NCBI GenBank assembly: GCA_024742405.1
Contig: JANSYP010000006.1
Location: forward strand, 62,001 to 126,000
Source of the DNA: Paracoccaceae bacterium
Lineage (GTDB): Bacteria > Pseudomonadota > Alphaproteobacteria > Rhodobacterales > Rhodobacteraceae
Length of the DNA stretch: 64,000 nucleotides
Reading direction: 5' to 3'
The position numbers were made by a program, and so were the translations under genes. The notes beneath the pieces were generated by a model, which was not told where the DNA came from, did no database searches, and was given only the letters and a program-made list of their open reading frames with translations. Numbering within the stretch: the stretch's first letter is position 1; every line of letters begins with the position of its first letter. This document shows, one piece after another, positions 1 through 64,000 of the stretch.

Positions 1-78
1 CTTCTCGCCTATGATCTTCCAGGCAAAGCCTGCGATGAGAGCGCCAAGCAGAGGCGCGAAAAGGATGATCTGCACCAT
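1..78 (-). CDS. nuoL: NADH-quinone oxidoreductase subunit L, N-terminal part only
   Basis: Only the first 26 codons lie in the window; the gene runs off the left edge. The reading begins MVQIILFAPLLGALIAG, the hydrophobic first helix typical of NuoL, the antiporter-like proton-pumping subunit of complex I. The ATG at 76-78 lies four bases downstream of the nuoK stop, as expected from the conserved K-L order. It is the last gene visible of the minus-strand nuo operon. The call rests on the N-terminal sequence plus gene order, since the rest of the protein cannot be seen. Confidence 0.85.
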   Translation of the reverse strand, partial: MVQIILFAPLLGALIAGFAWKIIGEK

Positions 79-81
79 CGC

Positions 82-387
82 TCAGCCTTTCATATTGTTG
101 ACGTCTTCGACAGCGATCGTCCCGCGGTTGCGGAAGAAGCAGACAAGGATGGCAAGCCCGATGGCCGCCTCCGCGGCGGCCACCGTCAGCACGAAGAGCG
201 TAAAGACCTGGCCCGTGAGATCGTTGAGAAAGGCCGAAAACGCGACGAGGTTGATGTTGACCGCCAGCAGGATGAGCTCGATCGACATCAGGATGATGAT
301 GACGTTCTTGCGGTTCAGGAACAGCCCGAAAATGCCGATGATAAAGAGCGTCGCGGCGACGGTCAGGTAGTGTTCCAGTCCGATCAT
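82..387 (-). CDS. nuoK: NADH-quinone oxidoreductase subunit K
   Basis: A 101-residue integral membrane protein with three predicted helices, the usual NuoK length. It is a MrpC-like subunit of the membrane arm of complex I and takes part in proton translocation. The acidic residue within a helix in the segment [13 protein letters not shown] is the conserved NuoK glutamate region. The start is placed at MIGLEHYL because a GGGAGG ribosome-binding site sits just upstream and the family starts there; the frame stays open further upstream but that part is not NuoK-like. It follows a tiny ORF after nuoJ and precedes nuoL. Confidence 0.97.
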
Positions 388-403
388 CTCAGTCCCTCCC
401 GGC

Positions 404-487
404 CTATTTGCGCCGGTTGAAGTATCCGAACGCCGCCAGCACAGCGACGGCGATAGCCACAAGGATGGCGATCTGGTCGCCGTCCAT
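404..487 (-). CDS. 27-residue putative single-span membrane peptide between nuoJ and nuoK
   Basis: A short ORF reads [20 protein letters not shown] followed by GYFNRRK and a stop. That is one hydrophobic helix with acidic residues before it and a basic tail after it. Its ATG overlaps the nuoJ stop by one base (TGATG), which suggests translational coupling. It ends 16 bases before nuoK, and those bases hold the nuoK ribosome-binding site. It fills the nuoJ-nuoK gap almost exactly. No family is recognised. A complex I associated micropeptide is an inference from position and composition; the alternative is a chance ORF. Confidence 0.5.
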
Positions 488-1101
488 CAGAGCCCCTGCC
501 CCGGTTTCACGTCCTTGATCTCCAGCGCCTCTGCCGGATCGCGGTACATCTGGGACAGTACGTCCTGGCGCTTGATGCCTTCCTTGTGGCGCAGCGTCAG
601 AACGATCGCACCGATCATCGCGACCAGCAGGATCAGTCCCGAGAGCTGGAAGAGCAGTATGTAGTCGTCATAGATCAGCAGCCCCAGGGCGGCCGTGTTG
701 TGCGTCTCTTCCAGCGGCGGGGCGATGTTGGCGCGCAGATCCTCGGCTTCCGGCGCAAAACTCCAGGACCCGAAGGCGAGCGCCAACTGCATCAAAAGCA
801 CGATGGCGATCATCAGCGACAGTGGGAGGTATTTCGCCATCTCCGCGCGAAGCTGCGCGAAATCCACATCGAGCATCATCACCACGAAGAGAAACAGCAC
901 TGCCACCGCGCCGACATAGACGATCACCAGGAGCATCGCGACGAACTCCGCACCGAGCAGCACGAAAAGCCCTGCCGAAGACAGAAACGCCAGGATCAGC
1001 CAGAGCACGGAGTGCACCGGGTGGCGCGAGATCACGGTGAAGAGCCCGCCCGCGAGCACGCCTGCCGCGAAGCAATAGAAGGCGATGGCAGGAACGGTCA
1101 T
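487..1101 (-). CDS. nuoJ: NADH-quinone oxidoreductase subunit J
   Basis: A 204-residue membrane protein with five predicted helices, the normal NuoJ length. It starts [19 protein letters not shown] and carries the family segment [20 protein letters not shown] in the third helix region. NuoJ belongs to the membrane arm of complex I and joins the peripheral arm and the quinone channel to the pumping subunits. Its ATG overlaps the stop of the preceding carboxymuconolactone-decarboxylase-like gene by four bases (ATGA), so the two are probably translationally coupled. Confidence 0.97.
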
Positions 1102-1496
1102 GGGGCGTCCTCCTGACGTTCGAACACTTCGATCGCCGCGTTGAGCGCGTTGATCATGGCCGGAAACCCGCCATAGAGCGCCATCTGGTAGATCACCTCG
1201 GCAATCTCGATCTTCGACGCGCCAGCATTGAGCGCGTTTTGCACGTGGACCTGAAGTTGCGGCTTCGTCTGCCCGCCCATCGCCGCCAGTGCCGCGATGG
1301 TCGCAAGATAACGTGTGCGGATATCAAGGCCCGGGCGGTTGTAAAACTCTCCGAAAGACACGTTGATGACCATGTCCGCGAGCCCCGGCACATGGGCGTC
1401 ATAGCGCGCGTGCAAAGCCTCGGTGATGCCGGGATTGGTCGCTTCGGCCAGCGCCTGGGCGTCGGCAAAGCGTTGATCTGGTGTCACATCGCTCAT
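1098..1496 (-). CDS. carboxymuconolactone decarboxylase-like protein within the nuo operon
   Basis: A 132-residue protein resembling the 4-carboxymuconolactone decarboxylase/AhpD fold. It has the alpha-helical pattern and the stretches [20 protein letters not shown] and [19 protein letters not shown] seen in that family. The CxxC pair that gives AhpD-type members peroxidase activity is absent, because the protein contains no cysteine, so a redox role is unlikely. It overlaps nuoI upstream and nuoJ downstream by four bases each, so it is fully embedded in the operon. No aromatic-degradation genes are nearby. The function in complex I biogenesis or regulation is unknown, and the name reflects fold similarity only. 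Confidence 0.85.
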
Positions 1497-1987
1497 CGGT
1501 AGGGCGCGTCGATTTCGAGATTGCGGGCGATCTCGGCCTCCCAGCGATCTCCGTTCGCGAGCAGCTTTTCCTTGTTGTAGTAGAGCTCTTCGCGGGTCTC
1601 GGTCGCGAACTCGAAATTCGGGCCTTCGACGATCGCGTCCACGGGGCAGGCTTCCTCACAGAATCCGCAATAGATGCATTTGGTCATGTCGATGTCGTAG
1701 CGCGTTGTCCGGCGCGAGCCGTCCTCGCGCGGTTCGGCATCGATGGTGATGGCCTGGGCCGGGCAGATCGCTTCGCAGAGCTTGCAGGCGATGCAGCGTT
1801 CCTCGCCGTTGGGATAGCGGCGCAGCGCGTGCTCGCCGCGGAACCGCGGGGAGAGCGGACCCTTTTCATGGGGGTAGTTCAGCGTCGCCTTGGGCGCAAA
1901 GAAGTAGCGCAGCCCCAGGCGCATGCCGTGGACAAAGTCTGCCAGAAGGAAGTACTTGCCGGCGCGGTTCCAGTCGATCTGAGTCAT
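1493..1987 (-). CDS. nuoI: NADH-quinone oxidoreductase subunit I, 2x[4Fe-4S] ferredoxin-like
   Basis: A 164-residue subunit, the standard length. It carries two canonical 4Fe-4S motifs, [12 protein letters not shown] near residue 61 and [12 protein letters not shown] near residue 100, which hold clusters N6a and N6b in the peripheral arm. These pass electrons from NuoG towards cluster N2 in NuoB. It starts [18 protein letters not shown]. It sits between the SnoaL-like ORF and the carboxymuconolactone-decarboxylase-like ORF, overlapping the latter. Confidence 0.97.
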
Positions 1988-1996
1988 ACGTCTCTC

Positions 1997-2770
1997 CTAG
2001 AACTTTCCAGAATTAGCCCATTCCTCACGCGGCGGAACGGGTTCTGCGAGTTCCCAGTGCTCGATAATCCGACCGTCGTCCACTCTGAACAGGTCGCATT
2101 GACACTGATCGGTCTTGTCCCATCGGGTGCGGTTGAGCGTGGCGACGAAGTTGCCCTCGCCCACCGCTAGGACGCATTCCTGATAGCTAAGCTTGTTATG
2201 CTCGGGGTCGAACTCCTGCAGGATCGCGTCGAGGCCGTCTCCGATCATCGGGCTGTGCTGCTGAAGGCATCGAGGATGAACAAAGTCGCCCAATAGATCG
2301 AGGCGGTTGTCGATGAGGCAGTATTCGATAAACTCGATGACGAGGCGTTTGTTTCGCGCTGTCTTGTCGAGATCCGTCACCTCCGTCGGTCCATCGATAT
2401 TGGACCTGCAGGAGGGGTTCAACGGGTTGTAGGGGGCGATGACGTCCCAGTGCTCCACGATCTTTCCGTCCTGATCGCTGTCGAAGAAATCCGCCGTGAC
2501 CCATTCGGCATCGCCGTTATTGAGGTTCTGATAGGCATGGAGAAACACATGGCGGCCGTCCTGCAGGGCCCGCTTGATCTCCATCTGGCGCACCGGATTG
2601 CGCTCCAGAAAGGGTTCGAAAAACTCCAGAAACCCGTCCTTGCCGTCCTTCACACCTGTGGAATGCTGGGTGTAGCGGTCCCCGATATTGGCATCGAGCG
2701 CCGCGCGCGGATTGCCGTCGCGGATCCCGCCCATATAGAGGGCTATGGCATGCTCCTTCGCCGACGGCAC
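1997..2770 (-). CDS. tandem SnoaL-like (NTF2 fold) protein between nuoH and nuoI
   Basis: A 257-residue soluble protein made of two similar halves, about residues 1-120 and 140-250. Each resembles the SnoaL/NTF2-like polyketide-cyclase fold, with IVEHWDV in the first half and IIEHWEL in the second. The repeated EHW motif near the end of each half points to an internal duplication. SnoaL-like proteins include cyclases, isomerases and small-ligand binders. No catalytic role can be assigned here. It starts 4 bases after nuoH and ends 9 bases before nuoI, so it is co-transcribed. Insertion of such a gene between nuoH and nuoI is unusual. Confidence 0.8.
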   Translation of the reverse strand: MPSAKEHAIALYMGGIRDGNPRAALDANIGDRYTQHSTGVKDGKDGFLEFFEPFLERNPVRQMEIKRALQDGRHVFLHAYQNLNNGDAEWVTADFFDSDQDGKIVEHWDVIAPYNPLNPSCRSNIDGPTEVTDLDKTARNKRLVIEFIEYCLIDNRLDLLGDFVHPRCLQQHSPMIGDGLDAILQEFDPEHNKLSYQECVLAVGEGNFVATLNRTRWDKTDQCQCDLFRVDDGRIIEHWELAEPVPPREEWANSGKF

Positions 2771-2774
2771 CGGA

Positions 2775-3812
2775 TCAGCCCCCTACCGCCCAGCGGGCAT
2801 AGGCGCCGCCGAACAACCCGAAATGGGCGAAGAACGCCACAATCACCACCCAGCCGAGCGACATCGGCAGGAACACTTTCCAACCGACCCGCATGAGCTG
2901 ATCGTAGCGGTAGCGAGGAACGATGGCCTTCACCATGGCGAAGAGGAAAAAGAAGAACGCCATCTTCAGGACCATCCAGATCGCCCCGTCAGGCAGCCCG
3001 GGGATCGGCGACAGCCAGCCGCCGAAAAAAAGCAGCGTGATCAGCGCGCACATCAGGAAGATCGCGATATACTCGCCCGCCATGAAGAGCAGGAAGGGCG
3101 TGGAGGAGTACTCCACCTGATAGCCCGCCACCAGTTCGCTCTCCGCCTCGGGCAGATCGAAGGGCGGGCGGTTGGTTTCGGCCAGGCAGGAGATGAAGAA
3201 GAGCGCCACCATCGGCAGATGCGGCAGCCAGTACCAGTTGAAGAAACCCAGATTGCCGTCCTGCGCGCGCACGATGTCGCCGAAATTCATCGATCCGGTG
3301 GAGATGATCACACCGATGATGATCAGCCCGATGGAGACTTCGTAAGAGATCATCTGCGCCGCCGACCGCAGCGAGCCTAGGAACGGATACTTCGAATTCG
3401 ACGCCCAGCCGCCCATGATCACGCCGTAGACCTCCAGAGAGGAGACGGCGAAGACATAGAGGATGGCCACGTTGATGTCGGCGAGCACCCAGGTATCGCC
3501 GAACGGAATCACCGCCCAGGCGATCAGCGCCAGCACGAAGGACGTCAGCGGCGCGAGCATGAACACCGTCCGGTCCGCGCCGGCGGGGATCACGATCTCC
3601 TTGACGACGTATTTCAGCGCGTCGGCCACTGTCTGCAGCAGTCCGAACGGCCCCACCACATTGGGGCCGCGGCGCATCTGGACCGCTGCCCAGATCTTGC
3701 GGTCGCCATAGACCAGAAAGAGCAAAGAGATCATCACGAAGGCCACGACCAGCAGGGTCTGGGCCAGCACGATCACCAGGATCCCGGCATTGGTGGCGAA
3801 GAACTCCTCCAT
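2775..3812 (-). CDS. nuoH: NADH-quinone oxidoreductase subunit H
   Basis: A 345-residue integral membrane subunit of normal NuoH (ND1) length, with eight or more hydrophobic helices. It carries the conserved quinone-chamber loop around [20 protein letters not shown] (near residue 213) and [14 protein letters not shown]. NuoH forms the quinone-access channel at the junction of the peripheral and membrane arms. The start [18 protein letters not shown] is supported by position. A short ORF of unknown status separates it from nuoG. Confidence 0.97.
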
Positions 3813-3818
3813 GGCGTG

Positions 3819-3968
3819 CTACCCTTGCGGCTTTCTCTCAACGGTGCTGGCTGGCCGGGCGAATGCACACGCGGCATGCTCCGTAAACAGGATGGCCGGG
3901 CGCTTGGGAAGCAGAAACGCCGTGGCTTGTGCGGAGATGTCGCGCCGATCCAACAGGTGCCTGTCCAT
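3819..3968 (-). CDS. possible 49-residue ORF between nuoG and nuoH
   Basis: An open frame starts at an ATG 12 bases after the nuoG stop and ends 6 bases before the nuoH start, filling the gap exactly. The product begins MDRHLLDRRDISAQATAF, ends with a basic tail and has no obvious membrane segment or motif. A GGGAC stretch upstream is only a weak ribosome-binding site. No family is recognised. The neat fit between two core genes is the main argument that it is real; short open frames also arise by chance in GC-rich DNA. Confidence 0.35.
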   Translation of the reverse strand: MDRHLLDRRDISAQATAFLLPKRPAILFTEHAACAFARPASTVERKPQG

Positions 3969-3980
3969 GTCCCGCGTCCC

Positions 3981-6005
3981 CTACTCTGCCGCGATCGGTG
4001 GCGCCCGCCGCGCCCGCGCGCCGGCGCTCAGTTCAGCCATGAGCTTGGACGCCCGCGCGATGGGGTTGGTGAGGAAATGATCCCGCAATGCCAGCGCGAA
4101 GGCACCGTCCCCCAGATTGTCCGCCTCGAGCGGCGCAAGCGTGTTTTCAGGCACCATGTCGATCCCGGCCAGATGGGGCACCTCGGCGACGAGCGCCTGA
4201 CGCAACTGAGCAAGACTGTCATAGGGCAACGCGGCGCCGATCTCGGCCGACAGCGCCCGCAGAACGGCCCAGTTCTCCTTGGCCTCGCCCGGAGGGAAAC
4301 CCGCGCGCAGCGCCAGTTGTGGCCGGCCTTCGGTGTTCACAAAGAGCCCGTTTTCCTCCGTCCAGGCCGCCGACGGCAGGATCACATCGGCACGGTGCGC
4401 GCCGCGGTCGCCATGGCTGCCCTGATAGATCACGAAAGGCCCTGCCGCGATTTCCACCTCGTCCGCGCCCAGGCTGTAGATCACATCGGCTCCTTCCAGA
4501 GCCAACGCGATCCCGCCCTCGGTCACGGCCCCCACATCCATCGCACCAACACGCGAGGCCGCGGTGTGCAGGATGATAAGGCCGCTTTCGGTCTGCTCAG
4601 CAACGGTTTGGGCTGCGGCCAGCACGGCCGCCCCATCTGCGCCCTGCAGCGCGCCCTGCCCGACGATCACCAGCGAGGGTTTGGCCCGGATTTCGTCGGT
4701 TCCGCCCATGTCAACGACGCTTTGCAGTGCCGCCCGGTCATTGCCAACGTGGGTGACTTCATAAGTCAGGTCCACAGCCGGACCGACCAGAGCGACCTCT
4801 GCGCCCGCCAGCCACGCCTTGCGAATGCGCGCGTTGAGTACAGGCGCCTCATCGCGAGGGTTGGTGCCGATCAACAGGATCCGCTCGGCCATGTCGATGT
4901 CTTCGATCGCGGCGGTGCCGGCATAGCCACCGCGGTTGCCCGCAGGCAGCGCCGCGCCGTCGGTCCGGCATTCGACGACACCGCCCTGCTCCTCCAAGAG
5001 CTGTTTGAGCGCAAAGCTCGCCTCGACGGGGGCGAGATCCCCCACCAGCCCGGCGAGCTTCTCCGCACCCTTGATCGCGGTCGACGCGACCGCCAGCACC
5101 TCTGGCCAGCTCGACGGGCGCAGCTTGCCGTTCTCGCGGATATAAGGTTTGTCCAGCCTCTGACGCCGCAACCCGTCCCAGACAAAGCGCGACTTGTCGC
5201 TCAGCCATTCCTCGTTGATGCCGTCATGGTTGCGCGGCAGCAAGCGCATGACCTCGCGCCCTTTCGTGTCCACGCGGATGTTGGAGCCGAGCGCATCCAT
5301 CACGTCGATGCTTTCCGTCTTGCTCAGCTCCCAGGGCCGGGCGGTAAAGGCATAGGGTTTTGAGACCAGCGCACCCACCGGACAGAGATCGATGATATTG
5401 CCCTGCAGTTCGCTGTCGATCAGCCCCCCCAGATAGGTGGTGATCTCGGCGTCCTCACCGCGTCCCGTCTGGCCCATGATGCTGACGCCCGCGACCTCGG
5501 TGGTGAAGCGCACGCACCGGGTGCAGGAGATGCAGCGCGTCATGTGAGTTTCGACCAGCGGGCCGAGATCGAGATCGACCGCGGCGCGCTTGGGCTCGCG
5601 AAAGCGCGAGAAATCCACGCCATAGGCCATGGCCTGGTCTTGAAGGTCGCATTCTCCGCCCTGATCGCAGATCGGGCAATCGAGCGGATGGTTGATGAGC
5701 AGAAACTCCATCACACCCTCGCGGGCTTTCTTGACCATGGGACTGTTGGTCTTGACCTCCGGCGGCTCGCCGTCGCGCCCACCGCGCAGGTCTCTCACCT
5801 GCATCGCGCAGGACGCGGCCGGTTTTGGCGGCCCGCCGACGACCTCGACCAGGCACATCCGACAATTGCCCGCGATGCTCAGGCGCTCATGGTAGCAAAA
5901 GCGCGGAATCTCGACCCCCGCCTGTTCACAGGCCTGGATGAGGGTCATGGCGGGGTCCACCTCGACCTCCTGCCCGTCGATGATAATGGTGCGCAGGTCA
6001 GGCAT
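3981..6005 (-). CDS. nuoG: NADH-quinone oxidoreductase subunit G
   Basis: A 674-residue subunit of alphaproteobacterial NuoG length. The N-terminal 2Fe-2S domain has Cys ligands including CRMCLVEV. It is followed by a His/Cys-ligated cluster region with [15 protein letters not shown], a 4Fe-4S motif [10 protein letters not shown], and a C-terminal molybdopterin-oxidoreductase-like domain that no longer binds the cofactor. It carries the electron wire from NuoF towards NuoI. The gene lies downstream of the accessory block between nuoF and nuoG, only two bases from the pentapeptide-repeat gene. Confidence 0.97.
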
Positions 6006-6007
6006 TG

Positions 6008-6307
6008 CTATCCCTTTGCTTGCTCATACCAGGCGAACAGGTCGGTGACCTTTACGCCATTGATCGTCATGCCGGCGAGATTGGCGCCGTCTATGGCCAC
6101 GTTCGATAGATTGACGTCCTGCATCCGGCAATTGGACAAATTCACATTCGCGAACGAAACGTTGGACATGTTCGCGTCGCTCACGCGCGACGAGGACAGG
6201 TTCACGTCATGGAACGCGCTGTTGGACAGGTTGGCGTCCTCGTACTCTGCATTCGTCAGGATGGCGCGACGAACCGACAGCCTGTCGCGCGTATCGTGCA
6301 GGTCCAT
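6008..6307 (-). CDS. pentapeptide-repeat protein within the nuo operon
   Basis: A 99-residue protein whose central part is a run of about a dozen degenerate five-residue repeats of the A(D/N)LSN kind, for example NLSNSAF, NMSNVSF and NLSNVAI. Such repeats form a right-handed quadrilateral beta-helix used for protein-protein contact. A short C-terminal tail reads [16 protein letters not shown]. There is no signal peptide or membrane segment. It lies two bases upstream of nuoG and is co-transcribed. A scaffold or assembly role is only a guess. Confidence 0.8.
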
Positions 6308-6316
6308 GATGCTCTC

Positions 6317-6811
6317 CTATTCGGCCGCGCAGCGGTGTTGCTGCCAGAGGCCGGCCTTGGATATGTGGGACCAGCCAAAAGCGTGGTCGGTCTCGCCGTG
6401 AGTCTGCAGGTGTTCGAGACGCTCCAGAGCCTCGTCGAGTGTCGGACGGTGCCCCCCCGGCACCCACCACATCACGAAATGCATCTTCCCCAGCAGTTCG
6501 AACCACTCCGCCCGCCGTTCATAGAACTGGCGGTGCACGGTGTTCCACACGAACTGCTCAAGCGATGTGACATCCTCCCAGACGGTCAGATTGGTCACGA
6601 AGCGCGGATCACCGCCGACCTTGGCCTCCGTGTTTCCGGTGCCCGGCTCGCCCGAGCCTTCCATCATCCAGACAAAGCCAGGACTACGCTTGCCAATCCC
6701 ATTGACCGTGTCGAGTGCACGCATGAACGGCGCCACGCGTGGGTCGTCAGTATCAGCAAGGAGCCGTCCGACATTGAGTTGGGCCAAGTGGCGGGATGCG
6801 GGATCAGGCAT
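6317..6811 (-). CDS. DUF3291 family protein
   Basis: A soluble protein of about 164 residues that matches the DUF3291 type. Its pattern is AQLNVGRLLADTDDPRVAPF, then a GFVW(M)-like segment, TNLTVWEDVTSLEQFVWNTV, and WWVPGGHRPTLDEALERL. The fold is probably a dimeric alpha/beta barrel as in antibiotic-biosynthesis monooxygenase-like proteins. No enzymatic role is established. I place the start at the ATG at 6811, which has a GAGAG ribosome-binding site. A GTG at 6823 overlapping the EF-hand gene stop would add four residues. It is one of the accessory genes between nuoF and nuoG. Confidence 0.8.
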   Translation of the reverse strand: MPDPASRHLAQLNVGRLLADTDDPRVAPFMRALDTVNGIGKRSPGFVWMMEGSGEPGTGNTEAKVGGDPRFVTNLTVWEDVTSLEQFVWNTVHRQFYERRAEWFELLGKMHFVMWWVPGGHRPTLDEALERLEHLQTHGETDHAFGWSHISKAGLWQQHRCAAE

Positions 6812-6819
6812 TGCGTCTC

Positions 6820-7437
6820 TCACTCGACCAGACCGTTTCGGAGCACGACGAAATAGATGAAGCCGTTCAGAAACTCCTCCCGCGACAGCTTGGAGTCGCC
6901 ATCCAGGTCCGCGTAAAAGACCGAGTTCGCAACCGCCAGCTCATGCTCTTCGAGGCTGACCGCACCGGAGTTGTCACGGTCGAACAAGTCGAATGCAATG
7001 CGGTTCGCGGTCTGATAGGCCTGCAGACGCTCACGGAATTCCGCAAGATCGCGAAACCCTAAAATGTCCGTTTCAAATTCCGTGAAGGACACGTCGCCAC
7101 TATTGTCCGCATCGACCGCCACGAAAGCCTCACGGCTGTAGTCGAGCACTTCGCGCAACTCGGCGCTGCCGTTACCGTTCGCATCGACCTCGGTTGCGAC
7201 GGCTTCGGCAAGGGCAAGGCCCGCGTCGACAACGCCCGCATCCCGCGCAGGCGTTTCCGGCGACGTTGCTGACACCGAAGATGCGCTCACGGCGGCGATC
7301 AGAGCCAGACAGGCCGGAAGCAGGCGCCTGACAGGCCTCAGCCCGCCACCGTCCCGTACCCGAAAGCCTCGGCCCGGCGATCCGCCATCAGAAGCGAGGT
7401 TGCTCAGATTGAACTCTGCAAGATGCTGTTGCACCAT
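6820..7437 (-). CDS. exported EF-hand calcium-binding protein within the nuo operon
   Basis: A 205-residue protein with an N-terminal hydrophobic segment around residues 38-55 (LLPACLALIAAVSASSVS), likely a signal peptide or membrane anchor. Four EF-hand-like loops follow: DANGNGSAELRE, DADNSGDVSFTE, DRDNSGAVSLEE and DLDGDSKLSREE. The acidic loop positions are largely intact, so calcium binding is plausible, probably in the periplasm. The N-terminus is longer than a normal signal peptide, so the true start could lie further downstream. A link between calcium and complex I would be an inference from position only. Confidence 0.8.
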   Translation of the reverse strand: MVQQHLAEFNLSNLASDGGSPGRGFRVRDGGGLRPVRRLLPACLALIAAVSASSVSATSPETPARDAGVVDAGLALAEAVATEVDANGNGSAELREVLDYSREAFVAVDADNSGDVSFTEFETDILGFRDLAEFRERLQAYQTANRIAFDLFDRDNSGAVSLEEHELAVANSVFYADLDGDSKLSREEFLNGFIYFVVLRNGLVE

Positions 7438-7443
7438 GATCCC

Positions 7444-7737
7444 CTACTCTGTCGGCATTTCAATTGTCGGCACGTCGTTGTCCACCCCACCACCGAATTC
7501 CACCCCAAGTAGCGATGCCACCACCCCTATGGCGATCCCGCCCAAAACAACCATGAATGCCCTCCGCCACGACCAGCTGGTCTTTTTCCCGCGATACAAG
7601 TCGTTTACAACGCGTTTTCCGCAGGATTTACAACGATATGGCCCAAAACTCGGACCGTTGCTGAAACCGCAATAGGGACAGATGCCGCTCTCGGGGCTTG
7701 GAAGCAGACCGCCAAAGCCAAAGCCGGAGGGAGACAT
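7444..7737 (-). CDS. zinc-ribbon protein with one membrane span
   Basis: A 97-residue protein with an N-terminal zinc-ribbon-type motif, CPYC at about residue 20 and CKSC at about residue 36, spaced as a four-cysteine metal site. One hydrophobic helix follows near residues 60-80 (AFMVVLGGIAIGVVASLLG), then an acidic tail. The ATG overlaps the stop of the truncated nuoF copy (TAATG). No function is known. The composition is less GC-rich than that of the core nuo genes, and it belongs to the accessory block between nuoF and nuoG. Confidence 0.7.
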   Translation of the reverse strand: MSPSGFGFGGLLPSPESGICPYCGFSNGPSFGPYRCKSCGKRVVNDLYRGKKTSWSWRRAFMVVLGGIAIGVVASLLGVEFGGGVDNDVPTIEMPTE

Positions 7738-7913
7738 TACTCGGCAGCGACCGCGCTCACGCGGCCGGTTCGCTTGGCCCTGATCCGATCCTCGATCTCA
7801 TCGCGGTAGTGCCGGATCAGCCCCTGGATCGGCCAGGCTGCGGCATCGCCGAGCGCGCAGATCCTGTCGCCCTCGACCTGTTTGGTCTCATTATTGAGCA
7901 TGTAGATCTCCAT
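7737..7913 (-). pseudogene. truncated second copy of the nuoF 3' end
   Basis: This stretch repeats the last roughly 170 bases of the intact nuoF (8341-8518). The first 125 bases are nearly identical, and similarity declines towards 7913. The frame is open and encodes the NuoF C-terminus, including [20 protein letters not shown] with the last cluster cysteine and the identical ending [11 protein letters not shown]. An ATG at 7911-7913 could give a 58-residue product, but the FMN, NADH and main Fe-S regions are missing, so it cannot work as NuoF. It looks like a leftover from an insertion or unequal recombination at the nuoF end. Confidence 0.85.
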
Positions 7914-8058
7914 GACTGGCTAACCAAGTGAACGCGGTTTCGTCCGCATCTACCGTCATAGCAAGAATCTGGGTTGGCCCTGCGCATCGCATGCAGTGCA
8001 CATGAGAAGAGTATTTCGTACGACCCTCTGGCGTTTGAACTCGAGTTCTTCGTTCCAC
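7891..8058 (-). CDS. short ORF, probably a truncated zinc-ribbon-like gene at the duplication junction
   Basis: A 55-residue frame starts with GTG (upstream AGGTGA) and overlaps the truncated nuoF copy. Its sequence looks coding rather than random: HCMRCAG carries one Cys pair and is followed by [21 protein letters not shown] second Cys pair expected of a zinc ribbon is missing, and the frame stops just inside the nuoF-like DNA. This fits a gene cut short when the duplicated segment was joined. No family is assigned. It is 6 bases downstream of the small membrane protein gene. Confidence 0.35.
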
Positions 8059-8064
8059 GGTTGG

Positions 8065-8334
8065 TCACCTATTGCTTTGAACTCTGTTCGCCACGGATTT
8101 AGCCAGCGCGAACAAAACCAGTGGAAGCAAAACTTGGTAAGCTAACAGTAATGTGGACATCATCATCGCAGGCAAAAATACTGTCAGCGAAACTACGGCA
8201 ACAAAAAAAGGCGTTAGAAAGAGACCAAAGCATGCCCCGATGCACAGGACGCGAGACCATCCGTTTGCTCGACCGAGCACATAAAAGGTTGCCGCAAAAA
8301 GAACGAACGAGGCAAGGTTCGCAAATCCGTCCAT
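8065..8334 (-). CDS. small membrane protein in an AT-richer insert after nuoF
   Basis: An 89-residue hydrophobic protein with about three predicted membrane helices (FANLASFVLFAATFYVLG; LCIGACFGLFLTPFFVAVV; LLLAYQVLLPLVLFALA). No family is recognised. Its DNA is visibly less GC-rich than neighbouring nuo genes and uses A/T-ending codons more often. The gene sits between the two copies of the nuoF 3' end, which suggests it arrived by transfer. It starts 6 bases after the nuoF stop, so it is probably expressed with the operon. Confidence 0.6.
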   Translation of the reverse strand: MDGFANLASFVLFAATFYVLGRANGWSRVLCIGACFGLFLTPFFVAVVSLTVFLPAMMMSTLLLAYQVLLPLVLFALAKSVANRVQSNR

Positions 8335-8340
8335 TTTAGC

Positions 8341-9636
8341 TCACTCGGCAGCGACCGCGCTCACACGGCCGGTTCGCTTGGCCCTGATCCGATCCTCGAT
8401 CTCGTCGCGATAGTGCCGGATCAACCCCTGGATCGGCCAGGCTGCGGCATCGCCGAGCGCGCAGATCGTGTGGCCTTCCACCTGCTTGGTCACGTCGAAG
8501 AGCATGTCGATCTCTTCGACCTCGGCCTCGCCCGTGACCAGCCGGTCCATTACCCGCATCATCCAGCCTGTGCCTTCGCGGCAAGGGGTGCACTGGCCGC
8601 AGCTCTCATGCTTGTAGAACTTCGACAGCCGCCAGATCGCCTTGATGATGTCGGTGGACTGATCCATCACGATCACCGCCGCGGTGCCGAGGCCGGATTT
8701 CTGCTCGCGCAGCCAATCGAAATCCATGATTGCTTCGTCGCAGACGGAATGGGGCAGGCACGGGACCGAGGATCCGCCCGGGATAACTGCCTTGAGGTTG
8801 TCCCAGCCGCCGCGCACCCCGCCGCAATGCTTGTCGAGCAACTCGCGCAGGGTGATCGACATCTCCTCCTCGACGACGCAGGGGGCGTTCACATGCCCTG
8901 AGATCGCGAAGAGCTTGGTGCCCGCATTGTTGGGACGGCCGAAGCCCGCGAACCAATCCCCGCCGCGGCGCAGGATCGTCGGCACAACGGCAATGGATTC
9001 CACATTGTTCACCGTGGTCGGGCAGCCATAGAGCCCCGCGCCCGCCGGAAAGGGCGGCTTCATCCGCGGCATGCCCTTCTTGCCCTCGAGGCTTTCGAGC
9101 AGGGCTGTTTCCTCGCCGCAGATATAGGCGCCAGCCCCATGGTGCAGATAGAGGTCGAAATCCCAGCCCGAACCGGCCGCATTCTTGCCGAGCAGCCCGT
9201 CCGCGTAGGCCTCGTCGATAGCAGCCTGGAGCGCCTCGCGCTCGCGAATATACTCACCGCGGATGTAGATGTAGCAGACATGGGCCTGCATCGCGAAACT
9301 GGCGATCAGACAGCCTTCGACCAGGGTATGCGGGTCATGGCGCATGATCTCGCGGTCTTTGCAGGTCCCCGGTTCGGATTCGTCGGCATTGACCACCAGG
9401 TAATGCGGGCGCCCGTCGCTCTCCTTGGGCATGAAGGACCATTTCAGACCGGTCGGAAAACCCGCGCCCCCGCGCCCGCGCAGACCGGAAGTCTTCATCT
9501 CGTTGACGATCCAGTCGCGCCCCTTTTCGATCAGCCCGGCGGTGCCGTCCCAATGGCCGCGCGACTTGGCGCCGGCCAGCGTCCGGTCATGCATGCCGTA
9601 GAGATTGGTGAAGATACGGTCTTCGTCTTTCAGCAT
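8341..9636 (-). CDS. nuoF: NADH-quinone oxidoreductase subunit F
   Basis: A 431-residue NADH-binding subunit of normal length. Visible motifs are the glycine-rich [16 protein letters not shown] (NADH/FMN site), the FMN-region [20 protein letters not shown], and the N3 cluster cysteines [10 protein letters not shown] near residue 350 plus the fourth in TICALGD. It oxidises NADH and passes electrons through FMN to the Fe-S chain with NuoE. This is the intact copy; its last ~170 bases recur at 7737-7913. DUF5337-type and HhH-type ORFs separate it from nuoE. Confidence 0.97.
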
Positions 9637-9646
9637 GTCATACCCT

Positions 9647-9889
9647 TTACTCTTGCTCCGCCGCCTCGCGGCGGCGGCGCTGGATTTGCCAGGTTACCGC
9701 GAGCGCCCAGACCAGTGCCCCGATCGCCGCGAAGTCGAACAGGAACACATAGCGCCCCGGCAGGCCCAGGGCACCGCCGAGCCATTGCGCTGCAAGCCAT
9801 GCCACAACCGTCCCCGCGATCACGACCGCCACGACGCGCGCGCGGCGGGCAAGAACCCTGTCGATCTCGTTGGACGATGTGTGCGGCAT
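9647..9889 (-). CDS. DUF5337-type two-helix membrane protein
   Basis: An 80-residue protein with a basic, helical N-terminus and two hydrophobic segments, about residues 19-36 ([18 protein letters not shown]) and 46-66. It ends in an Arg/Glu-rich tail ([13 protein letters not shown]). It resembles the short DUF5337 proteins that I recall from rhodobacterial nuo operons. No function is known. It lies 10 bases upstream of nuoF and is clearly part of the operon. Confidence 0.65.
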
Positions 9890-9920
9890 GGATCAGAAAG
9901 CTTCCTCTCGCTGCTCAGGC

Positions 9921-10499
9921 CTAGCCCAGATCACGCGCCTGCCCGACCCAATCGTCGCGGCTGACGCGGCCTTTGAAGCCCTGGAGGTTTTCGTCCATCC
10001 AAGCCACATGTGCCGGCGTCCAATCAGCGATTTGGTCGAAGTGGTAGACCCCCATCGAATGCAGCAGCTTTTCGAGCTTGGGGCCGACACCCTTAATCTT
10101 TTTCAGATCGTCCGCGCCAGACGCGCGGGCCGAGGCCAGGGGCTCGGGTCGCTCGCCCGCGGATGTTTCGGGCTCTGACGCTGCGGGAGCGGCTGCTTTG
10201 GGCTCGGCCGGCTTTGAACTCGCCGCCGCCGGAGGCGCCGCTTGAGGTTTTGCCTCGGCGGGCGTGTCGACCTGCGCCGGCGTATCCAGGTTGCCCTCGC
10301 CCCGCGGTGGGGAGGTTTCCTTGCCGAGCTGAACCACGACAAACCAGACCGCGACAGCCAGCAGCACGCCGATCAGTGCGGCAATCAGAAAGTTCATGCC
10401 CGCGATCAAGGTCATTGCCGTGACTGCGATCACCCCGGCCATGACGCCAAACATCAGGGCCTCACGATTGATGGCTTCGGGGGGTGTCTTTATGCTCAT
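9921..10499 (-). CDS. membrane-anchored helix-hairpin-helix protein, NuoE-associated
   Basis: A 192-residue protein. It has two hydrophobic segments near residues 17-35 and 37-56, then a long Pro/Ala-rich linker (about residues 65-130) and a C-terminal helix-hairpin-helix-like domain. The HhH core reads DDLKKIKGVGPKLEKLLHSM and is followed by the motif FDQIADWTPAHVAWMDENL. The same C-terminal module is often found attached to alphaproteobacterial NuoE or in stand-alone 'subunit E-like' ORFs beside it. It may tether something to complex I or the membrane. DNA binding is not implied by this HhH alone. Confidence 0.75.
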   Translation of the reverse strand: MSIKTPPEAINREALMFGVMAGVIAVTAMTLIAGMNFLIAALIGVLLAVAVWFVVVQLGKETSPPRGEGNLDTPAQVDTPAEAKPQAAPPAAASSKPAEPKAAAPAASEPETSAGERPEPLASARASGADDLKKIKGVGPKLEKLLHSMGVYHFDQIADWTPAHVAWMDENLQGFKGRVSRDDWVGQARDLG

Positions 10500-10562
10500 A
10501 GTGTCGTCTCCCTGTGCGTCTCACGCTAATGCAGGCGCGTTGCCCGGCGACAGCTTAGCGGC

Positions 10563-11309
10563 TCAGGCTCCCTCTGTCTCGTTCCGCGACGCCCGTCCTC
10601 CGGCGTCTCCCCAAGGCGCCAAAAGCGGCGCTTCGGTGCCGTCGATCCGCTTGATCGTGTCGCCGAGGCGGACGGCCAGGTCGACCGATGCATTCACCGG
10701 CAGCTTGTCGGGCTCATAGTCTTTCAGACTGGTCAGCCCACCGAACGGCTCGGACGCATAGCGCCCGTTCTGCGGGCCCGGCAGCGGCACCTCGCCGGCC
10801 GAAAGCCGGTCGATGATACCGGCGAGGTGCTCTGCAGTCAGATCCTCGTAGTAGTCCTTGCCGATCTGCGCCATCGGCGCGTTCGAACATGAGCCGAGGC
10901 ATTCGACCTCTTCCCAGCTGAACTTGCCGTCGGCGCTGAGCTGGTGCGGCTCAGCCGCGATCAGCTCCTTGCAGACACCGATCAGATCCTCTGCGCCGCA
11001 AATCATGCAGGATGTCGTCCCGCAAACCTGGATATGCGCAACATTACCAACGGGTTGCAGCTGGAACATGAAGTAGAAGGTCGCGACCTCAAGCCCGCGG
11101 ATATGGGCGAGCCCCAGCATGTCGCAGACATGTTCGATTGCCGGCTTGGTCAGCCAACCTTCCTGCTCCTGTGCGCGCCAGAGCAGCGGAATGATCGCAC
11201 TGGCCTCGCGCCCGGCGGGATACTTGGAGATCTGCGCCTCGGCCCAGGCGAGATTATCGGGCGTGAAGGCGAAACTGTCTGGCTGATCGGGGTGCAGGCG
11301 GCGGAGCAT
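10563..11309 (-). CDS. nuoE: NADH-quinone oxidoreductase subunit E
   Basis: A 248-residue thioredoxin-like 2Fe-2S subunit. The cluster N1a ligands are in [13 protein letters not shown] and [12 protein letters not shown]. The core ends near residue 175, and a C-terminal extension of about 70 residues follows ([15 protein letters not shown] and beyond). The start at 11309 overlaps the nuoD stop (TAATG) and gives the standard N-terminus [15 protein letters not shown]. The frame is open further upstream, but there it only shadows nuoD. It works with NuoF in the NADH dehydrogenase module. Confidence 0.96.
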
Positions 11310-12523
11310 TAGCGGTCGATCTCCCCGAACACCACGTCCATTGTGCCGATGATCGCGGACACGTCGGCCAGTTGATGGCCCTTGCTGATGTAGTCCATCG
11401 CCTGCAGGTGCAGGAACCCTGGCGCGCGGATCTTTGCGCGATAGGGCCGGTTGGTGCCGTCGGCGACCAGATAAACGCCGAACTCGCCCTTGGGGGCTTC
11501 GACTGCGGCGTAGACCTCGCCCTCGGGGACGTGGAAGCCTTCGGTATAGAGCTTGAAATGGTGGATGAGCGCCTCCATGGAGGTCTTCATCTCCGCCCGC
11601 GGCGGCGGGGTCAGCTTGCCACGCGCCAGAACGTCGCCCGTCTCGATGCGCAGTTTCTCGCAGGCCTGCTTGATGATCTTCAGGCTTTCGCGCATCTCCT
11701 GCATCCGCACCAGATAGCGGTCGTAGCAGTCGCCGTTCTTGCCCACCGGGATCTGGAAATCGAACTCGTCGTAGCACTCATAGGGCTGCGCGCGGCGCAG
11801 ATCCCATGCGAGGCCGGAGCCGCGCACCATGACGCCGGAAAAGCCCCAGTCGAGGATGTCCTGCTCCGTCACGACACCGATATCGGCATTGCGCTGCTTG
11901 AAGATGCGGTTTTCGGTCAGCAGCCCGTCGATGTCGTCGAGCGTCGATGGGAACTGATCGGCCCAGGCATCGATATCCTCGATGAGCGCAGGTGGCAGGT
12001 CTTGGTGCACGCCGCCCGGACGGAAATAGGCTGCGTGGAGCCGGGCCCCGCAGGCGCGCTCGTAAAACACCATCAGCTTCTCGCGTTCCTCGAACCCCCA
12101 GAGTGGCGGGGTGAGCGCACCAACATCCATCGCCTGGGTGGTGACGTTCAGCAGATGGTTCAGGATGCGCCCGATCTCGGAATAGAGCACGCGGATCAGC
12201 GAGGCGCGGCGCGGAACCTCCACGCCCGTCAGCTTCTCGATCGCCAGGCACCAGGCATGTTCCTGGTTCATCGGCGCGACGTAGTCGAGCCGGTCGAAAT
12301 AGGGGAGATTCTGGAGGTAGGTCCGGCTCTCCATCAGCTTTTCGGTGCCGCGGTGGAGCAGGCCGATATGGGGGTCGCACCGTTCCACGATCTCGCCGTC
12401 AAGCTCAAGAACAAGCCGCAAAACACCATGGGCCGCAGGGTGTTGCGGGCCGAAGTTGATGTTGAAATTGCGGATCTTCTGTTCGCCGGTGAGGGCGTCA
12501 TCGAAGTTCGTGCCGTCCATCAT
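11309..12523 (-). CDS. nuoD: NADH-quinone oxidoreductase subunit D
   Basis: A 404-residue subunit of the 49-kDa type. Signatures include [20 protein letters not shown] near the N-terminus, [18 protein letters not shown] and the C-terminal [16 protein letters not shown]. NuoD forms the quinone-reduction pocket with NuoB. NuoC and NuoD are separate genes here, as usual in alphaproteobacteria. A small membrane-protein gene ends one base before the start. Confidence 0.97.
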
Positions 12524-12524
12524 C

Positions 12525-12692
12525 TCACCCCTTCTCGTCCGCCCGCGCCGCCATGATCCACAGCAGGATGATCAGGCCGACGGGCAGCACGGCAATCAGC
12601 GACCAGAGCGGGTTCAGCCCATAACCCGGCAACAGCTTGAAAAGCGGGATGACCGTGAGCGCCACGAACACGGCAAAAAGGATCAGTTCCAT
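12525..12692 (-). CDS. 55-residue two-helix membrane protein between nuoC and nuoD
   Basis: A very hydrophobic small protein starting [18 protein letters not shown] with a second helix around [18 protein letters not shown] and a charged tail ADEKG. A good GGAGA ribosome-binding site precedes the ATG at 12692. The longer frame upstream overlaps nuoC and is less likely. It ends one base before nuoD and starts 13 bases after nuoC, so it is tightly embedded. No family is recognised; similar short ORFs occur in other rhodobacterial nuo operons. Confidence 0.65.
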
Positions 12693-12705
12693 CTGGGTAT
12701 CTCCT

Positions 12706-13314
12706 TCAACTCTTGGCCTCGGCCTTGTCATCGCCGGGCAAAATGTAGTCCGCGCCCTCCCAAGGCGACATGAAGTCGAACTGCCGGTATTCCTGCACGA
12801 GGCTCACCGGTTCGTAGACGACGCGCTTCTGCACCTCGTCATAGCGCACCTCTGTATAACCGGTGGTCGGGAAATCCTTACGCAACGGGTACCCGCGAAA
12901 ACCGTAGTCGGTCAGCAGCCGACGCAGGTCCGGATGACCCGAGAACAGGATGCCGAACATGTCATAAACTTCGCGCTCGAACCAGTTGGCCGCCGGGTAG
13001 ACCGGAATGAGCGACGGGACCATGTCCTCTTCGCGCACCTCGACCCGGACGCGCAGACGCTGGTTCTGGTACATCGACAGGAAGTGGTAGACCATGTCGA
13101 ACCGACGCTCGCGCGCGACGTGATCCACCGCCGTGATGTCGACCAGCGTCGAGAACCGGCAGGTATGGTCGGATTTGATGAACTCCGCAAAACCAAGCAA
13201 CGAGCCGAGTGCGACTGTCGCCGTCAACTCGTCAAAGGCGATGTCGGTCGACACGATACAGTCCGGGCGCGTGACCTCCAGATGCGTGGCAAGTTCATTG
13301 AGCGCGTCTGACAT
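12706..13314 (-). CDS. nuoC: NADH-quinone oxidoreductase subunit C
   Basis: A 202-residue subunit of the 30-kDa type. It has the family signature around [20 protein letters not shown] (near residue 108) and the conserved [17 protein letters not shown]. NuoC is part of the connecting fragment of the peripheral arm with NuoB, D and I. It lies 18 bases downstream of nuoB, with a normal start [13 protein letters not shown]. Confidence 0.97.
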
Positions 13315-13332
13315 GTGCGTCTCCTGCCCGAC

Positions 13333-14222
<890 letters not shown>

Positions 14223-14266
14223 GGGTCGTCCTCCTGGGTAGCCCGCTCCGCTGCGAGCGCGAGATA

Positions 14267-14295
14267 GATGTAGCCCCGCCGGCAAGGGCGGTCAA
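14267..14295 (-). promoter_or_regulatory. probable sigma-70 type promoter of the nuo operon
   Basis: On the minus strand a TTGACC hexamer (14290-14295) is followed after 17 bases by TACATC (14267-14272). Both are close to the -35 and -10 consensus with ideal spacing. Transcription would start near 14260, leaving an untranslated leader of about 38 bases before the nuoA GTG. It lies in the divergent gap between nuoA and the holin/muramidase gene. No experimental start site is known here. Confidence 0.5.
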
Positions 14296-14482
14296 CTCGC
14301 ACGGCCCAGTGTTCGAGGCAAAGAACTCTCATTTTTCAGGATCTTACGCGCGCCCGGGCTTCAAGGGGGCGATAATGCCGCAGTTCTTTCCGGGCCAGCG
14401 CACGCGGCGCAACGTTCGCAAGCCAAACCAAGGGTTTACGACACTCGTGCGCAGGTAAGACGAACGGATGCCGGAGATCACA

Positions 14483-15763
14483 ATGAGCCCCTTTCTTGGA
14501 ATTGCCCTTTCCCTGCTGCCCGATCTGGCCAAACGTCTGACCCGCCGGGGCAAGCCGGAGACGCGCGCCGCTGTCGTCAATGCTGTTCAGGAGGTCCTGG
14601 GGACCGAGGATGCCCGTGAAGCGCAGACACGTGCCGCCGAGCCTGACCTGTCCAACGCGCTGCGCCTGCGACTGGCAGAGATCGAAAACGACGAAGCGGC
14701 GTCCGAGATGGCGGAGCGCGAACTTACCCGCCAGGCGGAGCTGGAGCGCTTGCGGCTCGACATCGCAGGCGCCGCGAATGCACGAGCGGACGCCGCCGAC
14801 GCGCGCGATCTGCTCACCGGGTTGACCCGGGATCGCTCGGTCATCGCCTGGGGGCCGGTGGTGGTGTCCGCGGTGGTGGTCTTCGGCTTTTTTGCAACCT
14901 TGCTCTACCTAATCAATGGCGGGCTTTCACCCGAGCGGCTGGTCCCCAGCGACCCCGGCAGTCAGTTGGTGTTTCAAATCGTCAACATCGCCGTGGGCAC
15001 GCTCACGGCCGGCTTCGCCACGGTGATCAGCTTCTGGCTGGGCTCGTCCGATGGCTCGCGGCGCAAGGATGTCAGCCTCGCCCAGGCCCAGCAGGCGCAG
15101 CAGGCCGTCCAGCGCGAAACCGCCCGTCAAACGCGTGAGATCGTGACCGACCAGACCCGTCAGACCACAGAGATCGTTCGCCAGATCACGCCCGAAAAAC
15201 CGAAAGGGCGGGCGTCGCGCGCGTCCAAACCCGCCAAGACCGACAACTTCGCCAACTGCATGAGCGTGGTGCTGGAGCATGAGGGCGGGTATGTCGATCA
15301 TCCCGACGATCCTGGCGGCGCCACCAATCTGGGCATCACCCATCTCACCCTTGCCGATTGGCGCGGTGCAGCGGTGAGCAAGGGCGACGTTCGCGCACTT
15401 CAGCGGACCGAAGCCGAGGAAATCTATCGCGCGCGCTACTGGAACGCGCTCAACTGCGATCGGTTGGCCGCTGGCGTGGATCTGGTTGTGTTCGACTTCG
15501 GGGTCAATGCCGGACCCGCGCGCGCGGCGCGGATGCTGCAGCGAATTACGGGCGCCAAGGTCGACGGACAGATCGGACCAAAGACGCTGGCAGCCGCAGC
15601 GCGCTTCGCGCCCGAGACGATCATTGAGCGGTTCAGCGACGACCGGCTCGCCTACTACCGCAGGCTGAAACACTGGGACAGCTTCGGACGTGGCTGGACT
15701 CGGCGTACCGAAGAGACGCGCGCCAAGGCATTGGCCATGGCGCGCCTGTCAATGGCGGCCTGA
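14483..15763 (+). CDS. holin/N-acetylmuramidase fusion (GTA-release type, GH108)
   Basis: A protein of about 426 residues with two parts. The N-terminal ~205 residues match the 3TM GTA-type holin: an amphipathic start, a long charged helix, then two clear membrane helices (GPVVVSAVVVFGFFATLLY; VNIAVGTLTAGFATVISFWL). The C-terminal ~165 residues are a GH108 muramidase with the catalytic segment VLEHEGGYVDHPDDPGGATN and a terminal peptidoglycan-binding part (DGQIGPKTLAAAA). In Rhodobacter capsulatus, GTA release uses a separate holin and endolysin; here both functions are on one chain. A GGAG site favours the ATG at 14483; another ATG lies at 14468. No phage genes adjoin it. Confidence 0.85.
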   Translation: MSPFLGIALSLLPDLAKRLTRRGKPETRAAVVNAVQEVLGTEDAREAQTRAAEPDLSNALRLRLAEIENDEAASEMAERELTRQAELERLRLDIAGAANARADAADARDLLTGLTRDRSVIAWGPVVVSAVVVFGFFATLLYLINGGLSPERLVPSDPGSQLVFQIVNIAVGTLTAGFATVISFWLGSSDGSRRKDVSLAQAQQAQQAVQRETARQTREIVTDQTRQTTEIVRQITPEKPKGRASRASKPAKTDNFANCMSVVLEHEGGYVDHPDDPGGATNLGITHLTLADWRGAAVSKGDVRALQRTEAEEIYRARYWNALNCDRLAAGVDLVVFDFGVNAGPARAARMLQRITGAKVDGQIGPKTLAAAARFAPETIIERFSDDRLAYYRRLKHWDSFGRGWTRRTEETRAKALAMARLSMAA

Positions 15764-15870
15764 TCGGGCAGAGGGCCAGCCACGAGGCTCACCCGCAGCG
15801 CTGTGAATTCCAGTGGTGACAGGACGCGGTTCCCACGCGGATAACCGGAGCTGACCTTCGCGGCCTCGCG

Positions 15871-16548
15871 TCAGCCGGCCAGAAGCTCCGCGTCTTCGCC
15901 GTAAAAGTCGCGGGAGTAGATCCGCGCGTCCGACGGCGGCAGCGACGCGCGGAAAGCCGGGCGCGTGGTGACATCGGCATACCACCGGCTGAGCGACGGG
16001 TAAGGATCGATCCGCACAAAATGCCGACCCATGTAGATCGCTTGGGCGACTCCGATATCGGCCGCTGAAAAACCGCTGGTGAGGATCGTGTCGCGGCCTT
16101 CCATTGTTCCGTTCAAGCGGTTCTCCACAGCATGAAAACAGCTCTGCAACCGCCGGGTTTCCAGATCGACGGTCAGCGAACAGCGCCTCGAGGCAGGGCG
16201 CAGACCTTCGTATTGTAGGGTCAGCATCGATGCATGCTGCGTCAACGTTTCGGCAAAATGCACCCAGACGAGCCAATCTGCACGGTCGAGATCGCCCGGC
16301 ATGCGGCCGAGACCGGCCTCCGGAAACCGTTCGCACAGATATTCGCAGATCGCGCCGGATTCGATCATCACCTCGCCGTCGATCTCCAGCGCGGGCACGC
16401 GGCCCGCCGGGTGCAGCAGGCGAAAGCCATCCGTGCGCAAGGTCTTGTCGAAAGGATAAACCGCTAGGTGAAACTCGACCCCAAGCTCCAGCAGTAGCCA
16501 AAGCGTACGCATAGACCGGGTCTCATGGGCATGGTGCAGTGTGATCAC
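15871..16548 (-). CDS. glutathione S-transferase family protein
   Basis: About 225 residues. The N-terminal thioredoxin-like domain (ITLHHAHETRSMRTLWLLLE; RVPALEIDGEVMIESGAICEYL) contains the cis-proline VPAL and the glutathione-gamma-glutamyl site ESGA. An all-helical C-terminal domain follows. The catalytic residue is probably the Ser of ETRSMR. I chose the GTG at 16548 (preceded by GAGG), where homology should begin; a GTG at 16611 with GGAG would add 21 unrelated residues. The substrate is unknown. It is a single gene, convergent with the holin/muramidase gene. Confidence 0.85.
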   Translation of the reverse strand: MITLHHAHETRSMRTLWLLLELGVEFHLAVYPFDKTLRTDGFRLLHPAGRVPALEIDGEVMIESGAICEYLCERFPEAGLGRMPGDLDRADWLVWVHFAETLTQHASMLTLQYEGLRPASRRCSLTVDLETRRLQSCFHAVENRLNGTMEGRDTILTSGFSAADIGVAQAIYMGRHFVRIDPYPSLSRWYADVTTRPAFRASLPPSDARIYSRDFYGEDAELLAG

Positions 16549-16702
16549 AGGGCGTGCCTCGCAGCAGAGTGATTGAGCGCGCACCCCATGGCTGGGGCGT
16601 TGGCCACTCACGAAGTCTCCCTACGGCACTGACGCAGCCGCCTCGTGTCGCAAATGTGACATGGAGGGGCCGTCCGTCAAGCGGACAAAGTGAATAATGC
16701 GC

Positions 16703-17908
16703 TCATGCCGCGGTTTCGGGCTGCGCTGAGCGTATCTCTGTCTCCGACCGCAGAATCCGGGCGATCAGCGCGCAATCCTCCAGATCGAATGTCAGCGGCA
16801 GGCGCATGTCGATCAGTCCTGCGAGCACCTGGTCGGTCTGTGGCAAAGACGGAGGAACGGCAAAGCGCCAGTGGGCATAGGTCGAGGTGAAACCATGGGG
16901 GGCGCTATCGCCGAACCATTTCAGCTCCACACCGCGGGCTGCGCAACGCTCTAGGTATGCCCGGATCGCGTGCGCCGGCCAGTCGGCGAGACGGAACTGG
17001 AACGAGGAGCCTACGAACGCCTCTTCCGCAGGCCGCGGGATCAGCACCACACCCGGCGCGTCGGCCAGCCCTGCTTCGAGCACCCGGTACCGGTCGGTCC
17101 AGGCGGCGCAGTCGTCGTCCAGCCGGGCGAGCTGCGGCAACAGGATCGCGGCACGCAGATGGTCCATTCGGGCGGACATGTTCGGCATCTCGCCAGTCAG
17201 ATCGGCATAGACCTGCGGTGGCGGCCCACCAGGGTGACGATCAAAGAGCATATAACTGCCCGAGAGCAGCGTCGCGCGGGCCATGAACTCGGCGCTGTCG
17301 CTGACGATCAGGCCGCCTTCACCGGAATTCATATGCTTGTAGGTTTGGGTCGAATAACAGCCCGCAAGCCCGTGGCGCCCTGACGGCGTACCGCGCCAGG
17401 CCGCGCCCATGGTGTGGGCGCAGTCCTCGATGACAGTCACACCGGCGGACTCACAGATCGCCATCAGCCGGTCCATGTCGCAGATATGACCGCGCATGTG
17501 CGAGAGCAGCAGAACCCGTGCCTGCCCCACCTTGGCGGCCAGATCGTCCAGATCGATGGTCAGCGCCTCGGTCGTTTCGACAAAAACCGGACGCGCGCCC
17601 ACCGCCGCGATCGCCCCGGGCACCGGCGCCAGGGTGAAGGCGTTGCTCAGCACCGCATCGCCTGGCTCCACACCAGCCGCGCGCAGGCAGATCGCCATCG
17701 CCTGCCCTCCCGAGGCCACGGCCAAACAGTATTGCGCGCCGGTCTTGGCTGCGAATGCCTGCTCCAGTGCGCCGACGGCGCCTGTCTCTCCGGGGGCAAG
17801 GTTGTAGCGGTGGAGCCGTCCGCTGCGCATCACCTCGACCGCCGCTTCGATAGCGTCCTCTGGGATCGGTAGCTGCTGGGTAAAGGATCCGGTGAAAACC
17901 TCGGTCAT
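16703..17908 (-). CDS. DegT/DnrJ/EryC1/StrS family PLP-dependent aminotransferase
   Basis: A 401-residue fold-type I PLP enzyme. The cofactor-lysine region reads CYSTQTYKHMNSGEGG, with the lysine in TYKH. The earlier CLAVASGGQAMAICL and IEDCAHTMGAAW segments match the PLP-phosphate and Asp sites of this family. Members usually aminate nucleotide-linked keto-sugars, but there are no sugar or polysaccharide genes next to it, so the substrate is unclear. A GAGGAG site precedes the ATG. It is monocistronic as far as the flanks show. Confidence 0.85.
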   Translation of the reverse strand: MTEVFTGSFTQQLPIPEDAIEAAVEVMRSGRLHRYNLAPGETGAVGALEQAFAAKTGAQYCLAVASGGQAMAICLRAAGVEPGDAVLSNAFTLAPVPGAIAAVGARPVFVETTEALTIDLDDLAAKVGQARVLLLSHMRGHICDMDRLMAICESAGVTVIEDCAHTMGAAWRGTPSGRHGLAGCYSTQTYKHMNSGEGGLIVSDSAEFMARATLLSGSYMLFDRHPGGPPPQVYADLTGEMPNMSARMDHLRAAILLPQLARLDDDCAAWTDRYRVLEAGLADAPGVVLIPRPAEEAFVGSSFQFRLADWPAHAIRAYLERCAARGVELKWFGDSAPHGFTSTYAHWRFAVPPSLPQTDQVLAGLIDMRLPLTFDLEDCALIARILRSETEIRSAQPETAA

Positions 17909-18060
17909 GATGCAGTCTCCTCACATCCTGGCGACAGTGGGCACAACCTGTCGGGAGATCCCGGCAAGGTCAATCACCTCCCCGGGCGCGCAAGACCAGT
18001 CGCGCGGAGCGGAGATGGGCGGAGGTTTGCCTGCGCCGGCCGGACGGCCCCGTGGCGCGG

Positions 18061-18750
18061 CTAGACCGTTCGGGCGTCGCCCGGCGCGCCCAGGAAACGG
18101 GCGGCCAGAGAGGGCAGCGCGTCGAAGTGATCCAGCAGGGCGTCAGGCTTCAGGGCCGCGACCCCGTGCCCGTCCGGCCCGAACGTCACCAGCACACACG
18201 GCACGCCCGCCGCCGCCGCCGTGGCGCGGTCGGTCTGGGTATCGCCGACCAGAAGGCTGCGCGCCGGATCGCCCCCGGCCCCGGTCACGGCAGCGCGAAA
18301 GGGTGCCGGGTCGGGCTTGCGCACCGGCAGCGTGTCGGCTCCGACGAGCGCGCCAAAGGCTGCTCCCATCCCCAGCCGATCCAGCAGGGTGCGCGCCAAC
18401 CCCTCGGGTTTGTTGGTACAAACCGCTACCCGGTAGCCTGAATCCACGAGCGCCGTGACGCTGTCAGCCGCTCCCGGATAGAGCTGTGTGTGCACATCTA
18501 TGGCGTTGCCATAGGCTTCCAGAAGCAAGGGGAAACCCGCCTCGACCAGTACCTCCGGCGCGTCATGCCCCAACCGATCGGCGGCCAGCCTCAGCATCGC
18601 CCGCCCGCCGCGGAAAGCGGTTGCGGCATCGCGCCCCCGTTCGAGTTGCGGTGCGTGTCCCAGGACGTCGAGTGCGGTGTTCGTCGCTGCGATCAGATCG
18701 CCTGATGTGTCGGCCAGCGTACCGTCCAGATCGAAGACCACTGTGCCCAT
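18061..18750 (-). CDS. gph: phosphoglycolate phosphatase, HAD family
   Basis: A 229-residue HAD hydrolase. Motif I is VVFDLDGTLADTSGDL at the very N-terminus, motif II is VAVCTNKPEG, motif III includes the Lys in VRKPDPAPF, and motif IV is SLLVGDTQTDRATA. This arrangement with an alpha-helical cap matches Gph, which removes 2-phosphoglycolate formed by RubisCO or DNA repair. HAD specificity cannot be read with certainty from motifs. It is divergent from glmU, with which it shares a short intergenic region. Confidence 0.85.
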   Translation of the reverse strand: MGTVVFDLDGTLADTSGDLIAATNTALDVLGHAPQLERGRDAATAFRGGRAMLRLAADRLGHDAPEVLVEAGFPLLLEAYGNAIDVHTQLYPGAADSVTALVDSGYRVAVCTNKPEGLARTLLDRLGMGAAFGALVGADTLPVRKPDPAPFRAAVTGAGGDPARSLLVGDTQTDRATAAAAGVPCVLVTFGPDGHGVAALKPDALLDHFDALPSLAARFLGAPGDARTV

Positions 18751-18894
18751 ATCGTTCCCTCGTATGCGACCGCAATTTGGTGTAGCGGCTGTAACAGAGG
18801 GTCACCGGACGTGACCGCCGGGCACCTTGCGTCGCTGGAGCGTAGCGATAAAAGCTACCTCCAGAAAAGAAAAGGTCGATTGAAAGTCAGTGGT

Positions 18895-20253
18895 GTGAAC
18901 AGTGCATTGATCGTGCTTGCCGCGGGCAAGGGCACCCGGATGAACTCGGACTTGCCCAAGGTGCTGCACCAGATCGGCAACGCGCCGATGCTCAGCCATG
19001 CGCTGTGCGCCGGCGCAGCGCTGGCGCCAGACCGCACAGTGGTGGTGACCGGCCACGGGTCAGAGGCCGTCGCGTCCGCCGCACGCGCCCATAATCCCGA
19101 CGCCGTGACGGTTCTGCAGGAGCCGCAATTGGGAACGGCTCATGCCGTGGCCCAGGCCGCCCCGGCCCTCGCGGGATTTGCGGGCGATGCGGTCGTGCTC
19201 TATGGCGACACGCCCTTCATCCGGCCCCAGACGCTGATGGCCATGGCTGAGGCGCGCCGCGCCGGAGCCGATATCGTCGTTCTTGGGTTCGAGGCCGCCG
19301 ATCCGGGACGCTACGGGCGTCTGGTGACTGAGGGCGAGACCCTGCTGCGGATCGTTGAGTACAAGGACGCGACCGAGCCCGAACGGGCGATCACATTGTG
19401 CAACAGCGGCGTCGTCATGGCCGATGCACAAACGCTCATGGCGCTGGTGAATGCGGTCGGTAACGACAACGCGGCGGGCGAATACTACCTCACCGACATC
19501 GTGGCGATCGGACGCGACCGGGATCTGAAGGCACGCGTCGTGCGCTGCGCGGAGTCCGAGACCCGGGGCGTGAACAGCCGCGCGGAGCTTGCCGCCGCCG
19601 AGGCTGCCTTTCAGGCCGCGCGCCGGGCCGATACGCTCGACACCGGCGTCACGATGCTCGCGCCGGACACGGTGTATTTCTCGCTCGACACTGTCATCGG
19701 ACGGGACGCGACCGTCGAGCAGAACGTCATCTTCGGGCCGGGCGTCACAGTCGAAACCGGCGCACGCATCCGCGCCTTTTCACATCTGGAAGGTGCGCAT
19801 GTGTCCCGCGGCGCGATCGTCGGCCCCTATGCGCGGCTGCGCCCGGGCACTGAGTTGGCCGAGGACGTCCGTATCGGCAATTTCGTCGAGGTGAAGAACG
19901 CCACACTCGCGCCCGGCGCAAAGGCCAACCACCTGAGCTATCTCGGCGACGCCAGCATCGGCGCCGCCACAAATATCGGCGCCGGTACGATCACCTGCAA
20001 CTATGACGGTGTGCTCAAGCACCGGACAGAGATTGGCGAGCGCGTCTTCGTCGGCTCCAACACCATGCTGGTGGCACCGGTGCGGGTGGGCGACGACGCG
20101 ATGACTGGCTCCGGATCTGTCATCACCTCGGATGTGCCGGACGCAGCACTCGCCATCGGGCGCGCACGCCAGGCCACCAAGCCGGGACTGGCAAACAAAC
20201 TGCGCGCGCATCTGTTGAAGCTGAAGGCCAAACGCGAGCAGAAAGAGAGCTGA
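18895..20253 (+). CDS. glmU: bifunctional UDP-N-acetylglucosamine pyrophosphorylase / glucosamine-1-phosphate N-acetyltransferase
   Basis: The product of about 452 residues has an N-terminal nucleotidyltransferase domain with IVLAAGKGTRMNSDLPKVLH and a C-terminal left-handed beta-helix of hexapeptide repeats (for example GNFVEVKNATLAPGAKANHL and GAATNIGAGTITCNYDG). It makes UDP-GlcNAc for peptidoglycan and LPS in two steps. The GTG at 18895 (VNSALIVLAAG) gives the family N-terminus. The frame is open to 18811, but those 28 residues look non-homologous. It is followed after three bases by glmS, so the two are one operon. Confidence 0.96.
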   Translation: MNSALIVLAAGKGTRMNSDLPKVLHQIGNAPMLSHALCAGAALAPDRTVVVTGHGSEAVASAARAHNPDAVTVLQEPQLGTAHAVAQAAPALAGFAGDAVVLYGDTPFIRPQTLMAMAEARRAGADIVVLGFEAADPGRYGRLVTEGETLLRIVEYKDATEPERAITLCNSGVVMADAQTLMALVNAVGNDNAAGEYYLTDIVAIGRDRDLKARVVRCAESETRGVNSRAELAAAEAAFQAARRADTLDTGVTMLAPDTVYFSLDTVIGRDATVEQNVIFGPGVTVETGARIRAFSHLEGAHVSRGAIVGPYARLRPGTELAEDVRIGNFVEVKNATLAPGAKANHLSYLGDASIGAATNIGAGTITCNYDGVLKHRTEIGERVFVGSNTMLVAPVRVGDDAMTGSGSVITSDVPDAALAIGRARQATKPGLANKLRAHLLKLKAKREQKES

Positions 20254-20256
20254 GCC

Positions 20257-22077
20257 ATGTGCGGGATCGTCGGCGTACTCGGGGCGCATGAAGCAGCCCC
20301 CCTTCTGGTCGAGGCGCTCAAGCGGCTGGAATATCGGGGCTATGACAGCGCCGGTATCGCCACGATCAGCAAGGGCCGGCTCGACCGTCGGCGCGCGGTC
20401 GGCAAGCTGGTGGAACTGTCGGATCTTCTGGTCCACGAACCGCTCGCCGGGCGCGCGGGTATCGGGCACACCCGCTGGGCCACTCACGGTGCTGCGACCA
20501 GGACCAACGCCCACCCGCACAAGGCCGGACCGGTGGCGGTGGTCCATAACGGGATCATCGAGAATTACCGTGCCCTGCGGGAGGAGATCGCCGACGCAGG
20601 CCTTCGCTGGGACAGCGAAACCGATACCGAAACCATTGCCTTGATCTGCCAGAAATACCTCGCCGAAGGGATGACCCCCGTGGACGCCGCACAGGCCACG
20701 GTCAAGCGCCTGGAGGGCGCGTTCGCACTGGCGTTTCTCTTCGACGGCGAGCCGGACCTGATCTTTGCCGCCCGTCGCGGCTCGCCGCTGGCGATCGGAT
20801 ATGGCGAGGGCGAGATGTATCTGGGCTCCGACGCCATCGCACTGGGCCAGCTTACCGATCGGATCACGTACCTCGAGGATGGCGACACCGTCGTGATCCG
20901 CCGCGCGGGGGCCGAGATTTTCGATGCCAGCGGTGCGCCCGCCTCGCGCGCTGTGAAATCCGTGCACACCGAGAACACCCGCATTGACAAGGGCGGCTAC
21001 CGCCATTTCATGGCCAAGGAGATCGCCGAGCAGCCCGCCGTGATCCGCGCCACGCTCGACGCCTATCTCGACGACACAGGCAGCAAGATCGCCCTGCCCG
21101 CACCGCTGGACCTCACCGGCACGCAACGCGTGACCATGGTGGCCTGCGGTACGGCCTATTATGCGTGCCTGACGGCAAAGTACTGGATCGAGGCGCTCGC
21201 ACGCATTCCGGTGGATGTCGATATCGCATCGGAGTTCCGCTACCGCGAACCGCCGCTGCCCGAGGGTACGCTGACGATTTTCGTCAGCCAATCCGGCGAG
21301 ACCGCCGATACTCTGGCCGCCCTGCGCTACTGCGAAAGCCAGGACAAGCGGATCGTGTCACTGACCAATGTCGCTGAAAGCTCTATCGCTCGGGCCAGCG
21401 ATGTCGCGCTGCCGATCCATGCCGGCCCCGAAATCGGCGTCGCCTCGACCAAGGCGTTCACCTGCCAGCTGGCGGCGCTCGCGGTTCTCGCGCTCCATGC
21501 CGGGCAGCAGACCGGACGGCTCGACGCGGGCAGTGTGTCCGAGCATCTGGGGTATCTCTCGGCGCTGCCCGGGCTAATCAACCAGGCGCTCGGGCTGTCG
21601 GACCGGATCGCGCAGATTGCGACCGAGCTCGCCGAGGCGCAGGACATTCTTTACCTGGGGCGCGGGGCGATGTTCCCCATGGCGCTGGAAGCCGCGCTGA
21701 AGATGAAGGAAATCAGCTATATCCACGCCGAAGGGTATGCGAGCGGAGAGCTCAAGCACGGCCCCATCGCATTGGTCGACCGCACCGTGCCGGTGGTCGT
21801 TTTCGCGCCCCATGACCGGCTTTTTGGAAAGACGCTGTCGAACATGGAAGAGGTCATAGCCCGCCAGGGTCAGGTCGTTCTGGTCACCGATGCCGAAGGC
21901 GCCGGGCAGGCCGGTGACGGTGCGGCGCACCAGCTGGTGATGCCGTCAGCGGCTGCGGTCTTTGCGCCGCTGCTCTATGCCGTGCCGGCGCAGCTTTTGG
22001 CCTATCATACCGCCGTGGCGCGGGGGACAGACGTGGATCAGCCGCGCAATCTGGCAAAATCGGTGACTGTGGAATGA
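20257..22077 (+). CDS. glmS: glutamine-fructose-6-phosphate aminotransferase (isomerizing)
   Basis: A 606-residue enzyme. The N-terminal class II glutaminase domain has Cys2 exposed after Met removal (MCGIVGVLG). Two SIS domains follow, with FVSQSGETADTLAALRYCE and the C-terminal ending LAKSVTVE typical of GlmS. It converts fructose-6-phosphate and glutamine to glucosamine-6-phosphate, the entry to the UDP-GlcNAc pathway completed by the adjacent glmU. The stop overlaps the start of the downstream lipoprotein gene by four bases. Confidence 0.97.
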   Translation: MCGIVGVLGAHEAAPLLVEALKRLEYRGYDSAGIATISKGRLDRRRAVGKLVELSDLLVHEPLAGRAGIGHTRWATHGAATRTNAHPHKAGPVAVVHNGIIENYRALREEIADAGLRWDSETDTETIALICQKYLAEGMTPVDAAQATVKRLEGAFALAFLFDGEPDLIFAARRGSPLAIGYGEGEMYLGSDAIALGQLTDRITYLEDGDTVVIRRAGAEIFDASGAPASRAVKSVHTENTRIDKGGYRHFMAKEIAEQPAVIRATLDAYLDDTGSKIALPAPLDLTGTQRVTMVACGTAYYACLTAKYWIEALARIPVDVDIASEFRYREPPLPEGTLTIFVSQSGETADTLAALRYCESQDKRIVSLTNVAESSIARASDVALPIHAGPEIGVASTKAFTCQLAALAVLALHAGQQTGRLDAGSVSEHLGYLSALPGLINQALGLSDRIAQIATELAEAQDILYLGRGAMFPMALEAALKMKEISYIHAEGYASGELKHGPIALVDRTVPVVVFAPHDRLFGKTLSNMEEVIARQGQVVLVTDAEGAGQAGDGAAHQLVMPSAAAVFAPLLYAVPAQLLAYHTAVARGTDVDQPRNLAKSVTVE

Positions 22078-22922
22078 GCTGGATTACCGCGGCGTCGGTC
22101 CTGGCAGGCGCGGCGCTCCTTATCGCAGGCTGCAGCGTATTGCCGCTGTCTGGGGCGACCAAGCCACCGATGACGGCCGACGACGCGCTTGGCGCGCGTA
22201 ACACCGACACCAGCGCCCACACGCCCGTGTCGCGCGCCCGCGCCACATCACTGGCACGCGACGGGCTGGTCTATGTCACCTATGGACAGTCCAACGCCAC
22301 AAATGCCGGTGCATTGGGCTTTGACGTGTCCGGCCCGGTCTACATGGTCTTTCGCGGCCGCGCCTATCCCTACGTCGACCCGACGCTCGGCGGGACCGGG
22401 CCCGGCGGAACCGTTTGGGGCCGGCTCGGCACGCAGCAGGTAGCCGCCGGAGCCGGGGCCGCGTTTTACGCCAACGCGGGTTTCGGCGCGGCCACCATGC
22501 AGGAGCTCGCCGCGCCGCCCCATGTCGATCATCTGGTAACCGAACTGCGCGCCACCAAAGCCGCACTCGGCCATATCGACGCGGTGCTGATCCACCAGGG
22601 CGAGAGCAACAACCGCGCCATGCGCGGGCCATCCAATTATCGCGACGCATTCGAGTCGTTGTTGGCACAGATCCGCACGGTTACCGACGCGCCGGTCTAT
22701 CTGTCCCAGGCCACGATCTGCGGCAACGAAAGCGACACACGGCTGCTGGCGCTGCAGGACAGGATCATCCGCGAAACCCCCGGCGTGCTGCGCGGGCCCA
22801 ACACCGACACGCTCTCCGACGCCTCGGACCGGCTACCCGACCGATGCCATTTCTCGGCCAAGGGGCTCGACAAGTTCGCGGATCTCTGGGCCGAGGCGCT
22901 CGACCGAGCCTCCGAGCAATAG
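22074..22922 (+). CDS. lipoprotein with SGNH-type (sialate O-acetylesterase-like) hydrolase signature
   Basis: A 282-residue protein with a lipoprotein signal (hydrophobic stretch ending LLIAGCS, lipobox Cys at about residue 20). The mature part has SGNH-like blocks: YVTYGQSNATNAG (nucleophile Ser in GQSN), VLIHQGESNNRAM (the block with Asn/Glu), and DRCHFSAKGLDKFADLW near the C-terminus (Asp-x-x-His). This suggests a periplasmic esterase acting on acetylated glycans. The ATG overlaps the glmS stop (ATGA), so it may be co-expressed with amino-sugar synthesis. Substrate and true activity are not known. Confidence 0.65.
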   Translation: MSWITAASVLAGAALLIAGCSVLPLSGATKPPMTADDALGARNTDTSAHTPVSRARATSLARDGLVYVTYGQSNATNAGALGFDVSGPVYMVFRGRAYPYVDPTLGGTGPGGTVWGRLGTQQVAAGAGAAFYANAGFGAATMQELAAPPHVDHLVTELRATKAALGHIDAVLIHQGESNNRAMRGPSNYRDAFESLLAQIRTVTDAPVYLSQATICGNESDTRLLALQDRIIRETPGVLRGPNTDTLSDASDRLPDRCHFSAKGLDKFADLWAEALDRASEQ

Positions 22923-23021
22923 ACCCTTGTGCGGCCAGGTTGCAGATTCGGCCGGTGTGGTCGTCTGGACAATCCTGATCGGATGACTACGGTATTACCC
23001 CAACAGCCTGGGAGGGCCGAA

Positions 23022-24029
23022 ATGACCGCACCGCTGATCGACCCGTTCGCTCGCGCGATCACCTATCTGCGTGTCTCCGTCACCGACCGCTGCGATTTCC
23101 GCTGCGTCTACTGCATGTCGGAGAACATGACCTTTCTGCCGAAGAAGGAACTGCTGACGCTCGAAGAGCTCGACCGCATGTGCTCGACCTTCGTCAAGCT
23201 CGGCGTACGCAAGCTGCGCATCACCGGGGGCGAGCCGCTGGTCCGGCGCGAGATCATGACTTTCTTCCGCGCCATGTCGCGGCATCTCGACAGCGGCGCG
23301 CTGGATGAGCTGACGGTGACCACAAACGGCTCGCAGCTCGAAAAATACGCCGAGGATCTGGTGGCCTGCGGGGTACGCCGCATCAATGTCTCCATGGATA
23401 CGCTGGATGAGGCCAAGTTCGCCGAGGTCACCCGCTGGGGACGTCTGCCCCAGGTGATGCGCGGGCTCGATGCCGCCCAGGCGGCGGGACTGAGGGTCAA
23501 GATCAACGCCGTGGCGCTCAAGGGCTTCAACGAGGACGAGCTCTTCTCGATGACCGAATGGTGCGCCTCCCGCCACATGGACCTGACCTGGATCGAGGTC
23601 ATGCCGATGGGCGATATCGGCAACGAAAACCGGCTCGGCCAGTACTGGTCGCTCAAGGACATGCGCAAGACGCTCGCCGAGCGGTATACCGTGACCGATC
23701 TGGACGAACGCACTGGGGGCCCCGCCCGCTATGTCCGGCTGGAGGAAACCGGTCAGAAGATCGGCTTCATCACGCCGCTGACGCATAATTTCTGCGAAAG
23801 CTGCAACCGGGTGCGGCTGACCTGTACCGGCGAGCTCTATATGTGCCTCGGACAGGAAGACATGGCCGATTTGCGCAAACCCTTGCGCGACTTCCCCGAC
23901 AGCGAAACCGCGCTGGAAGAAGCGATCCGGGCGGCGATCAGCCTCAAACCCAAGGGCCATGATTTCGACTATTCCCGCCAATCGCTCGATGGGCAGATGC
24001 CGCGTCACATGAGCCATACGGGCGGCTGA
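23022..24029 (+). CDS. moaA: GTP 3',8-cyclase (molybdenum cofactor biosynthesis)
   Basis: A radical-SAM enzyme of 335 residues. The N-terminal SAM-cluster motif is CDFRCVYCM, the SAM-binding glycines are in [11 protein letters not shown], and the C-terminal second 4Fe-4S cluster is [20 protein letters not shown]. It makes 3',8-cH2GTP, the first step of molybdopterin synthesis. I use the ATG at 23022 because of a GGAGGG site; an upstream ATG in the same frame would add a non-homologous segment. No other moa genes are next to it. Confidence 0.96.
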
Positions 24030-24219
24030 TCGGACAACTGTATACACGGCGGAGAATGATGCGCACCGGCACTGTCGCTGTCGCGGCTTCGAACACTGAG
24101 CGATTGTTGCGGCGCGAGTCCGATCGGTTTCGCCTTCACGGATACGGCACCTCTCCGTCCTTTTAGATCCGCGTGATCGGCCTGCGTGTCAGGCTTCTCC
24201 CAGCCCCAGGGAGGAGCCC

Positions 24220-25596
24220 ATGCCGATCCATCGCCCGACGCGCCGCACCGTCACGACAGCGCTCACCGCCGCAATGCTGCTGCCGTCGGCGGCCCGCGCT
24301 CAGGACATCGACCTCGAGATCCACCAGCGCAACCTGCTCTTCGGCAGACCGGCAGAGTTCGATGCAGCCCTCACTGCCATCCTCGAGCGCGGTCACGCGG
24401 ACATGGCGCCGGGGCTGATCTTTGCCCTGAGATTTCGCCGGGAAGACGCCGGACGCCTCAACGCGGCTCTGGGGGAACTGATCGGCGAAACGGGTCGCGA
24501 GGGCTGGTTCGACTGGATGCTCTGGCAGGAAAAGCACCCCGAGATCCCAGCCCATCCCAGCTATATCGCGGTCAAGCGCGAGGTATTTTTGCAGATCGAT
24601 CCGAATTTCGACGTCTTTCTCGATCCCGCCGATCTGGCGCGGGAGCGGATGCGTATCCGCTTCGAGGAGGTAACTTGGGGCGGTGTGCGCAAGGACGGCA
24701 TCCCCTCGCTCGACGCTCCCAACCTGATCCCCGCGGCGGAGGCAAGCTACCTGCGCCCCGACGATCTGGTCTTCGGCGTCGCGATCAACGGCGATGCCCG
24801 CGCCTACCCGCTGCGCATCATGGGTTGGCACGAGATGTTCAACGACGTGATCGGGGGGGTGCCTCTGGCGCTGGCTTACTGCACGCTCTGCGGCTCGGGC
24901 ATCCTGTTCGAAACCCAGCTGCCGGGCCGGACCGACCCGCTGATCTTCGGATCTTCGGGCTTTCTTTACCGCTCAAACAAGCTGATGTTCGATCGCGCCA
25001 CCCATTCGCTGTGGAACCAGTTCACCGGAGAGCCAGTCTCGGGCGATCTCGTCGACAGCGGGATCGTGTTGCGCCAGCGCCCGGTGGTGATCGACACATG
25101 GGAAAACTGGCAGAGGTTGAACCCTGACACACGCGTGCTGTCGCTGGATACCGGTCATCGCCGCGACTATGGCTCTGGCGTCGTCTATCGAGAGTATTTC
25201 GCGTCCGACGATCTGATGTTTCCCACCCTTGTCGATGAGAGCACGCACCGGCAGAAGGACTATGTCTTCGGCATCCGGCATTTCGGCGGCGCCAAGGCCT
25301 GGCCGCTCGACGCGTTCGACGGGCGCCCGGTGATCAATGACGGGATGTGGGACCGGCCGCTGGTATTGGTCGGCGATACCGCAACCAGATCGGTGCGCGC
25401 CTATGAGAGGGGTGATCTGAGCTTCGAAGGCAGTGCCGATATGCTGACCGATGCCAGTGGCACAGCCTGGACGGTGACCGAAGAGGCGTTGAAGGCCAGC
25501 GATGGGCACACCCTGCCCCGGGTGCCCGGGCATGTCGCCTACTGGTTCGCCTGGAACGGGTATCTGGGCGCGGAATCGGAGCTCTTTGACGGCTAA
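24220..25596 (+). CDS. DUF3179 domain-containing exported protein
   Basis: A 458-residue protein with an N-terminal export signal (Arg-rich, then LTAAMLLPSAARAQD). The rest matches DUF3179: DGIPSLDAPNLIPAAEA, VFGVAINGDARAYPLRIMGW, then ALAYCTLCGSGILFE with a CxxC-type pair, and LMFDRATHSLWNQFTGEP. The family has no established biochemical function. The Cys pair and His residues could bind metal or take part in redox chemistry in the periplasm. A GGAGGAG site precedes the ATG. It converges on frcK, overlapping it by four bases. Confidence 0.85.
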   Translation: MPIHRPTRRTVTTALTAAMLLPSAARAQDIDLEIHQRNLLFGRPAEFDAALTAILERGHADMAPGLIFALRFRREDAGRLNAALGELIGETGREGWFDWMLWQEKHPEIPAHPSYIAVKREVFLQIDPNFDVFLDPADLARERMRIRFEEVTWGGVRKDGIPSLDAPNLIPAAEASYLRPDDLVFGVAINGDARAYPLRIMGWHEMFNDVIGGVPLALAYCTLCGSGILFETQLPGRTDPLIFGSSGFLYRSNKLMFDRATHSLWNQFTGEPVSGDLVDSGIVLRQRPVVIDTWENWQRLNPDTRVLSLDTGHRRDYGSGVVYREYFASDDLMFPTLVDESTHRQKDYVFGIRHFGGAKAWPLDAFDGRPVINDGMWDRPLVLVGDTATRSVRAYERGDLSFEGSADMLTDASGTAWTVTEEALKASDGHTLPRVPGHVAYWFAWNGYLGAESELFDG

Positions 25597-26210
25597 ATCG
25601 CCTGCTCGTCGGTCAGGCTCAGGTCCACTGGCAAACGGTTGCTGCGAACCAGACGGATATTGGGCATGTCGTTGGTCTCGATCCACTGCGCGGCATCGGC
25701 GCGGCCATGGGTCTGCCAGCGGGTGACAAGGCGATCGCGCAGAACCTGTTCCGGTGTGTCGACAAAGACCGACAGATCCCAGAGCGCCATCAGGTCCCGC
25801 CAGGGCGCCGCGTCGAAACACAGGTAGTTGCCCTCGACCAATGCGATCTCGCAGTCCGGGCCCACCGCCAGCGCCCCCGCGATGGCGATCTCACGCGACC
25901 GGTCGAAGACGGGCAGGACGACCTCCGGCTCCTGCGCCAGCCGGCGCATCGCGTGGACGAACCCAGCCGCATCGAAGCTCGGCGGCGATCCCTTGCGGTC
26001 GCGCAGACCGCGGGCCTCCAGAACGCTGTCATCCAGGTGAAAGCCGTCCATGGGCACCGCCAGGGCCCCTGCCCCGAGTGCCTCGGCAAGCTGCGCCGCC
26101 AAGGTGGACTTGCCCGACGCCGGTGGCCCGGCAATGGCCACCAGAGCCCGGCGCCCCTTCGGCCGCAGCGCCCGGACGCGCGCGGCAAGCTCCGGAACCG
26201 GATCGCTCAC
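25593..26210 (-). CDS. frcK: P-loop kinase of the fructose transport operon (FrcK-like)
   Basis: A 205-residue nucleoside-triphosphate hydrolase/uridine-kinase-like protein with a Walker A motif, VAIAGPPASGKSTLAAQLAE, and an HLDDSVLE segment. It resembles the kinase of the Sinorhizobium meliloti frcBCAK operon; gene order here is the same. It probably phosphorylates imported sugar, but this activity is inferred. The GTG start overlaps the frcA stop (GTGA). It is the last gene of the operon. Confidence 0.75.
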   Translation of the reverse strand: MSDPVPELAARVRALRPKGRRALVAIAGPPASGKSTLAAQLAEALGAGALAVPMDGFHLDDSVLEARGLRDRKGSPPSFDAAGFVHAMRRLAQEPEVVLPVFDRSREIAIAGALAVGPDCEIALVEGNYLCFDAAPWRDLMALWDLSVFVDTPEQVLRDRLVTRWQTHGRADAAQWIETNDMPNIRLVRSNRLPVDLSLTDEQAI

Positions 26211-26980
26211 GCGGCGCGCGTCTCGGGCGGTTCCATCGCGCCCGTCATCATCGCCACGGCGTCGGACATCGCGAAATCATCCGGCTTGATCACGCAAAGC
26301 CGCCTGCCCAGCCGATGGATGTGGATGCGGTCGGCGACCTCGAACACATGGGGCATATTGTGGCTGATCAGGATGATCGGAATGCCGCGCGCCTTCACGT
26401 CCTGGATCAGCTCCAGAACCTTGCGGCTTTCCTTGACCCCAAGCGCCGCGGTGGGCTCGTCGAGGATGATCACCTTGGAACCGAAGGCGGCGGCGCGCGC
26501 CACAGCCACACCCTGGCGTTGGCCGCCGGACAGTGTTTCCACGGCCTGGTTGATGTTCTGGATCGTCATCAACCCCAGTTCGGTGAGCTTGTCGCGGGCG
26601 AATCTTTCCATCGCCGGGCGGTCGAGCATGCGCAGATAGTCCCCGCGCCAGCCCGGTTTGCGCAGCTCACGGCCCATGAACATGTTGTCAGCGATGCTGA
26701 GCGCAGGCGACATGGCAAGCTGCTGGTAGACCGTCTCGATCCCGTGGTCGCGCGCCTGGAGCGGCGTCTGGAACCGAACCTGCTGGCCTTCCAGATAGAC
26801 CTCGCCCTCGTCGGGCAGCACCGCACCTGACACCGCCTTGATGAGCGTCGACTTGCCCGCGCCGTTGTCGCCGATCACCGCGAGGATCTCGCCCGGGTAC
26901 AGCTCGAAATCACAGTGATCGAGCGCCACGACGCGGCCGTAGCGTTTCACCAGGTTCTTACCGTTCAGAATGGGTTCCAT
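26207..26980 (-). CDS. frcA: fructose ABC transporter ATP-binding protein
   Basis: A 257-residue single-ABC-domain ATPase: Walker A GDNGAGKSTLIKAVSG, signature LSGGQRQGVAVARAAA, and Walker B KVIILDEPTAALG. It is a carbohydrate-uptake transporter-2 (CUT2) family ATPase with one domain instead of two, as in FrcA of S. meliloti. The start MEPILNGKNLVKRYG overlaps the frcC stop by one base. The frame stays open upstream within frcC, which I discount. Confidence 0.88.
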   Translation of the reverse strand: MEPILNGKNLVKRYGRVVALDHCDFELYPGEILAVIGDNGAGKSTLIKAVSGAVLPDEGEVYLEGQQVRFQTPLQARDHGIETVYQQLAMSPALSIADNMFMGRELRKPGWRGDYLRMLDRPAMERFARDKLTELGLMTIQNINQAVETLSGGQRQGVAVARAAAFGSKVIILDEPTAALGVKESRKVLELIQDVKARGIPIILISHNMPHVFEVADRIHIHRLGRRLCVIKPDDFAMSDAVAMMTGAMEPPETRAA

Positions 26981-28053
26981 CAGACCGACACCTTTCTGAT
27001 CCACTGGTCGATCGCGACAGCACCGATGATCAGCACACCGATCAGCAGGTAGGTCCATTGTGCGTCCGCACCGAGCAGGCGCAGGCCGAGCGTGAAAACC
27101 CCGACGATCAACGCACCGAAGAACATGCCCAGGATCGAGCCCCGTCCGCCAAAGAGCGAGATCCCACCGATCACGACGGCCGTGATGCTTTCGATATTGC
27201 CGAGCTGCCCGGAGGTCGGCGAAACCGAGCCGATCCGCCCGATCAGGGCCCAGCCGGCAAAGGCGCAGATCAGCCCCGACAGCATGTAAACAGAGATCAG
27301 CACCTTATCGACGCGCACACCCGAGAGCTGCGCCGCTTCCGCGTCATCGCCCACGGCGTAGACATGGCGCCCCCACGCCGTGTGTCGGAGCACGAAGGCC
27401 AGCACCAGCACCAGCAGCACCATGAAGACCACGCCCACCGTGAAGACCGCGCCGCCCACGTTGAATTTCGACCCGAAGAGTTGGAGCAGTGGCGCGGCCT
27501 CCTCGATCTCCTGAGACCGGATGGTTTCGTTGGCCGAATAGAGGAAATTGGTCGCCAGCACGATCTGCCACATGCCGAGTGTCACAATGAAAGGCGGCAA
27601 CTTCATCTTCGCGACAAGCCAGCCGTTGATAAACCCGCAAAGCGTCCCGCAGGCCAAGCCGCACATGATCGCGACCGTTGGCGGAAGCCCGTAGCGGAAG
27701 GTGAACTGCCCCATCACCACCGAGGACAGGACCATGATCGCCCCGACGCTGAGATCGATCCCGGCGGTCAGGATCACCAGCGATTGCGCGGCACCCAGGA
27801 TGCCCACAATCTGAACTTGTTGCAGGATCAGGGTGAGCGCGAAGGGCGAGAAAAACTTGGACCCGAGGGCAATTCCGAAAATCGCGATCGACAGCAACAG
27901 CACGACCAAAGGCACCAGCGACGGCGTGACATGGAGCGCGTGCTGGATGCGGTGGATCGGGCCGCGCCTTTCATCCTCGAACTGAGCGACGGTCGACGAT
28001 GCGTCGGACAATTTGGCCTCGTAATTGTCCCCTGACGAGCTGCTCTCGGACAC
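26980..28053 (-). CDS. frcC: fructose ABC transporter permease
   Basis: An integral membrane permease of about 357 residues of the CUT2 (RbsC-like) family with roughly ten helices. The family loop is GRHVYAVGDDAEAAQLSGVRVD, the EAA-like cytoplasmic loop. The N-terminus is extended and polar (SESSSSGDNYEAKLSDASS), as in FrcC. I prefer the GTG at 28053 because GGAGG lies five bases upstream; a GTG at 28065 is also possible. It lies 80 bases after frcB, with a strong hairpin between them. Confidence 0.88.
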   Translation of the reverse strand: MSESSSSGDNYEAKLSDASSTVAQFEDERRGPIHRIQHALHVTPSLVPLVVLLLSIAIFGIALGSKFFSPFALTLILQQVQIVGILGAAQSLVILTAGIDLSVGAIMVLSSVVMGQFTFRYGLPPTVAIMCGLACGTLCGFINGWLVAKMKLPPFIVTLGMWQIVLATNFLYSANETIRSQEIEEAAPLLQLFGSKFNVGGAVFTVGVVFMVLLVLVLAFVLRHTAWGRHVYAVGDDAEAAQLSGVRVDKVLISVYMLSGLICAFAGWALIGRIGSVSPTSGQLGNIESITAVVIGGISLFGGRGSILGMFFGALIVGVFTLGLRLLGADAQWTYLLIGVLIIGAVAIDQWIRKVSV

Positions 28054-28087
28054 GGCCGCCTCCACTTTGGATGTTTGGGTCGATCAG

Positions 28088-28115
28088 GGCCCGCGCGGCA
28101 TGTGCCGCGCGGGCC
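28088..28115 (-). promoter_or_regulatory. strong hairpin between frcB and frcC
   Basis: A perfect inverted repeat of 13 bases per arm (GGCCCGCGCGGCA and its complement) with a two-base centre lies in the frcB-frcC gap. It has no U-tract, so it is probably not a full terminator. Such hairpins after a binding-protein gene usually slow 3' decay or lower downstream expression, giving more binding protein than permease. This role is inferred. Confidence 0.6.
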
Positions 28116-28133
28116 GGATGGCTCAGGCCAGGC

Positions 28134-29162
28134 TCAGCCCCAGCATTTCTCCAGGCCTTCGGCGACCGAGATCGACGGAACCCCATCGACCGGGTTGTCG
28201 GTGACCAGGGCCACGCCGGTGTCGAAGAAATCCTTGCCCTCGGTCGGGGCGGGCTTGGTGCCGTCCGCCGCCCAGGCGGCGATTGCTTCGATCCCGAGCG
28301 ACGCCATCAGCAACGGATACTGCTGGGAGGTCGCACCGATCACCCCGTCGCGGATGTTCTCCACGCCCGGGCAACCGCCGTCGACGGATACGATCAGCAC
28401 GTCGTTTTCGCGCCCGAACGCCTTGAGCGCCTCATAAGCCCCCGCGGCGGCAGGCTCATTGATCGTGTAGACCACGTTGATCCCGGTATCCTTGGCGAGC
28501 AGGTTTTCCATGGCCTTGCGGCCGCCCTCCTCATTACCGGCCGTCACGTCGTTGCCGACGATCCGCGGATCGTCCTCATCGCCCCACTTGTTGGGGTCCT
28601 TCACGTCGATGCCGAAGCCGGTCAGAAAGCCCTGATCGCGCAGAACACCGACGGTGGGCTGGCTGACGGCCAGGTCGAGCATGGCGATCTTGGCATTGGC
28701 CGCGTCGTCCCCCAGCGTCGCCGCGGCCCATTGGCCGATCAGCTCACCGGCCAGGAAATTGTCGGTGGCAAAGGTCGCATCCGCCGCGTCGATCGGGTTC
28801 AGCGGCGTGTCGAGCGCGATCACCAGCAGCCCGGCGTCGCGGGCCTGCTCCACCGCGCCGACGATGGACGAGGTGTCCGACGCAGTAATCAGAATGCCCT
28901 TGGCACCGTCCGCAATGCAGGTCTCGATGGCTTGAACCTGCGTTTCATGGTCTCCGTCGATCTTGCCCGCAAAGCTTTTCAGCGCTATCCCAAGCTCTTC
29001 GGCCTTGGCGGCCGCGCCTTCCTTCATCTTGACGAAGAACGGGTTGGTGTCGGTTTTCGTGATCAGGCAGGCGCTGGTATCCTGTGCCTGAGCGGTGCCG
29101 GTTGCCGCCACAAGGGCGAGCGCCGAAGCGCCGAGCAGGCCGCGGGCTGCGGTCAAAGTCAT
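28134..29162 (-). CDS. frcB: fructose ABC transporter substrate-binding protein
   Basis: A 342-residue periplasmic binding protein of the RbsB/CUT2 type. A signal peptide ([20 protein letters not shown], cleaved near AQAQD) precedes a mature part starting [20 protein letters not shown]. Later segments such as [20 protein letters not shown] fit the family. The start at 29162 has a GGAGGAG site. With frcC, frcA, frcK and divergent frcR it forms the frc arrangement known from S. meliloti; fructose is therefore the likely substrate, though related sugars are possible. Confidence 0.88.
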
Positions 29163-29222
29163 AGTGTCTCCTCCCATTTCTTGTGTGCCTCTCCATTCGT
29201 TGAGAGCCGGCACACAAAAATT

Positions 29223-29252
29223 ACGTAACAGGGAATCGACGACGCCTGTCAA
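29223..29252 (-). promoter_or_regulatory. candidate frcB promoter
   Basis: On the minus strand a consensus -35 TTGACA (29247-29252) is followed after 18 bases by TTACGT (29223-29228), a passable -10. It lies about 60 bases upstream of the frcB ATG. The adjacent AT-rich palindrome at 29257-29277 abuts the -35 box, which is a sensible place for a repressor. Confidence 0.45.
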
Positions 29253-29256
29253 TATA

Positions 29257-29277
29257 AATAAATCAGAGTGATTTATT
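29257..29277. promoter_or_regulatory. candidate FrcR operator: AATAAATC-N5-GATTTATT
   Basis: An exact inverted repeat, arms AATAAATC and GATTTATT with a five-base centre, sits in the frcB-frcR divergent region in otherwise GC-rich DNA. ROK-family repressors such as NagC and Mlc bind AT-rich palindromes of this kind. Its position next to the frcB -35 and upstream of frcR would allow control of both. Binding by FrcR is an inference. Confidence 0.55.
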
Positions 29278-29329
29278 ATTGACCGCACTCGCCCGGTCGA
29301 CCAAACTGGCCGCTCGAAACGGAGAGATC

Positions 29330-30538
29330 ATGGCTGAGGAACTGACCGGCCCCGACGGGAACTGCCCGTCCTCGGAGGTCATGGGTGCGAAGCGCGACGG
29401 CATTCGCGCCCGCAATGAGCGCCTCATCCTGTCACTGATACACCGCAATGGCGCGATGGCAAAAGCCGACATTGCGCGGTCTACCGGGCTCTCCGCTCAG
29501 ACGGTTTCGGTCATCATGCGCAATCTTGAGGCCGACGGGCTGTTGCGGCGCGGTGAGCCGGTGCGCGGACGGGTGGGCCAACCCTCCGTCCCCATGGGGC
29601 TGGATCCCGATGGCGCCTTTGCCCTGGGCCTCAAGGTGGGGCGACGTTCGCTGGACATGGTGCTGATCGACTTTGCCGGCACCGTGCGCAAACGTCTGCG
29701 CCGGACGCATCGCTATCCCACGCCCGACGAAACAGTCGCCTTTGCCTGTGACGCCGTGGCGGCACTCAGCGACCATCTTGCATCGGACGCCCGCCAAAGG
29801 ATTGCTGGGCTCGGCATCGCGATCCCGTTCGCGCTGTGGGAATGGAGCACCACGATCGGAGCACCAGACCGTGAAATGGAGCAGTGGCGCGACCGCGACA
29901 TCGCCCGTGAACTGGAGGACCGCACCGGATGTGCGGTGTGGTTGCAAAACGATGCGAGCGCCGCCTGTGGCGCCGAGCTGACATTCGGTCCCCGCGACCG
30001 CGTGGACGACTTCGTTCATGTCTATATCGCCTATTTCGCCGGGGGTGGGGTCGTTCAGGGCGGACGGCTCTATACCGGGCCACGAGGCAATGCCGGTGCG
30101 CTCGGCTCGATCCCGATCCCCGATGTTTCCGGGACACCGCGCCAGCTGATCGATGTTGCGTCGCTTTGGGGGCTCGAGGCGCGTCTTACAGCCCTTGGTC
30201 TGTCGCCGGAGAGCCTTTGGGGACCACCGGAGAGTTGGGAGGTTGACGACCGCGCACTCGACGCGTGGGTTGACGATGCCGCAGAGGGGCTCGCCTGCGC
30301 CATTGTCGCGGCCAGTGCAGTTACCGATGCAAGTCTCGTTCTGATCGATGGCTGGTTGCCGATTGCGCTGCGCGATCGTCTGGTCAGCGTAACGCGGACC
30401 AGGATTCAGAGCGTCCCCCATATCGGGATCGACCTGCCATCGGTCGAGGCCGGCACCATCGGCCCGGACGCCCGCGCGCTCGGGGCGGCGAGCCTGCCAC
30501 TATGGGAGCGCTACTTCCTGGAAAGCGCGGCATCCTAG
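29330..30538 (+). CDS. frcR: ROK family transcriptional regulator of fructose uptake
   Basis: A 402-residue protein with an N-terminal winged-helix HTH (RNERLILSLIHRNGAMAKAD, then IARSTGLSAQTVSVIMRNLE) and a C-terminal ROK sugar-kinase-like domain (GLGIAIPF; VHVYIAYFAGGGVVQGG). The start is the ATG at 29330 with GGAGAG; a TTG at 29279 would extend into the operator. The ROK zinc-binding CxCGxxGC motif is not seen, so it may sense sugar without that site. It is divergent from frcBCAK, matching FrcR. Confidence 0.82.
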   Translation: MAEELTGPDGNCPSSEVMGAKRDGIRARNERLILSLIHRNGAMAKADIARSTGLSAQTVSVIMRNLEADGLLRRGEPVRGRVGQPSVPMGLDPDGAFALGLKVGRRSLDMVLIDFAGTVRKRLRRTHRYPTPDETVAFACDAVAALSDHLASDARQRIAGLGIAIPFALWEWSTTIGAPDREMEQWRDRDIARELEDRTGCAVWLQNDASAACGAELTFGPRDRVDDFVHVYIAYFAGGGVVQGGRLYTGPRGNAGALGSIPIPDVSGTPRQLIDVASLWGLEARLTALGLSPESLWGPPESWEVDDRALDAWVDDAAEGLACAIVAASAVTDASLVLIDGWLPIALRDRLVSVTRTRIQSVPHIGIDLPSVEAGTIGPDARALGAASLPLWERYFLESAAS

Positions 30539-30581
30539 GCGCGAGCCTTGGCGCGGGCTCAGCATCCAGTGATCACCCGCT

Positions 30582-30610
30582 AAAAAAGGCCGCAGCCTCG
30601 GCTGCGACCT
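30582..30610 (-). terminator. rho-independent terminator after the spike base gene
   Basis: On the minus strand GGTCGCAGCC-GA-GGCTGCGGCC is followed by a run of six T. The stem is GC-rich with at most one mismatch. It lies 28 bases after the end of the minus-strand spike base protein gene and is oriented to stop its transcript. Confidence 0.75.
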
Positions 30611-30637
30611 GAGATGTCAGACCCTATCGGGCGCGGC

Positions 30638-30901
30638 TCAGTAGATGCCGACCAGGCCCTGGGCACTGGTGCCGGTGGAAAACACCTTGCGCACACGCAG
30701 CGGATACATCACGCCCGCCTGCATCGCCTCGAACGTGGCCTCGCTGCCGCTCACAAGCTCGACGCGGACATTGCCGGCCGTACCGACATAGAGCGCACGG
30801 GTGACCTGGGGCAGATCGTTGCCGTTGCTCGGCGCTACCGGAAAGGCATCGATCCCGGGCGACGTCAGGCCCGGCGTTTGATGTTCAAACTTGTCTGCCA
30901 T
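30638..30901 (-). CDS. spike base protein, RCAP_rcc01079 (GTA head-spike) family
   Basis: An 87-residue beta-rich protein, starting MADKFEHQTPGLTSPGIDAF and containing the pattern PQVTRALYVGTAGNVRVELV. This resembles the short 'spike base' family named after the Rhodobacter capsulatus GTA head-spike protein encoded by rcc01079 (ghsA). In R. capsulatus it forms the trimeric base of fibres on GTA capsids. Here no spike fibre gene (ghsB-like) is adjacent and no other capsid gene is near, so it may act with a GTA cluster elsewhere. It is monocistronic with its own terminator. Confidence 0.7.
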   Translation of the reverse strand: MADKFEHQTPGLTSPGIDAFPVAPSNGNDLPQVTRALYVGTAGNVRVELVSGSEATFEAMQAGVMYPLRVRKVFSTGTSAQGLVGIY

Positions 30902-31008
30902 GGAAAACTCCCCAAACTGGCTAGATGGACGTAAACCGCGTGACGAACCACTCGGTCCGCAGAACTCTCAGCCCGGGATCGTGGACAAGACGGGTTAAGG
31001 AGACCGGA

Positions 31009-32664
31009 ATGCACCGAACGCGCCGTTGGCACCGCACAGCTGCGTCCTTCGTGGCGATCGCCCTTTTGGTCCTGCCCGCCGGCCCGCAAAACGCGGGCGC
31101 CGAAACGCGCAAGGACCGAGCGCAGCGCGCCGAACGCCCCGCGCCAGTTGTTGTGGATAACGAGACGGCGCGCCCCGGCACGCGTCCCGGGCAATGGCTG
31201 GTTGCAGTGCCCGACACCGCGCACGCCGCGGACGTGAAAATCGTGAGCACCGCGTCGGACCGGGCGGCCGCCATGGTCAACCGTCTCTTCCACGCCGGCC
31301 GCGCCGTGGGCCTTGCCCAGGTGCTCTATGACAATCGTGACGGTGACCACTCGCGTCCTAAACTCCACCAACTGCCCCAACTGCGGGAAACCCGGTATGG
31401 TGAGGAGTTCACGGCAAAAGGGCTGGATCGGAGCCTGGCAGGACCCTTCCTGTTCGACACGCCGGTGATCGGCAACGCCTCACTCGCGCTGACCCGCGGG
31501 CAGTTCAAGCGCTCCCTGCCGCGGCTCGCGGCGCGCAGCCAGGCCAGCGCCGAAGCCGCCTACGATCTATTTTCGGCCAATCATCTTTACGTCTATCCAG
31601 AGCATCGCGACCACGACCAAAAGAACGGGGACCGGTTCGCGGCACAGACCCCCTACATGGTTATCAGTCAGGGCTCGTCCGGCTCCGACCGAGCGTTTCT
31701 GGAGGCTCTCGCGCTGACCTATGCCGCGTTCGGGCCGGAGACGTTCGGACGGCTGCGCGACGAGGGTCTGCTGCCCGCGACGGCACAGATGATCCTTCGA
31801 CGCACGCGCAAGGGCATCACCAGCGATGCCGTCTATTTCAGCCCCGCCGCCCATCCGACCGCCTTTGACGCCGAAAGTCTGCGGCCCGCGGCAATGGTCG
31901 CCCTTGCCCAGGCCATGCGCCCCGATGAGATCCCGCCGATGGTGGAGCTCGACGTGGTGCGCGATCTTCAGGCGACCCCGGGCGTCGACTACCTCGCGCG
32001 CAACCTCTCGGAACAGCTTTTCACCACGCCAGGGGCGATCGCGCGCGTCTGGCGGTCTTTCGCGGGCCAACGCCGGATGGAGATCTCAGCCGAGCGTACG
32101 GTCGATCCCAATGGTCATCCGCTCACCTTTACCTGGGTCCTGTTGCGCGGTGATCCCGACAAAGTAACGATAACGCCCTCGGGACCAGGGGGAGCGCGTG
32201 CCGAGATCGTGGCAGACTGGCACCAGCCTGGCGAGATCACAGGGCCGGACGGGATCGACGCCCGCCGGATCGAAATCGGAGTGTTCGCGCATAATGGCCA
32301 CCATGCCTCGGCGCCCGCCTTCGTATCGATCGCCCTGCCCCAGCACCAGGAGCGGGAGTATGCCGGACGCGGCGCCGACGCCCAGCTCTGGCGGATCGAC
32401 TACGGGGCTGGCGACGGCTATGTCGATCCGCTGATCTGGCCCTTGGCGGAGTGGAACGACCGGCTGGCACACGGCCCGGATGGGAGGGTGGAGGTATTGA
32501 CCCGTCAGAAAGACGGCGCCGCGCAGCCCTATGCATTGCACCGCGATCCCGCCGGAGGCTGGACAAGGCGCGCTCAGGAAGCCGCCGCCGTACAGCGGGT
32601 CGATCACCGGGCCGCGGGGCCGCCCGCGTCTGGTCTGGGCCTCAGCGAAGCCCCCATGCCGTGA
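31009..32664 (+). CDS. large exported protein of unknown function
   Basis: A 551-residue protein with an N-terminal signal (HRTAASFVAIALLVLPAGPQ, cleavage near NAGAE). The mature part includes LYVYPEHRDHD, MVISQGSSGSDRAFLEALAL and a region resembling a PKD/Ig-like fold (DPNGHPLTFTWVLLRGDPDK). The tail is rich in Ala, Arg and Gly. I recognise similar hypothetical proteins in unrelated bacteria, but no function is known. The ATG at 31009 has AAGGAG upstream; the frame extends a further 28 codons. It is divergent from the spike base gene. Confidence 0.65.
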   Translation: MHRTRRWHRTAASFVAIALLVLPAGPQNAGAETRKDRAQRAERPAPVVVDNETARPGTRPGQWLVAVPDTAHAADVKIVSTASDRAAAMVNRLFHAGRAVGLAQVLYDNRDGDHSRPKLHQLPQLRETRYGEEFTAKGLDRSLAGPFLFDTPVIGNASLALTRGQFKRSLPRLAARSQASAEAAYDLFSANHLYVYPEHRDHDQKNGDRFAAQTPYMVISQGSSGSDRAFLEALALTYAAFGPETFGRLRDEGLLPATAQMILRRTRKGITSDAVYFSPAAHPTAFDAESLRPAAMVALAQAMRPDEIPPMVELDVVRDLQATPGVDYLARNLSEQLFTTPGAIARVWRSFAGQRRMEISAERTVDPNGHPLTFTWVLLRGDPDKVTITPSGPGGARAEIVADWHQPGEITGPDGIDARRIEIGVFAHNGHHASAPAFVSIALPQHQEREYAGRGADAQLWRIDYGAGDGYVDPLIWPLAEWNDRLAHGPDGRVEVLTRQKDGAAQPYALHRDPAGGWTRRAQEAAAVQRVDHRAAGPPASGLGLSEAPMP

Positions 32665-32692
32665 GCTACCGACGGCCGCGGGAGCGCGCATG

Positions 32693-32720
32693 AAAAAACC
32701 GCCGGCCGTCACCGGCGGTT
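32693..32720 (-). terminator. rho-independent terminator of rpmI-rplT
   Basis: On the minus strand a GC-rich stem, AACCGCCGG and its complement CCGGCGGTT with a six-base loop, is followed by a T tract of about six. It lies about 30 bases after the rplT stop. Confidence 0.8.
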
Positions 32721-32752
32721 CATCTGTTTCTGACAGTGCCCGAAGGCACGGA

Positions 32753-33115
32753 TCAGGCGAGTGCGGCCTTTGCCTTTTCGACGATCATGCCGAACGCGGC
32801 CGGCTCATTGACCGCGAGATCGGCCAAAACCTTACGGTCCACCTCGATCCCGGCCTTGTCGAGACCATTGATGAAGCGCGAATAGGTCAGCGCCTCGTCG
32901 TGGCCACGGACCGCTGCGTTGATCCGCTGAATCCAAAGGGCGCGGAAATTCCGCTTGCGTGCCTTGCGGTCACGGGTCGCATATTGGTTTGCTTTGTCAA
33001 CGGCTTGCGTCGCGGTCTTGAAGTTACGCGAGCGTGCGCCGTAATAGCCTTTCGCGGCTTTGACCACTTTGCGGTGACGCGCGTGGGTGACGGTTCCGCC
33101 TTTGGTGCGAGACAT
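32753..33115 (-). CDS. rplT: 50S ribosomal protein L20
   Basis: A 120-residue, highly basic protein of standard L20 length ([40 protein letters not shown]). L20 binds 23S rRNA early in 50S assembly. It follows rpmI by 12 bases in the usual order, with a terminator after it. No infC lies immediately upstream. Confidence 0.98.
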
Positions 33116-33127
33116 GTGCGATCCTCC

Positions 33128-33328
33128 TCAGCGGTCGTAGGGCATGAAGCCCTTGACGATTTTTTCATCCGGTCCGCTCAGCGTGGTCGTACCACGGGCG
33201 TTGCGGATGAATTTCTTGCTGCGCTTGATCATGCCATGGCGTTTGCCAGCCTGGGCGCTCAGCACACGGCCCGTGGCCGTCACCTTGAAGCGCTTCTTGG
33301 CGCTCGACTTGGTCTTCATCTTGGGCAT
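33128..33328 (-). CDS. rpmI: 50S ribosomal protein L35
   Basis: A 66-residue basic protein of standard L35 length ([40 protein letters not shown]). A GGAG site precedes the ATG. It is co-transcribed with rplT. Confidence 0.98.
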
Positions 33329-33710
33329 TTCCGGCTCCTCTTAGGTCGGTCGTCGCGCGCCTCGGCATGCCACACTGGCCGGACGCGCGCCTGAGCGGGT
33401 GCGCATACCTCCTGTACTCGACGCAGGCAAGGCCGAATTCGACCCCTGTCGCTGTGAGACATGGGGAAAAGCAGAGCCTGAGGCACGAGCCAACGCGGGC
33501 ACAGCGGATCGCCGATGCCCGCGCCGCACGATCAAGCAAACGTTTGGCACCCGCTACGGCCAAGCACATCGCTGCAAATGCACCCGTCCACGTGACAGCT
33601 TTGCAGTACGCCAAGGTCAAACAGATCGCATTCACGTCCTGCGTGGGCTCATCGCTTGCACCGCCTGCCACAGCGTCTAGTCTGCCGCCATGGATCAGCC
33701 GAGACACACC
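33329..33710. other. intergenic stretch with no gene recognised
   Basis: The 382 bases between rpmI and the first hupE-like gene contain only weak, composition-driven open frames on the plus strand, with no recognisable product. I looked for a cobalamin-type riboswitch because HupE-like genes sometimes carry one, and saw no B12-box-like block. The rpmI promoter should be in the part near 33329, but no convincing hexamer pair stands out. Confidence 0.5.
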
Positions 33711-34304
33711 ATGACACGCGTTTTCGCCACCGGCATCGCGCTGCTGGCGCTGATGGCACTCGCCGTCCCGGCCCTTGCCCATACCGGCGAGCACACGCTG
33801 ACGGGCGGGTTTCTGAGCGGCTTCACCCATCCGATCGGCGGACTGGACCATGTCGTGGCAATGGTCGCTGTCGGGCTTTGGGGGGCATTTCTCGGCGCAC
33901 CCGCGCTCTGGCTTTTGCCGGTCGTCTTTCCCCTGGTGATGGCGTTCGGCGCGGTCCTCGGCGTGCTCGGCATCACAGTACCCGCGGTCGAGACCGGGAT
34001 TGCACTCTCTGCAGTCATTTTGGGACTCGCCGTCGCACTGCGGCTGCGCCCGCCGCTCTGGGTGTCGGCTCTCCTCGTCGCCATTTTCGCCGTCTTCCAT
34101 GGCCATGCCCACGGAGCGGAGTTGCCAGCGGCCACCAGCCCTGCGGCCTATGCCATCGGCTTTGTGATCGCCACAGGTCTCCTGCACCTTGCCGGGATCG
34201 CGTTCGGAACACTCACCCGCTGGCGCGCCGGGGCCTGGGCCGTGCGGGCGGGTGGAGGTCTCGTATCGCTCATCGGCCTGGCATTCCTGACCGGTGCGAC
34301 CTGA
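33711..34304 (+). CDS. HupE/UreJ family metal permease
   Basis: A 197-residue membrane protein with a signal-like first helix (MTRVFATGIALLALMALA) and about six helices. The HupE/UreJ signature HPIGGLDHVVAMVAVGLWG is present near residue 36, as is the second His-rich segment FHGHAHGAE. The family transports nickel or cobalt. The ATG at 33711 is preferred; one at 33690 would add seven residues. It is coupled to a second related gene by overlap. A link with nickel supply for urease is plausible, given the urea-type transporter 10 kb away. Confidence 0.85.
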   Translation: MTRVFATGIALLALMALAVPALAHTGEHTLTGGFLSGFTHPIGGLDHVVAMVAVGLWGAFLGAPALWLLPVVFPLVMAFGAVLGVLGITVPAVETGIALSAVILGLAVALRLRPPLWVSALLVAIFAVFHGHAHGAELPAATSPAAYAIGFVIATGLLHLAGIAFGTLTRWRAGAWAVRAGGGLVSLIGLAFLTGAT

Positions 34305-34917
34305 CTGGAGTCGCCTTGCCGCAACCCTTCTAGCGCTCTTCTCAGGCGGCCAAGCTGAGGCCCATGGGGCGCTACCGGGCAGCGAAGGATTCTACACCGG
34401 CATTGCCCATGTCTTTCAGGAGCCCGCGCTCCTGCTGGCCCTAGGCGTGACCATCCTCGCCCTGATGCCAGACTGGCCGCGCCGGTATCGCTCGGGAGTT
34501 GTCGTCTTCGCCACGGGACTCGCGCTCGGTCTGCTGCTCGGGCGTAGTCTTGCGGATTTGCTGCCGCTCGAGTTCGCCTTGCTGCTGATTGCCATGATCG
34601 CGGGTGCTGCCATCGCCCTCCTTGGTGACCGCGCCACCAGTGCAATCCAAGTACCGATTGCTGCTCTCGGTCTTCTGATCGGTGCGGCCTGCCTCCCCGA
34701 CCCCGGTGATCCCGTGGATGTGCTTGTCACGACGACCGGCGGTGTCAGCGTGCCGCTGGTTGCCATTCTGGCCGTTGGCGGCGCCTATGACGGCCTGTCG
34801 AACAGGCTCCGCGGCCAGGGAATGAGCACCGCGCTGCGCATCGCAAGCGCCTGGCTGTGCGCCATCGCAGCGATGCTGGCCGCACTGGTGTTCCGTGGCA
34901 ACGGCTGGGGCGCCTAG
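34294..34917 (+). CDS. second HupE/UreJ-like membrane protein
   Basis: A 207-residue protein starting with a GTG that overlaps the first gene by 11 bases. After a signal-like helix (LAATLLALFSGGQAEAHG) come about six hydrophobic helices. It lacks the canonical HPxxGxDH motif and instead has HGALPGSEGFYTGIAHVFQE, so it is a divergent paralogue. It may form a pair with its neighbour. The C-terminal end overlaps the 3' end of pyk on the other strand by four bases. Confidence 0.65.
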   Translation: MRPDWSRLAATLLALFSGGQAEAHGALPGSEGFYTGIAHVFQEPALLLALGVTILALMPDWPRRYRSGVVVFATGLALGLLLGRSLADLLPLEFALLLIAMIAGAAIALLGDRATSAIQVPIAALGLLIGAACLPDPGDPVDVLVTTTGGVSVPLVAILAVGGAYDGLSNRLRGQGMSTALRIASAWLCAIAAMLAALVFRGNGWGA

Positions 34918-36359
34918 CCCGGTTCAGCGCTGAAAATCAGGCTTTCGTCACAGGGCGCAACCCGCAGGATATTGGTCGTACCGGATACATTGAACGGCAC
35001 GCCTGCGGTCACGACGATCTGATCTTCGGCTGCGGCGAGGCCCATTTCGCGCGCGATTCGGGCCGCCTTGACGACCGCCATCTTGAACCGCTCCACCGTG
35101 CCGGTCGTGGCGCAGGTCATGCCCCAGCTCAGCGAGAGCCGCCGGGCGGTCTCCGCAAAGGGCGTCAGCGCGATAATCGGCACCGAGGGCCGTTCGCGAG
35201 AGACTAGCGAGGCGGTCGTCCCGGAATGGGTGAAACAGCAGATGGCGGCCACGTTGGCGGTCTCTGCCAGTTCGCGCGCCGCATGCACGATGGCGTCAGC
35301 AACGGTGTCACGCTTGATCTTGCGGCTGGCGTCGATGATCGTGCGGTAGGTTTCGTCGCCCTCGACCTCTTCAGCCACCGAATTCATCATCGTCACCGCC
35401 TGAACCGGATAGGAGCCGGCCGCCGATTCCGCCGACAGCATGATCGCGTCGGCGCCCTCATAGATGGCAGTCGCCACGTCGGACACTTCGGCACGCGTGG
35501 GCACGGGGCTGTCAATCATGCTCTCGAGCATCTGGGTGGCCACGATGACCGGTTTCGCAGCATTGCGGCAGCCGCGAATCAGGCGCTTCTGGATCGGCGG
35601 CACCGAATGAATGGGCATCTCCACGCCCAGGTCGCCACGCGCGACCATGATGCCGTCGCAACTCTCCAGGATCTCGTCGAAGACCTTGACCGCGGCGGGT
35701 TTCTCCACCTTGACCATCACCGCCGCGCGGTCCCCGATCAGCGCCCGAGCCTCATGGACATCCTCGGGCCTCTGCACAAAAGAGAGCGCGACCCAGTCCA
35801 CGCCGAGATTGCACACGAACTCCAGATCGCTGCGGTCCTTTTCCGAGAGCGCCGCGAGCGGCAGCACCACGTCGGGGACATTGACCCCCTTGCGGTCGGA
35901 GATGTCGCCGCTGTTTTCGGCCACACAGTCGGCAAAGTCCGGGCCACAGTCCTCGACCCGCAGCCGCATCTTGCCGTCATTGACCAGGAGCCGCGCACCG
36001 GGCTCCAGCGCGTCGAAAATCTCCTTGTGCGGCAGGCAGACGCGCTCCGCGCTGCCCGGCGCGGGATCGAGATCGAAGCGGAACCTGGCCCCGGTCTCCA
36101 GCGTGTGCTTGCCATCTGCAAAGACACCGCAGCGCAGCTTGGGCCCCTGCAGATCCGCGAGGATCGCGATCGGGCGCTCCATCTCGTCCTCCAGCGCGCG
36201 GATTATTCTGTGCCGGCCCGCGATATCCTCTTGCGACCCATGGCTCATGTTCAGTCGGAACACGTCCGCACCGGCCTCGAACAGCGCGCGGATGGTCTCT
36301 GCATCGCTTGAGGCCGGCCCGAGGGTCGCCACAATCTTGATGTTTCTCTTTCGGATCAT
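34914..36359 (-). CDS. pyk: pyruvate kinase
   Basis: A 481-residue enzyme. Motifs: KIVATLGPAS near the N-terminus, FRLNMSHGSQEDI, the catalytic-lysine/metal region VMVKVEKPAAVKVFDEI, and GVEMPIHSVPPIQKRLI. It catalyses the last step of glycolysis. I place the start at MIRKRNIKIVATLGP (36359) with a GGAGGG site; the frame is open a further 46 codons upstream but those overlap the next, divergent gene's start. Confidence 0.96.
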   Translation of the reverse strand: MIRKRNIKIVATLGPASSDAETIRALFEAGADVFRLNMSHGSQEDIAGRHRIIRALEDEMERPIAILADLQGPKLRCGVFADGKHTLETGARFRFDLDPAPGSAERVCLPHKEIFDALEPGARLLVNDGKMRLRVEDCGPDFADCVAENSGDISDRKGVNVPDVVLPLAALSEKDRSDLEFVCNLGVDWVALSFVQRPEDVHEARALIGDRAAVMVKVEKPAAVKVFDEILESCDGIMVARGDLGVEMPIHSVPPIQKRLIRGCRNAAKPVIVATQMLESMIDSPVPTRAEVSDVATAIYEGADAIMLSAESAAGSYPVQAVTMMNSVAEEVEGDETYRTIIDASRKIKRDTVADAIVHAARELAETANVAAICCFTHSGTTASLVSRERPSVPIIALTPFAETARRLSLSWGMTCATTGTVERFKMAVVKAARIAREMGLAAAEDQIVVTAGVPFNVSGTTNILRVAPCDESLIFSAEPG

Positions 36360-36469
36360 GGGTCCCTCCTGCCGGTCGACATCTGTTAGCGCTAGCGCCC
36401 GCCCCTGATCGGACAGTTGAGCCGCGGACACAACTGGCAACTTCGCGCGGGCTGGCTTATGTCCGCTCC

Positions 36470-37303
36470 ATGTCTGTTTTTGAACCGCCCGAGACACAGG
36501 TCTATGAAATTATCGGCAGAGAGCGCCCCGGCCGCTGGGTGATCAGCTGCGACCATGCCTCAAATGCTGTTCCACCCGAGATCGGCGGGGGCAGTCTGGG
36601 TCTGACCGAGGCCGAAATGGGCCGGCACATTGCCTACGATCTGGGCGCCGCCGGCGTCACGCGCGCCCTGGCCGATGCGCTCGGAGCGCCTGCCGTGCTC
36701 AGCCGATTCTCGCGGCTGGTGATCGACCCAAATCGCGGCGAGAACGACCCAACGCTGGTGATGAAGCTCTATGATGGGACGATCGTGCCCGGAAACCGTC
36801 ACCTTGATGCGGACGGGCGCGACGTGCGGCTCGCCCGCTATTACCGCCCCTACCACGCAGCGCTGGCGGATGTGCTCGCCGCGCGCGCCGATCCGGTGCT
36901 GGTGGCGGTGCACAGCTTTACGCCCAAGCTCGTCGGGCGCCGCCCGCGGCCCTGGCAGATCGGGATTCTCCATGCCGAGGATGCCCGGCTTGCGGCCCCC
37001 TTCATCACGCTTTTGCGCAATGACCAAAGCTTTGGCGCTTGGGTGGCGGAGGTGAGCGGCGTGCCGCTTTGCGTGGGCGAGAACGAACCCTATGCCGGCC
37101 ATTTGCCCGGCGACGCCATTGACCGGCACGCACTGCAGCACGGCCGCATGAACATGCTGATCGAATTGCGGCACGATCTGATCGCCACGCCGACGCAGCA
37201 GGAAGACTGGGGCACACGGCTGGCGGGCTTGCTGGCCCGCGCGCTGCACGAAGCCCCGGCAAGCCTGCAGGCAGATCGTGCGGCCGGGACGGCGGCCCAG
37301 TGA
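36470..37303 (+). CDS. N-formylglutamate amidohydrolase family protein
   Basis: A 277-residue metal-dependent amidohydrolase of the N-formylglutamate amidohydrolase (HutG2-like) family. Visible motifs include the metal-binding start VISCDHASNAVP, RLVIDPNRGEND, AVHSFTPKLVG and MLIELRHDLI. Family members release formate from N-formylglutamate in histidine breakdown. No hut genes are next to it, so a different acyl-amide substrate is possible. It is divergent from pyk. Confidence 0.85.
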   Translation: MSVFEPPETQVYEIIGRERPGRWVISCDHASNAVPPEIGGGSLGLTEAEMGRHIAYDLGAAGVTRALADALGAPAVLSRFSRLVIDPNRGENDPTLVMKLYDGTIVPGNRHLDADGRDVRLARYYRPYHAALADVLAARADPVLVAVHSFTPKLVGRRPRPWQIGILHAEDARLAAPFITLLRNDQSFGAWVAEVSGVPLCVGENEPYAGHLPGDAIDRHALQHGRMNMLIELRHDLIATPTQQEDWGTRLAGLLARALHEAPASLQADRAAGTAAQ

Positions 37304-37387
37304 AAAAACCGGGCGCGTGACTACTTTAGGACCAGCGATCGAGGCGCGTGCGCCTTGAGGCCAGCCACATCTCGGAGGGAAAAAGAC

Positions 37388-37684
37388 ATGGACGACCAGA
37401 CTCGACTGGAGCTTGAAGCCGCAGCCTTTCGCCGCTTGCGCGATCACCTCGCCAGCCGGACCGATGTGCAGAATATCGACATGATGAATCTGGCGGGCTT
37501 CTGCCGAAACTGCCTCAGCAACTGGTATCAGGAGGCCGCAGAAGACCGCGGTCTTGCCATGGATAAGGCCACTGCGCGCGAGACCGTCTACGGCATGCCC
37601 TATGACGAGTGGAAAGCGCAGCACCAGACCGAGGCGAGCGACGCGCAAAAGGCCGCGTTCGAACGGTCTCGTCCCGACCATTGA
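37388..37684 (+). CDS. DUF1244 family protein
   Basis: A 98-residue soluble protein with the family pattern RLRDHLASRTDVQNIDMMNL, then AGFCRNCLSNWYQEAAEDRG and VYGMPYDEWKAQHQ. The FCRNC motif is the conserved core. The fold is a small helical bundle. The function is unknown. The ATG at 37388 has a GGAGGG site. It follows the N-formylglutamate amidohydrolase gene by 84 bases. Confidence 0.88.
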   Translation: MDDQTRLELEAAAFRRLRDHLASRTDVQNIDMMNLAGFCRNCLSNWYQEAAEDRGLAMDKATARETVYGMPYDEWKAQHQTEASDAQKAAFERSRPDH

Positions 37685-37792
37685 GGCGCGTTTAGGGTGT
37701 CTGCGCCGTAATAGACCATAGTCCCGCGGTGCGCGAAGGTGCTTAGGCAGACGGCCTCTCGCACCTTTGGCCCAGCAGTTTTCCGACCGCGC

Positions 37793-38190
37793 TCAGACCG
37801 CGCAACGGCGTGGCCGGGTCAGGTTCAACCCATCGCGCATGTTGAGCCCGAGAAACGCAGTCTTCACCGCACCCGCGCTCAGTTCGATGGTCTGCACTGC
37901 GTGGAAGGGCATGTCGAACGTACGGGTTCCGCCTTGTAGGACAGATACAGGGCCGAGGGGATCAGGATTGCGATGCCATTGGCAGCGATGAACAGCGTGC
38001 GCTTTCGCTTTCTTTTCACCAACGCGCCACGGTAGGTCTTGCCGAGGCGAAAGCCGGAGATGCCGAAAGCCACCAATGCGGGGATCATGATCAGAAACCC
38101 ACAGGGGATCAGCGTCTCGACCCATGTGATCGCGGCGGTGCTCCCCGAAAGGTCTGAGACCAAGGTGGAAAGCCAGAAGGTGAGGATCAT
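37793..38190 (-). pseudogene. frameshifted small membrane protein
   Basis: The frame starting MILTFWLSTLVSDLSGSTAA gives two membrane helices and a basic loop, then reaches AANGIAILIPSALYLSYKAE near 37935. After that the protein-like sequence continues one frame over (TFDMPFHAVQTIELSAGAVK, then LGLNMRDGLNL) to a stop at 37793. A single-base deletion in the run around 37920-37940 explains both. The spliced product would be about 131 residues with three or four helices. The gene is divergent from the broken MarR gene. A sequencing error is an alternative. Confidence 0.75.
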
Positions 38191-38317
38191 GGCGATTGCG
38201 ACGCCTCCAATGACAGGGTGAAGGGCTTTGATCCTTGTCTCTCTCCGCAGGTAAAGAACTAATATAGCTTACTTTTTAGGTTCAAATACGAAGCTATGCG
38301 AGTGGCCGAACTGGGTG

Positions 38318-38812
38318 ATGCCATCCTTTCAGCAGCATTCGGCCAGATGTCTGGCGGACCACATGGCGCGGCTTTTCACGTGGAGCTTCTCGGCGCGAAT
38401 CAAGCCACTAGGCCTGACGACAGGCACGTGTCCCGCGCTGCTGGAGCTTTGGACAAAAGGCGTACTGACCCAGAAGGGTCTGGTGACGCGGCCGGATATC
38501 GAGCAAGCCACGATGGCCAAAACTCTGACCCCATGTACCGGGACGGGCTGATTGCCCGCAAACAGGACGCATCCGACGCATGGGCCCAACGCTTGGGGCT
38601 GACCGACCGGGCGCGCGCAGGAAGAGCCGGTCATTGCCGCGGCGACTCAGCAGAACGCGGACGCCTTGGCGACCCTTTCGACCGCCGAGAATGACATGTT
38701 CGTAACCCCGATGCAGAATGTCATCCTGGCGATGAAGGACGGACCCTTGTCGTCCGGAAAACGGAGAGCTCACTGGCTCCGACTCCCGAAGTGTCGTTCA
38801 CCCGGCCCCTGA
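38318..38812 (+). pseudogene. MarR family regulator broken by two frameshifts
   Basis: Three frames must be joined to read a MarR-like protein. The first gives MARLFTWSFSARIKPLGLTT, GTCPALLELW and DIEQATMAKTLT. The second gives the wing, YRDGLIARKQDASDA, WAQRLGLTDRAR. The third gives EEPVIAAATQQNADALATLS and AENDMF. The shifts lie near 38533 and 38618, each consistent with loss of one base. The content is a complete HTH plus wing and dimer helices. With the frameshifted membrane gene next door it looks like a decayed regulator-target pair. Confidence 0.75.
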
Positions 38813-38993
38813 GCGAAGAGCCCACTAAGATCTCTTGAAGGCATCAGACGGCTAGAACGGGACGGGGCCACTGCTTCTGGCATCCCGGAGTTATCAGGTA
38901 TGGAATCGATCTTTGGCGCGGGCGCGACAGCCTGCGCCTTTGCCCGTCGCGCCGCCGGCCGACCGAATGTCGTCGAGCGAAACACGCGGCGGG

Positions 38994-39917
38994 CTAGTCC
39001 CTGGCCGACCAGAGCGCTCGATCAGCGATCAGGGCGGCGGAGGTACGATTGTCGACGCCCATCTTCTGGAACACCTGTTCGAGATGCTTGTTGATCGTCC
39101 GGCCGCTCAGCGACAGGATTTCTCCGATATCGCGATTGGTCTTGCCCTGGGTGAGCCACAGCAACACCTCGGCCTCGCGCACTGTGAGGGCTAGGCGTTC
39201 AGCCAGGAACGCAACCTCGTCGCGGGTGCCGGTGCGTGCGATCCGAATAAGGATCTCCCCTCCCGGATCCTGGCCCAGATAGTCCAGCCGGAACCCCTGC
39301 AGCGTGATGGACGTCGCGCTCGATACCGGCTGCTGCACCACCCGTGCCAACCAGTCTTTGAGCTCCGCGGGCGGCTGCCCGTCCGGTAACAAGTCGAGCC
39401 CGCTCGATGCCAATAGCGCCAGCGCTTTCGGCGACGACCATGTGAGGGTTTGGTCGACCGAAAACGCGAGCACGAATACCCCTTCGGCATCGAGCGCCGA
39501 GCGCGCGCTGTTGATCAGCCGCGCGTTGAGGATGTGCGTGGTCACCCGCGCGATCAGTTCATCCACGTTCACGGGCTTGGTCACGTAGTCCACGCCCCCG
39601 GCCTGAAGTCCCGCCAAGACATGCTCGGGATCGCTCAATCCGGTCATGAACACGATAGGAGCTTGAGTCATTATTGGTGGCGCTTTGAGCCGGCGGCAGG
39701 TCTCAAAGCCGTCCATCCCGGGCATCAACGCATCAAGGAGCACAACATCAGGCGAGACGCGTTGGGTCAGATCCAATGCCGTCGCACCATCCCGGGCGAC
39801 CAGCACGGTCGTGCCGTTCTCCTCCAGGGCGGTCGACACCATGCGGATCGAATCCGGATCGTCATCCACGATCAGCGCAACATTGGCGAGCTTGGCCGTG
39901 ATCATGCGTGCATCCAT
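38994..39917 (-). CDS. response regulator with REC and LuxR-type HTH domains
   Basis: A 307-residue regulator. REC domain, residues ~13-130: acidic pocket LIVDDDPDS, phospho-acceptor in VVLLDALMPGMDG, Lys in VTKPVN. A middle segment of about 90 residues (PAS-like, EGVFVLAFSVDQTLTWS) follows, then a C-terminal LuxR HTH: LTVREAEVLLWLTQGKTNRD and ILSLSGRTINKHLEQVFQKM. It overlaps the end of the hybrid kinase gene by 16 bases and is its likely partner. An AAGGA site favours the ATG at 39917; an ATG at 39905 overlaps the kinase stop. Confidence 0.88.
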   Translation of the reverse strand: MDARMITAKLANVALIVDDDPDSIRMVSTALEENGTTVLVARDGATALDLTQRVSPDVVLLDALMPGMDGFETCRRLKAPPIMTQAPIVFMTGLSDPEHVLAGLQAGGVDYVTKPVNVDELIARVTTHILNARLINSARSALDAEGVFVLAFSVDQTLTWSSPKALALLASSGLDLLPDGQPPAELKDWLARVVQQPVSSATSITLQGFRLDYLGQDPGGEILIRIARTGTRDEVAFLAERLALTVREAEVLLWLTQGKTNRDIGEILSLSGRTINKHLEQVFQKMGVDNRTSAALIADRALWSARD

Positions 39918-42900
39918 GAACGTATCCTTTTGGCGATCTTGGTCATCTCGTAATCGTCGAGCAGCGCCGAGATCTCATCTATCTGGGCACAAGGCCCCGT
40001 GTGTTCACGACTGATCGCCTCCAACCGGTCCCGCAGCGCCGCGGCATGGCCGATGCTGGCATACTCCAGCATCACGGAAAGTGCCTCGTCCGGAATCTTG
40101 GCCGTTCCGTTGACAGGTTCGGGCTGCGCCGTAGGAGGCGTCGCGTAGGTCAGCGCCAATTTGAGCAGAGACGCCAGCCTTTCGAGCAACTCGGGCAAAC
40201 CGTACGGTTTGGCGATGAACGCATCATAAAGTGCGGCTTCCGGGCCCTTGTCTTCACCATTTTTCCGACGCGCTTCCAACGCATGCCCGGACACCATGAC
40301 AATAGGCGTCGTCCGGTAGCCGTTCTGGCGCAGATGCGTCGCGAGCCCCCAGCCATCCATCCCCGGTAGGTCGATATCCAGGATGAAGGCGTCGGGCTGC
40401 AGATCGGTGATCCGTTCCATCGCCTCTTCGGCATTCTGCGCTCGGGCCACATGAAACCCGAGAGGCGTGAAGAAGCTCTCCACCAGATCGAGATGGCTGG
40501 TATCGTCATCGACGATCATCAGGGTCTTGCGTCGCCCGGTATAGCCGGTCGCCCGTCCGCGCGCGGTCACCTCGCGCTCCAGCGCGGGGCGCGCGCGATG
40601 ATCGGGGATGGTCGGCAACATCAGACGGACGCGAAAGCTGCTGCCCTGTCCGCGCGTGCTCGTCACGGTGATTTCGCCACCCAGAATTTCAACCAGCAGC
40701 CTTGTGATCGTAAGCCCCAGGCCCGAGCCGATCCCGCCGCTGACATGGCCGCGCTCGAAGGGTTTCCAGATCTTCTCCAGCATCTCGGGCGCGATGCCCT
40801 GCCCGGTGTCGATCGCCTCAATGGTGGCAATCTCGTTGCGGTAGGCGATGCGCAGAACCACCTGGCCCTCGTCGGTATAGCGGATCGCATTGCTGAGCAG
40901 ATTGATGACGATCTGGCGCAAGCGCTTTTCATCAAAGAGGATCCAGCCGGGCAGCGCGCCTTCGGTTTCCAGTCGGAAATCGAGGTTCTTGGCCCGGGCC
41001 CGCTCTGCGAAGATGTTGGAAATCTGGCGCAGGAACTCCGCGAGGTTGATCCGATCCCGGTGGATCTCCAGACGGCCGGCCTCGATCTTCGAGATATCGA
41101 GCAGCCCTTCGATCAGACCCGCCAGATGCTCACTGCTGCGCCGGATCGTCGAGACCGCGGCATGGCGATGCGCAGGCACGGTTGGATCGGCCTCCAGGAT
41201 CTGCGCGAATCCGAAGATCGAATTGAGCGGCGTGCGCAACTCGTGGCTGAGCCCGGTCAGGTAACGTGTCTTGGCGAGGTTCGCAGCCTCGGCCTTTTCC
41301 TTGGCCGCCTGCAATGCACTGTCCGTGCGCTCGTGGGCCCGGATCTCGCGCAGCAACCGACGGTTCTGACGTTCGGCCTCCGCGCGCGCGGCGGAGCGGC
41401 TTTCGCGGATCAGGATCAACAGCCAGACGCCGATGCCGATCACGATGATGGCGGCACAGAAAAGCAACCCCAACAGCGTCCCAAAATCCTCAGTGCCCTC
41501 GAAGCGCGCGATGAGCAGCAACACCGCGCCGAGAGCGCCCGAGCAGAGCGAGAAGATGAGCAGGAAAAGCGTCCATTTCGACGTCACCAGCCCGGCGGCC
41601 CAGGGCGGCAGGCTGCCGTGGATCGCGCGCCCGACAGCCAACGAAAGCCGCGCCTCAGGTTTGCAGAAATCCCGGCAGTTGCTGTCGAGCGAACAACACA
41701 GAGAGCAGATCTGCCCGCCATAGAACGGGCAGCCGGCCATGTCCTCGGCGTCGAAGCGGTAGCCGCAAACGGTGCAGTCGCAGGTCGCCTCGGGCGGATC
41801 GTCCGGCGGTCGGGCGATGTAGTAGCGGCCGCCCGTAAGCTTAGCGATGACCGGCGCGAGCAGAAAGGCCGTCGCGAGCGCGATGAACGACGAAAGTGCC
41901 GCTGCCATCTGCCCGAAAAGACCCGTATTGCTGAGCAGCGACAGGATCACCGCGGCAAGCATCGCCCCGATGCCCACAGGGTTGATGTCATGCAGATAGG
42001 CCCGGCGAAACTCGATCCCCGGCGGGCTCAGACCCAGCGGCTTGTTGATCACCAGATCGGCGACCAGCGCCCCGATCCAGGCCAGCGCGACGTGGGAATA
42101 GAGCGCCAGCGTCGCCTCCAGCGCGCCGAAGACTCCGAACTCCATCAGCATCAGCGCGATGGCGACATTGAAGACCAGCCAGACGACACGGCCGGGATGG
42201 GAATGGGTCAGCCGCGAAAAGAAATTCGACCAGGCGATGGAGCCGGCATAGGCGTTGGTCACGTTGATCTTGAGCTGCGACAGGATCACGAAGGCACCGG
42301 TCAGAAACAGCGCCAGCCCCGGCATCGCCAGCACGATGTCGAAGGCGGTGTAGTACATGTGCGTCGGGTCCGCGGCTTCCTTGGGAGGCAACCCGTGGTT
42401 GAGCGCAAGCGTCAGAAGGTAGGAGCCCGCGAGCATCTTCAGCACGCCCAGGATGGCCCAGCCCGGCCCCGCCATGATCAGCGCCGTCCACCATTTGCGG
42501 CGTTCCGCTGCAGTTTTCGGTTCCGGCAGAAAGCGCAGATAGTCAACCTGCTCGCCGATCTGCGCGGCCAGTGACAGCACCACGCCGGAGGCTGCGCCCA
42601 GCATCAGAAGCGACATGCCGTCGGCGCCGGCATCGTCGAGTCCGTCGAACCCGGTCCACCCCTCGATATTGAACCCGAACCACCCCAGGAACACGAAGGG
42701 CAGCAGATGCAGCACGATCCAGAACGGCTGCGTCCAGGCTTGGAAGGCCGAGATCTTGGTGAAGCCGTGGATCACCAGCGGGATGACCACGACCGCCGAC
42801 AGGATATAGCCAATGAAAAGCGGAATCCCGAAGCAGAACTCCAGCGCGAGGCTCAGGATCGCCGCCTCCAGGGCGAAGAAAATAAAGGTGAAGGTCGCAT

Positions 42901-43264
42901 AGATCAGCGAGGTGATCGTCGAGCCGATATAGCCGAAACCCGCCCCGCGCGTGAGCAGGTCGATATCGACGCCATAGCGCGCGGCATAGTAGCTGATCGG
43001 CAGGCCGGTGAAGAACAGGATCGCGCCCACGAGCATGATCGCCACCACTGCCGTATCAAACCCGTAACTCAGCGTGATGACAGCGCCGATCGCCTCGAGT
43101 GCAAGAAACGAGATCGACCCGATGGCGGTGTTCGCCACGCGCGCCATGGACCAGCGCCGTGCTCGCCGCGCAGTAAAGCGCAGCGCGAAATCCTCCATCG
43201 TTTCGTTGGCGACCCAGCGGTTATATTCGCGTTTCGTGGGCGTGGCCTGGAAGTAGGTTGGCAT
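39902..43264 (-). CDS. NCS1-permease-fused hybrid sensor histidine kinase/response regulator
   Basis: A 1120-residue protein. Residues ~1-480 are a whole NCS1-like permease (MEDFALRFTARRARRWSMAR; about 12 helices). Residues ~490-540 hold nine cysteines (CDCTVC, GCPFYGG, CSLCC, CRDFC). Two more helices follow, then a HisKA domain (LSHELRTPLNS, His near 675), a HATPase (LLSNAIRYTDEG; DTGQGIAPEMLEKIWKPFER; GSGLGLTITRLL), and a C-terminal REC domain (LMIVDDDTSHLDL; Asp in FILDIDLPGMDG). Fusion of a transporter-like sensor to a kinase is known (CbrA-type). The divergent urt/fmdA operon suggests it senses urea or amides. Whether it transports is unknown. Confidence 0.88.
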   Translation of the reverse strand: MPTYFQATPTKREYNRWVANETMEDFALRFTARRARRWSMARVANTAIGSISFLALEAIGAVITLSYGFDTAVVAIMLVGAILFFTGLPISYYAARYGVDIDLLTRGAGFGYIGSTITSLIYATFTFIFFALEAAILSLALEFCFGIPLFIGYILSAVVVIPLVIHGFTKISAFQAWTQPFWIVLHLLPFVFLGWFGFNIEGWTGFDGLDDAGADGMSLLMLGAASGVVLSLAAQIGEQVDYLRFLPEPKTAAERRKWWTALIMAGPGWAILGVLKMLAGSYLLTLALNHGLPPKEAADPTHMYYTAFDIVLAMPGLALFLTGAFVILSQLKINVTNAYAGSIAWSNFFSRLTHSHPGRVVWLVFNVAIALMLMEFGVFGALEATLALYSHVALAWIGALVADLVINKPLGLSPPGIEFRRAYLHDINPVGIGAMLAAVILSLLSNTGLFGQMAAALSSFIALATAFLLAPVIAKLTGGRYYIARPPDDPPEATCDCTVCGYRFDAEDMAGCPFYGGQICSLCCSLDSNCRDFCKPEARLSLAVGRAIHGSLPPWAAGLVTSKWTLFLLIFSLCSGALGAVLLLIARFEGTEDFGTLLGLLFCAAIIVIGIGVWLLILIRESRSAARAEAERQNRRLLREIRAHERTDSALQAAKEKAEAANLAKTRYLTGLSHELRTPLNSIFGFAQILEADPTVPAHRHAAVSTIRRSSEHLAGLIEGLLDISKIEAGRLEIHRDRINLAEFLRQISNIFAERARAKNLDFRLETEGALPGWILFDEKRLRQIVINLLSNAIRYTDEGQVVLRIAYRNEIATIEAIDTGQGIAPEMLEKIWKPFERGHVSGGIGSGLGLTITRLLVEILGGEITVTSTRGQGSSFRVRLMLPTIPDHRARPALEREVTARGRATGYTGRRKTLMIVDDDTSHLDLVESFFTPLGFHVARAQNAEEAMERITDLQPDAFILDIDLPGMDGWGLATHLRQNGYRTTPIVMVSGHALEARRKNGEDKGPEAALYDAFIAKPYGLPELLERLASLLKLALTYATPPTAQPEPVNGTAKIPDEALSVMLEYASIGHAAALRDRLEAISREHTGPCAQIDEISALLDDYEMTKIAKRIRSWMHA

Positions 43265-43371
43265 ACATAAACCCGTTCACAACGGTGGGCGATTGCGGGC
43301 TTGCCCACGCGCCAGGGATCTCAGCGCGGCCGTCATTCTGAAAGCTAGCTTACGGGGCAGAAACACGCAGG

Positions 43372-43395
43372 GGTATACGTCAATCGACGTATACC
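43372..43395. promoter_or_regulatory. inverted repeat GGTATACGTC-N4-GACGTATACC between the kinase and urtA
   Basis: A perfect 10-base inverted repeat with a four-base centre in the divergent region, about 60 bases upstream of the urtA start. Such symmetry suits a dimeric LuxR-type response regulator. No comparable repeat is seen elsewhere in this gap. That the adjacent regulator binds here is an inference. Confidence 0.6.
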
Positions 43396-43457
43396 GCAGT
43401 GCGGCATTTCCGGTCAGGCTTTGACAGAGAACTCTTTCCAATCCGCCCGGAGGCCCC

Positions 43458-44735
43458 ATGTCAGACGATAATCATCTGAAGAACAACCCAAATTCCAGCG
43501 GTCCAAGCCGTCGCGCCGTTCTGGCGGGAGGCACGGCGCTGACCGCAAGTCTGTTTGCCCCCAAATTCCTGCAAGCTGCAGATTTTCCAACCGCAGAGGT
43601 GAACACGACCGGCCTCGCCGTTACGGACGACACCGTAACGATCGGCATTCTTCACTCGATCACCGGGACAATGGCGATCTCGGAAACCGGATCTGTGCAG
43701 GCAGAGAAACTGGCGATCGACCAGATCAACGCACAAGGCGGGATCCTCGGTCGCAAGATCGAGTACATTCAGGAGGACGGCGCCTCCGACTGGCCCACAT
43801 TCGCCGAAAAGGCTCGCAAGCTGCTGGTCAACGACAAGGTCGCATCGGTCATGGGGTGCTGGACATCGGCCAGCCGCAAGGCCGTGCTGCCGGTCTTTGA
43901 GCAGAACAACGGCTTCCTTTACTATCCGACCTTCTACGAGGGTCTCGAGCAGTCGCCGAATGTGATCTATACCGGCCAGGAGGCCACACAGCAGATCATC
44001 GCCGGTCTCGACTGGGTGGTGCGGGAGCGCGGCGCCGAAAGCTTCTATCTGCTCGGATCGGACTATATCTGGCCGCGCACGTCCAACAAGATCGCCCGCA
44101 AGCATATCGAGGACTTCCTCGGCCTGAAGGTCGTGGGCGAAGAATACTACCCCCTCGGCCACACCCAGTTCAACTCGGTGATCAACAAGATCCGCCTGCG
44201 CAAGCCGGACGTGATCTACGCCATCGTCGTCGGCGGCTCCAACGTGGCCTTCTACAAGCAGCTCAAGGCGGCCGGCATCGACATGACGCAGGAAGACCCG
44301 CTCCTCCTGACGATCTCGGTCACCGAAGACGAGATCCGCGGCATCGGCGGCGAAAACATCGAAGGCGCCTATGCCTGCATGAAGTACTTCCAGAGCCTCG
44401 ACAATCCCAACAACATCGCTTTCGTCAAGGCATTCAAGGAGATGTGGGGCGAGGATATGGTGATCGGCGACGTGACCCAGGCCGCCTATCTCGGACCCTG
44501 GCTGTGGAAGGCCGCAGTCGAAAAGGCCGGCTCTTTCGATGTCGACAAGGTGCGCGAGGCCAGCCCGGGCATCGAACTGCAATCCGCCCCCGAAGGCTAT
44601 GTCCGCATCCACGAAAACCACCATCTCTGGTCCAAGACCCGCGTCGGCAAGGCGCAGGCCGATGGGCAGTACGAGGTCGTCTTCGAGACCGCCGAACTGG
44701 TGGAGCCAGACCCCTTCCCGGAAGGCTACCAGTAA
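43458..44735 (+). CDS. urtA: urea/short-chain amide ABC transporter substrate-binding protein
   Basis: A 425-residue type I periplasmic binding protein with a Tat-like signal (SRRAVLAGGTALTASLFAPK). It has the UrtA/FmdD-type mature N-terminus VTIGILHSITGTMAISETG and a ligand-cleft region WTSASRKAVLPVFEQNNGFL. UrtA-type proteins bind urea; FmdD-type relatives bind short-chain amides. The formamidase gene in the same operon makes both possible. A GGAGG site precedes the ATG at 43458. It is the first gene of the urtABCDE-fmdA operon. Confidence 0.9.
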   Translation: MSDDNHLKNNPNSSGPSRRAVLAGGTALTASLFAPKFLQAADFPTAEVNTTGLAVTDDTVTIGILHSITGTMAISETGSVQAEKLAIDQINAQGGILGRKIEYIQEDGASDWPTFAEKARKLLVNDKVASVMGCWTSASRKAVLPVFEQNNGFLYYPTFYEGLEQSPNVIYTGQEATQQIIAGLDWVVRERGAESFYLLGSDYIWPRTSNKIARKHIEDFLGLKVVGEEYYPLGHTQFNSVINKIRLRKPDVIYAIVVGGSNVAFYKQLKAAGIDMTQEDPLLLTISVTEDEIRGIGGENIEGAYACMKYFQSLDNPNNIAFVKAFKEMWGEDMVIGDVTQAAYLGPWLWKAAVEKAGSFDVDKVREASPGIELQSAPEGYVRIHENHHLWSKTRVGKAQADGQYEVVFETAELVEPDPFPEGYQ

Positions 44736-44749
44736 GCCCCGGGGCACCA

Positions 44750-44788
44750 TGGCCGGCTGTCTTCCCCTGACGGCCGGCCACGTTTTTC
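44750..44788 (+). terminator. attenuating hairpin between urtA and urtB
   Basis: TGGCCGGC and its complement GCCGGCCA form a stem with a 15-base loop, followed by CGTTTTT. The long loop and short T tract make this a partial terminator at best. It would allow more binding protein than transporter, as at frcB-frcC. Confidence 0.5.
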
Positions 44789-44830
44789 CAAGCAGGTCCG
44801 CGTTACCGACGCCACAGGGAGTCCCACGGG

Positions 44831-45757
44831 ATGTTTGCCGATTATTCGATGTCCGAGCTCGGGGCGATTTTCGCCATGCAGGGCTTTGCGGGCCTCATTC
44901 TGTTCTCTGTGTTCGTTCTAATGGCGCTCGGCCTTGCGATCATCTTCGGTCAGATGGGCGTGATCAACATGGCCCATGGGGAGTTCATGATCCTTGGCGC
45001 CTACGTCACCTACCTGATCTCGAACCTATTTGCCGACTACATGCCCGCGCTGTTCAGCGGGTATTTCTTTCTCGCGATGATCCTGGCGTTCATTGCCGCG
45101 GGGCTGCTGGGCATGATCGTCGAGTGGCTGATGATCCGCCATCTCTACAAACGCCCGCTGGACACGTTGCTCGCGACCTGGGGGCTCAGCCTCATTCTCC
45201 AACAGGTCTATCGTTCGGTCTTTGGCGCGCGCGAGGTGGGTGTGACGATCCCCGACTGGATGATGGGGTCGGTCTACCTCACCGATCTGGTCGAAGTGCC
45301 GATCAACGGCATCTTCGTGATGGTCCTGGCGCTGACGATCTCCCTGGCGGTCTACTTCATGATGTTCCGCTCCTCCTGGGGCCGACAAGTGCGCGCCGTA
45401 ACGCAGAACCGGGTCATGGCGGGCGCCGTGGGCATCGACACCGGCTGGACCGACCGGATGACCTTTGGCATCGGCTGCGGCGTTGCAGGCGTCGCGGGTG
45501 CCGCCTTTACGATGATCGGCTCCACCGGGCCGACGTCGGGACAGCTTTACATAGTCGACACCTTCCTCGTGGTCGTCTTTGGCGGGGCGGCGAGCCTGCT
45601 CGGTACCATTGCCAGCGCCTTCACCATCTCTCAGGCCCAGTCGATCATGGAGTTCTTCCTCTCCGGCTCGATGGCTAAGGTCCTGACCCTGCTGGTCGTG
45701 GTCGGCATCCTGATGATCCGGCCCCAGGGCCTCTTCTCCCTGAAGCTTCGCAAGTGA
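44831..45757 (+). CDS. urtB: urea/amide ABC transporter permease UrtB
   Basis: A 308-residue branched-chain-type permease (LivH/UrtB family) with about eight helices. It carries the signature VINMAHGEFMILGAYVTYL near residue 45 and the EAA-like loop WGRQVRAVTQNRVMAGAVGI. It follows urtA with a hairpin between them and precedes urtC by ten bases. Confidence 0.92.
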   Translation: MFADYSMSELGAIFAMQGFAGLILFSVFVLMALGLAIIFGQMGVINMAHGEFMILGAYVTYLISNLFADYMPALFSGYFFLAMILAFIAAGLLGMIVEWLMIRHLYKRPLDTLLATWGLSLILQQVYRSVFGAREVGVTIPDWMMGSVYLTDLVEVPINGIFVMVLALTISLAVYFMMFRSSWGRQVRAVTQNRVMAGAVGIDTGWTDRMTFGIGCGVAGVAGAAFTMIGSTGPTSGQLYIVDTFLVVVFGGAASLLGTIASAFTISQAQSIMEFFLSGSMAKVLTLLVVVGILMIRPQGLFSLKLRK

Positions 45758-45767
45758 AGGCGTGCCA

Positions 45768-46973
45768 ATGACCCGTACCCGTTTCATGCGCCTGGATGAG
45801 TGGATCGGATTTGCGATCCTGGCCCTGGTGATCTTTGTCCTGCTGCCAGCCGCGCTCGACGATTTCCGCCTCAACCTGTTCGGCAAGTACCTGACCTACG
45901 CCTTCGTCGCGATTGGGCTGGTGCTCTGCTGGGGGGCTGGCGGCATCCTCAGCCTCGGACAAGGGGTCTTCTTCGGGCTCGGCGGCTATTGCATGGCGAT
46001 GTTCCTGAAGCTCGAAGCCTCGACGCCGGAAAACACCGCGATCCAGTCCACTCCGGGCATCCCGGACTTCATGGATTGGAACCAGCTCACGGCGCTGCCG
46101 GCCTGGTGGGAGCCGTTCTACAGCCTGCCCTTCACGCTGCTGGCCGTCATCATGGTCCCGGTTTTGCTGGCCGGGTTCATCGGGTTCGCGATGTTCAGCC
46201 GGCGCGTGGGCGGGGTCTACTTTGCCATCATCACCCAAGCCATTGCCGCGATCATGACAATCCTGATCATCGGACAGCAGGGCTTTACCGGCGGCGTCAA
46301 CGGCATCACCGATCTGCGCACGCTCCACGGCTGGGACATCCGCACCAACGAGGCCAAGACAACGCTCTACTTCGTCAATGGCGTTCTGCTCTTCGCGTGT
46401 CTCTTCATCGCGCAATACATCCGCAAATCGAAACTGGGCCGTGTGCTGATCGCAATGCGCGATCAGGAGGATCGAGTGCGCTTTTCCGGCTATGATGTCG
46501 CAAATTTCAAGGTGTTCATCTTCTGCGTCGGCGCGGCGATGGCCGGCATGGGTGGCGCGATGTTCACGCTTCAGGTCGGGTTCATGTCCCCGACACTAGT
46601 GGGCATCGTCCCCTCGATCGAAATGGTGATCTTTTGCGCGGTGGGTGGCCGGCTCTCGATCCTCGGCGCAGTCTATGGCGCGCTGCTGGTCAACTGGTCC
46701 AAGACGGTGCTGTCGGAGAGTTTCCCCGAGCTTTGGCTCTTCGGTCTGGGCGGGCTCTTTATCGCAGTGGTGATGTTCTTCCCCAACGGTCTGGCCGGCA
46801 TCTACAACGACTATGTCGAGCCTCACATCAAGGCCCTGTTCGGCCGAGGCAAGCCTGAACGCTCCGACGAAGTGGCCGCGCCCGCGGTTGAAACCCCGCC
46901 CTCCGGCGGCCCGGCGCAGCCCACCGCCCGACCGGCCGCACAAATCCCGCCCGCTGGCACACCGGCGCAATAG
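45768..46973 (+). CDS. urtC: urea/amide ABC transporter permease UrtC
   Basis: A 401-residue LivM-type permease with about nine helices, including GGILSLGQGVFFGLGGYCMA and the loop ESRVLIAMRDQ-like segment GRVLIAMRDQEDRVRFSGYD. The start is the ATG at 45768 (GAAGG eight bases upstream); a GTG at 45762 is also in frame. The last ~40 residues form an unusual Pro/Ala-rich tail (VETPPSGGPAQPTARPAAQI) not expected in the family. Confidence 0.92.
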   Translation: MTRTRFMRLDEWIGFAILALVIFVLLPAALDDFRLNLFGKYLTYAFVAIGLVLCWGAGGILSLGQGVFFGLGGYCMAMFLKLEASTPENTAIQSTPGIPDFMDWNQLTALPAWWEPFYSLPFTLLAVIMVPVLLAGFIGFAMFSRRVGGVYFAIITQAIAAIMTILIIGQQGFTGGVNGITDLRTLHGWDIRTNEAKTTLYFVNGVLLFACLFIAQYIRKSKLGRVLIAMRDQEDRVRFSGYDVANFKVFIFCVGAAMAGMGGAMFTLQVGFMSPTLVGIVPSIEMVIFCAVGGRLSILGAVYGALLVNWSKTVLSESFPELWLFGLGGLFIAVVMFFPNGLAGIYNDYVEPHIKALFGRGKPERSDEVAAPAVETPPSGGPAQPTARPAAQIPPAGTPAQ

Positions 46974-46983
46974 GAGGCCAGCA

Positions 46984-47733
46984 ATGTCCACCCCCAACCC
47001 GAACTTCGTTCTTATGGTCGAAGACCTCTCCGTATCCTTCGACGGCTTCAAGGCGGTCGACGATCTGAGCCTCTATATCGAGCCCAACGAATGCCGTGTC
47101 ATCATCGGGCCGAACGGCGCGGGAAAGACGACGGTGCTCGATCTCATCTGCGGACGGACCAAGGCCACCGCCGGGTCTATCAAGTTCAAGGGGCACGAGC
47201 TGACCCGGATGCGCGAGGACCAGATCGTCCATGAGGGCGTCGGCCGCAAGTTCCAGACCCCGTCTGTCTATGAGGATTTGACGGTGTTCGAGAACCTCGA
47301 GCTGTCCTACCCCAAGGGATACTCGGTCTTCGGCGCGCTGATCTTTCGCCGCGATCAAAGCGTCGAGGATCGGATCCGCGAGATCGCCGAGACGATCTTT
47401 CTCGACGACGCGCTGGAAGAACGCGCCGCGGTCCTGTCACACGGACAAAAGCAGTGGCTCGAGATCGGCATGCTGCTGATCCAGGATCCGGAGCTTTTGA
47501 TGCTCGACGAACCCGTGGCCGGCATGTCCGTGGCCGAGCGCAAGAAAACCGCCGAGCTGCTCAACCGGATCATCAAGGACCGCTCCGTGATGGTCGTGGA
47601 GCATGACATGGGATTTGTCGCCGATATCGCGACCCGGGTGACGGTGCTGCACCAGGGCAAGGTTCTGTCCGAAGGCTCCATGGAACATGTCCAGGCCGAT
47701 CCCAAGGTCGTTGAAGTCTATCTGGGCCACTGA
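46984..47733 (+). CDS. urtD: urea/amide ABC transporter ATP-binding protein UrtD
   Basis: A 249-residue LivG-type ATPase. Walker A: IIGPNGAGKTTVLDLICG. Signature region: VLSHGQKQWLEIGMLLI, the SHGQKQ variant of LSGGQ usual for UrtD. Walker B: PELLMLDEPVAGM. The frame extends upstream across urtC, but the ATG at 46984 after GGAGG is the right start. It pairs with urtE. Confidence 0.93.
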   Translation: MSTPNPNFVLMVEDLSVSFDGFKAVDDLSLYIEPNECRVIIGPNGAGKTTVLDLICGRTKATAGSIKFKGHELTRMREDQIVHEGVGRKFQTPSVYEDLTVFENLELSYPKGYSVFGALIFRRDQSVEDRIREIAETIFLDDALEERAAVLSHGQKQWLEIGMLLIQDPELLMLDEPVAGMSVAERKKTAELLNRIIKDRSVMVVEHDMGFVADIATRVTVLHQGKVLSEGSMEHVQADPKVVEVYLGH

Positions 47734-47743
47734 GGGGCACGAG

Positions 47744-48433
47744 ATGCTGACCATTCAAGAATTGCGGGCCGCCTACAGCGAGAGCGAGGTGCTCCACGGG
47801 ATAAACCTCGATGTCCGCCCCGGCGAGATCGTGGCGATCATGGGCCGCAACGGCATGGGCAAGACCACGCTGATGAAAACGCTGATGGGGATCGTGCCCT
47901 CTCAGGGTGGTGCGATCGAAGTCGACGGCGCACCGATCACCGGCCTGAAATCCCACAAGCGGGTCGCGGCGGGTCTGGCCTATGTCCCCCAGGGGCGACA
48001 GATCTTTTCCTCCATGACCGTCGAGGAAAACGTCGAGACCGGGCTGACCGTCACGGGCAGGTCCCGCGTGCCGGACGAGATTTATGAGCTCTTCCCGGTG
48101 CTGCTTGAGATGAAGAACCGCCGTGGCGGCAACCTGTCGGGCGGCCAACAGCAGCAACTCGCAATCGCCCGCGCTCTGGCCAGCGCGCCAAAGGTTCTGC
48201 TGCTTGACGAACCCACCGAGGGCATCCAACCTTCGATCATCCGCGACATGGCCCGGACCTTGCGCAAGATCCGCGACCAGAGCGGGCTGAGCATCGTCGT
48301 CTCCGAACAGGTGTTGAGCTTCGCCCTCGACGTCGCCGACCGCGTGCTTGTGCTGGAAAACGGCACCTTCGTTCACGAGGCCCCGCGCGAGGGCATCGAC
48401 GAAGAAAAGGTCTCGAAATTCCTATCGGTCTGA
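47744..48433 (+). CDS. urtE: urea/amide ABC transporter ATP-binding protein UrtE
   Basis: A 229-residue LivF-type ATPase. Walker A: IMGRNGMGKTTLMKTLMG. Signature: GGNLSGGQQQQLAIARALAS. Walker B: KVLLLDEPTEGIQPSII. The ATG at 47744 lies ten bases after urtD. The IQPSII stretch after Walker B is typical of UrtE. It completes the transporter. Confidence 0.93.
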   Translation: MLTIQELRAAYSESEVLHGINLDVRPGEIVAIMGRNGMGKTTLMKTLMGIVPSQGGAIEVDGAPITGLKSHKRVAAGLAYVPQGRQIFSSMTVEENVETGLTVTGRSRVPDEIYELFPVLLEMKNRRGGNLSGGQQQQLAIARALASAPKVLLLDEPTEGIQPSIIRDMARTLRKIRDQSGLSIVVSEQVLSFALDVADRVLVLENGTFVHEAPREGIDEEKVSKFLSV

Positions 48434-48464
48434 ACAGACCCAATCCCAGAAGGAGAACCCCCCA

Positions 48465-49694
48465 ATGGCTGAAACGTTGATCTCGGTCGATCTGAGCGAA
48501 AGCCCGACGACCAATGAGAACATCCATAACCGTTGGCACCCCGACATCCCGATCGCGGTCTGGGTCGACCCGGGGGACGAGTTCAAGATCGAGACCTATG
48601 ACTGGACCGGCGGGCAAATCAAAAACGACGACGACGCGTCGGACGTGCGCGATGTCGAGCTGGAGCAGGTCCACTACCTCTCCGGCCCCATTGGAGTGAA
48701 GGGCGCAGAGCCCGGCGATCTGCTGGTCGTCGAAATCCTCGATATCGGCGCCAAGGAGGACAGTCTCTGGGGCTTCAACGGTTTCTTCTCAAAGCAGAAC
48801 GGCGGCGGATTCCTGACCGAGCACTTCCCCGAGGCGCAGAAAACCATCTGGGATCTCAAGGGCATGTTCACCGAGAGCCGCCACGTGCCAGGTGTGAAAT
48901 ACGCAGGCCTCATCCATCCCGGCCTGATCGGCTGCCTGCCCGACAAACCGATGCTGGATATGTGGAACGAGCGCGAGACGAAGCTCGTGGACACCGACCC
49001 CGACCGTGTGCCCCCGTTGGCCGCCCTGCCCAACACTCAGGCCGCCCATATGGGCAAGATGACCGGCGAGGCCCGCGACAAGGCCGCTGCCGAAGCCGCC
49101 CGCACCGTGCCGCCGCGCGAGCATGGCGGAAACTGCGATATCAAGGATCTCAGCCGCGGATCCAAGATCTACTTCCCGGTCTATGTCGATGGCGCAGGAC
49201 TCTCGATGGGGGATCTGCACTTCAGCCAGGGCGATGGCGAAATCACCTTTTGTGGCGCCATCGAGATGGCCGGTTGGCTGCATCTGAAGGTTACGCTGAT
49301 CAAGGACGGCATGACGAAATACGGGGTCAAAAACCCGCTCTTCAAACCCTCGCCGATCACACCGAAATACGACGACTTTCTCATCTTCGAGGGGATCAGC
49401 GTCGATGAGCAGGGTGAGCAGCACTATCTCGATGTCCATATCGCCTATCGCCAGGCCTGTCTGAATGCGATCGAGTATCTGAAGAAATTCGGCTATTCCG
49501 GCGCCCAGGCCTATTCGATCCTCGGCACCGCACCCTGTCAGGGCCACATTTCGGGCGTTGTGGATATCCCCAATGCCTGCGCGACCCTTTGGCTGCCGAC
49601 GGACATTTTCGAGTGGGATCTGATGCCGAATGCCGATGGACCGGTGAAGTATCTCGACGGGTCGGTTCAGGTCCCGCTGGCCCCGGACCTCTGA
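48465..49694 (+). CDS. fmdA: formamidase
   Basis: A 409-residue acetamidase/formamidase family protein. The N-terminus reads ETLISVDLSESPTTNENIHN. Later segments include GFNGFFSKQNGGGFLTEHFP, HGGNCDIKDLSRGSKIYFPV and GDLHFSQGDGEITFCGAIEM, all typical of FmdA. It hydrolyses formamide to formate and ammonium. An AAGGAG site precedes the ATG. It follows urtE after a short gap, so uptake and hydrolysis are co-regulated. No urease genes are visible in the window. Confidence 0.93.
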   Translation: MAETLISVDLSESPTTNENIHNRWHPDIPIAVWVDPGDEFKIETYDWTGGQIKNDDDASDVRDVELEQVHYLSGPIGVKGAEPGDLLVVEILDIGAKEDSLWGFNGFFSKQNGGGFLTEHFPEAQKTIWDLKGMFTESRHVPGVKYAGLIHPGLIGCLPDKPMLDMWNERETKLVDTDPDRVPPLAALPNTQAAHMGKMTGEARDKAAAEAARTVPPREHGGNCDIKDLSRGSKIYFPVYVDGAGLSMGDLHFSQGDGEITFCGAIEMAGWLHLKVTLIKDGMTKYGVKNPLFKPSPITPKYDDFLIFEGISVDEQGEQHYLDVHIAYRQACLNAIEYLKKFGYSGAQAYSILGTAPCQGHISGVVDIPNACATLWLPTDIFEWDLMPNADGPVKYLDGSVQVPLAPDL

Positions 49695-49701
49695 GGCGGA
49701 C

Positions 49702-50031
49702 ATGCCAGTATACGACTACAGCTGCCCCACCTGCGGGCCATTCGAGGCGCTGATGCCGATGGCCCGCTGCAAGGACCCAGTCACCTGCGGGGCGTGCGGC
49801 GCAACGGCACCGCGCGTCCTGCTCACCGCTCCGGCGCTGGCCAATATGGGCACTGGCCGGCGGCGGGCGCACGAAACCAACGAGCGCGCGGCGGACAGTC
49901 CGAAGAAATCCTCCCACGGCCCGGGCTGCTCCTGCTGCGGCGGGAGAAAGAAAATCAATTCGGGCACTCTACAGCGCCCGGACGGATCGAAGAGCTTTCC
50001 CAAGAAGCGTCCCTGGATGATTTCTCACTAG
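49702..50031 (+). CDS. fmdB: FmdB-type zinc-ribbon protein
   Basis: A 109-residue protein whose N-terminus is the FmdB regulatory-type zinc ribbon: MPVYDYSCPTCGPFEALMPM and VTCGACGATAPRVL, with two CxxC pairs. A second cysteine cluster, GPGCSCCGGRKK, follows. FmdB of Methylophilus is linked to amide-induced genes, but how it acts is unclear. It begins eight bases after fmdA. Confidence 0.85.
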   Translation: MPVYDYSCPTCGPFEALMPMARCKDPVTCGACGATAPRVLLTAPALANMGTGRRRAHETNERAADSPKKSSHGPGCSCCGGRKKINSGTLQRPDGSKSFPKKRPWMISH

Positions 50032-50064
50032 GGTCCGCGGAGGGCACAGCGAACTGTCAGGCCT

Positions 50065-50105
50065 TGCCACCCTGCCGGGGCCTGGGGCGCCCCGGCAGGG
50101 TGGCA
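50065..50105. repeat. 17-base perfect inverted repeat after fmdB
   Basis: Arms of 17 bases (core CCACCCTGCCGGGGC and its complement) with a seven-base loop, about 33 bases after the fmdB stop. There is no T tract on either side, so it is either a bidirectional decay-blocking hairpin or a weak terminator. A second, shorter inverted repeat lies 30 bases further on. Confidence 0.6.
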
Positions 50106-50137
50106 GAAAAGGCTGAGAACCCAAGGTCGATGTCGGA

Positions 50138-50171
50138 TGCGTCGACCGGGGCACTTAGGCGGGTCGACGCA
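50138..50171. repeat. 10-base inverted repeat TGCGTCGACC-N14-GGTCGACGCA
   Basis: A perfect 10-base inverted repeat, with a 14-base spacer, in the 352-base gap (50032-50383) between fmdB and the GntR gene. The rest of the gap has no convincing gene on either strand; its weak open frames do not resemble proteins I know. Function unknown. Confidence 0.45.
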
Positions 50172-50383
50172 CGGTCTCTCTGGTCAATCCACCGGATGCC
50201 CGCATTTCTCTTTGGCTTGGCATAGATACTTGGTGCCCAGACAAGCGCCTGAAATGGGACGATGCCGATCAAGGGGACGGCGAGCATCCCGGCCGTCGGC
50301 GAGGATGCCTATTGCGCACACGGGCGTTTCGCAGAGGTCATGAAGCCTGAATTACGCCCAGCCCGCCAAGGGCGCCCCAAGCT

Positions 50384-51067
50384 TCAGCCATCAGAGACGA
50401 GTTCGATGATGGCCTGCGACGTAGCCGCATTGTGCGCGACGAGCCGGTCGGCGACATCGAACCGTGCACGGATGCGCATCGCTCCCATGATACCATCATG
50501 TTCTTCGAGCGACTGCTTCACCCGTTCGGGATCGTCATTAACTTGATAGCGCGCGCGCAGAACCTTTGTCTGCAGCCGTTCGTAAATGCTCACCACCTCC
50601 CTATTGCCGGCAAGCTGTGCCATGCGGTGGTGAAACGCCTCGTTGAGTTCCGTGTAAAGCTCGTGGGTTTCGGCGGCTTCCGCGGCGACCAGATCATCAT
50701 GCAGCCGCTGCAGCGACGCCAGATCCTGATCAGTGGCTTTCTCGGCTGCGTTCAGACCGATGAAGTGCTCGATCACGCCCTTTGCCTCGAACACGTCCGC
50801 CAAATCATCGCTGTTGAGCGGGGTGACGACGGCCCCGCGATTGGGTCTGAGCCTCACCAGGCCTTCCACCGACAGCGCCTTCAAGGCTTCTCGCAATGGG
50901 GTACGCGACACATCAAGTTGCGCGCACAGATGCGCCTCGGGCACCCGTACCCCGGCAGGCAGATCACCGCGCACAATCTTCTGCCGCAACGCCGCAATCA
51001 GGCGGCCGTGGAGATCGACAGCCGCGCCCGAAGCTCCGTCTTGAGGTTCGGGCTGGTCGAGCATCAT
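50384..51067 (-). CDS. GntR family transcriptional regulator, FCD type
   Basis: A 227-residue repressor. N-terminal winged helix: LIAALRQKIVRGDLPAGVRV and LDVSRTPLREALKALSVEGL. C-terminal FCD ligand domain with helices such as LNEAFHHRMAQLAG and the His residues expected to bind metal (RLVAHNAATSQ). The ATG at 51067 overlaps the stop of the upstream isomerase-like gene (ATGA). FCD members usually respond to organic acids. It probably controls the neighbouring transporter and amidohydrolase genes. Confidence 0.9.
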   Translation of the reverse strand: MMLDQPEPQDGASGAAVDLHGRLIAALRQKIVRGDLPAGVRVPEAHLCAQLDVSRTPLREALKALSVEGLVRLRPNRGAVVTPLNSDDLADVFEAKGVIEHFIGLNAAEKATDQDLASLQRLHDDLVAAEAAETHELYTELNEAFHHRMAQLAGNREVVSIYERLQTKVLRARYQVNDDPERVKQSLEEHDGIMGAMRIRARFDVADRLVAHNAATSQAIIELVSDG

Positions 51068-51846
51068 TTTTGGATCCGCTTTGTGAAAATCTGACCATAG
51101 GGCGCCAGCGCGCTCTGGTCGATGTCGAAGAGATTCAGCGTGCCCCAGAGCGTCACGGCGATGGAATCGAGCACCGGGATTCCGAACTCCGCCTCGATCT
51201 CGGCCGCGACGAAGGGCCCGCGCATGTTGGTGCAGACAATGGCCACCGCGTCGACGCCCTGGCCGGCGACCTCGCGGCACATCTCGGCGACGCGGTCGGG
51301 AGAGATCTCGGCGAAGCTGAAATTGTCACTCAGATCCTCGCGACAAGTCGCGGCAATCTCGATGCCGATCGTCGCGTAGTTGCGGACAATGGCGGCTTCG
51401 ACATCGGACGAATAGGGCGTCACGAGACCGATGCGGCGAACGCCGAAGGCTTCGAGCGCCGCATTGAGGCTCACGATGGCAGAGGTCGCCGGGCACCCGG
51501 CCCGATCCTCCAGGGCGGCACATAGCCGGGCATCGGTGTCAAACCCGCGCCAACTGGCCGAAGTGCCGTTCCAGGCAATGGCAGACAGTTTCGCATCGGC
51601 CAGAAGATCCCCAGCCGCAAGGATCGGGTCGAGCGAGAACTGCGCGTCAGCCGCTTCGTCCAGTGCGATCCGCGTGACCTGAAAGCGCGAGAAATGGACA
51701 CCGACCCGATCCGCTAAGGGCGCTGCGAGCAGCGCGGTGGCCGGCTCCAGCGCCGTGTTCGACGACGGCACAAGCATTCCGATCCGCAAATCTGGCACGC
51801 TGCGCAGGGTCAACGGCGCAAATTCACCGGGCATTTCCGCACTCAT
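51064..51846 (-). CDS. maleate cis-trans isomerase-like protein (Asp/Glu racemase superfamily)
   Basis: A 260-residue protein of the maleate isomerase/arylmalonate decarboxylase group. Signatures: LRIGMLVPSSNTALEPATA, AIAWNGTSASWRGF where family members often have a catalytic Cys, RRIGLVTPYSSDVEAAIVRN and VAIVCTNMRGPFVAAEIEAE with a second-site Cys. The first catalytic Cys appears replaced by Ser/Asn (WNGTSAS), so a plain maleate isomerase reaction is uncertain. The ATG at 51846 has a GGAG site. It is co-transcribed with the GntR gene and divergent from tctB. Confidence 0.75.
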   Translation of the reverse strand: MSAEMPGEFAPLTLRSVPDLRIGMLVPSSNTALEPATALLAAPLADRVGVHFSRFQVTRIALDEAADAQFSLDPILAAGDLLADAKLSAIAWNGTSASWRGFDTDARLCAALEDRAGCPATSAIVSLNAALEAFGVRRIGLVTPYSSDVEAAIVRNYATIGIEIAATCREDLSDNFSFAEISPDRVAEMCREVAGQGVDAVAIVCTNMRGPFVAAEIEAEFGIPVLDSIAVTLWGTLNLFDIDQSALAPYGQIFTKRIQK

Positions 51847-51887
51847 TCTGGAACTCCACTTGATCGAAACACAGCAATTCCCAGCAA

Positions 51888-51899
51888 TTTGCATGCAAA
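51888..51899. promoter_or_regulatory. palindrome TTTGCATGCAAA in the divergent region
   Basis: A perfect 12-base palindrome about 40 bases upstream of the isomerase-like gene, in the 219-base AT-richer gap before tctB. It is a candidate operator for the adjacent GntR regulator, but the FCD-type core (TGGT-type half sites) is not obvious, so binding is uncertain. Confidence 0.35.
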
Positions 51900-51966
51900 A
51901 TCTGCGTGGATCAACTGAATATTGGTTAACCCATCTCCGCCCTTCCTGCGTGCAGAAACGCATATT

Positions 51967-51978
51967 TTTTGATCAAAA
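51967..51978. promoter_or_regulatory. palindrome TTTTGATCAAAA upstream of tctB
   Basis: A perfect 12-base palindrome about 90 bases upstream of the tctB start. GntR/FCD operators often have a TTGATCAA-like centre, so this is the better candidate of the two palindromes. The position fits control of the tct transcript. Confidence 0.4.
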
Positions 51979-52065
51979 TGGGAATTTTGTGCCCAGTTTC
52001 TCTCTTTAGTGTTCCAGAGTCAGATCGAGACGGGTAGTCTAGATTGCATACAATCCTGGAAGATC

Positions 52066-52557
52066 ATGACACCGGAGCCTCCGCCAGACCATCCGACGCC
52101 GCGCGCCGATCTTTGGATCGGCTTGTTTGCGTTTGTCTTCGGCCTTGCGGCTGCCGGGTTGGTTCCTGGCGAGGTTGCGAAAGACGGCTTGACGAAATTT
52201 GGCGATGTAAGGTCCCCGGCCTTCTTTCCGATCACCGCAGCGGCCTTTCTGGTCGTGCTGTCCGTCGCCCTTGTGCTTCGGGCCGTTCGAGCGGGCGCTC
52301 TTAGCGGCATCGAGACCGGCGTCGCGAGACCGTCACCCAAGGTGCTCGCGGTCGGCGGAGCCCTAGCCTTGGCCGGAGTTGCGATTTTTTGGCTCGGGTT
52401 CTTCGTCACCGCGGCGCTCCTGATTGCCGGACTCACCTGGATTTTCGGAGAACATCGCCTGCTCCGCATCGCAACACTTGCGGTCTGCGTGCCCCTCGGC
52501 ATCCAGATCCTCTTTCGCGAGATGCTGAATGTCCTGCTGCCATCGGGTGTCTGGTGA
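52066..52557 (+). CDS. tripartite tricarboxylate transporter small membrane subunit
   Basis: A 163-residue TctB-type protein with four predicted helices (LWIGLFAFVFGLAAAGLVPG; PAFFPITAAAFLVVLSVALV; GGALALAGVAIFWLGFFVTA; LLRIATLAVCVPLGIQILF). It is the small membrane subunit of a TTT-family transporter. The ATG at 52066 follows a GGAAG site. It overlaps tctA by one base (TGATG). Confidence 0.88.
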   Translation: MTPEPPPDHPTPRADLWIGLFAFVFGLAAAGLVPGEVAKDGLTKFGDVRSPAFFPITAAAFLVVLSVALVLRAVRAGALSGIETGVARPSPKVLAVGGALALAGVAIFWLGFFVTAALLIAGLTWIFGEHRLLRIATLAVCVPLGIQILFREMLNVLLPSGVW

Positions 52558-54083
52558 TGCTCGCGGACCTGGCAGCCGGTTTCTCACTCATCCTCGATCC
52601 TGCAGTGATCGGGGTGGCGCTTGCCGGTCTGCTGGCGGGGATTCTGGTGGGCGGTCTGCCGGGGCTGACGGCGACCATGGCGGTGGCAGTCCTCGCGCCG
52701 TTCACCTTCATGATGGACACGCTGATCGGGCTTCCGTTCCTTCTGGGCGTGTACAAGGGCGCGATCTATGCCGGGTCGATCCCGGCGATCCTGATCAACA
52801 CTCCGGGCACCGCTGCGGCCGCTGCGACCGCGGCCGACGGAAACGCGATGGCCCGCAGTGGGCGAGCGCGGCAAGCGCTGGAGATCAGCCTCTACGCCTC
52901 GGTGATTGCCGATCTGATCGCGACGATCGTACTGATCGCGGTGGCCGCTCCGCTGGCGTCAATTGCCATCAAGGTCGGCTCGCCGGAGTTCACGCTGCTC
53001 TATGCCATTGCCCTGACAATGGTCGCGGCGGTTTCGGGCCAGGACATGCTGAAGGGGATGATCGCTGCGGTGCTCGGCGTGATGATTTCTTTGATCGGGC
53101 TCGACCCGATGTCCGGCGCGCAACGCTATACCTTCGACACAACGCTGCTCTTGGGGGGGATTTCGCTGATCCCGCTTCTGATCGGGATGTTCGCATTGAG
53201 CGAGATCCTGATCCGGGCCGAGGACCAACTCAAGGGCACAAGGCCCGGTTCGATCGACGCAAAGCGTGCATCGCAAGGTCTTTCGCTGTCCGGCTTGAAA
53301 CGACTCATGCCCACGATCCTGCGCTCGACCGGCATCGGCACCGCCTTGGGCAGCCTGCCCGGTCTCGGCGCAGAGATCTCTTGCTGGGTCGCCTATGGTG
53401 TGGCCAAGCGGACCTCGAAAACCCCCGAGGCGTTCGGCAAGGGCGCACCCGAAGGCGTCGCCGCCGCCGAAGCCGGCAACAATGCGGTTTGCCCCGCGGC
53501 GCTGATCCCGATGACCGTGTTCGGTATTCCGGGCGACACGATCACCGCCGTTCTCCTGGGCGCGTTCATGGCCCAGGGTCTGATGCCGGGTCCACTGATG
53601 TTCGCGCGCGATGCCGAGACGGTTTACGCGATTTTCGCCTTTTTGCTCGTCTCCAACGTGATGCTGCTCTTCGTTGGGCTCTGGGCCATTCGCTACATGC
53701 AACGGATCGTCCTGATCCCGAACGCGTTGCTTTATCCGGCGGTGGCAGCGTTCTGTTTCGCCGGCGCCTTTGCCGTGAACAACGCGGGCTTCGACATTGT
53801 GATCATGCTTGTGGGCGGAATCGCCGGCTATGCCATGCGCAAAACCGGCATGCCCATTGCGCCCTTCGTGATCGGCATGCTGCTGGCCCCCGGTCTGGAA
53901 AACTCGCTGCGCCAGTCGCTGACGGCGTCGCGCGGCTCACTCCTGATTTTTGTCGAAAAGCCGGCCGCGCTCGCGCTTCTGGTGATCCTCGCCGGCCTGG
54001 TGGGGCTTTTTGCCCTGCAGGGGTGGCGGCGCGGTGCCCCCGCAAACACCTCCCTCAACCAGCAAAATGGAGAGACAAGATGA
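52557..54083 (+). CDS. tripartite tricarboxylate transporter large permease (TctA)
   Basis: A 508-residue membrane protein with about 11-12 helices. TctA motifs: AGILVGGLPGLTATMAVAVL and AGSIPAILINTPGTAAAAAT near the N-terminus, and GSLPGLGAEISCWVAYGVAK with PEGVAAAEAGNNAV in the second half. It imports organic acids using a binding protein. The ATG overlaps the tctB stop by one base. The frame continues upstream but this is the family start. Confidence 0.92.
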   Translation: MLADLAAGFSLILDPAVIGVALAGLLAGILVGGLPGLTATMAVAVLAPFTFMMDTLIGLPFLLGVYKGAIYAGSIPAILINTPGTAAAAATAADGNAMARSGRARQALEISLYASVIADLIATIVLIAVAAPLASIAIKVGSPEFTLLYAIALTMVAAVSGQDMLKGMIAAVLGVMISLIGLDPMSGAQRYTFDTTLLLGGISLIPLLIGMFALSEILIRAEDQLKGTRPGSIDAKRASQGLSLSGLKRLMPTILRSTGIGTALGSLPGLGAEISCWVAYGVAKRTSKTPEAFGKGAPEGVAAAEAGNNAVCPAALIPMTVFGIPGDTITAVLLGAFMAQGLMPGPLMFARDAETVYAIFAFLLVSNVMLLFVGLWAIRYMQRIVLIPNALLYPAVAAFCFAGAFAVNNAGFDIVIMLVGGIAGYAMRKTGMPIAPFVIGMLLAPGLENSLRQSLTASRGSLLIFVEKPAALALLVILAGLVGLFALQGWRRGAPANTSLNQQNGETR

Positions 54084-55039
54084 AGCTCTACGCAACCCTG
54101 ATCGCGACGGCCGCGTCATTGGCAGCGTTCGCCCCCGCCACGGCCCAGGAGGTAACCTTCGACAAGCCGATCCGCTTTGTCACGCCCTACCCGCCCGGAG
54201 GTTCGCATTCGCTCCATGCCGGAATCATCACCACGGCGGCCGAGCCGCATTTCAACCAATCCCTGATCTCGGTGATCCGGGCGGGCGGCGGCGGTGCGGT
54301 GGGCGCCACCGAGGTCGCCAACTCTGAGGCCGATGGCTACACGCTTCTGTTCGGCGACCCCACGATCAACTCCCTGAGGCCCCAGGTTGAAGAACTGGCC
54401 TATGGTGTCGAAGACTTCATCCCAGTGGCGCGGATCAATTACAGCCCGGCCATTTTCGTGGCTCGTGCGGACGCACCTTTCGCAACAATGGACGAACTGG
54501 TCGCATACGCCGAGGCCAACCCCGGGGATCTGATCTATAGCTCCGACAATCTCAATGGCTGGACCTACACTGTTTTTGAGCTGCTGAAGGCGCGCACAGG
54601 CGCCGACATGACCGGCGTCGAATATGGCGGCGGCGGACCCGCGGTCGCCCGTCTGCTGGGCGGCGAAACCATGGCCTACGCGGGCGATATCAGCGTTGTC
54701 GGGGAACATATCGAAAGCGGTGACTTGGTGCCGCTCTGCGTGACCGACACCGTCCCGGTGGAGGCGCTGCCCGATGTGCCCACCTGCCCGGATGCGGGCT
54801 ATGACGTCGTGTTCCAGTTCTGGCGCGGTGTCCTGGCGCCCGCCGGTACGCCCGACGAGGTCGTTGTGGCGCTCTCCGACGGGTTCGAGTCCCTAATGGC
54901 CGACGAAGGTTTCTTGAGGTTGATCGGGCGGATCGGCTCTTCGATCCAGTTCGCCGACCATGAGGAGTTCGACGCCCTGCTCACGCAGGAAATCGCCGCC
55001 ATGGCGGATGTGGCAGCCCTAGTGGACGCAAACAACTAA
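54080..55039 (+). CDS. tripartite tricarboxylate transporter substrate-binding protein (TctC)
   Basis: A 319-residue periplasmic protein with signal peptide (YATLIATAASLAAFAPATAQ). Family features: KPIRFVTPYPPGGSHSLHAG at the N-terminus of the mature part, VIRAGGGGAVGATEVANS, and a conserved GGGPAVARLLGG region. The ligand cannot be deduced; the family covers di- and tricarboxylates and other compounds. The ATG overlaps the tctA stop by four bases. Confidence 0.9.
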   Translation: MKLYATLIATAASLAAFAPATAQEVTFDKPIRFVTPYPPGGSHSLHAGIITTAAEPHFNQSLISVIRAGGGGAVGATEVANSEADGYTLLFGDPTINSLRPQVEELAYGVEDFIPVARINYSPAIFVARADAPFATMDELVAYAEANPGDLIYSSDNLNGWTYTVFELLKARTGADMTGVEYGGGGPAVARLLGGETMAYAGDISVVGEHIESGDLVPLCVTDTVPVEALPDVPTCPDAGYDVVFQFWRGVLAPAGTPDEVVVALSDGFESLMADEGFLRLIGRIGSSIQFADHEEFDALLTQEIAAMADVAALVDANN

Positions 55040-55097
55040 GCGAAGCAGGTGGCCGCGGGCGCGACGGGCGCTCGCGGACCTCGACATAAGGCACCCG

Positions 55098-56612
55098 ATG
55101 GCCGATCTGATCCTCCGAAACGTGCTGGCAAAGCTGCCCGACGATGTCGCCGAAGCGCCGAAACGCGTGGACATAACAGTGCGTGGCAATGTGATTGCCG
55201 ATGTCGCTCCCCCGGGAGAATCTGCTCCGGCGGGCGGGGTAGCGCTCGACTGTACAACGCTTTTTGCCGTTCCCGGTTTCATCAACGGGCATCATCACAG
55301 CCACGAAAACTTCCAGAAGGGCCGCTATTCCGGTTTGCCGCTCGAGCTGTGGATGAATCTCGTCCGCCCGCTGAAACCGATCCCGATGACGACCGAGCAG
55401 GTCTATCTACGCACGCTCATAGGGGCGATCGAAGCGCTCCGGTCCGGCACGACGACCATCGTCGACGACATGAATGTCAGCCCGATCCTGCGCCCCAACC
55501 ATGTCGAGGCCGCAATCCGTGCCTATGAGGACATCGGTATCCGGGCGCATCTCGGGATCACGCTGTTTGACCGGCCATTCTATCGCGGTGTGCCCTTCGT
55601 GGACGCGCATTTTCCGCCCGAGCTGCTGGAAGCGCTGTCGGCCACCGAGGCCACCCCGGCCGAAGAGGTGCTCGACTTCGCCGACGGCCTCGCACGGACG
55701 CGCCACCACACGGACAACCGCGTGGCATACATCGCGGCCCCGTCGGCACCGCAGCGCTGTTCAGACGACTTCTTGATGCGCGTGCGCGATATGGCCGACC
55801 GCCATGGCATTCCGGTCATCATCCATGTGCAAGAAACCCGGATGCAGGTGGTCACCGGCTATGAGTTTTACGGCGCGACCATGATCGCGCATCTCTCAGA
55901 ACTGGGGTTTCTGAAGCCCGCAACCTCCATCATCCACGGTGTCTGGGTTAGCCCGACGGACCTGAACCTGATCGCGGCCAGCGGCGCAAGCATCCAGCAC
56001 AACCCCAACAGCAATCTCAAGCTCGGCAGCGGGCTGATGCCTATGCGCGAAATGCTCGACCGCGGTATCAATGTGTCCCTCGGCACCGATGGCTGTGGAT
56101 CCATCGAATCCGTCGACATGCTGCGCGTGATGGCCTCGACGGCCTTGGTTCAGACACTGCACGATCAGGACCACAACGACTGGATCAGGCCTGCGGAGGC
56201 CTTCCATGCCGCGACCGCGGGCGGCGCGAAGGCCCTTGGGCGCGAGGATATCGGGCGCTTGTCGCCTGGCGCCAGAGCCGACATCGCGCTCTACGATACG
56301 CGGTCCATCGCTTTCACCCCTCTTAACAACGCTGTCCAGCAATTGACCCTTGCCGAGACGGGGCGCGCCTTGCGGCACCTTCTGATCGATGGGGAGTTTG
56401 TCATACGCGACGGCGCCCTGACCCGCATCGACGAAGCCGCGATCCTGGAGCGGATCCATGAGGAAGCTGCGATCCTGGAACCTGAGATCGCCGCGTCCGA
56501 GGCCGAAGTGACCGCCCTACGGGCGCCTTACGAAGCGATCTATCGCCAATGCTGCGAAACGCCGATCCCGGCCGATATCCTGCCGGCAAAGCTCCCAAGG
56601 CCACCGCCGTGA
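55098..56612 (+). CDS. amidohydrolase, ATZ/TRZ (cytosine deaminase-like) family, copy 1
   Basis: A 504-residue metal-dependent hydrolase. Metal motif near the N-terminus: PGFINGHHHSHENFQKGRY. The later His is in PVIIHVQETRM, another in SIIHGVWVSPTDLNLIAAS, and the catalytic Asp region is NVSLGTDGCGSIESVDMLR. This places it among AtzA/TrzN/chlorohydrolase-like enzymes that hydrolyse C-N or C-Cl bonds in heterocycles. The substrate is not deducible. It starts 58 bases after tctC and is followed by a TRAP transporter; a related enzyme is encoded at 60337-61854. Confidence 0.88.
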   Translation: MADLILRNVLAKLPDDVAEAPKRVDITVRGNVIADVAPPGESAPAGGVALDCTTLFAVPGFINGHHHSHENFQKGRYSGLPLELWMNLVRPLKPIPMTTEQVYLRTLIGAIEALRSGTTTIVDDMNVSPILRPNHVEAAIRAYEDIGIRAHLGITLFDRPFYRGVPFVDAHFPPELLEALSATEATPAEEVLDFADGLARTRHHTDNRVAYIAAPSAPQRCSDDFLMRVRDMADRHGIPVIIHVQETRMQVVTGYEFYGATMIAHLSELGFLKPATSIIHGVWVSPTDLNLIAASGASIQHNPNSNLKLGSGLMPMREMLDRGINVSLGTDGCGSIESVDMLRVMASTALVQTLHDQDHNDWIRPAEAFHAATAGGAKALGREDIGRLSPGARADIALYDTRSIAFTPLNNAVQQLTLAETGRALRHLLIDGEFVIRDGALTRIDEAAILERIHEEAAILEPEIAASEAEVTALRAPYEAIYRQCCETPIPADILPAKLPRPPP

Positions 56613-56682
56613 CCTGCAGCTCTTCGACTCAGGTCGCACCCACAACGCTGCACACCATTGTTCATACCAGAAAGGAAAAACG

Positions 56683-57720
56683 ATGAAGCTGATCCTCTCA
56701 ACCGCACTTGCCACCGGAATGGTGATGGCGGGCGCGCCCTCCGTCTCTGCGCAGGCGATGCAGTTCGTGTCGCAAAACCAGGAACAGCGCGCCCAGAACC
56801 CGCCCGAAATGGCAGCGATGGAAGCTCTGTCGGAGGCCGGGTTCGACATCAATCGCAGCGAGTTTCAGGCTCTGAACATCAACCTGGCGGACGGTCTGCG
56901 CCTTGTCAGCACGGGCGCCTTCGACATGGCGACCATCCAGGTGGGCAGCGTCGCCAAGGATGACCCGTTCCTTGAGGGTATCGATCTGATCGGTGTTTCG
57001 ACCAACATGACCGATCTTGCGGCGGCCGTTGAGGCTTACCGGGAGGTATTCAACGCGCGCCTCGGCGAAAAGTTTGGCGTCAAGGCAGTAGCGATCTGGC
57101 CATTCGGACCGCAGGTGTTCCTGTGCAATGCCGACATCAGCTCGCTCGACGATCTCGATGATCTCAAGGTCCGCTCCTTCACGGCCTCCATGTCGACACT
57201 TCTGGAAAATCTGGGTGCCACGCCTGTCACCCTGTCGTTCCCAGAGGTCTATCCTGCCCTCCAGCGCGGCGTCGCGTCCTGCGGAGTGACGTCTCCCACC
57301 TCATCGAATACCGGCAAGTGGCCGGAAGTGACCACGAACCTCTATCCGCTCTCGGTCTCAGGGTCGGTACAGTCTCACATGGTCAGTCTGGACTGGCTCA
57401 ACGAATTGACAGATGAGCAGCGCACGGCGTTCGAAGCGGCTATGGCCGAAATGGAAGCAGCACTTTGGGAAACGGCCATCACGACCAATGGCACGGCGCA
57501 ATCCTGTTCGACCGGCGGCGAGTGCCCCGAAGGCGGCATTTACACGTCCTACGACATGGCGCTGGTCCCTGTGAGCGATGCCGACAAGGCCAAGGTTGCA
57601 GAGATCTCGGTCACGAAGGTTCTGCCGGAATGGGCTGAGAAATGCGAAGCTTCCTATCCTGGCTGCACCGCGATCTGGAATGAAACCGTCGGCGCCGCGC
57701 GCGGACTTGAGATCCAGTAA
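56683..57720 (+). CDS. TRAP transporter substrate-binding protein (DctP-type)
   Basis: A 345-residue periplasmic protein with a signal peptide (MKLILSTALATGMVMAGA). The mature part follows the DctP pattern, with the carboxylate-binding Arg in DLDDLKVRSFTASMSTLLEN and the FPEVYPALQRGVASCGVTSP segment. Two Cys pairs near the C-terminus (SCSTGGEC and CEASYPGC) suggest periplasmic disulfides. The TRAP family imports organic acids using ion gradients. It precedes the dctQ- and dctM-type genes. Confidence 0.9.
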   Translation: MKLILSTALATGMVMAGAPSVSAQAMQFVSQNQEQRAQNPPEMAAMEALSEAGFDINRSEFQALNINLADGLRLVSTGAFDMATIQVGSVAKDDPFLEGIDLIGVSTNMTDLAAAVEAYREVFNARLGEKFGVKAVAIWPFGPQVFLCNADISSLDDLDDLKVRSFTASMSTLLENLGATPVTLSFPEVYPALQRGVASCGVTSPTSSNTGKWPEVTTNLYPLSVSGSVQSHMVSLDWLNELTDEQRTAFEAAMAEMEAALWETAITTNGTAQSCSTGGECPEGGIYTSYDMALVPVSDADKAKVAEISVTKVLPEWAEKCEASYPGCTAIWNETVGAARGLEIQ

Positions 57721-57727
57721 GGCGCAT

Positions 57728-58324
57728 ATGCCCGATCCGCGTATCCTGCGCGCCTTCGAGCATGTCAGTGTCGCGCTCGCGCTCGTCGCGGGCGTGGCCA
57801 TTGCCCTTTTGGCCGTACTGATCACGATCGACATCGTCGGTCGCGACTTCTTTGGCGTGTCGGTGCAGGGCACGGACGAGATCGGCGGCTATGTGCTGGC
57901 CTTTGTCGGGTCGCTCGGCATGGCGCTGACCCTGATGCGGCGCGGGCATCCGCGTATCGATCTGTTCTTTCGTATCTTCCCGCAGGGTCTGCGCAATGGC
58001 CTGAATGCCCTGGCGCAGATCACCATCGCGGGCTTTGCGATCTTCATGGCCTGGCACGCCTGGGGCGAGCTGCAGACCACCTTGCGGTTCGGCGCGATCA
58101 CGAACACGCCGCTCCAGACGCCGCTTTGGGTGCCCCAGGCGATCTGGGTCGCCGGCATGGGGTTTTTCGCGCTGACAGCCTGCCTGACCTCGGCCCATGC
58201 GCTGTATCTGCTCGTGACCGACCCGGCGGCCGTGTCTCGATTTTACGGCTCGCCCACCGTTGACGAGGAGGTCGGCCACTATGTCGATCCGATAGACGTG
58301 GAGCGCACCGATGCTCGGGATTGA
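57728..58324 (+). CDS. TRAP transporter small permease (DctQ-type)
   Basis: A 198-residue membrane protein with four helices, including VSVALALVAGVAIALLAVLI and VGRDFFGVSVQGTDEIGGYV, which is the DctQ signature region. The ATG follows the dctP stop by seven bases, and its 3' end overlaps dctM by 14 bases. It is the small subunit of the TRAP permease. Confidence 0.9.
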   Translation: MPDPRILRAFEHVSVALALVAGVAIALLAVLITIDIVGRDFFGVSVQGTDEIGGYVLAFVGSLGMALTLMRRGHPRIDLFFRIFPQGLRNGLNALAQITIAGFAIFMAWHAWGELQTTLRFGAITNTPLQTPLWVPQAIWVAGMGFFALTACLTSAHALYLLVTDPAAVSRFYGSPTVDEEVGHYVDPIDVERTDARD

Positions 58325-59591
58325 AGGCGCCGCCATCGGCTTTGCGCTGCTGCTGTTTTTGCTCTTTATCGGGCTGCATATCGCGACCTCGCTCTTTCTG
58401 GTCGCGGCGCTCGGGGCGTGGATCTTTTTCGGCGACACGATGATCCGCCCCTTCGGCACGATGATGTGGGGGACGCTCAACAACTTCCTGCTCGTGGCCA
58501 TTCCACTTTTCGTCTTCATGGGCGAAATTCTGGTGCGCGGCGGGGTGACCGAACGGATGTACCGCGCTCTGGCGGACTGGACGAAGCCCCTGCCCGGGGG
58601 TCTGCTGCATACCAACATCGCGGCCTCGACCGTTTTTGCCTCGATCTCCGGCTCCTCCGTGGCGACCGCAGCCACCATCGGTACGGTGGCCTTCCCGACC
58701 TTCCGGCGTCAGAACTATGCCGAGGCCTGGGTCGCGGGCAGTGTTGCCTCGGGCGCCACGCTCGGCATTCTGATACCGCCGTCGATCAACCTAATCATCT
58801 ATGGGGCAGTGACGAACACCTCCATCGGCGCGCTCTTCACCGCCGGGATATTACCGGGCATCATCCTGGCCTCGGCCTTCATGGGCGTGATCATGATCGC
58901 GTGCCTGATCAACCCGAGCATTGCCGGTCGCCCTGAACGCATCGCACCGTGGCGAGACCGCCGAAGGCGCCTGGTCGATCTGGTCCCGCCGCTCGTCATC
59001 TTCATCCTCGTGATGGGGTCGATCTATCTCGGGTTCGCGACCCCGACAGAAGCGGCCGGCGTGGGCGTCATGGCGGCGGTTGCGCTGACGGCCTTCTACG
59101 GCACGCTGAACCTCAAGATGCTGCGCGAGGCGATGCTGTCGGCCGTGACGACCACGGGCATGACTTTGCTCATCCTGATCGCAGCATTTTACCTGAACTT
59201 CATTCTCGGCGTTCTTGGCGTGCCGGCGCAGGTCTCCGGCTTCGTGTCCTCCTTCGACGTGGAGCCGGTGATGATGATCCTGTTACTTGTGCTGCTCTAT
59301 ATGGTGCTGGGGTGTTTTCTCGACGCGCTGGCCATGATGATCGCCACGATCCCGATCATTCTGCCGATCGTCACGCTGATCGGCTATGACAGCATCTGGT
59401 TCGGGATCTTTCTGGTGCTGATGTGCGAACTGGCCCTGATCACTCCGCCGGTGGGGATGAACCTCTATGTCACGCAAAGCGTGCGCGGCCGCGGCGACGT
59501 GGGCACGGTGATCGTCGGAGTTCTGCCATTCGTGCTGTGCATTCTGATCGTCGTCGCCCTGATCACGGTCTTTCCGGGCATCCTGATCTGA
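58311..59591 (+). CDS. TRAP transporter large permease (DctM-type)
   Basis: A 426-residue membrane protein with about 11-12 helices. Family segments: NNFLLVAIPLFVFMGEILVR, ASTVFASISGSSVATAATIG, GATLGILIPPSINLIIYGAV, and GCFLDALAMMIATIPIILPI. It forms the ion-coupled translocation path with DctQ. The stop overlaps the racemase start by one base (TGATG). Confidence 0.93.
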   Translation: MLGIEGAAIGFALLLFLLFIGLHIATSLFLVAALGAWIFFGDTMIRPFGTMMWGTLNNFLLVAIPLFVFMGEILVRGGVTERMYRALADWTKPLPGGLLHTNIAASTVFASISGSSVATAATIGTVAFPTFRRQNYAEAWVAGSVASGATLGILIPPSINLIIYGAVTNTSIGALFTAGILPGIILASAFMGVIMIACLINPSIAGRPERIAPWRDRRRRLVDLVPPLVIFILVMGSIYLGFATPTEAAGVGVMAAVALTAFYGTLNLKMLREAMLSAVTTTGMTLLILIAAFYLNFILGVLGVPAQVSGFVSSFDVEPVMMILLLVLLYMVLGCFLDALAMMIATIPIILPIVTLIGYDSIWFGIFLVLMCELALITPPVGMNLYVTQSVRGRGDVGTVIVGVLPFVLCILIVVALITVFPGILI

Positions 59592-60340
59592 TGGCGACGA
59601 GGCTGCGCATTCTGGCGGTGAACCCGAACACCTCGCAAGAGGTCACGGAGGCCTATCTCCGGGAAGTGCGTCGGATCGCACCAAAGGGGGTGACCATCGA
59701 CGGCGTCACCGGGAAGTTCGGGGCGCGTATCGTCTCGACCAAGGCGGAAAACACCATCGCGGGGCACGCGATGCTGGATCTGATTGCGGAACATGGCGCG
59801 GGGTACGATGGCGTCATCCTGGCGATCTCCTTTGATACCGCGCTGCGCTCTGCCCAGGAGGTCCTGACCGTGCCGGTGGTGGGGGTCACGCAAGCCGCGC
59901 TGGCCGCGGCCGGAGCGCAGAGCGCGGATCTCGGCGTGGTCGTTTTCGGCGACAGCAGCCTGCCGATGTATCAACATGTGATCGATGGCTACGGCGTGCA
60001 CCCTGTCGGCTACGAGAACGTCTGTCTTGGTTCAGCCGAAGCCTATCTTGCGCCCCAGGCCTTGGACCAGGAGGTCGTCGCGGCCTGCAGGCGCCTTGCC
60101 TCGGCGGGCGCCGGTGCAGTCGTGATCTGCGGCACGGTCATCGTCGGGATGGCCGCGCGGCTGCAGGCCGAAGCGGGCGTGCCGCTCTTTGACGGCGCTT
60201 CGGCGCTCGCACTCTGTCTGGACCGTATCCGCGCAGGGGACAGCGGGCCGGTGCGCCCCATCCCGCTTGGAGGGACAACCGGCCTGTCGCCGGAGCTTAC
60301 CGCCCTGCTGCGCGGTGACGGACGGAGCGACTCTGGGTGA
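59591..60340 (+). CDS. hydantoin racemase-like protein (Asp/Glu racemase superfamily)
   Basis: A 249-residue protein. N-terminal signature ILAVNPNTSQEVTEAYLREV matches hydantoin/allantoin racemases. The first catalytic Cys position (usually ACFxDPGL) reads AISFDTALRSAQE, so the Cys is replaced by Ser. The second is present in GAVVICGTVIVGMAARLQ. A two-base racemization may be impaired; it could be a racemase variant, decarboxylase or isomerase. It overlaps dctM by one base and copy 2 of the amidohydrolase by four. Confidence 0.8.
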   Translation: MATRLRILAVNPNTSQEVTEAYLREVRRIAPKGVTIDGVTGKFGARIVSTKAENTIAGHAMLDLIAEHGAGYDGVILAISFDTALRSAQEVLTVPVVGVTQAALAAAGAQSADLGVVVFGDSSLPMYQHVIDGYGVHPVGYENVCLGSAEAYLAPQALDQEVVAACRRLASAGAGAVVICGTVIVGMAARLQAEAGVPLFDGASALALCLDRIRAGDSGPVRPIPLGGTTGLSPELTALLRGDGRSDSG

Positions 60341-61854
60341 GTGCCGCGCCGATCCTCTTTCGCAATGTGCGGTTGCTGGATCTCGATGTCGAATCCGGGA
60401 TGACCCAAACATGCGATCTGGTGGTGAGGGACGGTCGGATTTTCCGAACAGGCTCCGACCTCGCCGCGCCGGATGGTGCACATATCGTCGAGGGGCGCGG
60501 CGACCTGCTGATGCCGGGATTGGTCAACGCGCATTTCCATTCTTCGGTCACGCACATGAAGGGACGGCTGCCCTGCCTGCCGCTCGAAATCTTCATGCTC
60601 TACGAAAGCCCGGCGCTCGAAGCCCTGCGGCCCACACCGCGCGAAGCCTATCTGCGCACGATGTTGGGCTGCATGGAAATGCTGCAGACGGGGACGACAG
60701 CGGTACAGGACGATTGCTTTTTCGTCCCCGAGCCCACCACCGAGATCATCGATGCAGTCTGTCAGGCCTATCTCGACAGCGGTATGCGGGCGACGATCGC
60801 GCTGGATGAGCCGGAGCTTTCAGAGATCGAAAAGCTCCCCTTTCTGGGGACGCTGGTTCCTCCGGAGCTGCGGGAACGACTCTCCCGGCGCCCTCAGACG
60901 GGCAAGGACGATCTGCTCGCGCTCTACGATTATCTGATCGGCACATGGCACGGCGCGCACAACGGCCGGATTCAGGCAGCCGTGTCCTGCTCGGCGCCCC
61001 AGCGCGTGACACCGGACTATTTCGCCGCCCTCGACGCACTCAGCCGCCGCCATAACTTGCCCTTCTTCGCCCATGTCCTGGAGACCAAACTCCAGCGGGT
61101 CCTCGGCATCGAAGAATTCTCCGGCAGGTCGCTGGTGCAGTATATCGAAGATCTGGGCGGTCTGAGCGATCGAATGACGCTGATCCATGGCATTTGGGTC
61201 GACGGGGCCGACCTCGACCTGCTCGCTCACCGAGGCGCGAGCGTCGCGCACAACCCGATCAGCAACCTGCGGCTGGGAAGCGGCGTGATGCCGTTTCGGG
61301 CGATGCGCGACCGGGGCATCTCCGTATGCCTCGGGATAGATGAGGCGATCGCCGACGATGCGGTCAACATGTGGTCTGTCATGAAGACCGCAGGCATGAT
61401 CCACACGCTGACAGGGGACGACTACGCCAGCTGGCCTTCGGCACGCGAGATCCTGACGGCTGCTACGCAAGCTGGCGGACAGGCCATGCGACGCCCCGAC
61501 CTGGGCACGCTGAAGCACGGCGCGCCAGCCGATCTGATCCTCGTCGACCTCTCGACCCTGGCGTTTCTGCCCCTCAACGACCTGCCCCGCCAGTTGGTTC
61601 ATGTCGAACTGGGCCAGTCAGTGCGCCTGACGATGGTCTCAGGCCGGATAGTCATGGACGGCGGGCGGCTCCAAACCGTCGATCAGGAGGCGCTCATGCA
61701 GGAGGCGCGGGAGGTCTTTGCCAACCGCGAGCCCGCGCTGATGGAGGCGGCAGAGCAGATGCGTCCTCTGCTGCCCTACTATGACGCGATGTACCGGCGC
61801 GCCTGTGCCACGGATGTCGGCATGGCCCGCAAACTCGGGGCATGGCCGTCATGA
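60337..61854 (+). CDS. amidohydrolase, ATZ/TRZ (cytosine deaminase-like) family, copy 2
   Basis: A 505-residue paralogue of the enzyme at 55098-56612. Metal motif: PGLVNAHFHSSVTHMKGRL. Later His residues in PFFAHVLETKLQRV and TLIHGIWVDGADLDLLAHRG, and the catalytic Asp in SVCLGIDEAIADDAVNMWS. The GTG start overlaps the racemase stop (GTGA). The replaced residues around the first metal motif and the catalytic region suggest a different substrate from copy 1. It is translationally coupled to the racemase upstream and the deacetylase downstream. Confidence 0.87.
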   Translation: MSAAPILFRNVRLLDLDVESGMTQTCDLVVRDGRIFRTGSDLAAPDGAHIVEGRGDLLMPGLVNAHFHSSVTHMKGRLPCLPLEIFMLYESPALEALRPTPREAYLRTMLGCMEMLQTGTTAVQDDCFFVPEPTTEIIDAVCQAYLDSGMRATIALDEPELSEIEKLPFLGTLVPPELRERLSRRPQTGKDDLLALYDYLIGTWHGAHNGRIQAAVSCSAPQRVTPDYFAALDALSRRHNLPFFAHVLETKLQRVLGIEEFSGRSLVQYIEDLGGLSDRMTLIHGIWVDGADLDLLAHRGASVAHNPISNLRLGSGVMPFRAMRDRGISVCLGIDEAIADDAVNMWSVMKTAGMIHTLTGDDYASWPSAREILTAATQAGGQAMRRPDLGTLKHGAPADLILVDLSTLAFLPLNDLPRQLVHVELGQSVRLTMVSGRIVMDGGRLQTVDQEALMQEAREVFANREPALMEAAEQMRPLLPYYDAMYRRACATDVGMARKLGAWPS

Positions 61855-62741
61855 GCCGTCCCTGGGGCTATTCCGCACTGCCGTCGCGCCCTGCGGCCCG
61901 GTGGCCAAATGGCGCACGGGTTGCCCTGTGGGTGGCGGTGGGCATCGAGGCCTACCGCCCCGACCAGGGCCGCACCGAGGATATCCTGCCCCGCGGTCCG
62001 GCCCCGGACCTCGTCAACGCCGCTTGGCGCGACTACGGCAACCGGGTGGGCGCGTTCCGCCTCTTTGACCGGCTTTCGGCGATCGGCATCCGGCCAGCGG
62101 TTCTGTTGAATACGGATGTCTATGACGAGGCGCCGGACGTCCTTGTGGCGGCACGGGCTGTCGGCGCCGAGATCGTCGCGCACGGTCTTTCGAATTCCGA
62201 CAGTCTGACCGACATGTCCCAGGATGAAGAGAGCGACTATATCGCCGCCTGCCACACACGGATCACTGCACAGGAAGCATCGGCTCCGGCAGGCTGGTCG
62301 AGCCCCTGGCTCCAGCATCGCCCCTCGACGCTCGGCACGCTGAAAGCCACGGGATTCGACTATGTGCTGGACTTCCGGCTCGACGATCAGCCGGTCTGGC
62401 TGACCACACCGTCCGGCCCGCTCCTGTCGATCCCCTATGCGACAGAGCTCAACGACAGCTCCACGATGATCGGGCGGTTCCAAAACCCGACCGATTTCGC
62501 GCAAGGCATCACAGACGAGTTCGAGGAAATGCAGAGTGACGCCGGCGGTCAGCCCGCGGTGATGAGCGTTGTTCTGCACAGCTTCATCTCCGGACAGCCC
62601 TTTCGGCTGCGCCCGATAGCACAGGCGCTGGCGCGGATTGCGGCGCGGTCAGATGAGGTCTGGCTGGCGACACCGCGTGAGATCCACACCGCCGTTCTGA
62701 ACACACCGGAACTCGCGACGGGACAGCACGGTCCGCGATAG
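61851..62741 (+). CDS. polysaccharide deacetylase family protein, PuuE/allantoinase-like
   Basis: A protein of about 296 residues of the NodB-type carbohydrate esterase group, closest to the PuuE-like branch. Features: WPNGARVALWVAVGIEAYRP, the metal His in GAEIVAHGLSNSDSLTDMSQ, FDYVLDFRLDDQPVWLTTPS, and VVLHSFISGQPFRLRPIAQA. PuuE-type enzymes can open the allantoin ring, so this may be an amidohydrolase rather than a sugar deacetylase. I use the ATG at 61851, which overlaps the amidohydrolase stop (ATGA); an ATG at 61842 would add three residues. Confidence 0.8.
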   Translation: MSRPWGYSALPSRPAARWPNGARVALWVAVGIEAYRPDQGRTEDILPRGPAPDLVNAAWRDYGNRVGAFRLFDRLSAIGIRPAVLLNTDVYDEAPDVLVAARAVGAEIVAHGLSNSDSLTDMSQDEESDYIAACHTRITAQEASAPAGWSSPWLQHRPSTLGTLKATGFDYVLDFRLDDQPVWLTTPSGPLLSIPYATELNDSSTMIGRFQNPTDFAQGITDEFEEMQSDAGGQPAVMSVVLHSFISGQPFRLRPIAQALARIAARSDEVWLATPREIHTAVLNTPELATGQHGPR

Positions 62742-62829
62742 AGCTCGGAACTAAATGCAGTTTGACTGCCCATGTGACCAAGGCGCCGGCATGGATCTCG
62801 CCCCGATAGAAACGCCGCGACAGGGTCGG

Positions 62830-63132
62830 TCAGTGCATCCGGTGGTGGAGATCGCTCAGAACCCAGATCGTTCCGCCCACGAGAATGAGCAGCAAAAGCA
62901 CCGTGAACAGGATCAGATCCAGATCCTCTCGTTTTTGGTTGGTCACATCGATATGCAGGAAGAACCGCGCATGCACGATGAGCTGAACCACGGCGCAAAC
63001 GGCGATCACAGCGGCGGCGCGCACTCCCGAATAGAAGCCCGACCACACCACCGCAAACGGGATCGTCGTCAGCACGACCGACAGCACGAAGCCCATGACG
63101 TATCGTCCGTGATCGCTGTATTTGTCCCTCAC
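62830..63132 (-). CDS. cyoD: cytochrome o ubiquinol oxidase subunit IV
   Basis: A 100-residue membrane protein with three helices (MGFVLSVVLTTIPFAVVW; AAAVIAVCAVVQLIVHARFF; LILFTVLLLLILVGGTIWVL), the normal CyoD length and layout, including HARFFLHID. CyoD assists assembly of the bo3-type oxidase. The GTG start at 63132 overlaps the cyoC stop (GTGA). Confidence 0.9.
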   Translation of the reverse strand: MRDKYSDHGRYVMGFVLSVVLTTIPFAVVWSGFYSGVRAAAVIAVCAVVQLIVHARFFLHIDVTNQKREDLDLILFTVLLLLILVGGTIWVLSDLHHRMH

Positions 63133-63764
63133 AACAGACCTCCCAGGAACACGATCGAGAATATGCCGATCCAGATGATATCGAGGAAGTGCCAGTACAG
63201 CGCCCACATCATGATGCGCTGTTTGATCACGCCGCGAAGCGGTTTCATTTCGATCTGGCTGATCAACACCAAAATCCAGATCAACCCGACGGTGATATGC
63301 AACCCGTGCAGCCCCACAAGGGCCGTGAATGCCGACATCCAGCCCGAGCGCATCGGCGTGGCGCCGGCCGCGAACATCGTCAGAAAGTCGTGGACTTCCA
63401 GAGCAAGAAAGACCGCGCCAAAGAGGAAGGTCAGAACCAGCCACTTGCCCAGAGTGCGCGGCAACACCGGCGCGTCGGACGCGTCGTCGTACTTCAGCGC
63501 GAGGCTCGCCATCCCGCATGTCAGGCTGCTCAACAACAGGGCCCCGGTCTGCAAGGCGACGCTGCCGAGATCAAAGAGATCCTCCGGCCCGGGCCCTCCG
63601 GCGGTTGCATCACGCATCACCACATAGGTGCTGAAGAGCATTCCGAAGAGGATCAGATCGCTCATCAGAAAGACCCAGAACCCGAACAGGAGTGTCTCGG
63701 ACTTCGCATGGTCTTCGCCATGCGCGTCGCCGAGATTGAGGCCGGGATAGAGCTGCTGGGTCAT
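63129..63764 (-). CDS. cyoC: cytochrome o ubiquinol oxidase subunit III
   Basis: A 211-residue, five-helix membrane protein. Recognisable CyoC segments: GFWVFLMSDLILFGMLFSTY, FLALEVHDFLTMFAAGATPM, and WALYWHFLDIIWIGIFSIVF. It stabilises the core of the bo3 quinol oxidase, an aerobic terminal oxidase that takes electrons from quinol. It overlaps cyoB and cyoD by four bases each. Confidence 0.96.
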   Translation of the reverse strand: MTQQLYPGLNLGDAHGEDHAKSETLLFGFWVFLMSDLILFGMLFSTYVVMRDATAGGPGPEDLFDLGSVALQTGALLLSSLTCGMASLALKYDDASDAPVLPRTLGKWLVLTFLFGAVFLALEVHDFLTMFAAGATPMRSGWMSAFTALVGLHGLHITVGLIWILVLISQIEMKPLRGVIKQRIMMWALYWHFLDIIWIGIFSIVFLGGLL

Positions 63765-64000
63765 TCTGCGGCCACCATGTCGGGGGCGGCGCGTCCGAGA
63801 TTGCGCGCCGAGTTTTCGTCGTCCCGCGTAATCCCCGGCGCATCATGTGCCAATTGCCGCCAGCGGCGATCTTCGCGGGCGACGACTTCGGCGGGCACGA
63901 TGATTTCGGTCGCCGGAAAATACGAGCGCACAATGATCGATCCCACCAGCAGCAGCAGTGCCGCGCCCGCCAGCCACCAGATCCACCATGTCATCGCAAA
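63761..64000 (-). CDS. cyoB: cytochrome o ubiquinol oxidase subunit I, C-terminal part
   Basis: Only the last ~79 codons are in the window; the gene continues beyond the right edge. The visible part holds a final hydrophobic helix (TWWIWWLAGAALLLLVGSII) and a polar tail ending PDMVAAE. Position immediately upstream of cyoC and overlapping it by four bases identifies it as cyoB. The haem-copper centre is not in this part. Confidence 0.8.
   Translation of the reverse strand, partial: FAMTWWIWWLAGAALLLLVGSIIVRSYFPATEIIVPAEVVAREDRRWRQLAHDAPGITRDDENSARNLGRAAPDMVAAE

Follow-up and report, generated by a model that had tools for sequence, protein, structure and literature searches.

A gene island in a Paracoccaceae bacterium as a candidate unit for the breakdown of a carboxylated nitrogen heterocycle

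Twelve genes at positions 50,384-62,741 of the window, i.e. the whole 64,000-nucleotide stretch analysed, are tentatively read as an accessory unit, probably under GntR control, for the catabolism of a carboxylated nitrogen heterocycle; with its full reaction scheme, this reading stands somewhat below an even chance. The Tct and Dct transporters would import the acid or acids, and one or both of two amidohydrolases, AH1 and AH2, metal-dependent and of the deaminase clade, would act on an imidazolinone- or pyrimidinone-type ring and take off an exocyclic group, an amine being the likeliest, to give a hydantoin or another cyclic ureide. The ring would be opened to an N-carbamoyl (ureido) acid by the PuuE-like protein here, or by the D-hydantoinase of relatives; the EutA/AMDase-like protein (EutA-like) would then decarboxylate, rather than isomerise, a malonate-type intermediate, and the racemase-like protein (HydRac) may also act on these intermediates, by a mechanism that needs no cysteine. 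The reaction order and each substrate are those that we infer; a hydantoin-type intermediate is suggested by the relatives, where a D-hydantoinase, an N-carbamoylase/allantoate amidohydrolase or ErtD/ErtE is also present.

Open reading frame and profile checks (Pfam matches counted above the gathering score) recover all twelve genes in the order and range given by an earlier, sequence-only reading, and support its description of the region as catabolic, with a regulator, hydrolases and a pair of transporters (Table 1). Both the tripartite tricarboxylate transporter (TctA, TctB and TctC; Pfam) and the TRAP transporter (DctP, DctQ and DctM; Pfam/NCBIfam) are complete; these transporter families usually carry carboxylates. 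GntR and the EutA-like gene overlap by 4 bases on the minus strand and are transcribed divergently from the remaining ten genes. The packing is tight, as claimed, but the overlaps are not limited to 1-4 bases: tctB/tctA and dctM/HydRac share 1 base, tctA/tctC and HydRac/AH2 4, AH2/PuuE-like 13 and dctQ/dctM 14, and gaps of 58, 70 and 7 bases precede AH1, dctP and dctQ, respectively, with no terminator-like site listed in the two longer ones. An alternative start, GTG at 52009, is possible for tctB. Among the matches listed, no island enzyme reaches the cut-off of an NCBIfam functional model; the PuuE-like gene has no Pfam match at E 0.001 and, among models, matches TIGR03212 only, far below its cut-off. 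Pfam and NCBIfam profiles find neither a hydantoinase nor an M20 carbamoylase within the island. The upstream formamidase locus was rejected as a part of it, fmdA-fmdB being convergent to GntR.

Table 1. Genes and operator-like sites of the island (window coordinates).
Feature	Position	Strand	Matches and motifs
GntR/FCD regulator	50384..51067	-	PF00392 64 bits, PF07729 68.5 bits
EutA/AMDase-like protein, Asp/Glu racemase superfamily	51064..51846	-	PF17645 75.5 bits, PF01177 49 bits
Operator-like palindrome TTGCATGCAA	51889..51898	.	
Operator-like site TTGCATACAA	52044..52053	+	
TctB	52066..52557	+	PF07331 51 bits
TctA	52557..54083	+	PF01970 468 bits
TctC solute-binding protein	54080..55039	+	PF03401 136.5 bits
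AH1, ATZ/TRZ-type amidohydrolase	55098..56612	+	PF01979 197 bits; motifs SAPQRC, HVQETR
DctP, TRAP solute-binding protein	56683..57720	+	PF03480 67.5 bits; NF037995 73.6 bits, cut-off 50
DctQ	57728..58324	+	PF04290 88 bits
DctM	58311..59591	+	PF06808 297 bits
HydRac, hydantoin/allantoin-racemase-like protein	59591..60340	+	PF01177 101 bits
AH2, second ATZ/TRZ-type amidohydrolase	60337..61854	+	PF01979 139 bits; motifs SAPQR, HVLETK
PuuE-like protein	61842..62741	+	TIGR03212 93 bits, cut-off 424.6; 3cl6 by phmmer

Two copies of the operator-like motif TTGCATRCAA lie in the divergent promoter region (operator distances computed from approximate gene starts), and TTGCATNCAA is found again at the start of the EutA-like gene in 12 of 22 related loci; GntR probably controls the island. 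The motif is confined to the region upstream of tctB and the EutA-like gene, none preceding dctP. The TTGCATACAA site overlaps a promoter-like pair of hexamers, the sole one listed there and a weak one, since one such pair was found against 2.7 expected in shuffles.

Several families of the island recur together in other genomes, so that the gene set is more than chance; this is the conserved co-occurrence that the sequence-only reading had named as a check. AH1 peptides retrieved 49 loci; after L067-L070 and 11 more with less than 4.5 kb on one side were left out, there remained 34, from 22 genera or bins (labels assigned here; loci of the same genus are not independent), with genes called by a simple in-house caller. 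An EutA-like gene lies near the AH1 relative in 28 of the 34 loci (16/22 bins), HydRac in 16 (9/22), a D-hydantoinase in 14 (8/22) and, by a looser cut and without a control, a second ATZ/TRZ amidohydrolase in 18 (10/22); the other counts follow a stricter cut, a first count having taken in hydantoinase/amidase matches of 47-67 bits. EutA-like is present in 0/11 controls (two-sided p 8.7e-5 by bins), four of the original 15 having been taken out after the fact as AH2 orthologues; all 15, among them L131, where the gene finder recovered no amidohydrolase, hold one EutA-like, one HydRac and two D-hydantoinases. Tct and TRAP are not enriched near AH1 relatives with respect to controls, and PuuE-like genes accompany the control amidohydrolases (5/11) no less often than AH1 (3/22 bins). 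The complete twelve-gene set was seen in no other locus read; related blocks are present in both soil and sea bacteria.

The island combines two modules, parts of which are found separately in other genomes: module A comprises GntR, EutA-like, Tct and AH1, module B Dct, the racemase-like protein, AH2 and the PuuE-like protein. The transporters of the two modules may import two related substrates, as the sequence-only reading suggested. That these are two independent catabolic operons, adjacent by chance and each with its own substrate, is possible but doubtful. Module A is found without B in L022 of Histidinibacterium (10 kb read to either side) and also in L023, where the contig ends within a different TRAP transporter; G523 has parts of B without A (AH2 near dctPQM, 41-68%, and HydRac), G538, G617 and G421 have AH2 and PuuE-like without module A, and operator-like sites precede module A only. 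Conversely, enzymes of both types are joined in Halomonas-group, Marinobacter and Rubrivivax loci; in nine loci of the Halomonas group and one of Marinobacter, TRAP, amidohydrolase, HydRac, EutA-like, D-hydantoinase, Tct and AH1 genes stand together. Around EutA-like genes elsewhere in the family to which the window belongs (eight of ten other genomes read; G123 and G137 left out), a DctM 47-85% identical to that of the window occurs in 5/8 contexts (a count without background rate), which would tie the module B transporter to a module A enzyme. A D-hydantoinase of the L049 type (at least 50% identity) is likewise found in 5/8, that of L049 scoring 789 with NF009941 (cut-off 647). With the 70-base gap free of terminator-like sites, these joined loci also speak against two operons, and operon unity is what we infer for the island.

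By its residues, AH1 can be assigned to the ATZ/TRZ amidohydrolases: H65, H67, H243, E246, H280 and D331, which we take to be the metal ligands HxH, H, H and D and the HxxE acid, are invariant in 15 sequences, and Arg220 and Arg248 are invariant as well. None of the best 25 matches of AH1 or AH2 reaches the NCBIfam cut-off for a named ATZ/TRZ function (234.5 and 238.5 at best, against 609), and s-triazine degradation was rejected because both enzymes are below the model cut-offs. The predicted model of AH1 (pLDDT 89.6) matches isocytosine deaminase Vcz best (Z 45.5), with adenosine-deaminase-type entries and TrzN at Z 43-45 and imidazolonepropionases at Z 30-32; on this model, the fold appears nearest to enzymes that replace a substituent and less like ring openers. 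This makes doubtful the stepwise hydrolysis of a cyclic amide, imide or ureide by both amidohydrolases, as first proposed; the cyclic-ureide theme itself holds through the additional enzymes of the relatives. A clearly unlikely alternative is purine or isocytosine scavenging, in which AH1 and AH2 deaminate modified nucleobases or oxidation products (e.g. guanidinohydantoin to allantoin) and the other island proteins break down what is formed: the Vcz match, the N2,N2-dimethylguanine hydrolases included in the AtzB cluster in the consulted part of PMC13054789 and the G617 locus would suit it, but Arg220, Arg248 and the two transporter families suggest an anionic substrate, and Pfam shows neither a xanthine dehydrogenase nor a urate enzyme there. 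In G617, the neighbours of AH2 include a racemase with two cysteines, a PuuE-like gene and an M20 enzyme that exceeds the cut-offs for allantoate amidohydrolase (539 against 479) and for the carbamoylase family (393 against 204); a search of the present genome at E 1e-50, without positive control, gave no M20 enzyme of this type.

In the EutA-like protein, to which the carboxylated-heterocycle scheme assigns the decarboxylation, the AMDase residues G74, T75, S76 and C188 (PMC4996985) are matched by G94, T95, S96 and C205, with G94, T95 and C205 invariant in 17/17 EutA-like sequences, and Y126 by an invariant Y145; P14-P15 and G189 are not matched, P27-S28 and T206 standing there. The protein scores 72.2 with NF052327 (arylmalonate decarboxylase, cut-off 225) and 94.9 with TIGR02990 (EutA, cut-off 318), and ectoine utilisation was rejected on the latter score. 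The best folds for its predicted model (pLDDT 92.5) are maleate isomerase (4fq5, Z 31.8, 1.8 A over 237) and AMDase (Z 29.9), and the N-terminal PSSN is as in maleate isomerase. Of the maleate cis-trans isomerase cysteine pair the second Cys is kept; the place of the first, assigned through the AMDase alignment, the maleate isomerase alignment being gapped there, is taken by Gly-Thr-Ser, a stretch without Cys in 24 sequences including that of the window, and an invariant Cys109 lies further along, in a helix. The protein thus appears to follow the AMDase pattern, Gly-Thr-Ser with a single Cys, and not the isomerase pair. None of the other genes calls for an intermediate of the malonate type, so that the evidence for the decarboxylase step comes down to a few residues.

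In HydRac, the racemase cysteine pair is replaced by Ile and Gly in the alignment of its own family; one gapped phmmer alignment would put a Cys at the second site. Both cysteines are absent in 15 of 17 homologues read and kept in the other two (L108 and L111). The chirality or cis-trans conversion suggested at first is therefore doubtful on both counts, since Gly-Thr-Ser stands at the first catalytic cysteine place of the related isomerases and HydRac lacks both racemase cysteines; however, 5lfd, a solved allantoin racemase chain that HydRac matches by phmmer, has Gly at the first place too, so racemisation keeps some likelihood. A scheme in which a cyclic amide or imide is hydrolysed and its products are truly racemised and cis-trans isomerised, to which superfamily membership, the maleate isomerase fold and PSSN also lend themselves, is judged improbable. 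The Gly of 5lfd and the score of the G617 enzyme as an allantoate amidohydrolase slightly lower the confidence in the carboxylated-heterocycle scheme.

The open-access literature searched gave no match to the island, in agreement with the statement that this is not a described pathway, and known systems resemble it in part. On the Burkholderia ambifaria plasmid NZ_CP152372.1, in an ergothioneine-utilisation-type cluster, an AH1 homologue (39%) that keeps PQRC and ETR lies between hutU- and hutH-type genes, beside the hydantoin-5-propionate amidohydrolase ErtD (681 bits, cut-off 600) and ErtE (616.5, cut-off 520); it would stand where a ring must become hydantoin-5-propionate. The lyase and the hydratase come out as an ordinary HutH (620, cut-off 539) and HutU (629, cut-off 375), below the cut-offs of the thiourocanate models, so the substrate of this cluster is itself uncertain. 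Unlike it, the island has no ammonia-lyase, urocanate hydratase, M20 domain or ErtD/ErtE genes (AH1 and AH2 match ATZ/TRZ models best, ErtD not being among the best 25 matches of either), and it has EutA-like, racemase-like, Tct and Dct genes. AMDases, whose occurrence and putative metabolic function are little known, share with the island the GTS motif, the Cys and the Tyr, and TTT, TRAP or ABC transporters adjoin them (PMC4996985); in contrast, P15 and G189 are not conserved here, NF052327 stays at 72 against 225, and the island has amidohydrolases and no mandelate-racemase-type gene. Hydantoin utilisation (hydantoinase, hydantoin racemase, N-carbamoylase) has in common a racemase-family gene and, in relatives, a D-hydantoinase and the N-carbamoylase-family enzyme near AH2 in G617, but the island has no hydantoinase or M20 carbamoylase; the allantoin pathway (allantoin racemase, PuuE allantoinase, allantoate amidohydrolase) shares the racemase-family and PuuE-like pair and, in G617, the allantoate amidohydrolase-type enzyme; both systems as such were rejected for low scores and missing cysteines. 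The reductive pyrimidine pathway resembles the relatives in a dihydropyrimidinase-type enzyme, but forms a separate cluster, canonical by eye, on another contig, C6. The riboflavin/lumichrome pathway, from the part of PMC12746152 consulted, was considered and set aside, and a link to methylglyoxal-type glycation products is an idea on which the literature searched gave nothing.

A more specific proposal, rather unlikely as a whole, is that the island and its relatives represent a horizontally spread, as yet undescribed pathway that acts on carboxylated imidazolinones substituted at position 2, or on similar cyclic guanidine or ureide acids; two enzymes of the Asp/Glu racemase superfamily would no longer racemise, one having become an AMDase-type decarboxylase that works together with a hydantoinase, the other a cysteine-free enzyme. 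If true, it would provide a substrate class for AH1/AH2-type amidohydrolases, a natural setting for AMDase-like enzymes and, in the cysteine-free racemase relatives, a chemistry new to the Asp/Glu racemase superfamily, within a recurring uncharacterised nitrogen-recycling route of marine and soil Pseudomonadota. A 55% copy of the linked-type hydantoinase lies on another contig of this genome, outside the island, next to SIS-domain (RpiR-like) regulator and ABC-transporter genes and without the operator. Searches with HydRac gave no relative among the viral contigs searched and 2 Methylobacterium records among plasmids.

The region is a real mosaic catabolic island with a conserved core. It belongs to a source genome of 5.02 Mb in 18 contigs (window: 62001-126000 of contig C10), and the gene list of the sequence-only reading was borne out, with twelve genes occupying 50384-62741. 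Every island gene has Pfam support except the PuuE-like one, for which TIGR03212 is the sole match, with a score under the model's cut-off. The widest gaps in the plus-strand run are 58 bases ahead of AH1, the first of the two ATZ/TRZ-type amidohydrolases, and 70 bases ahead of dctP; no terminator-like sites are listed in either gap. The G+C content of the island is not unusual for the window. A transporter-formamidase run, convergent with the GntR gene, reaches up to the island; its FmdA scores 764 bits with NF045496, against a cut-off of 500.

Coordinates of the island genes and of other features discussed in the text
Feature	Location	Strand	Remark
GntR/FCD regulator and EutA/AMDase-like gene	window, within 50384-62741	-	4-base overlap
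tctB-tctA-tctC, AH1, dctP-dctQ-dctM, racemase-like, AH2, PuuE-like	window, within 50384-62741	+	in this order
Branched-chain-amino-acid-type ABC transporter genes, then formamidase FmdA, then FmdB-type zinc-ribbon protein	window 45762-50031		
TTGCATRCAA, two copies	window 51889 and 52044		EutA-like/tctB intergenic region
Second cluster of the same genome (L113)	contig C6, 660001-680000		
DctM fragment adjoining an EutA-like gene (G179)	L149 9148-10104		85% identical to the window's DctM
DUF3830 protein	L049 4184-4639; L071 18596-19000; L061 6418-6843		recurrent in related clusters

A scan with AH1 returned 49 loci at 34-71% identity, found in Histidinibacterium, Rhodobacteraceae MAGs, Ancylobacter, Xanthobacter, Bosea, Rhizobium, Methylobacterium, Caballeronia, Halomonas, Vreelandella, Franzmannia, Marinobacter, Pseudorhodoferax, Rubrivivax and others. 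Neighbours were counted wherever 4.5 kb or more was available on each side, a condition that left 34 loci from 22 genera or bins: EutA-like genes occur near AH1 in 28 loci (16 bins), a second ATZ/TRZ amidohydrolase in 18 (10), racemase-like genes in 16 (9), D-hydantoinase in 14 (8), GntR in 14 (9), OppA in 12 (8), TctA in 11 (5), DctM in 10 (4), DUF3830 in 8 (5), amidase in 5 (4) and PuuE-like genes in 4 (3). The control set comprised 15 neighbourhoods from the window's own family whose amidohydrolase shows 31-38% identity with AH1; a EutA-like gene is present in one, L132, which is itself one of four AH2 orthologues among them (L124, L125, L132, L134). Once these are removed, EutA-like, racemase-like and D-hydantoinase genes are each found in 0 of the 11 remaining controls, with two-sided p values by bins of 8.7e-5, 0.015 and 0.031, respectively. 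The association of AH1 with the EutA-like gene is firm, and those with the racemase-like gene and the hydantoinase are fair. PuuE-like genes, found in 5/11 controls vs 3/22 AH1 bins (p 0.08), are not an AH1-specific association, and Tct and TRAP transporters do not differ between AH1 loci and the 11 controls.

The transporters look exchangeable, and the enzymes look like the core. Locus L022 carries the GntR, EutA-like, TctBAC and AH1 genes without the DctPQM-to-PuuE module, and L023 also has the first module, its contig stopping within a different TRAP transporter; in both, TctBAC is 43-80% and AH1 69-71% identical. Nine Halomonas-group loci and Marinobacter zhejiangensis combine TRAP, an amidohydrolase of cluster c7, racemase-like, EutA-like, D-hydantoinase, Tct and AH1 genes, sometimes with a DUF3830 gene listed between the racemase-like and EutA-like ones. 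Tct is replaced by an Opp-type ABC transporter in Ancylobacter-type loci, and by an amino-acid ABC transporter, accompanied by RidA, in Rhizobium johnstonii pRL10. AH2 stands together with a PuuE-like gene in three genomes (G538, G617, G421); in G523 it has dctPQM (41-68%) and a racemase-like gene nearby, and Salipiger CCB-MM3 encodes an AH2 at 68%. In two other family genomes (L124, L134) and in Salipiger (L074) the AH2 orthologue and a further ATZ/TRZ amidohydrolase form a tandem; the one in Salipiger is about 32% identical to amidohydrolase c31 of R. johnstonii, which stands after AH1 and EutA-like. Close AH1 proteins occur in Histidinibacterium and two Rhodobacteraceae MAGs. The island looks accessory, because no AH1 match above 38% was found in the other genomes among 295 sampled from the family or in the one congener examined. 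The second cluster of the same genome holds an AH1-like amidohydrolase (33%), a DctM relative (30%) and a PuuE-like gene (38%). A full-text literature search brought up no paper that mentions the recurrent DUF3830 protein by name. In L022, L023 and the Halomonas loci, AH1 is directly followed by a gene for a YgjV-type inner membrane protein (11 loci in the initial gene clustering; PF10688 in L049), a place taken in the window by dctP.

EutA-like genes are present in 11 of 198 sampled family genomes, the window's included, and their contexts were read for eight of the other ten. Five (G153, G188, G179, G055, G168) contain a D-hydantoinase with an identity of at least 50%, and five (G083, G055, G040, G168 and, as a fragment, G179) a DctM that shares 47-85% identity with that of the window, a raw count. 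G153 carries its EutA-like and D-hydantoinase genes together with a Halomonas-type TRAP, a racemase-like gene and an orthologue of AH2 (70%); these combinations lead us to favour one functional theme for the island. In G059 a stop interrupts the match, and no companion genes were seen there. The stretch with the DctM fragment in G179 also holds genes judged by eye to be transposases, which suggests that the TRAP module has been lost or transferred.

The sequence-only reading had proposed stepwise hydrolysis of a cyclic amide, imide or ureide with chirality or cis-trans conversion of the product, and the latter steps, though conceivable, are its weakest part. The predicted EutA-like fold resembles 4fq5, a maleate isomerase (Z 31.8), and 3ixl, an AMDase (Z 29.9), far more than allantoin racemase (Z 18.3); the protein has Gly-Thr-Ser where AMDase has Gly74 in place of the isomerase/racemase cysteine, and the alignment with maleate isomerase is gapped at this first-cysteine place. 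Gly94, Thr95 and Cys205 are invariant in 17/17 aligned sequences, Ser96 almost so (Ala in L023), and a further invariant Cys109 is located in a helix; P15 and G189, also typical of AMDase, are not conserved. The protein fails a defining test for each of the labels AMDase, EutA and maleate isomerase. In the family alignment the racemase-like protein lacks both racemase cysteines, as do 15 of 17 homologues, both being kept in L108 and L111; yet one gapped phmmer alignment would allow the window protein's Cys at the second site, and the chain of allantoin racemase structure 5lfd, which may be a mutant, has Gly at the first.

AH1 has a complete metal site and shares SAPQR and ET[RK]xQ with AH2. 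Its model is nearest to isocytosine deaminase Vcz (Z 45.5), adenosine-deaminase-type entries and chlorohydrolase TrzN (Z 43-45), vs Z 30-32 for imidazolonepropionases; invariant Arg220 and Arg248 suggest that the substrate may be acidic. The best functional anchor for AH1-type enzymes is a Burkholderia ambifaria plasmid cluster, where an AH1-like gene accompanies ErtD and ErtE, both over cut-off, and would be a candidate for converting a 2-substituted imidazolone-propionate to hydantoin-5-propionate; the lyase and hydratase of this cluster are ordinary HutH and HutU by score, under the thiourocanate models' cut-offs. In G617, AH2 is accompanied by PuuE-like genes, by a racemase that has both cysteines and by an M20 enzyme over the cut-offs of allantoate amidohydrolase and carbamoylase-family models, a set that fits a hydantoin or allantoin-like route.

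No described pathway with this gene set was recognised, a weak negative since the literature covered is open-access. The nearest systems are gene neighbourhoods of AMDase that include TTT, TRAP or ABC transporters (PMC4996985), N2,N2-dimethylguanine hydrolases of the AtzB cluster (PMC13054789) and the Ert route, known here by NCBIfam model names alone. No island enzyme was placed below superfamily level by a membership test. The island would work like hydantoin or ureide catabolism, by removal of an exocyclic group and then ring opening, with probable decarboxylation. The chemistry of the sequence-only reading should shift in this direction, away from racemisation and isomerisation.

The two TTGCATRCAA copies are the only ones in the 64 kb in a plus-strand scan allowing one mismatch. 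On both strands, TTGCATNCAA gives 3 matches, at these same places, vs 0.31 expected, and 3 were reached in 1 of 100 shuffles. WTTGCATRCAAW occurs at four places genome-wide, two of them in the EutA-like/tctB region; since its reversed control gives 2 forward and 3 reverse matches, single genomic matches are background, but the pair 155 bases apart is not. No copy lies ahead of dctP in the window. Across 22 related loci, TTGNATNCAA is found at the EutA-like start in 12 (L022, L026, L029, L030, L032, L034, L036, L039, L041, L042, L046, L055), mainly as TTGCATTCAA; in L053 there are different variants at other places, and nine loci lack any. The 12 loci, selected for having the site, contain 14 sites over 258 kb, of which 13 fall within about 300 bases of the EutA-like start. 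The island's GntR protein likely binds this operator-like sequence.
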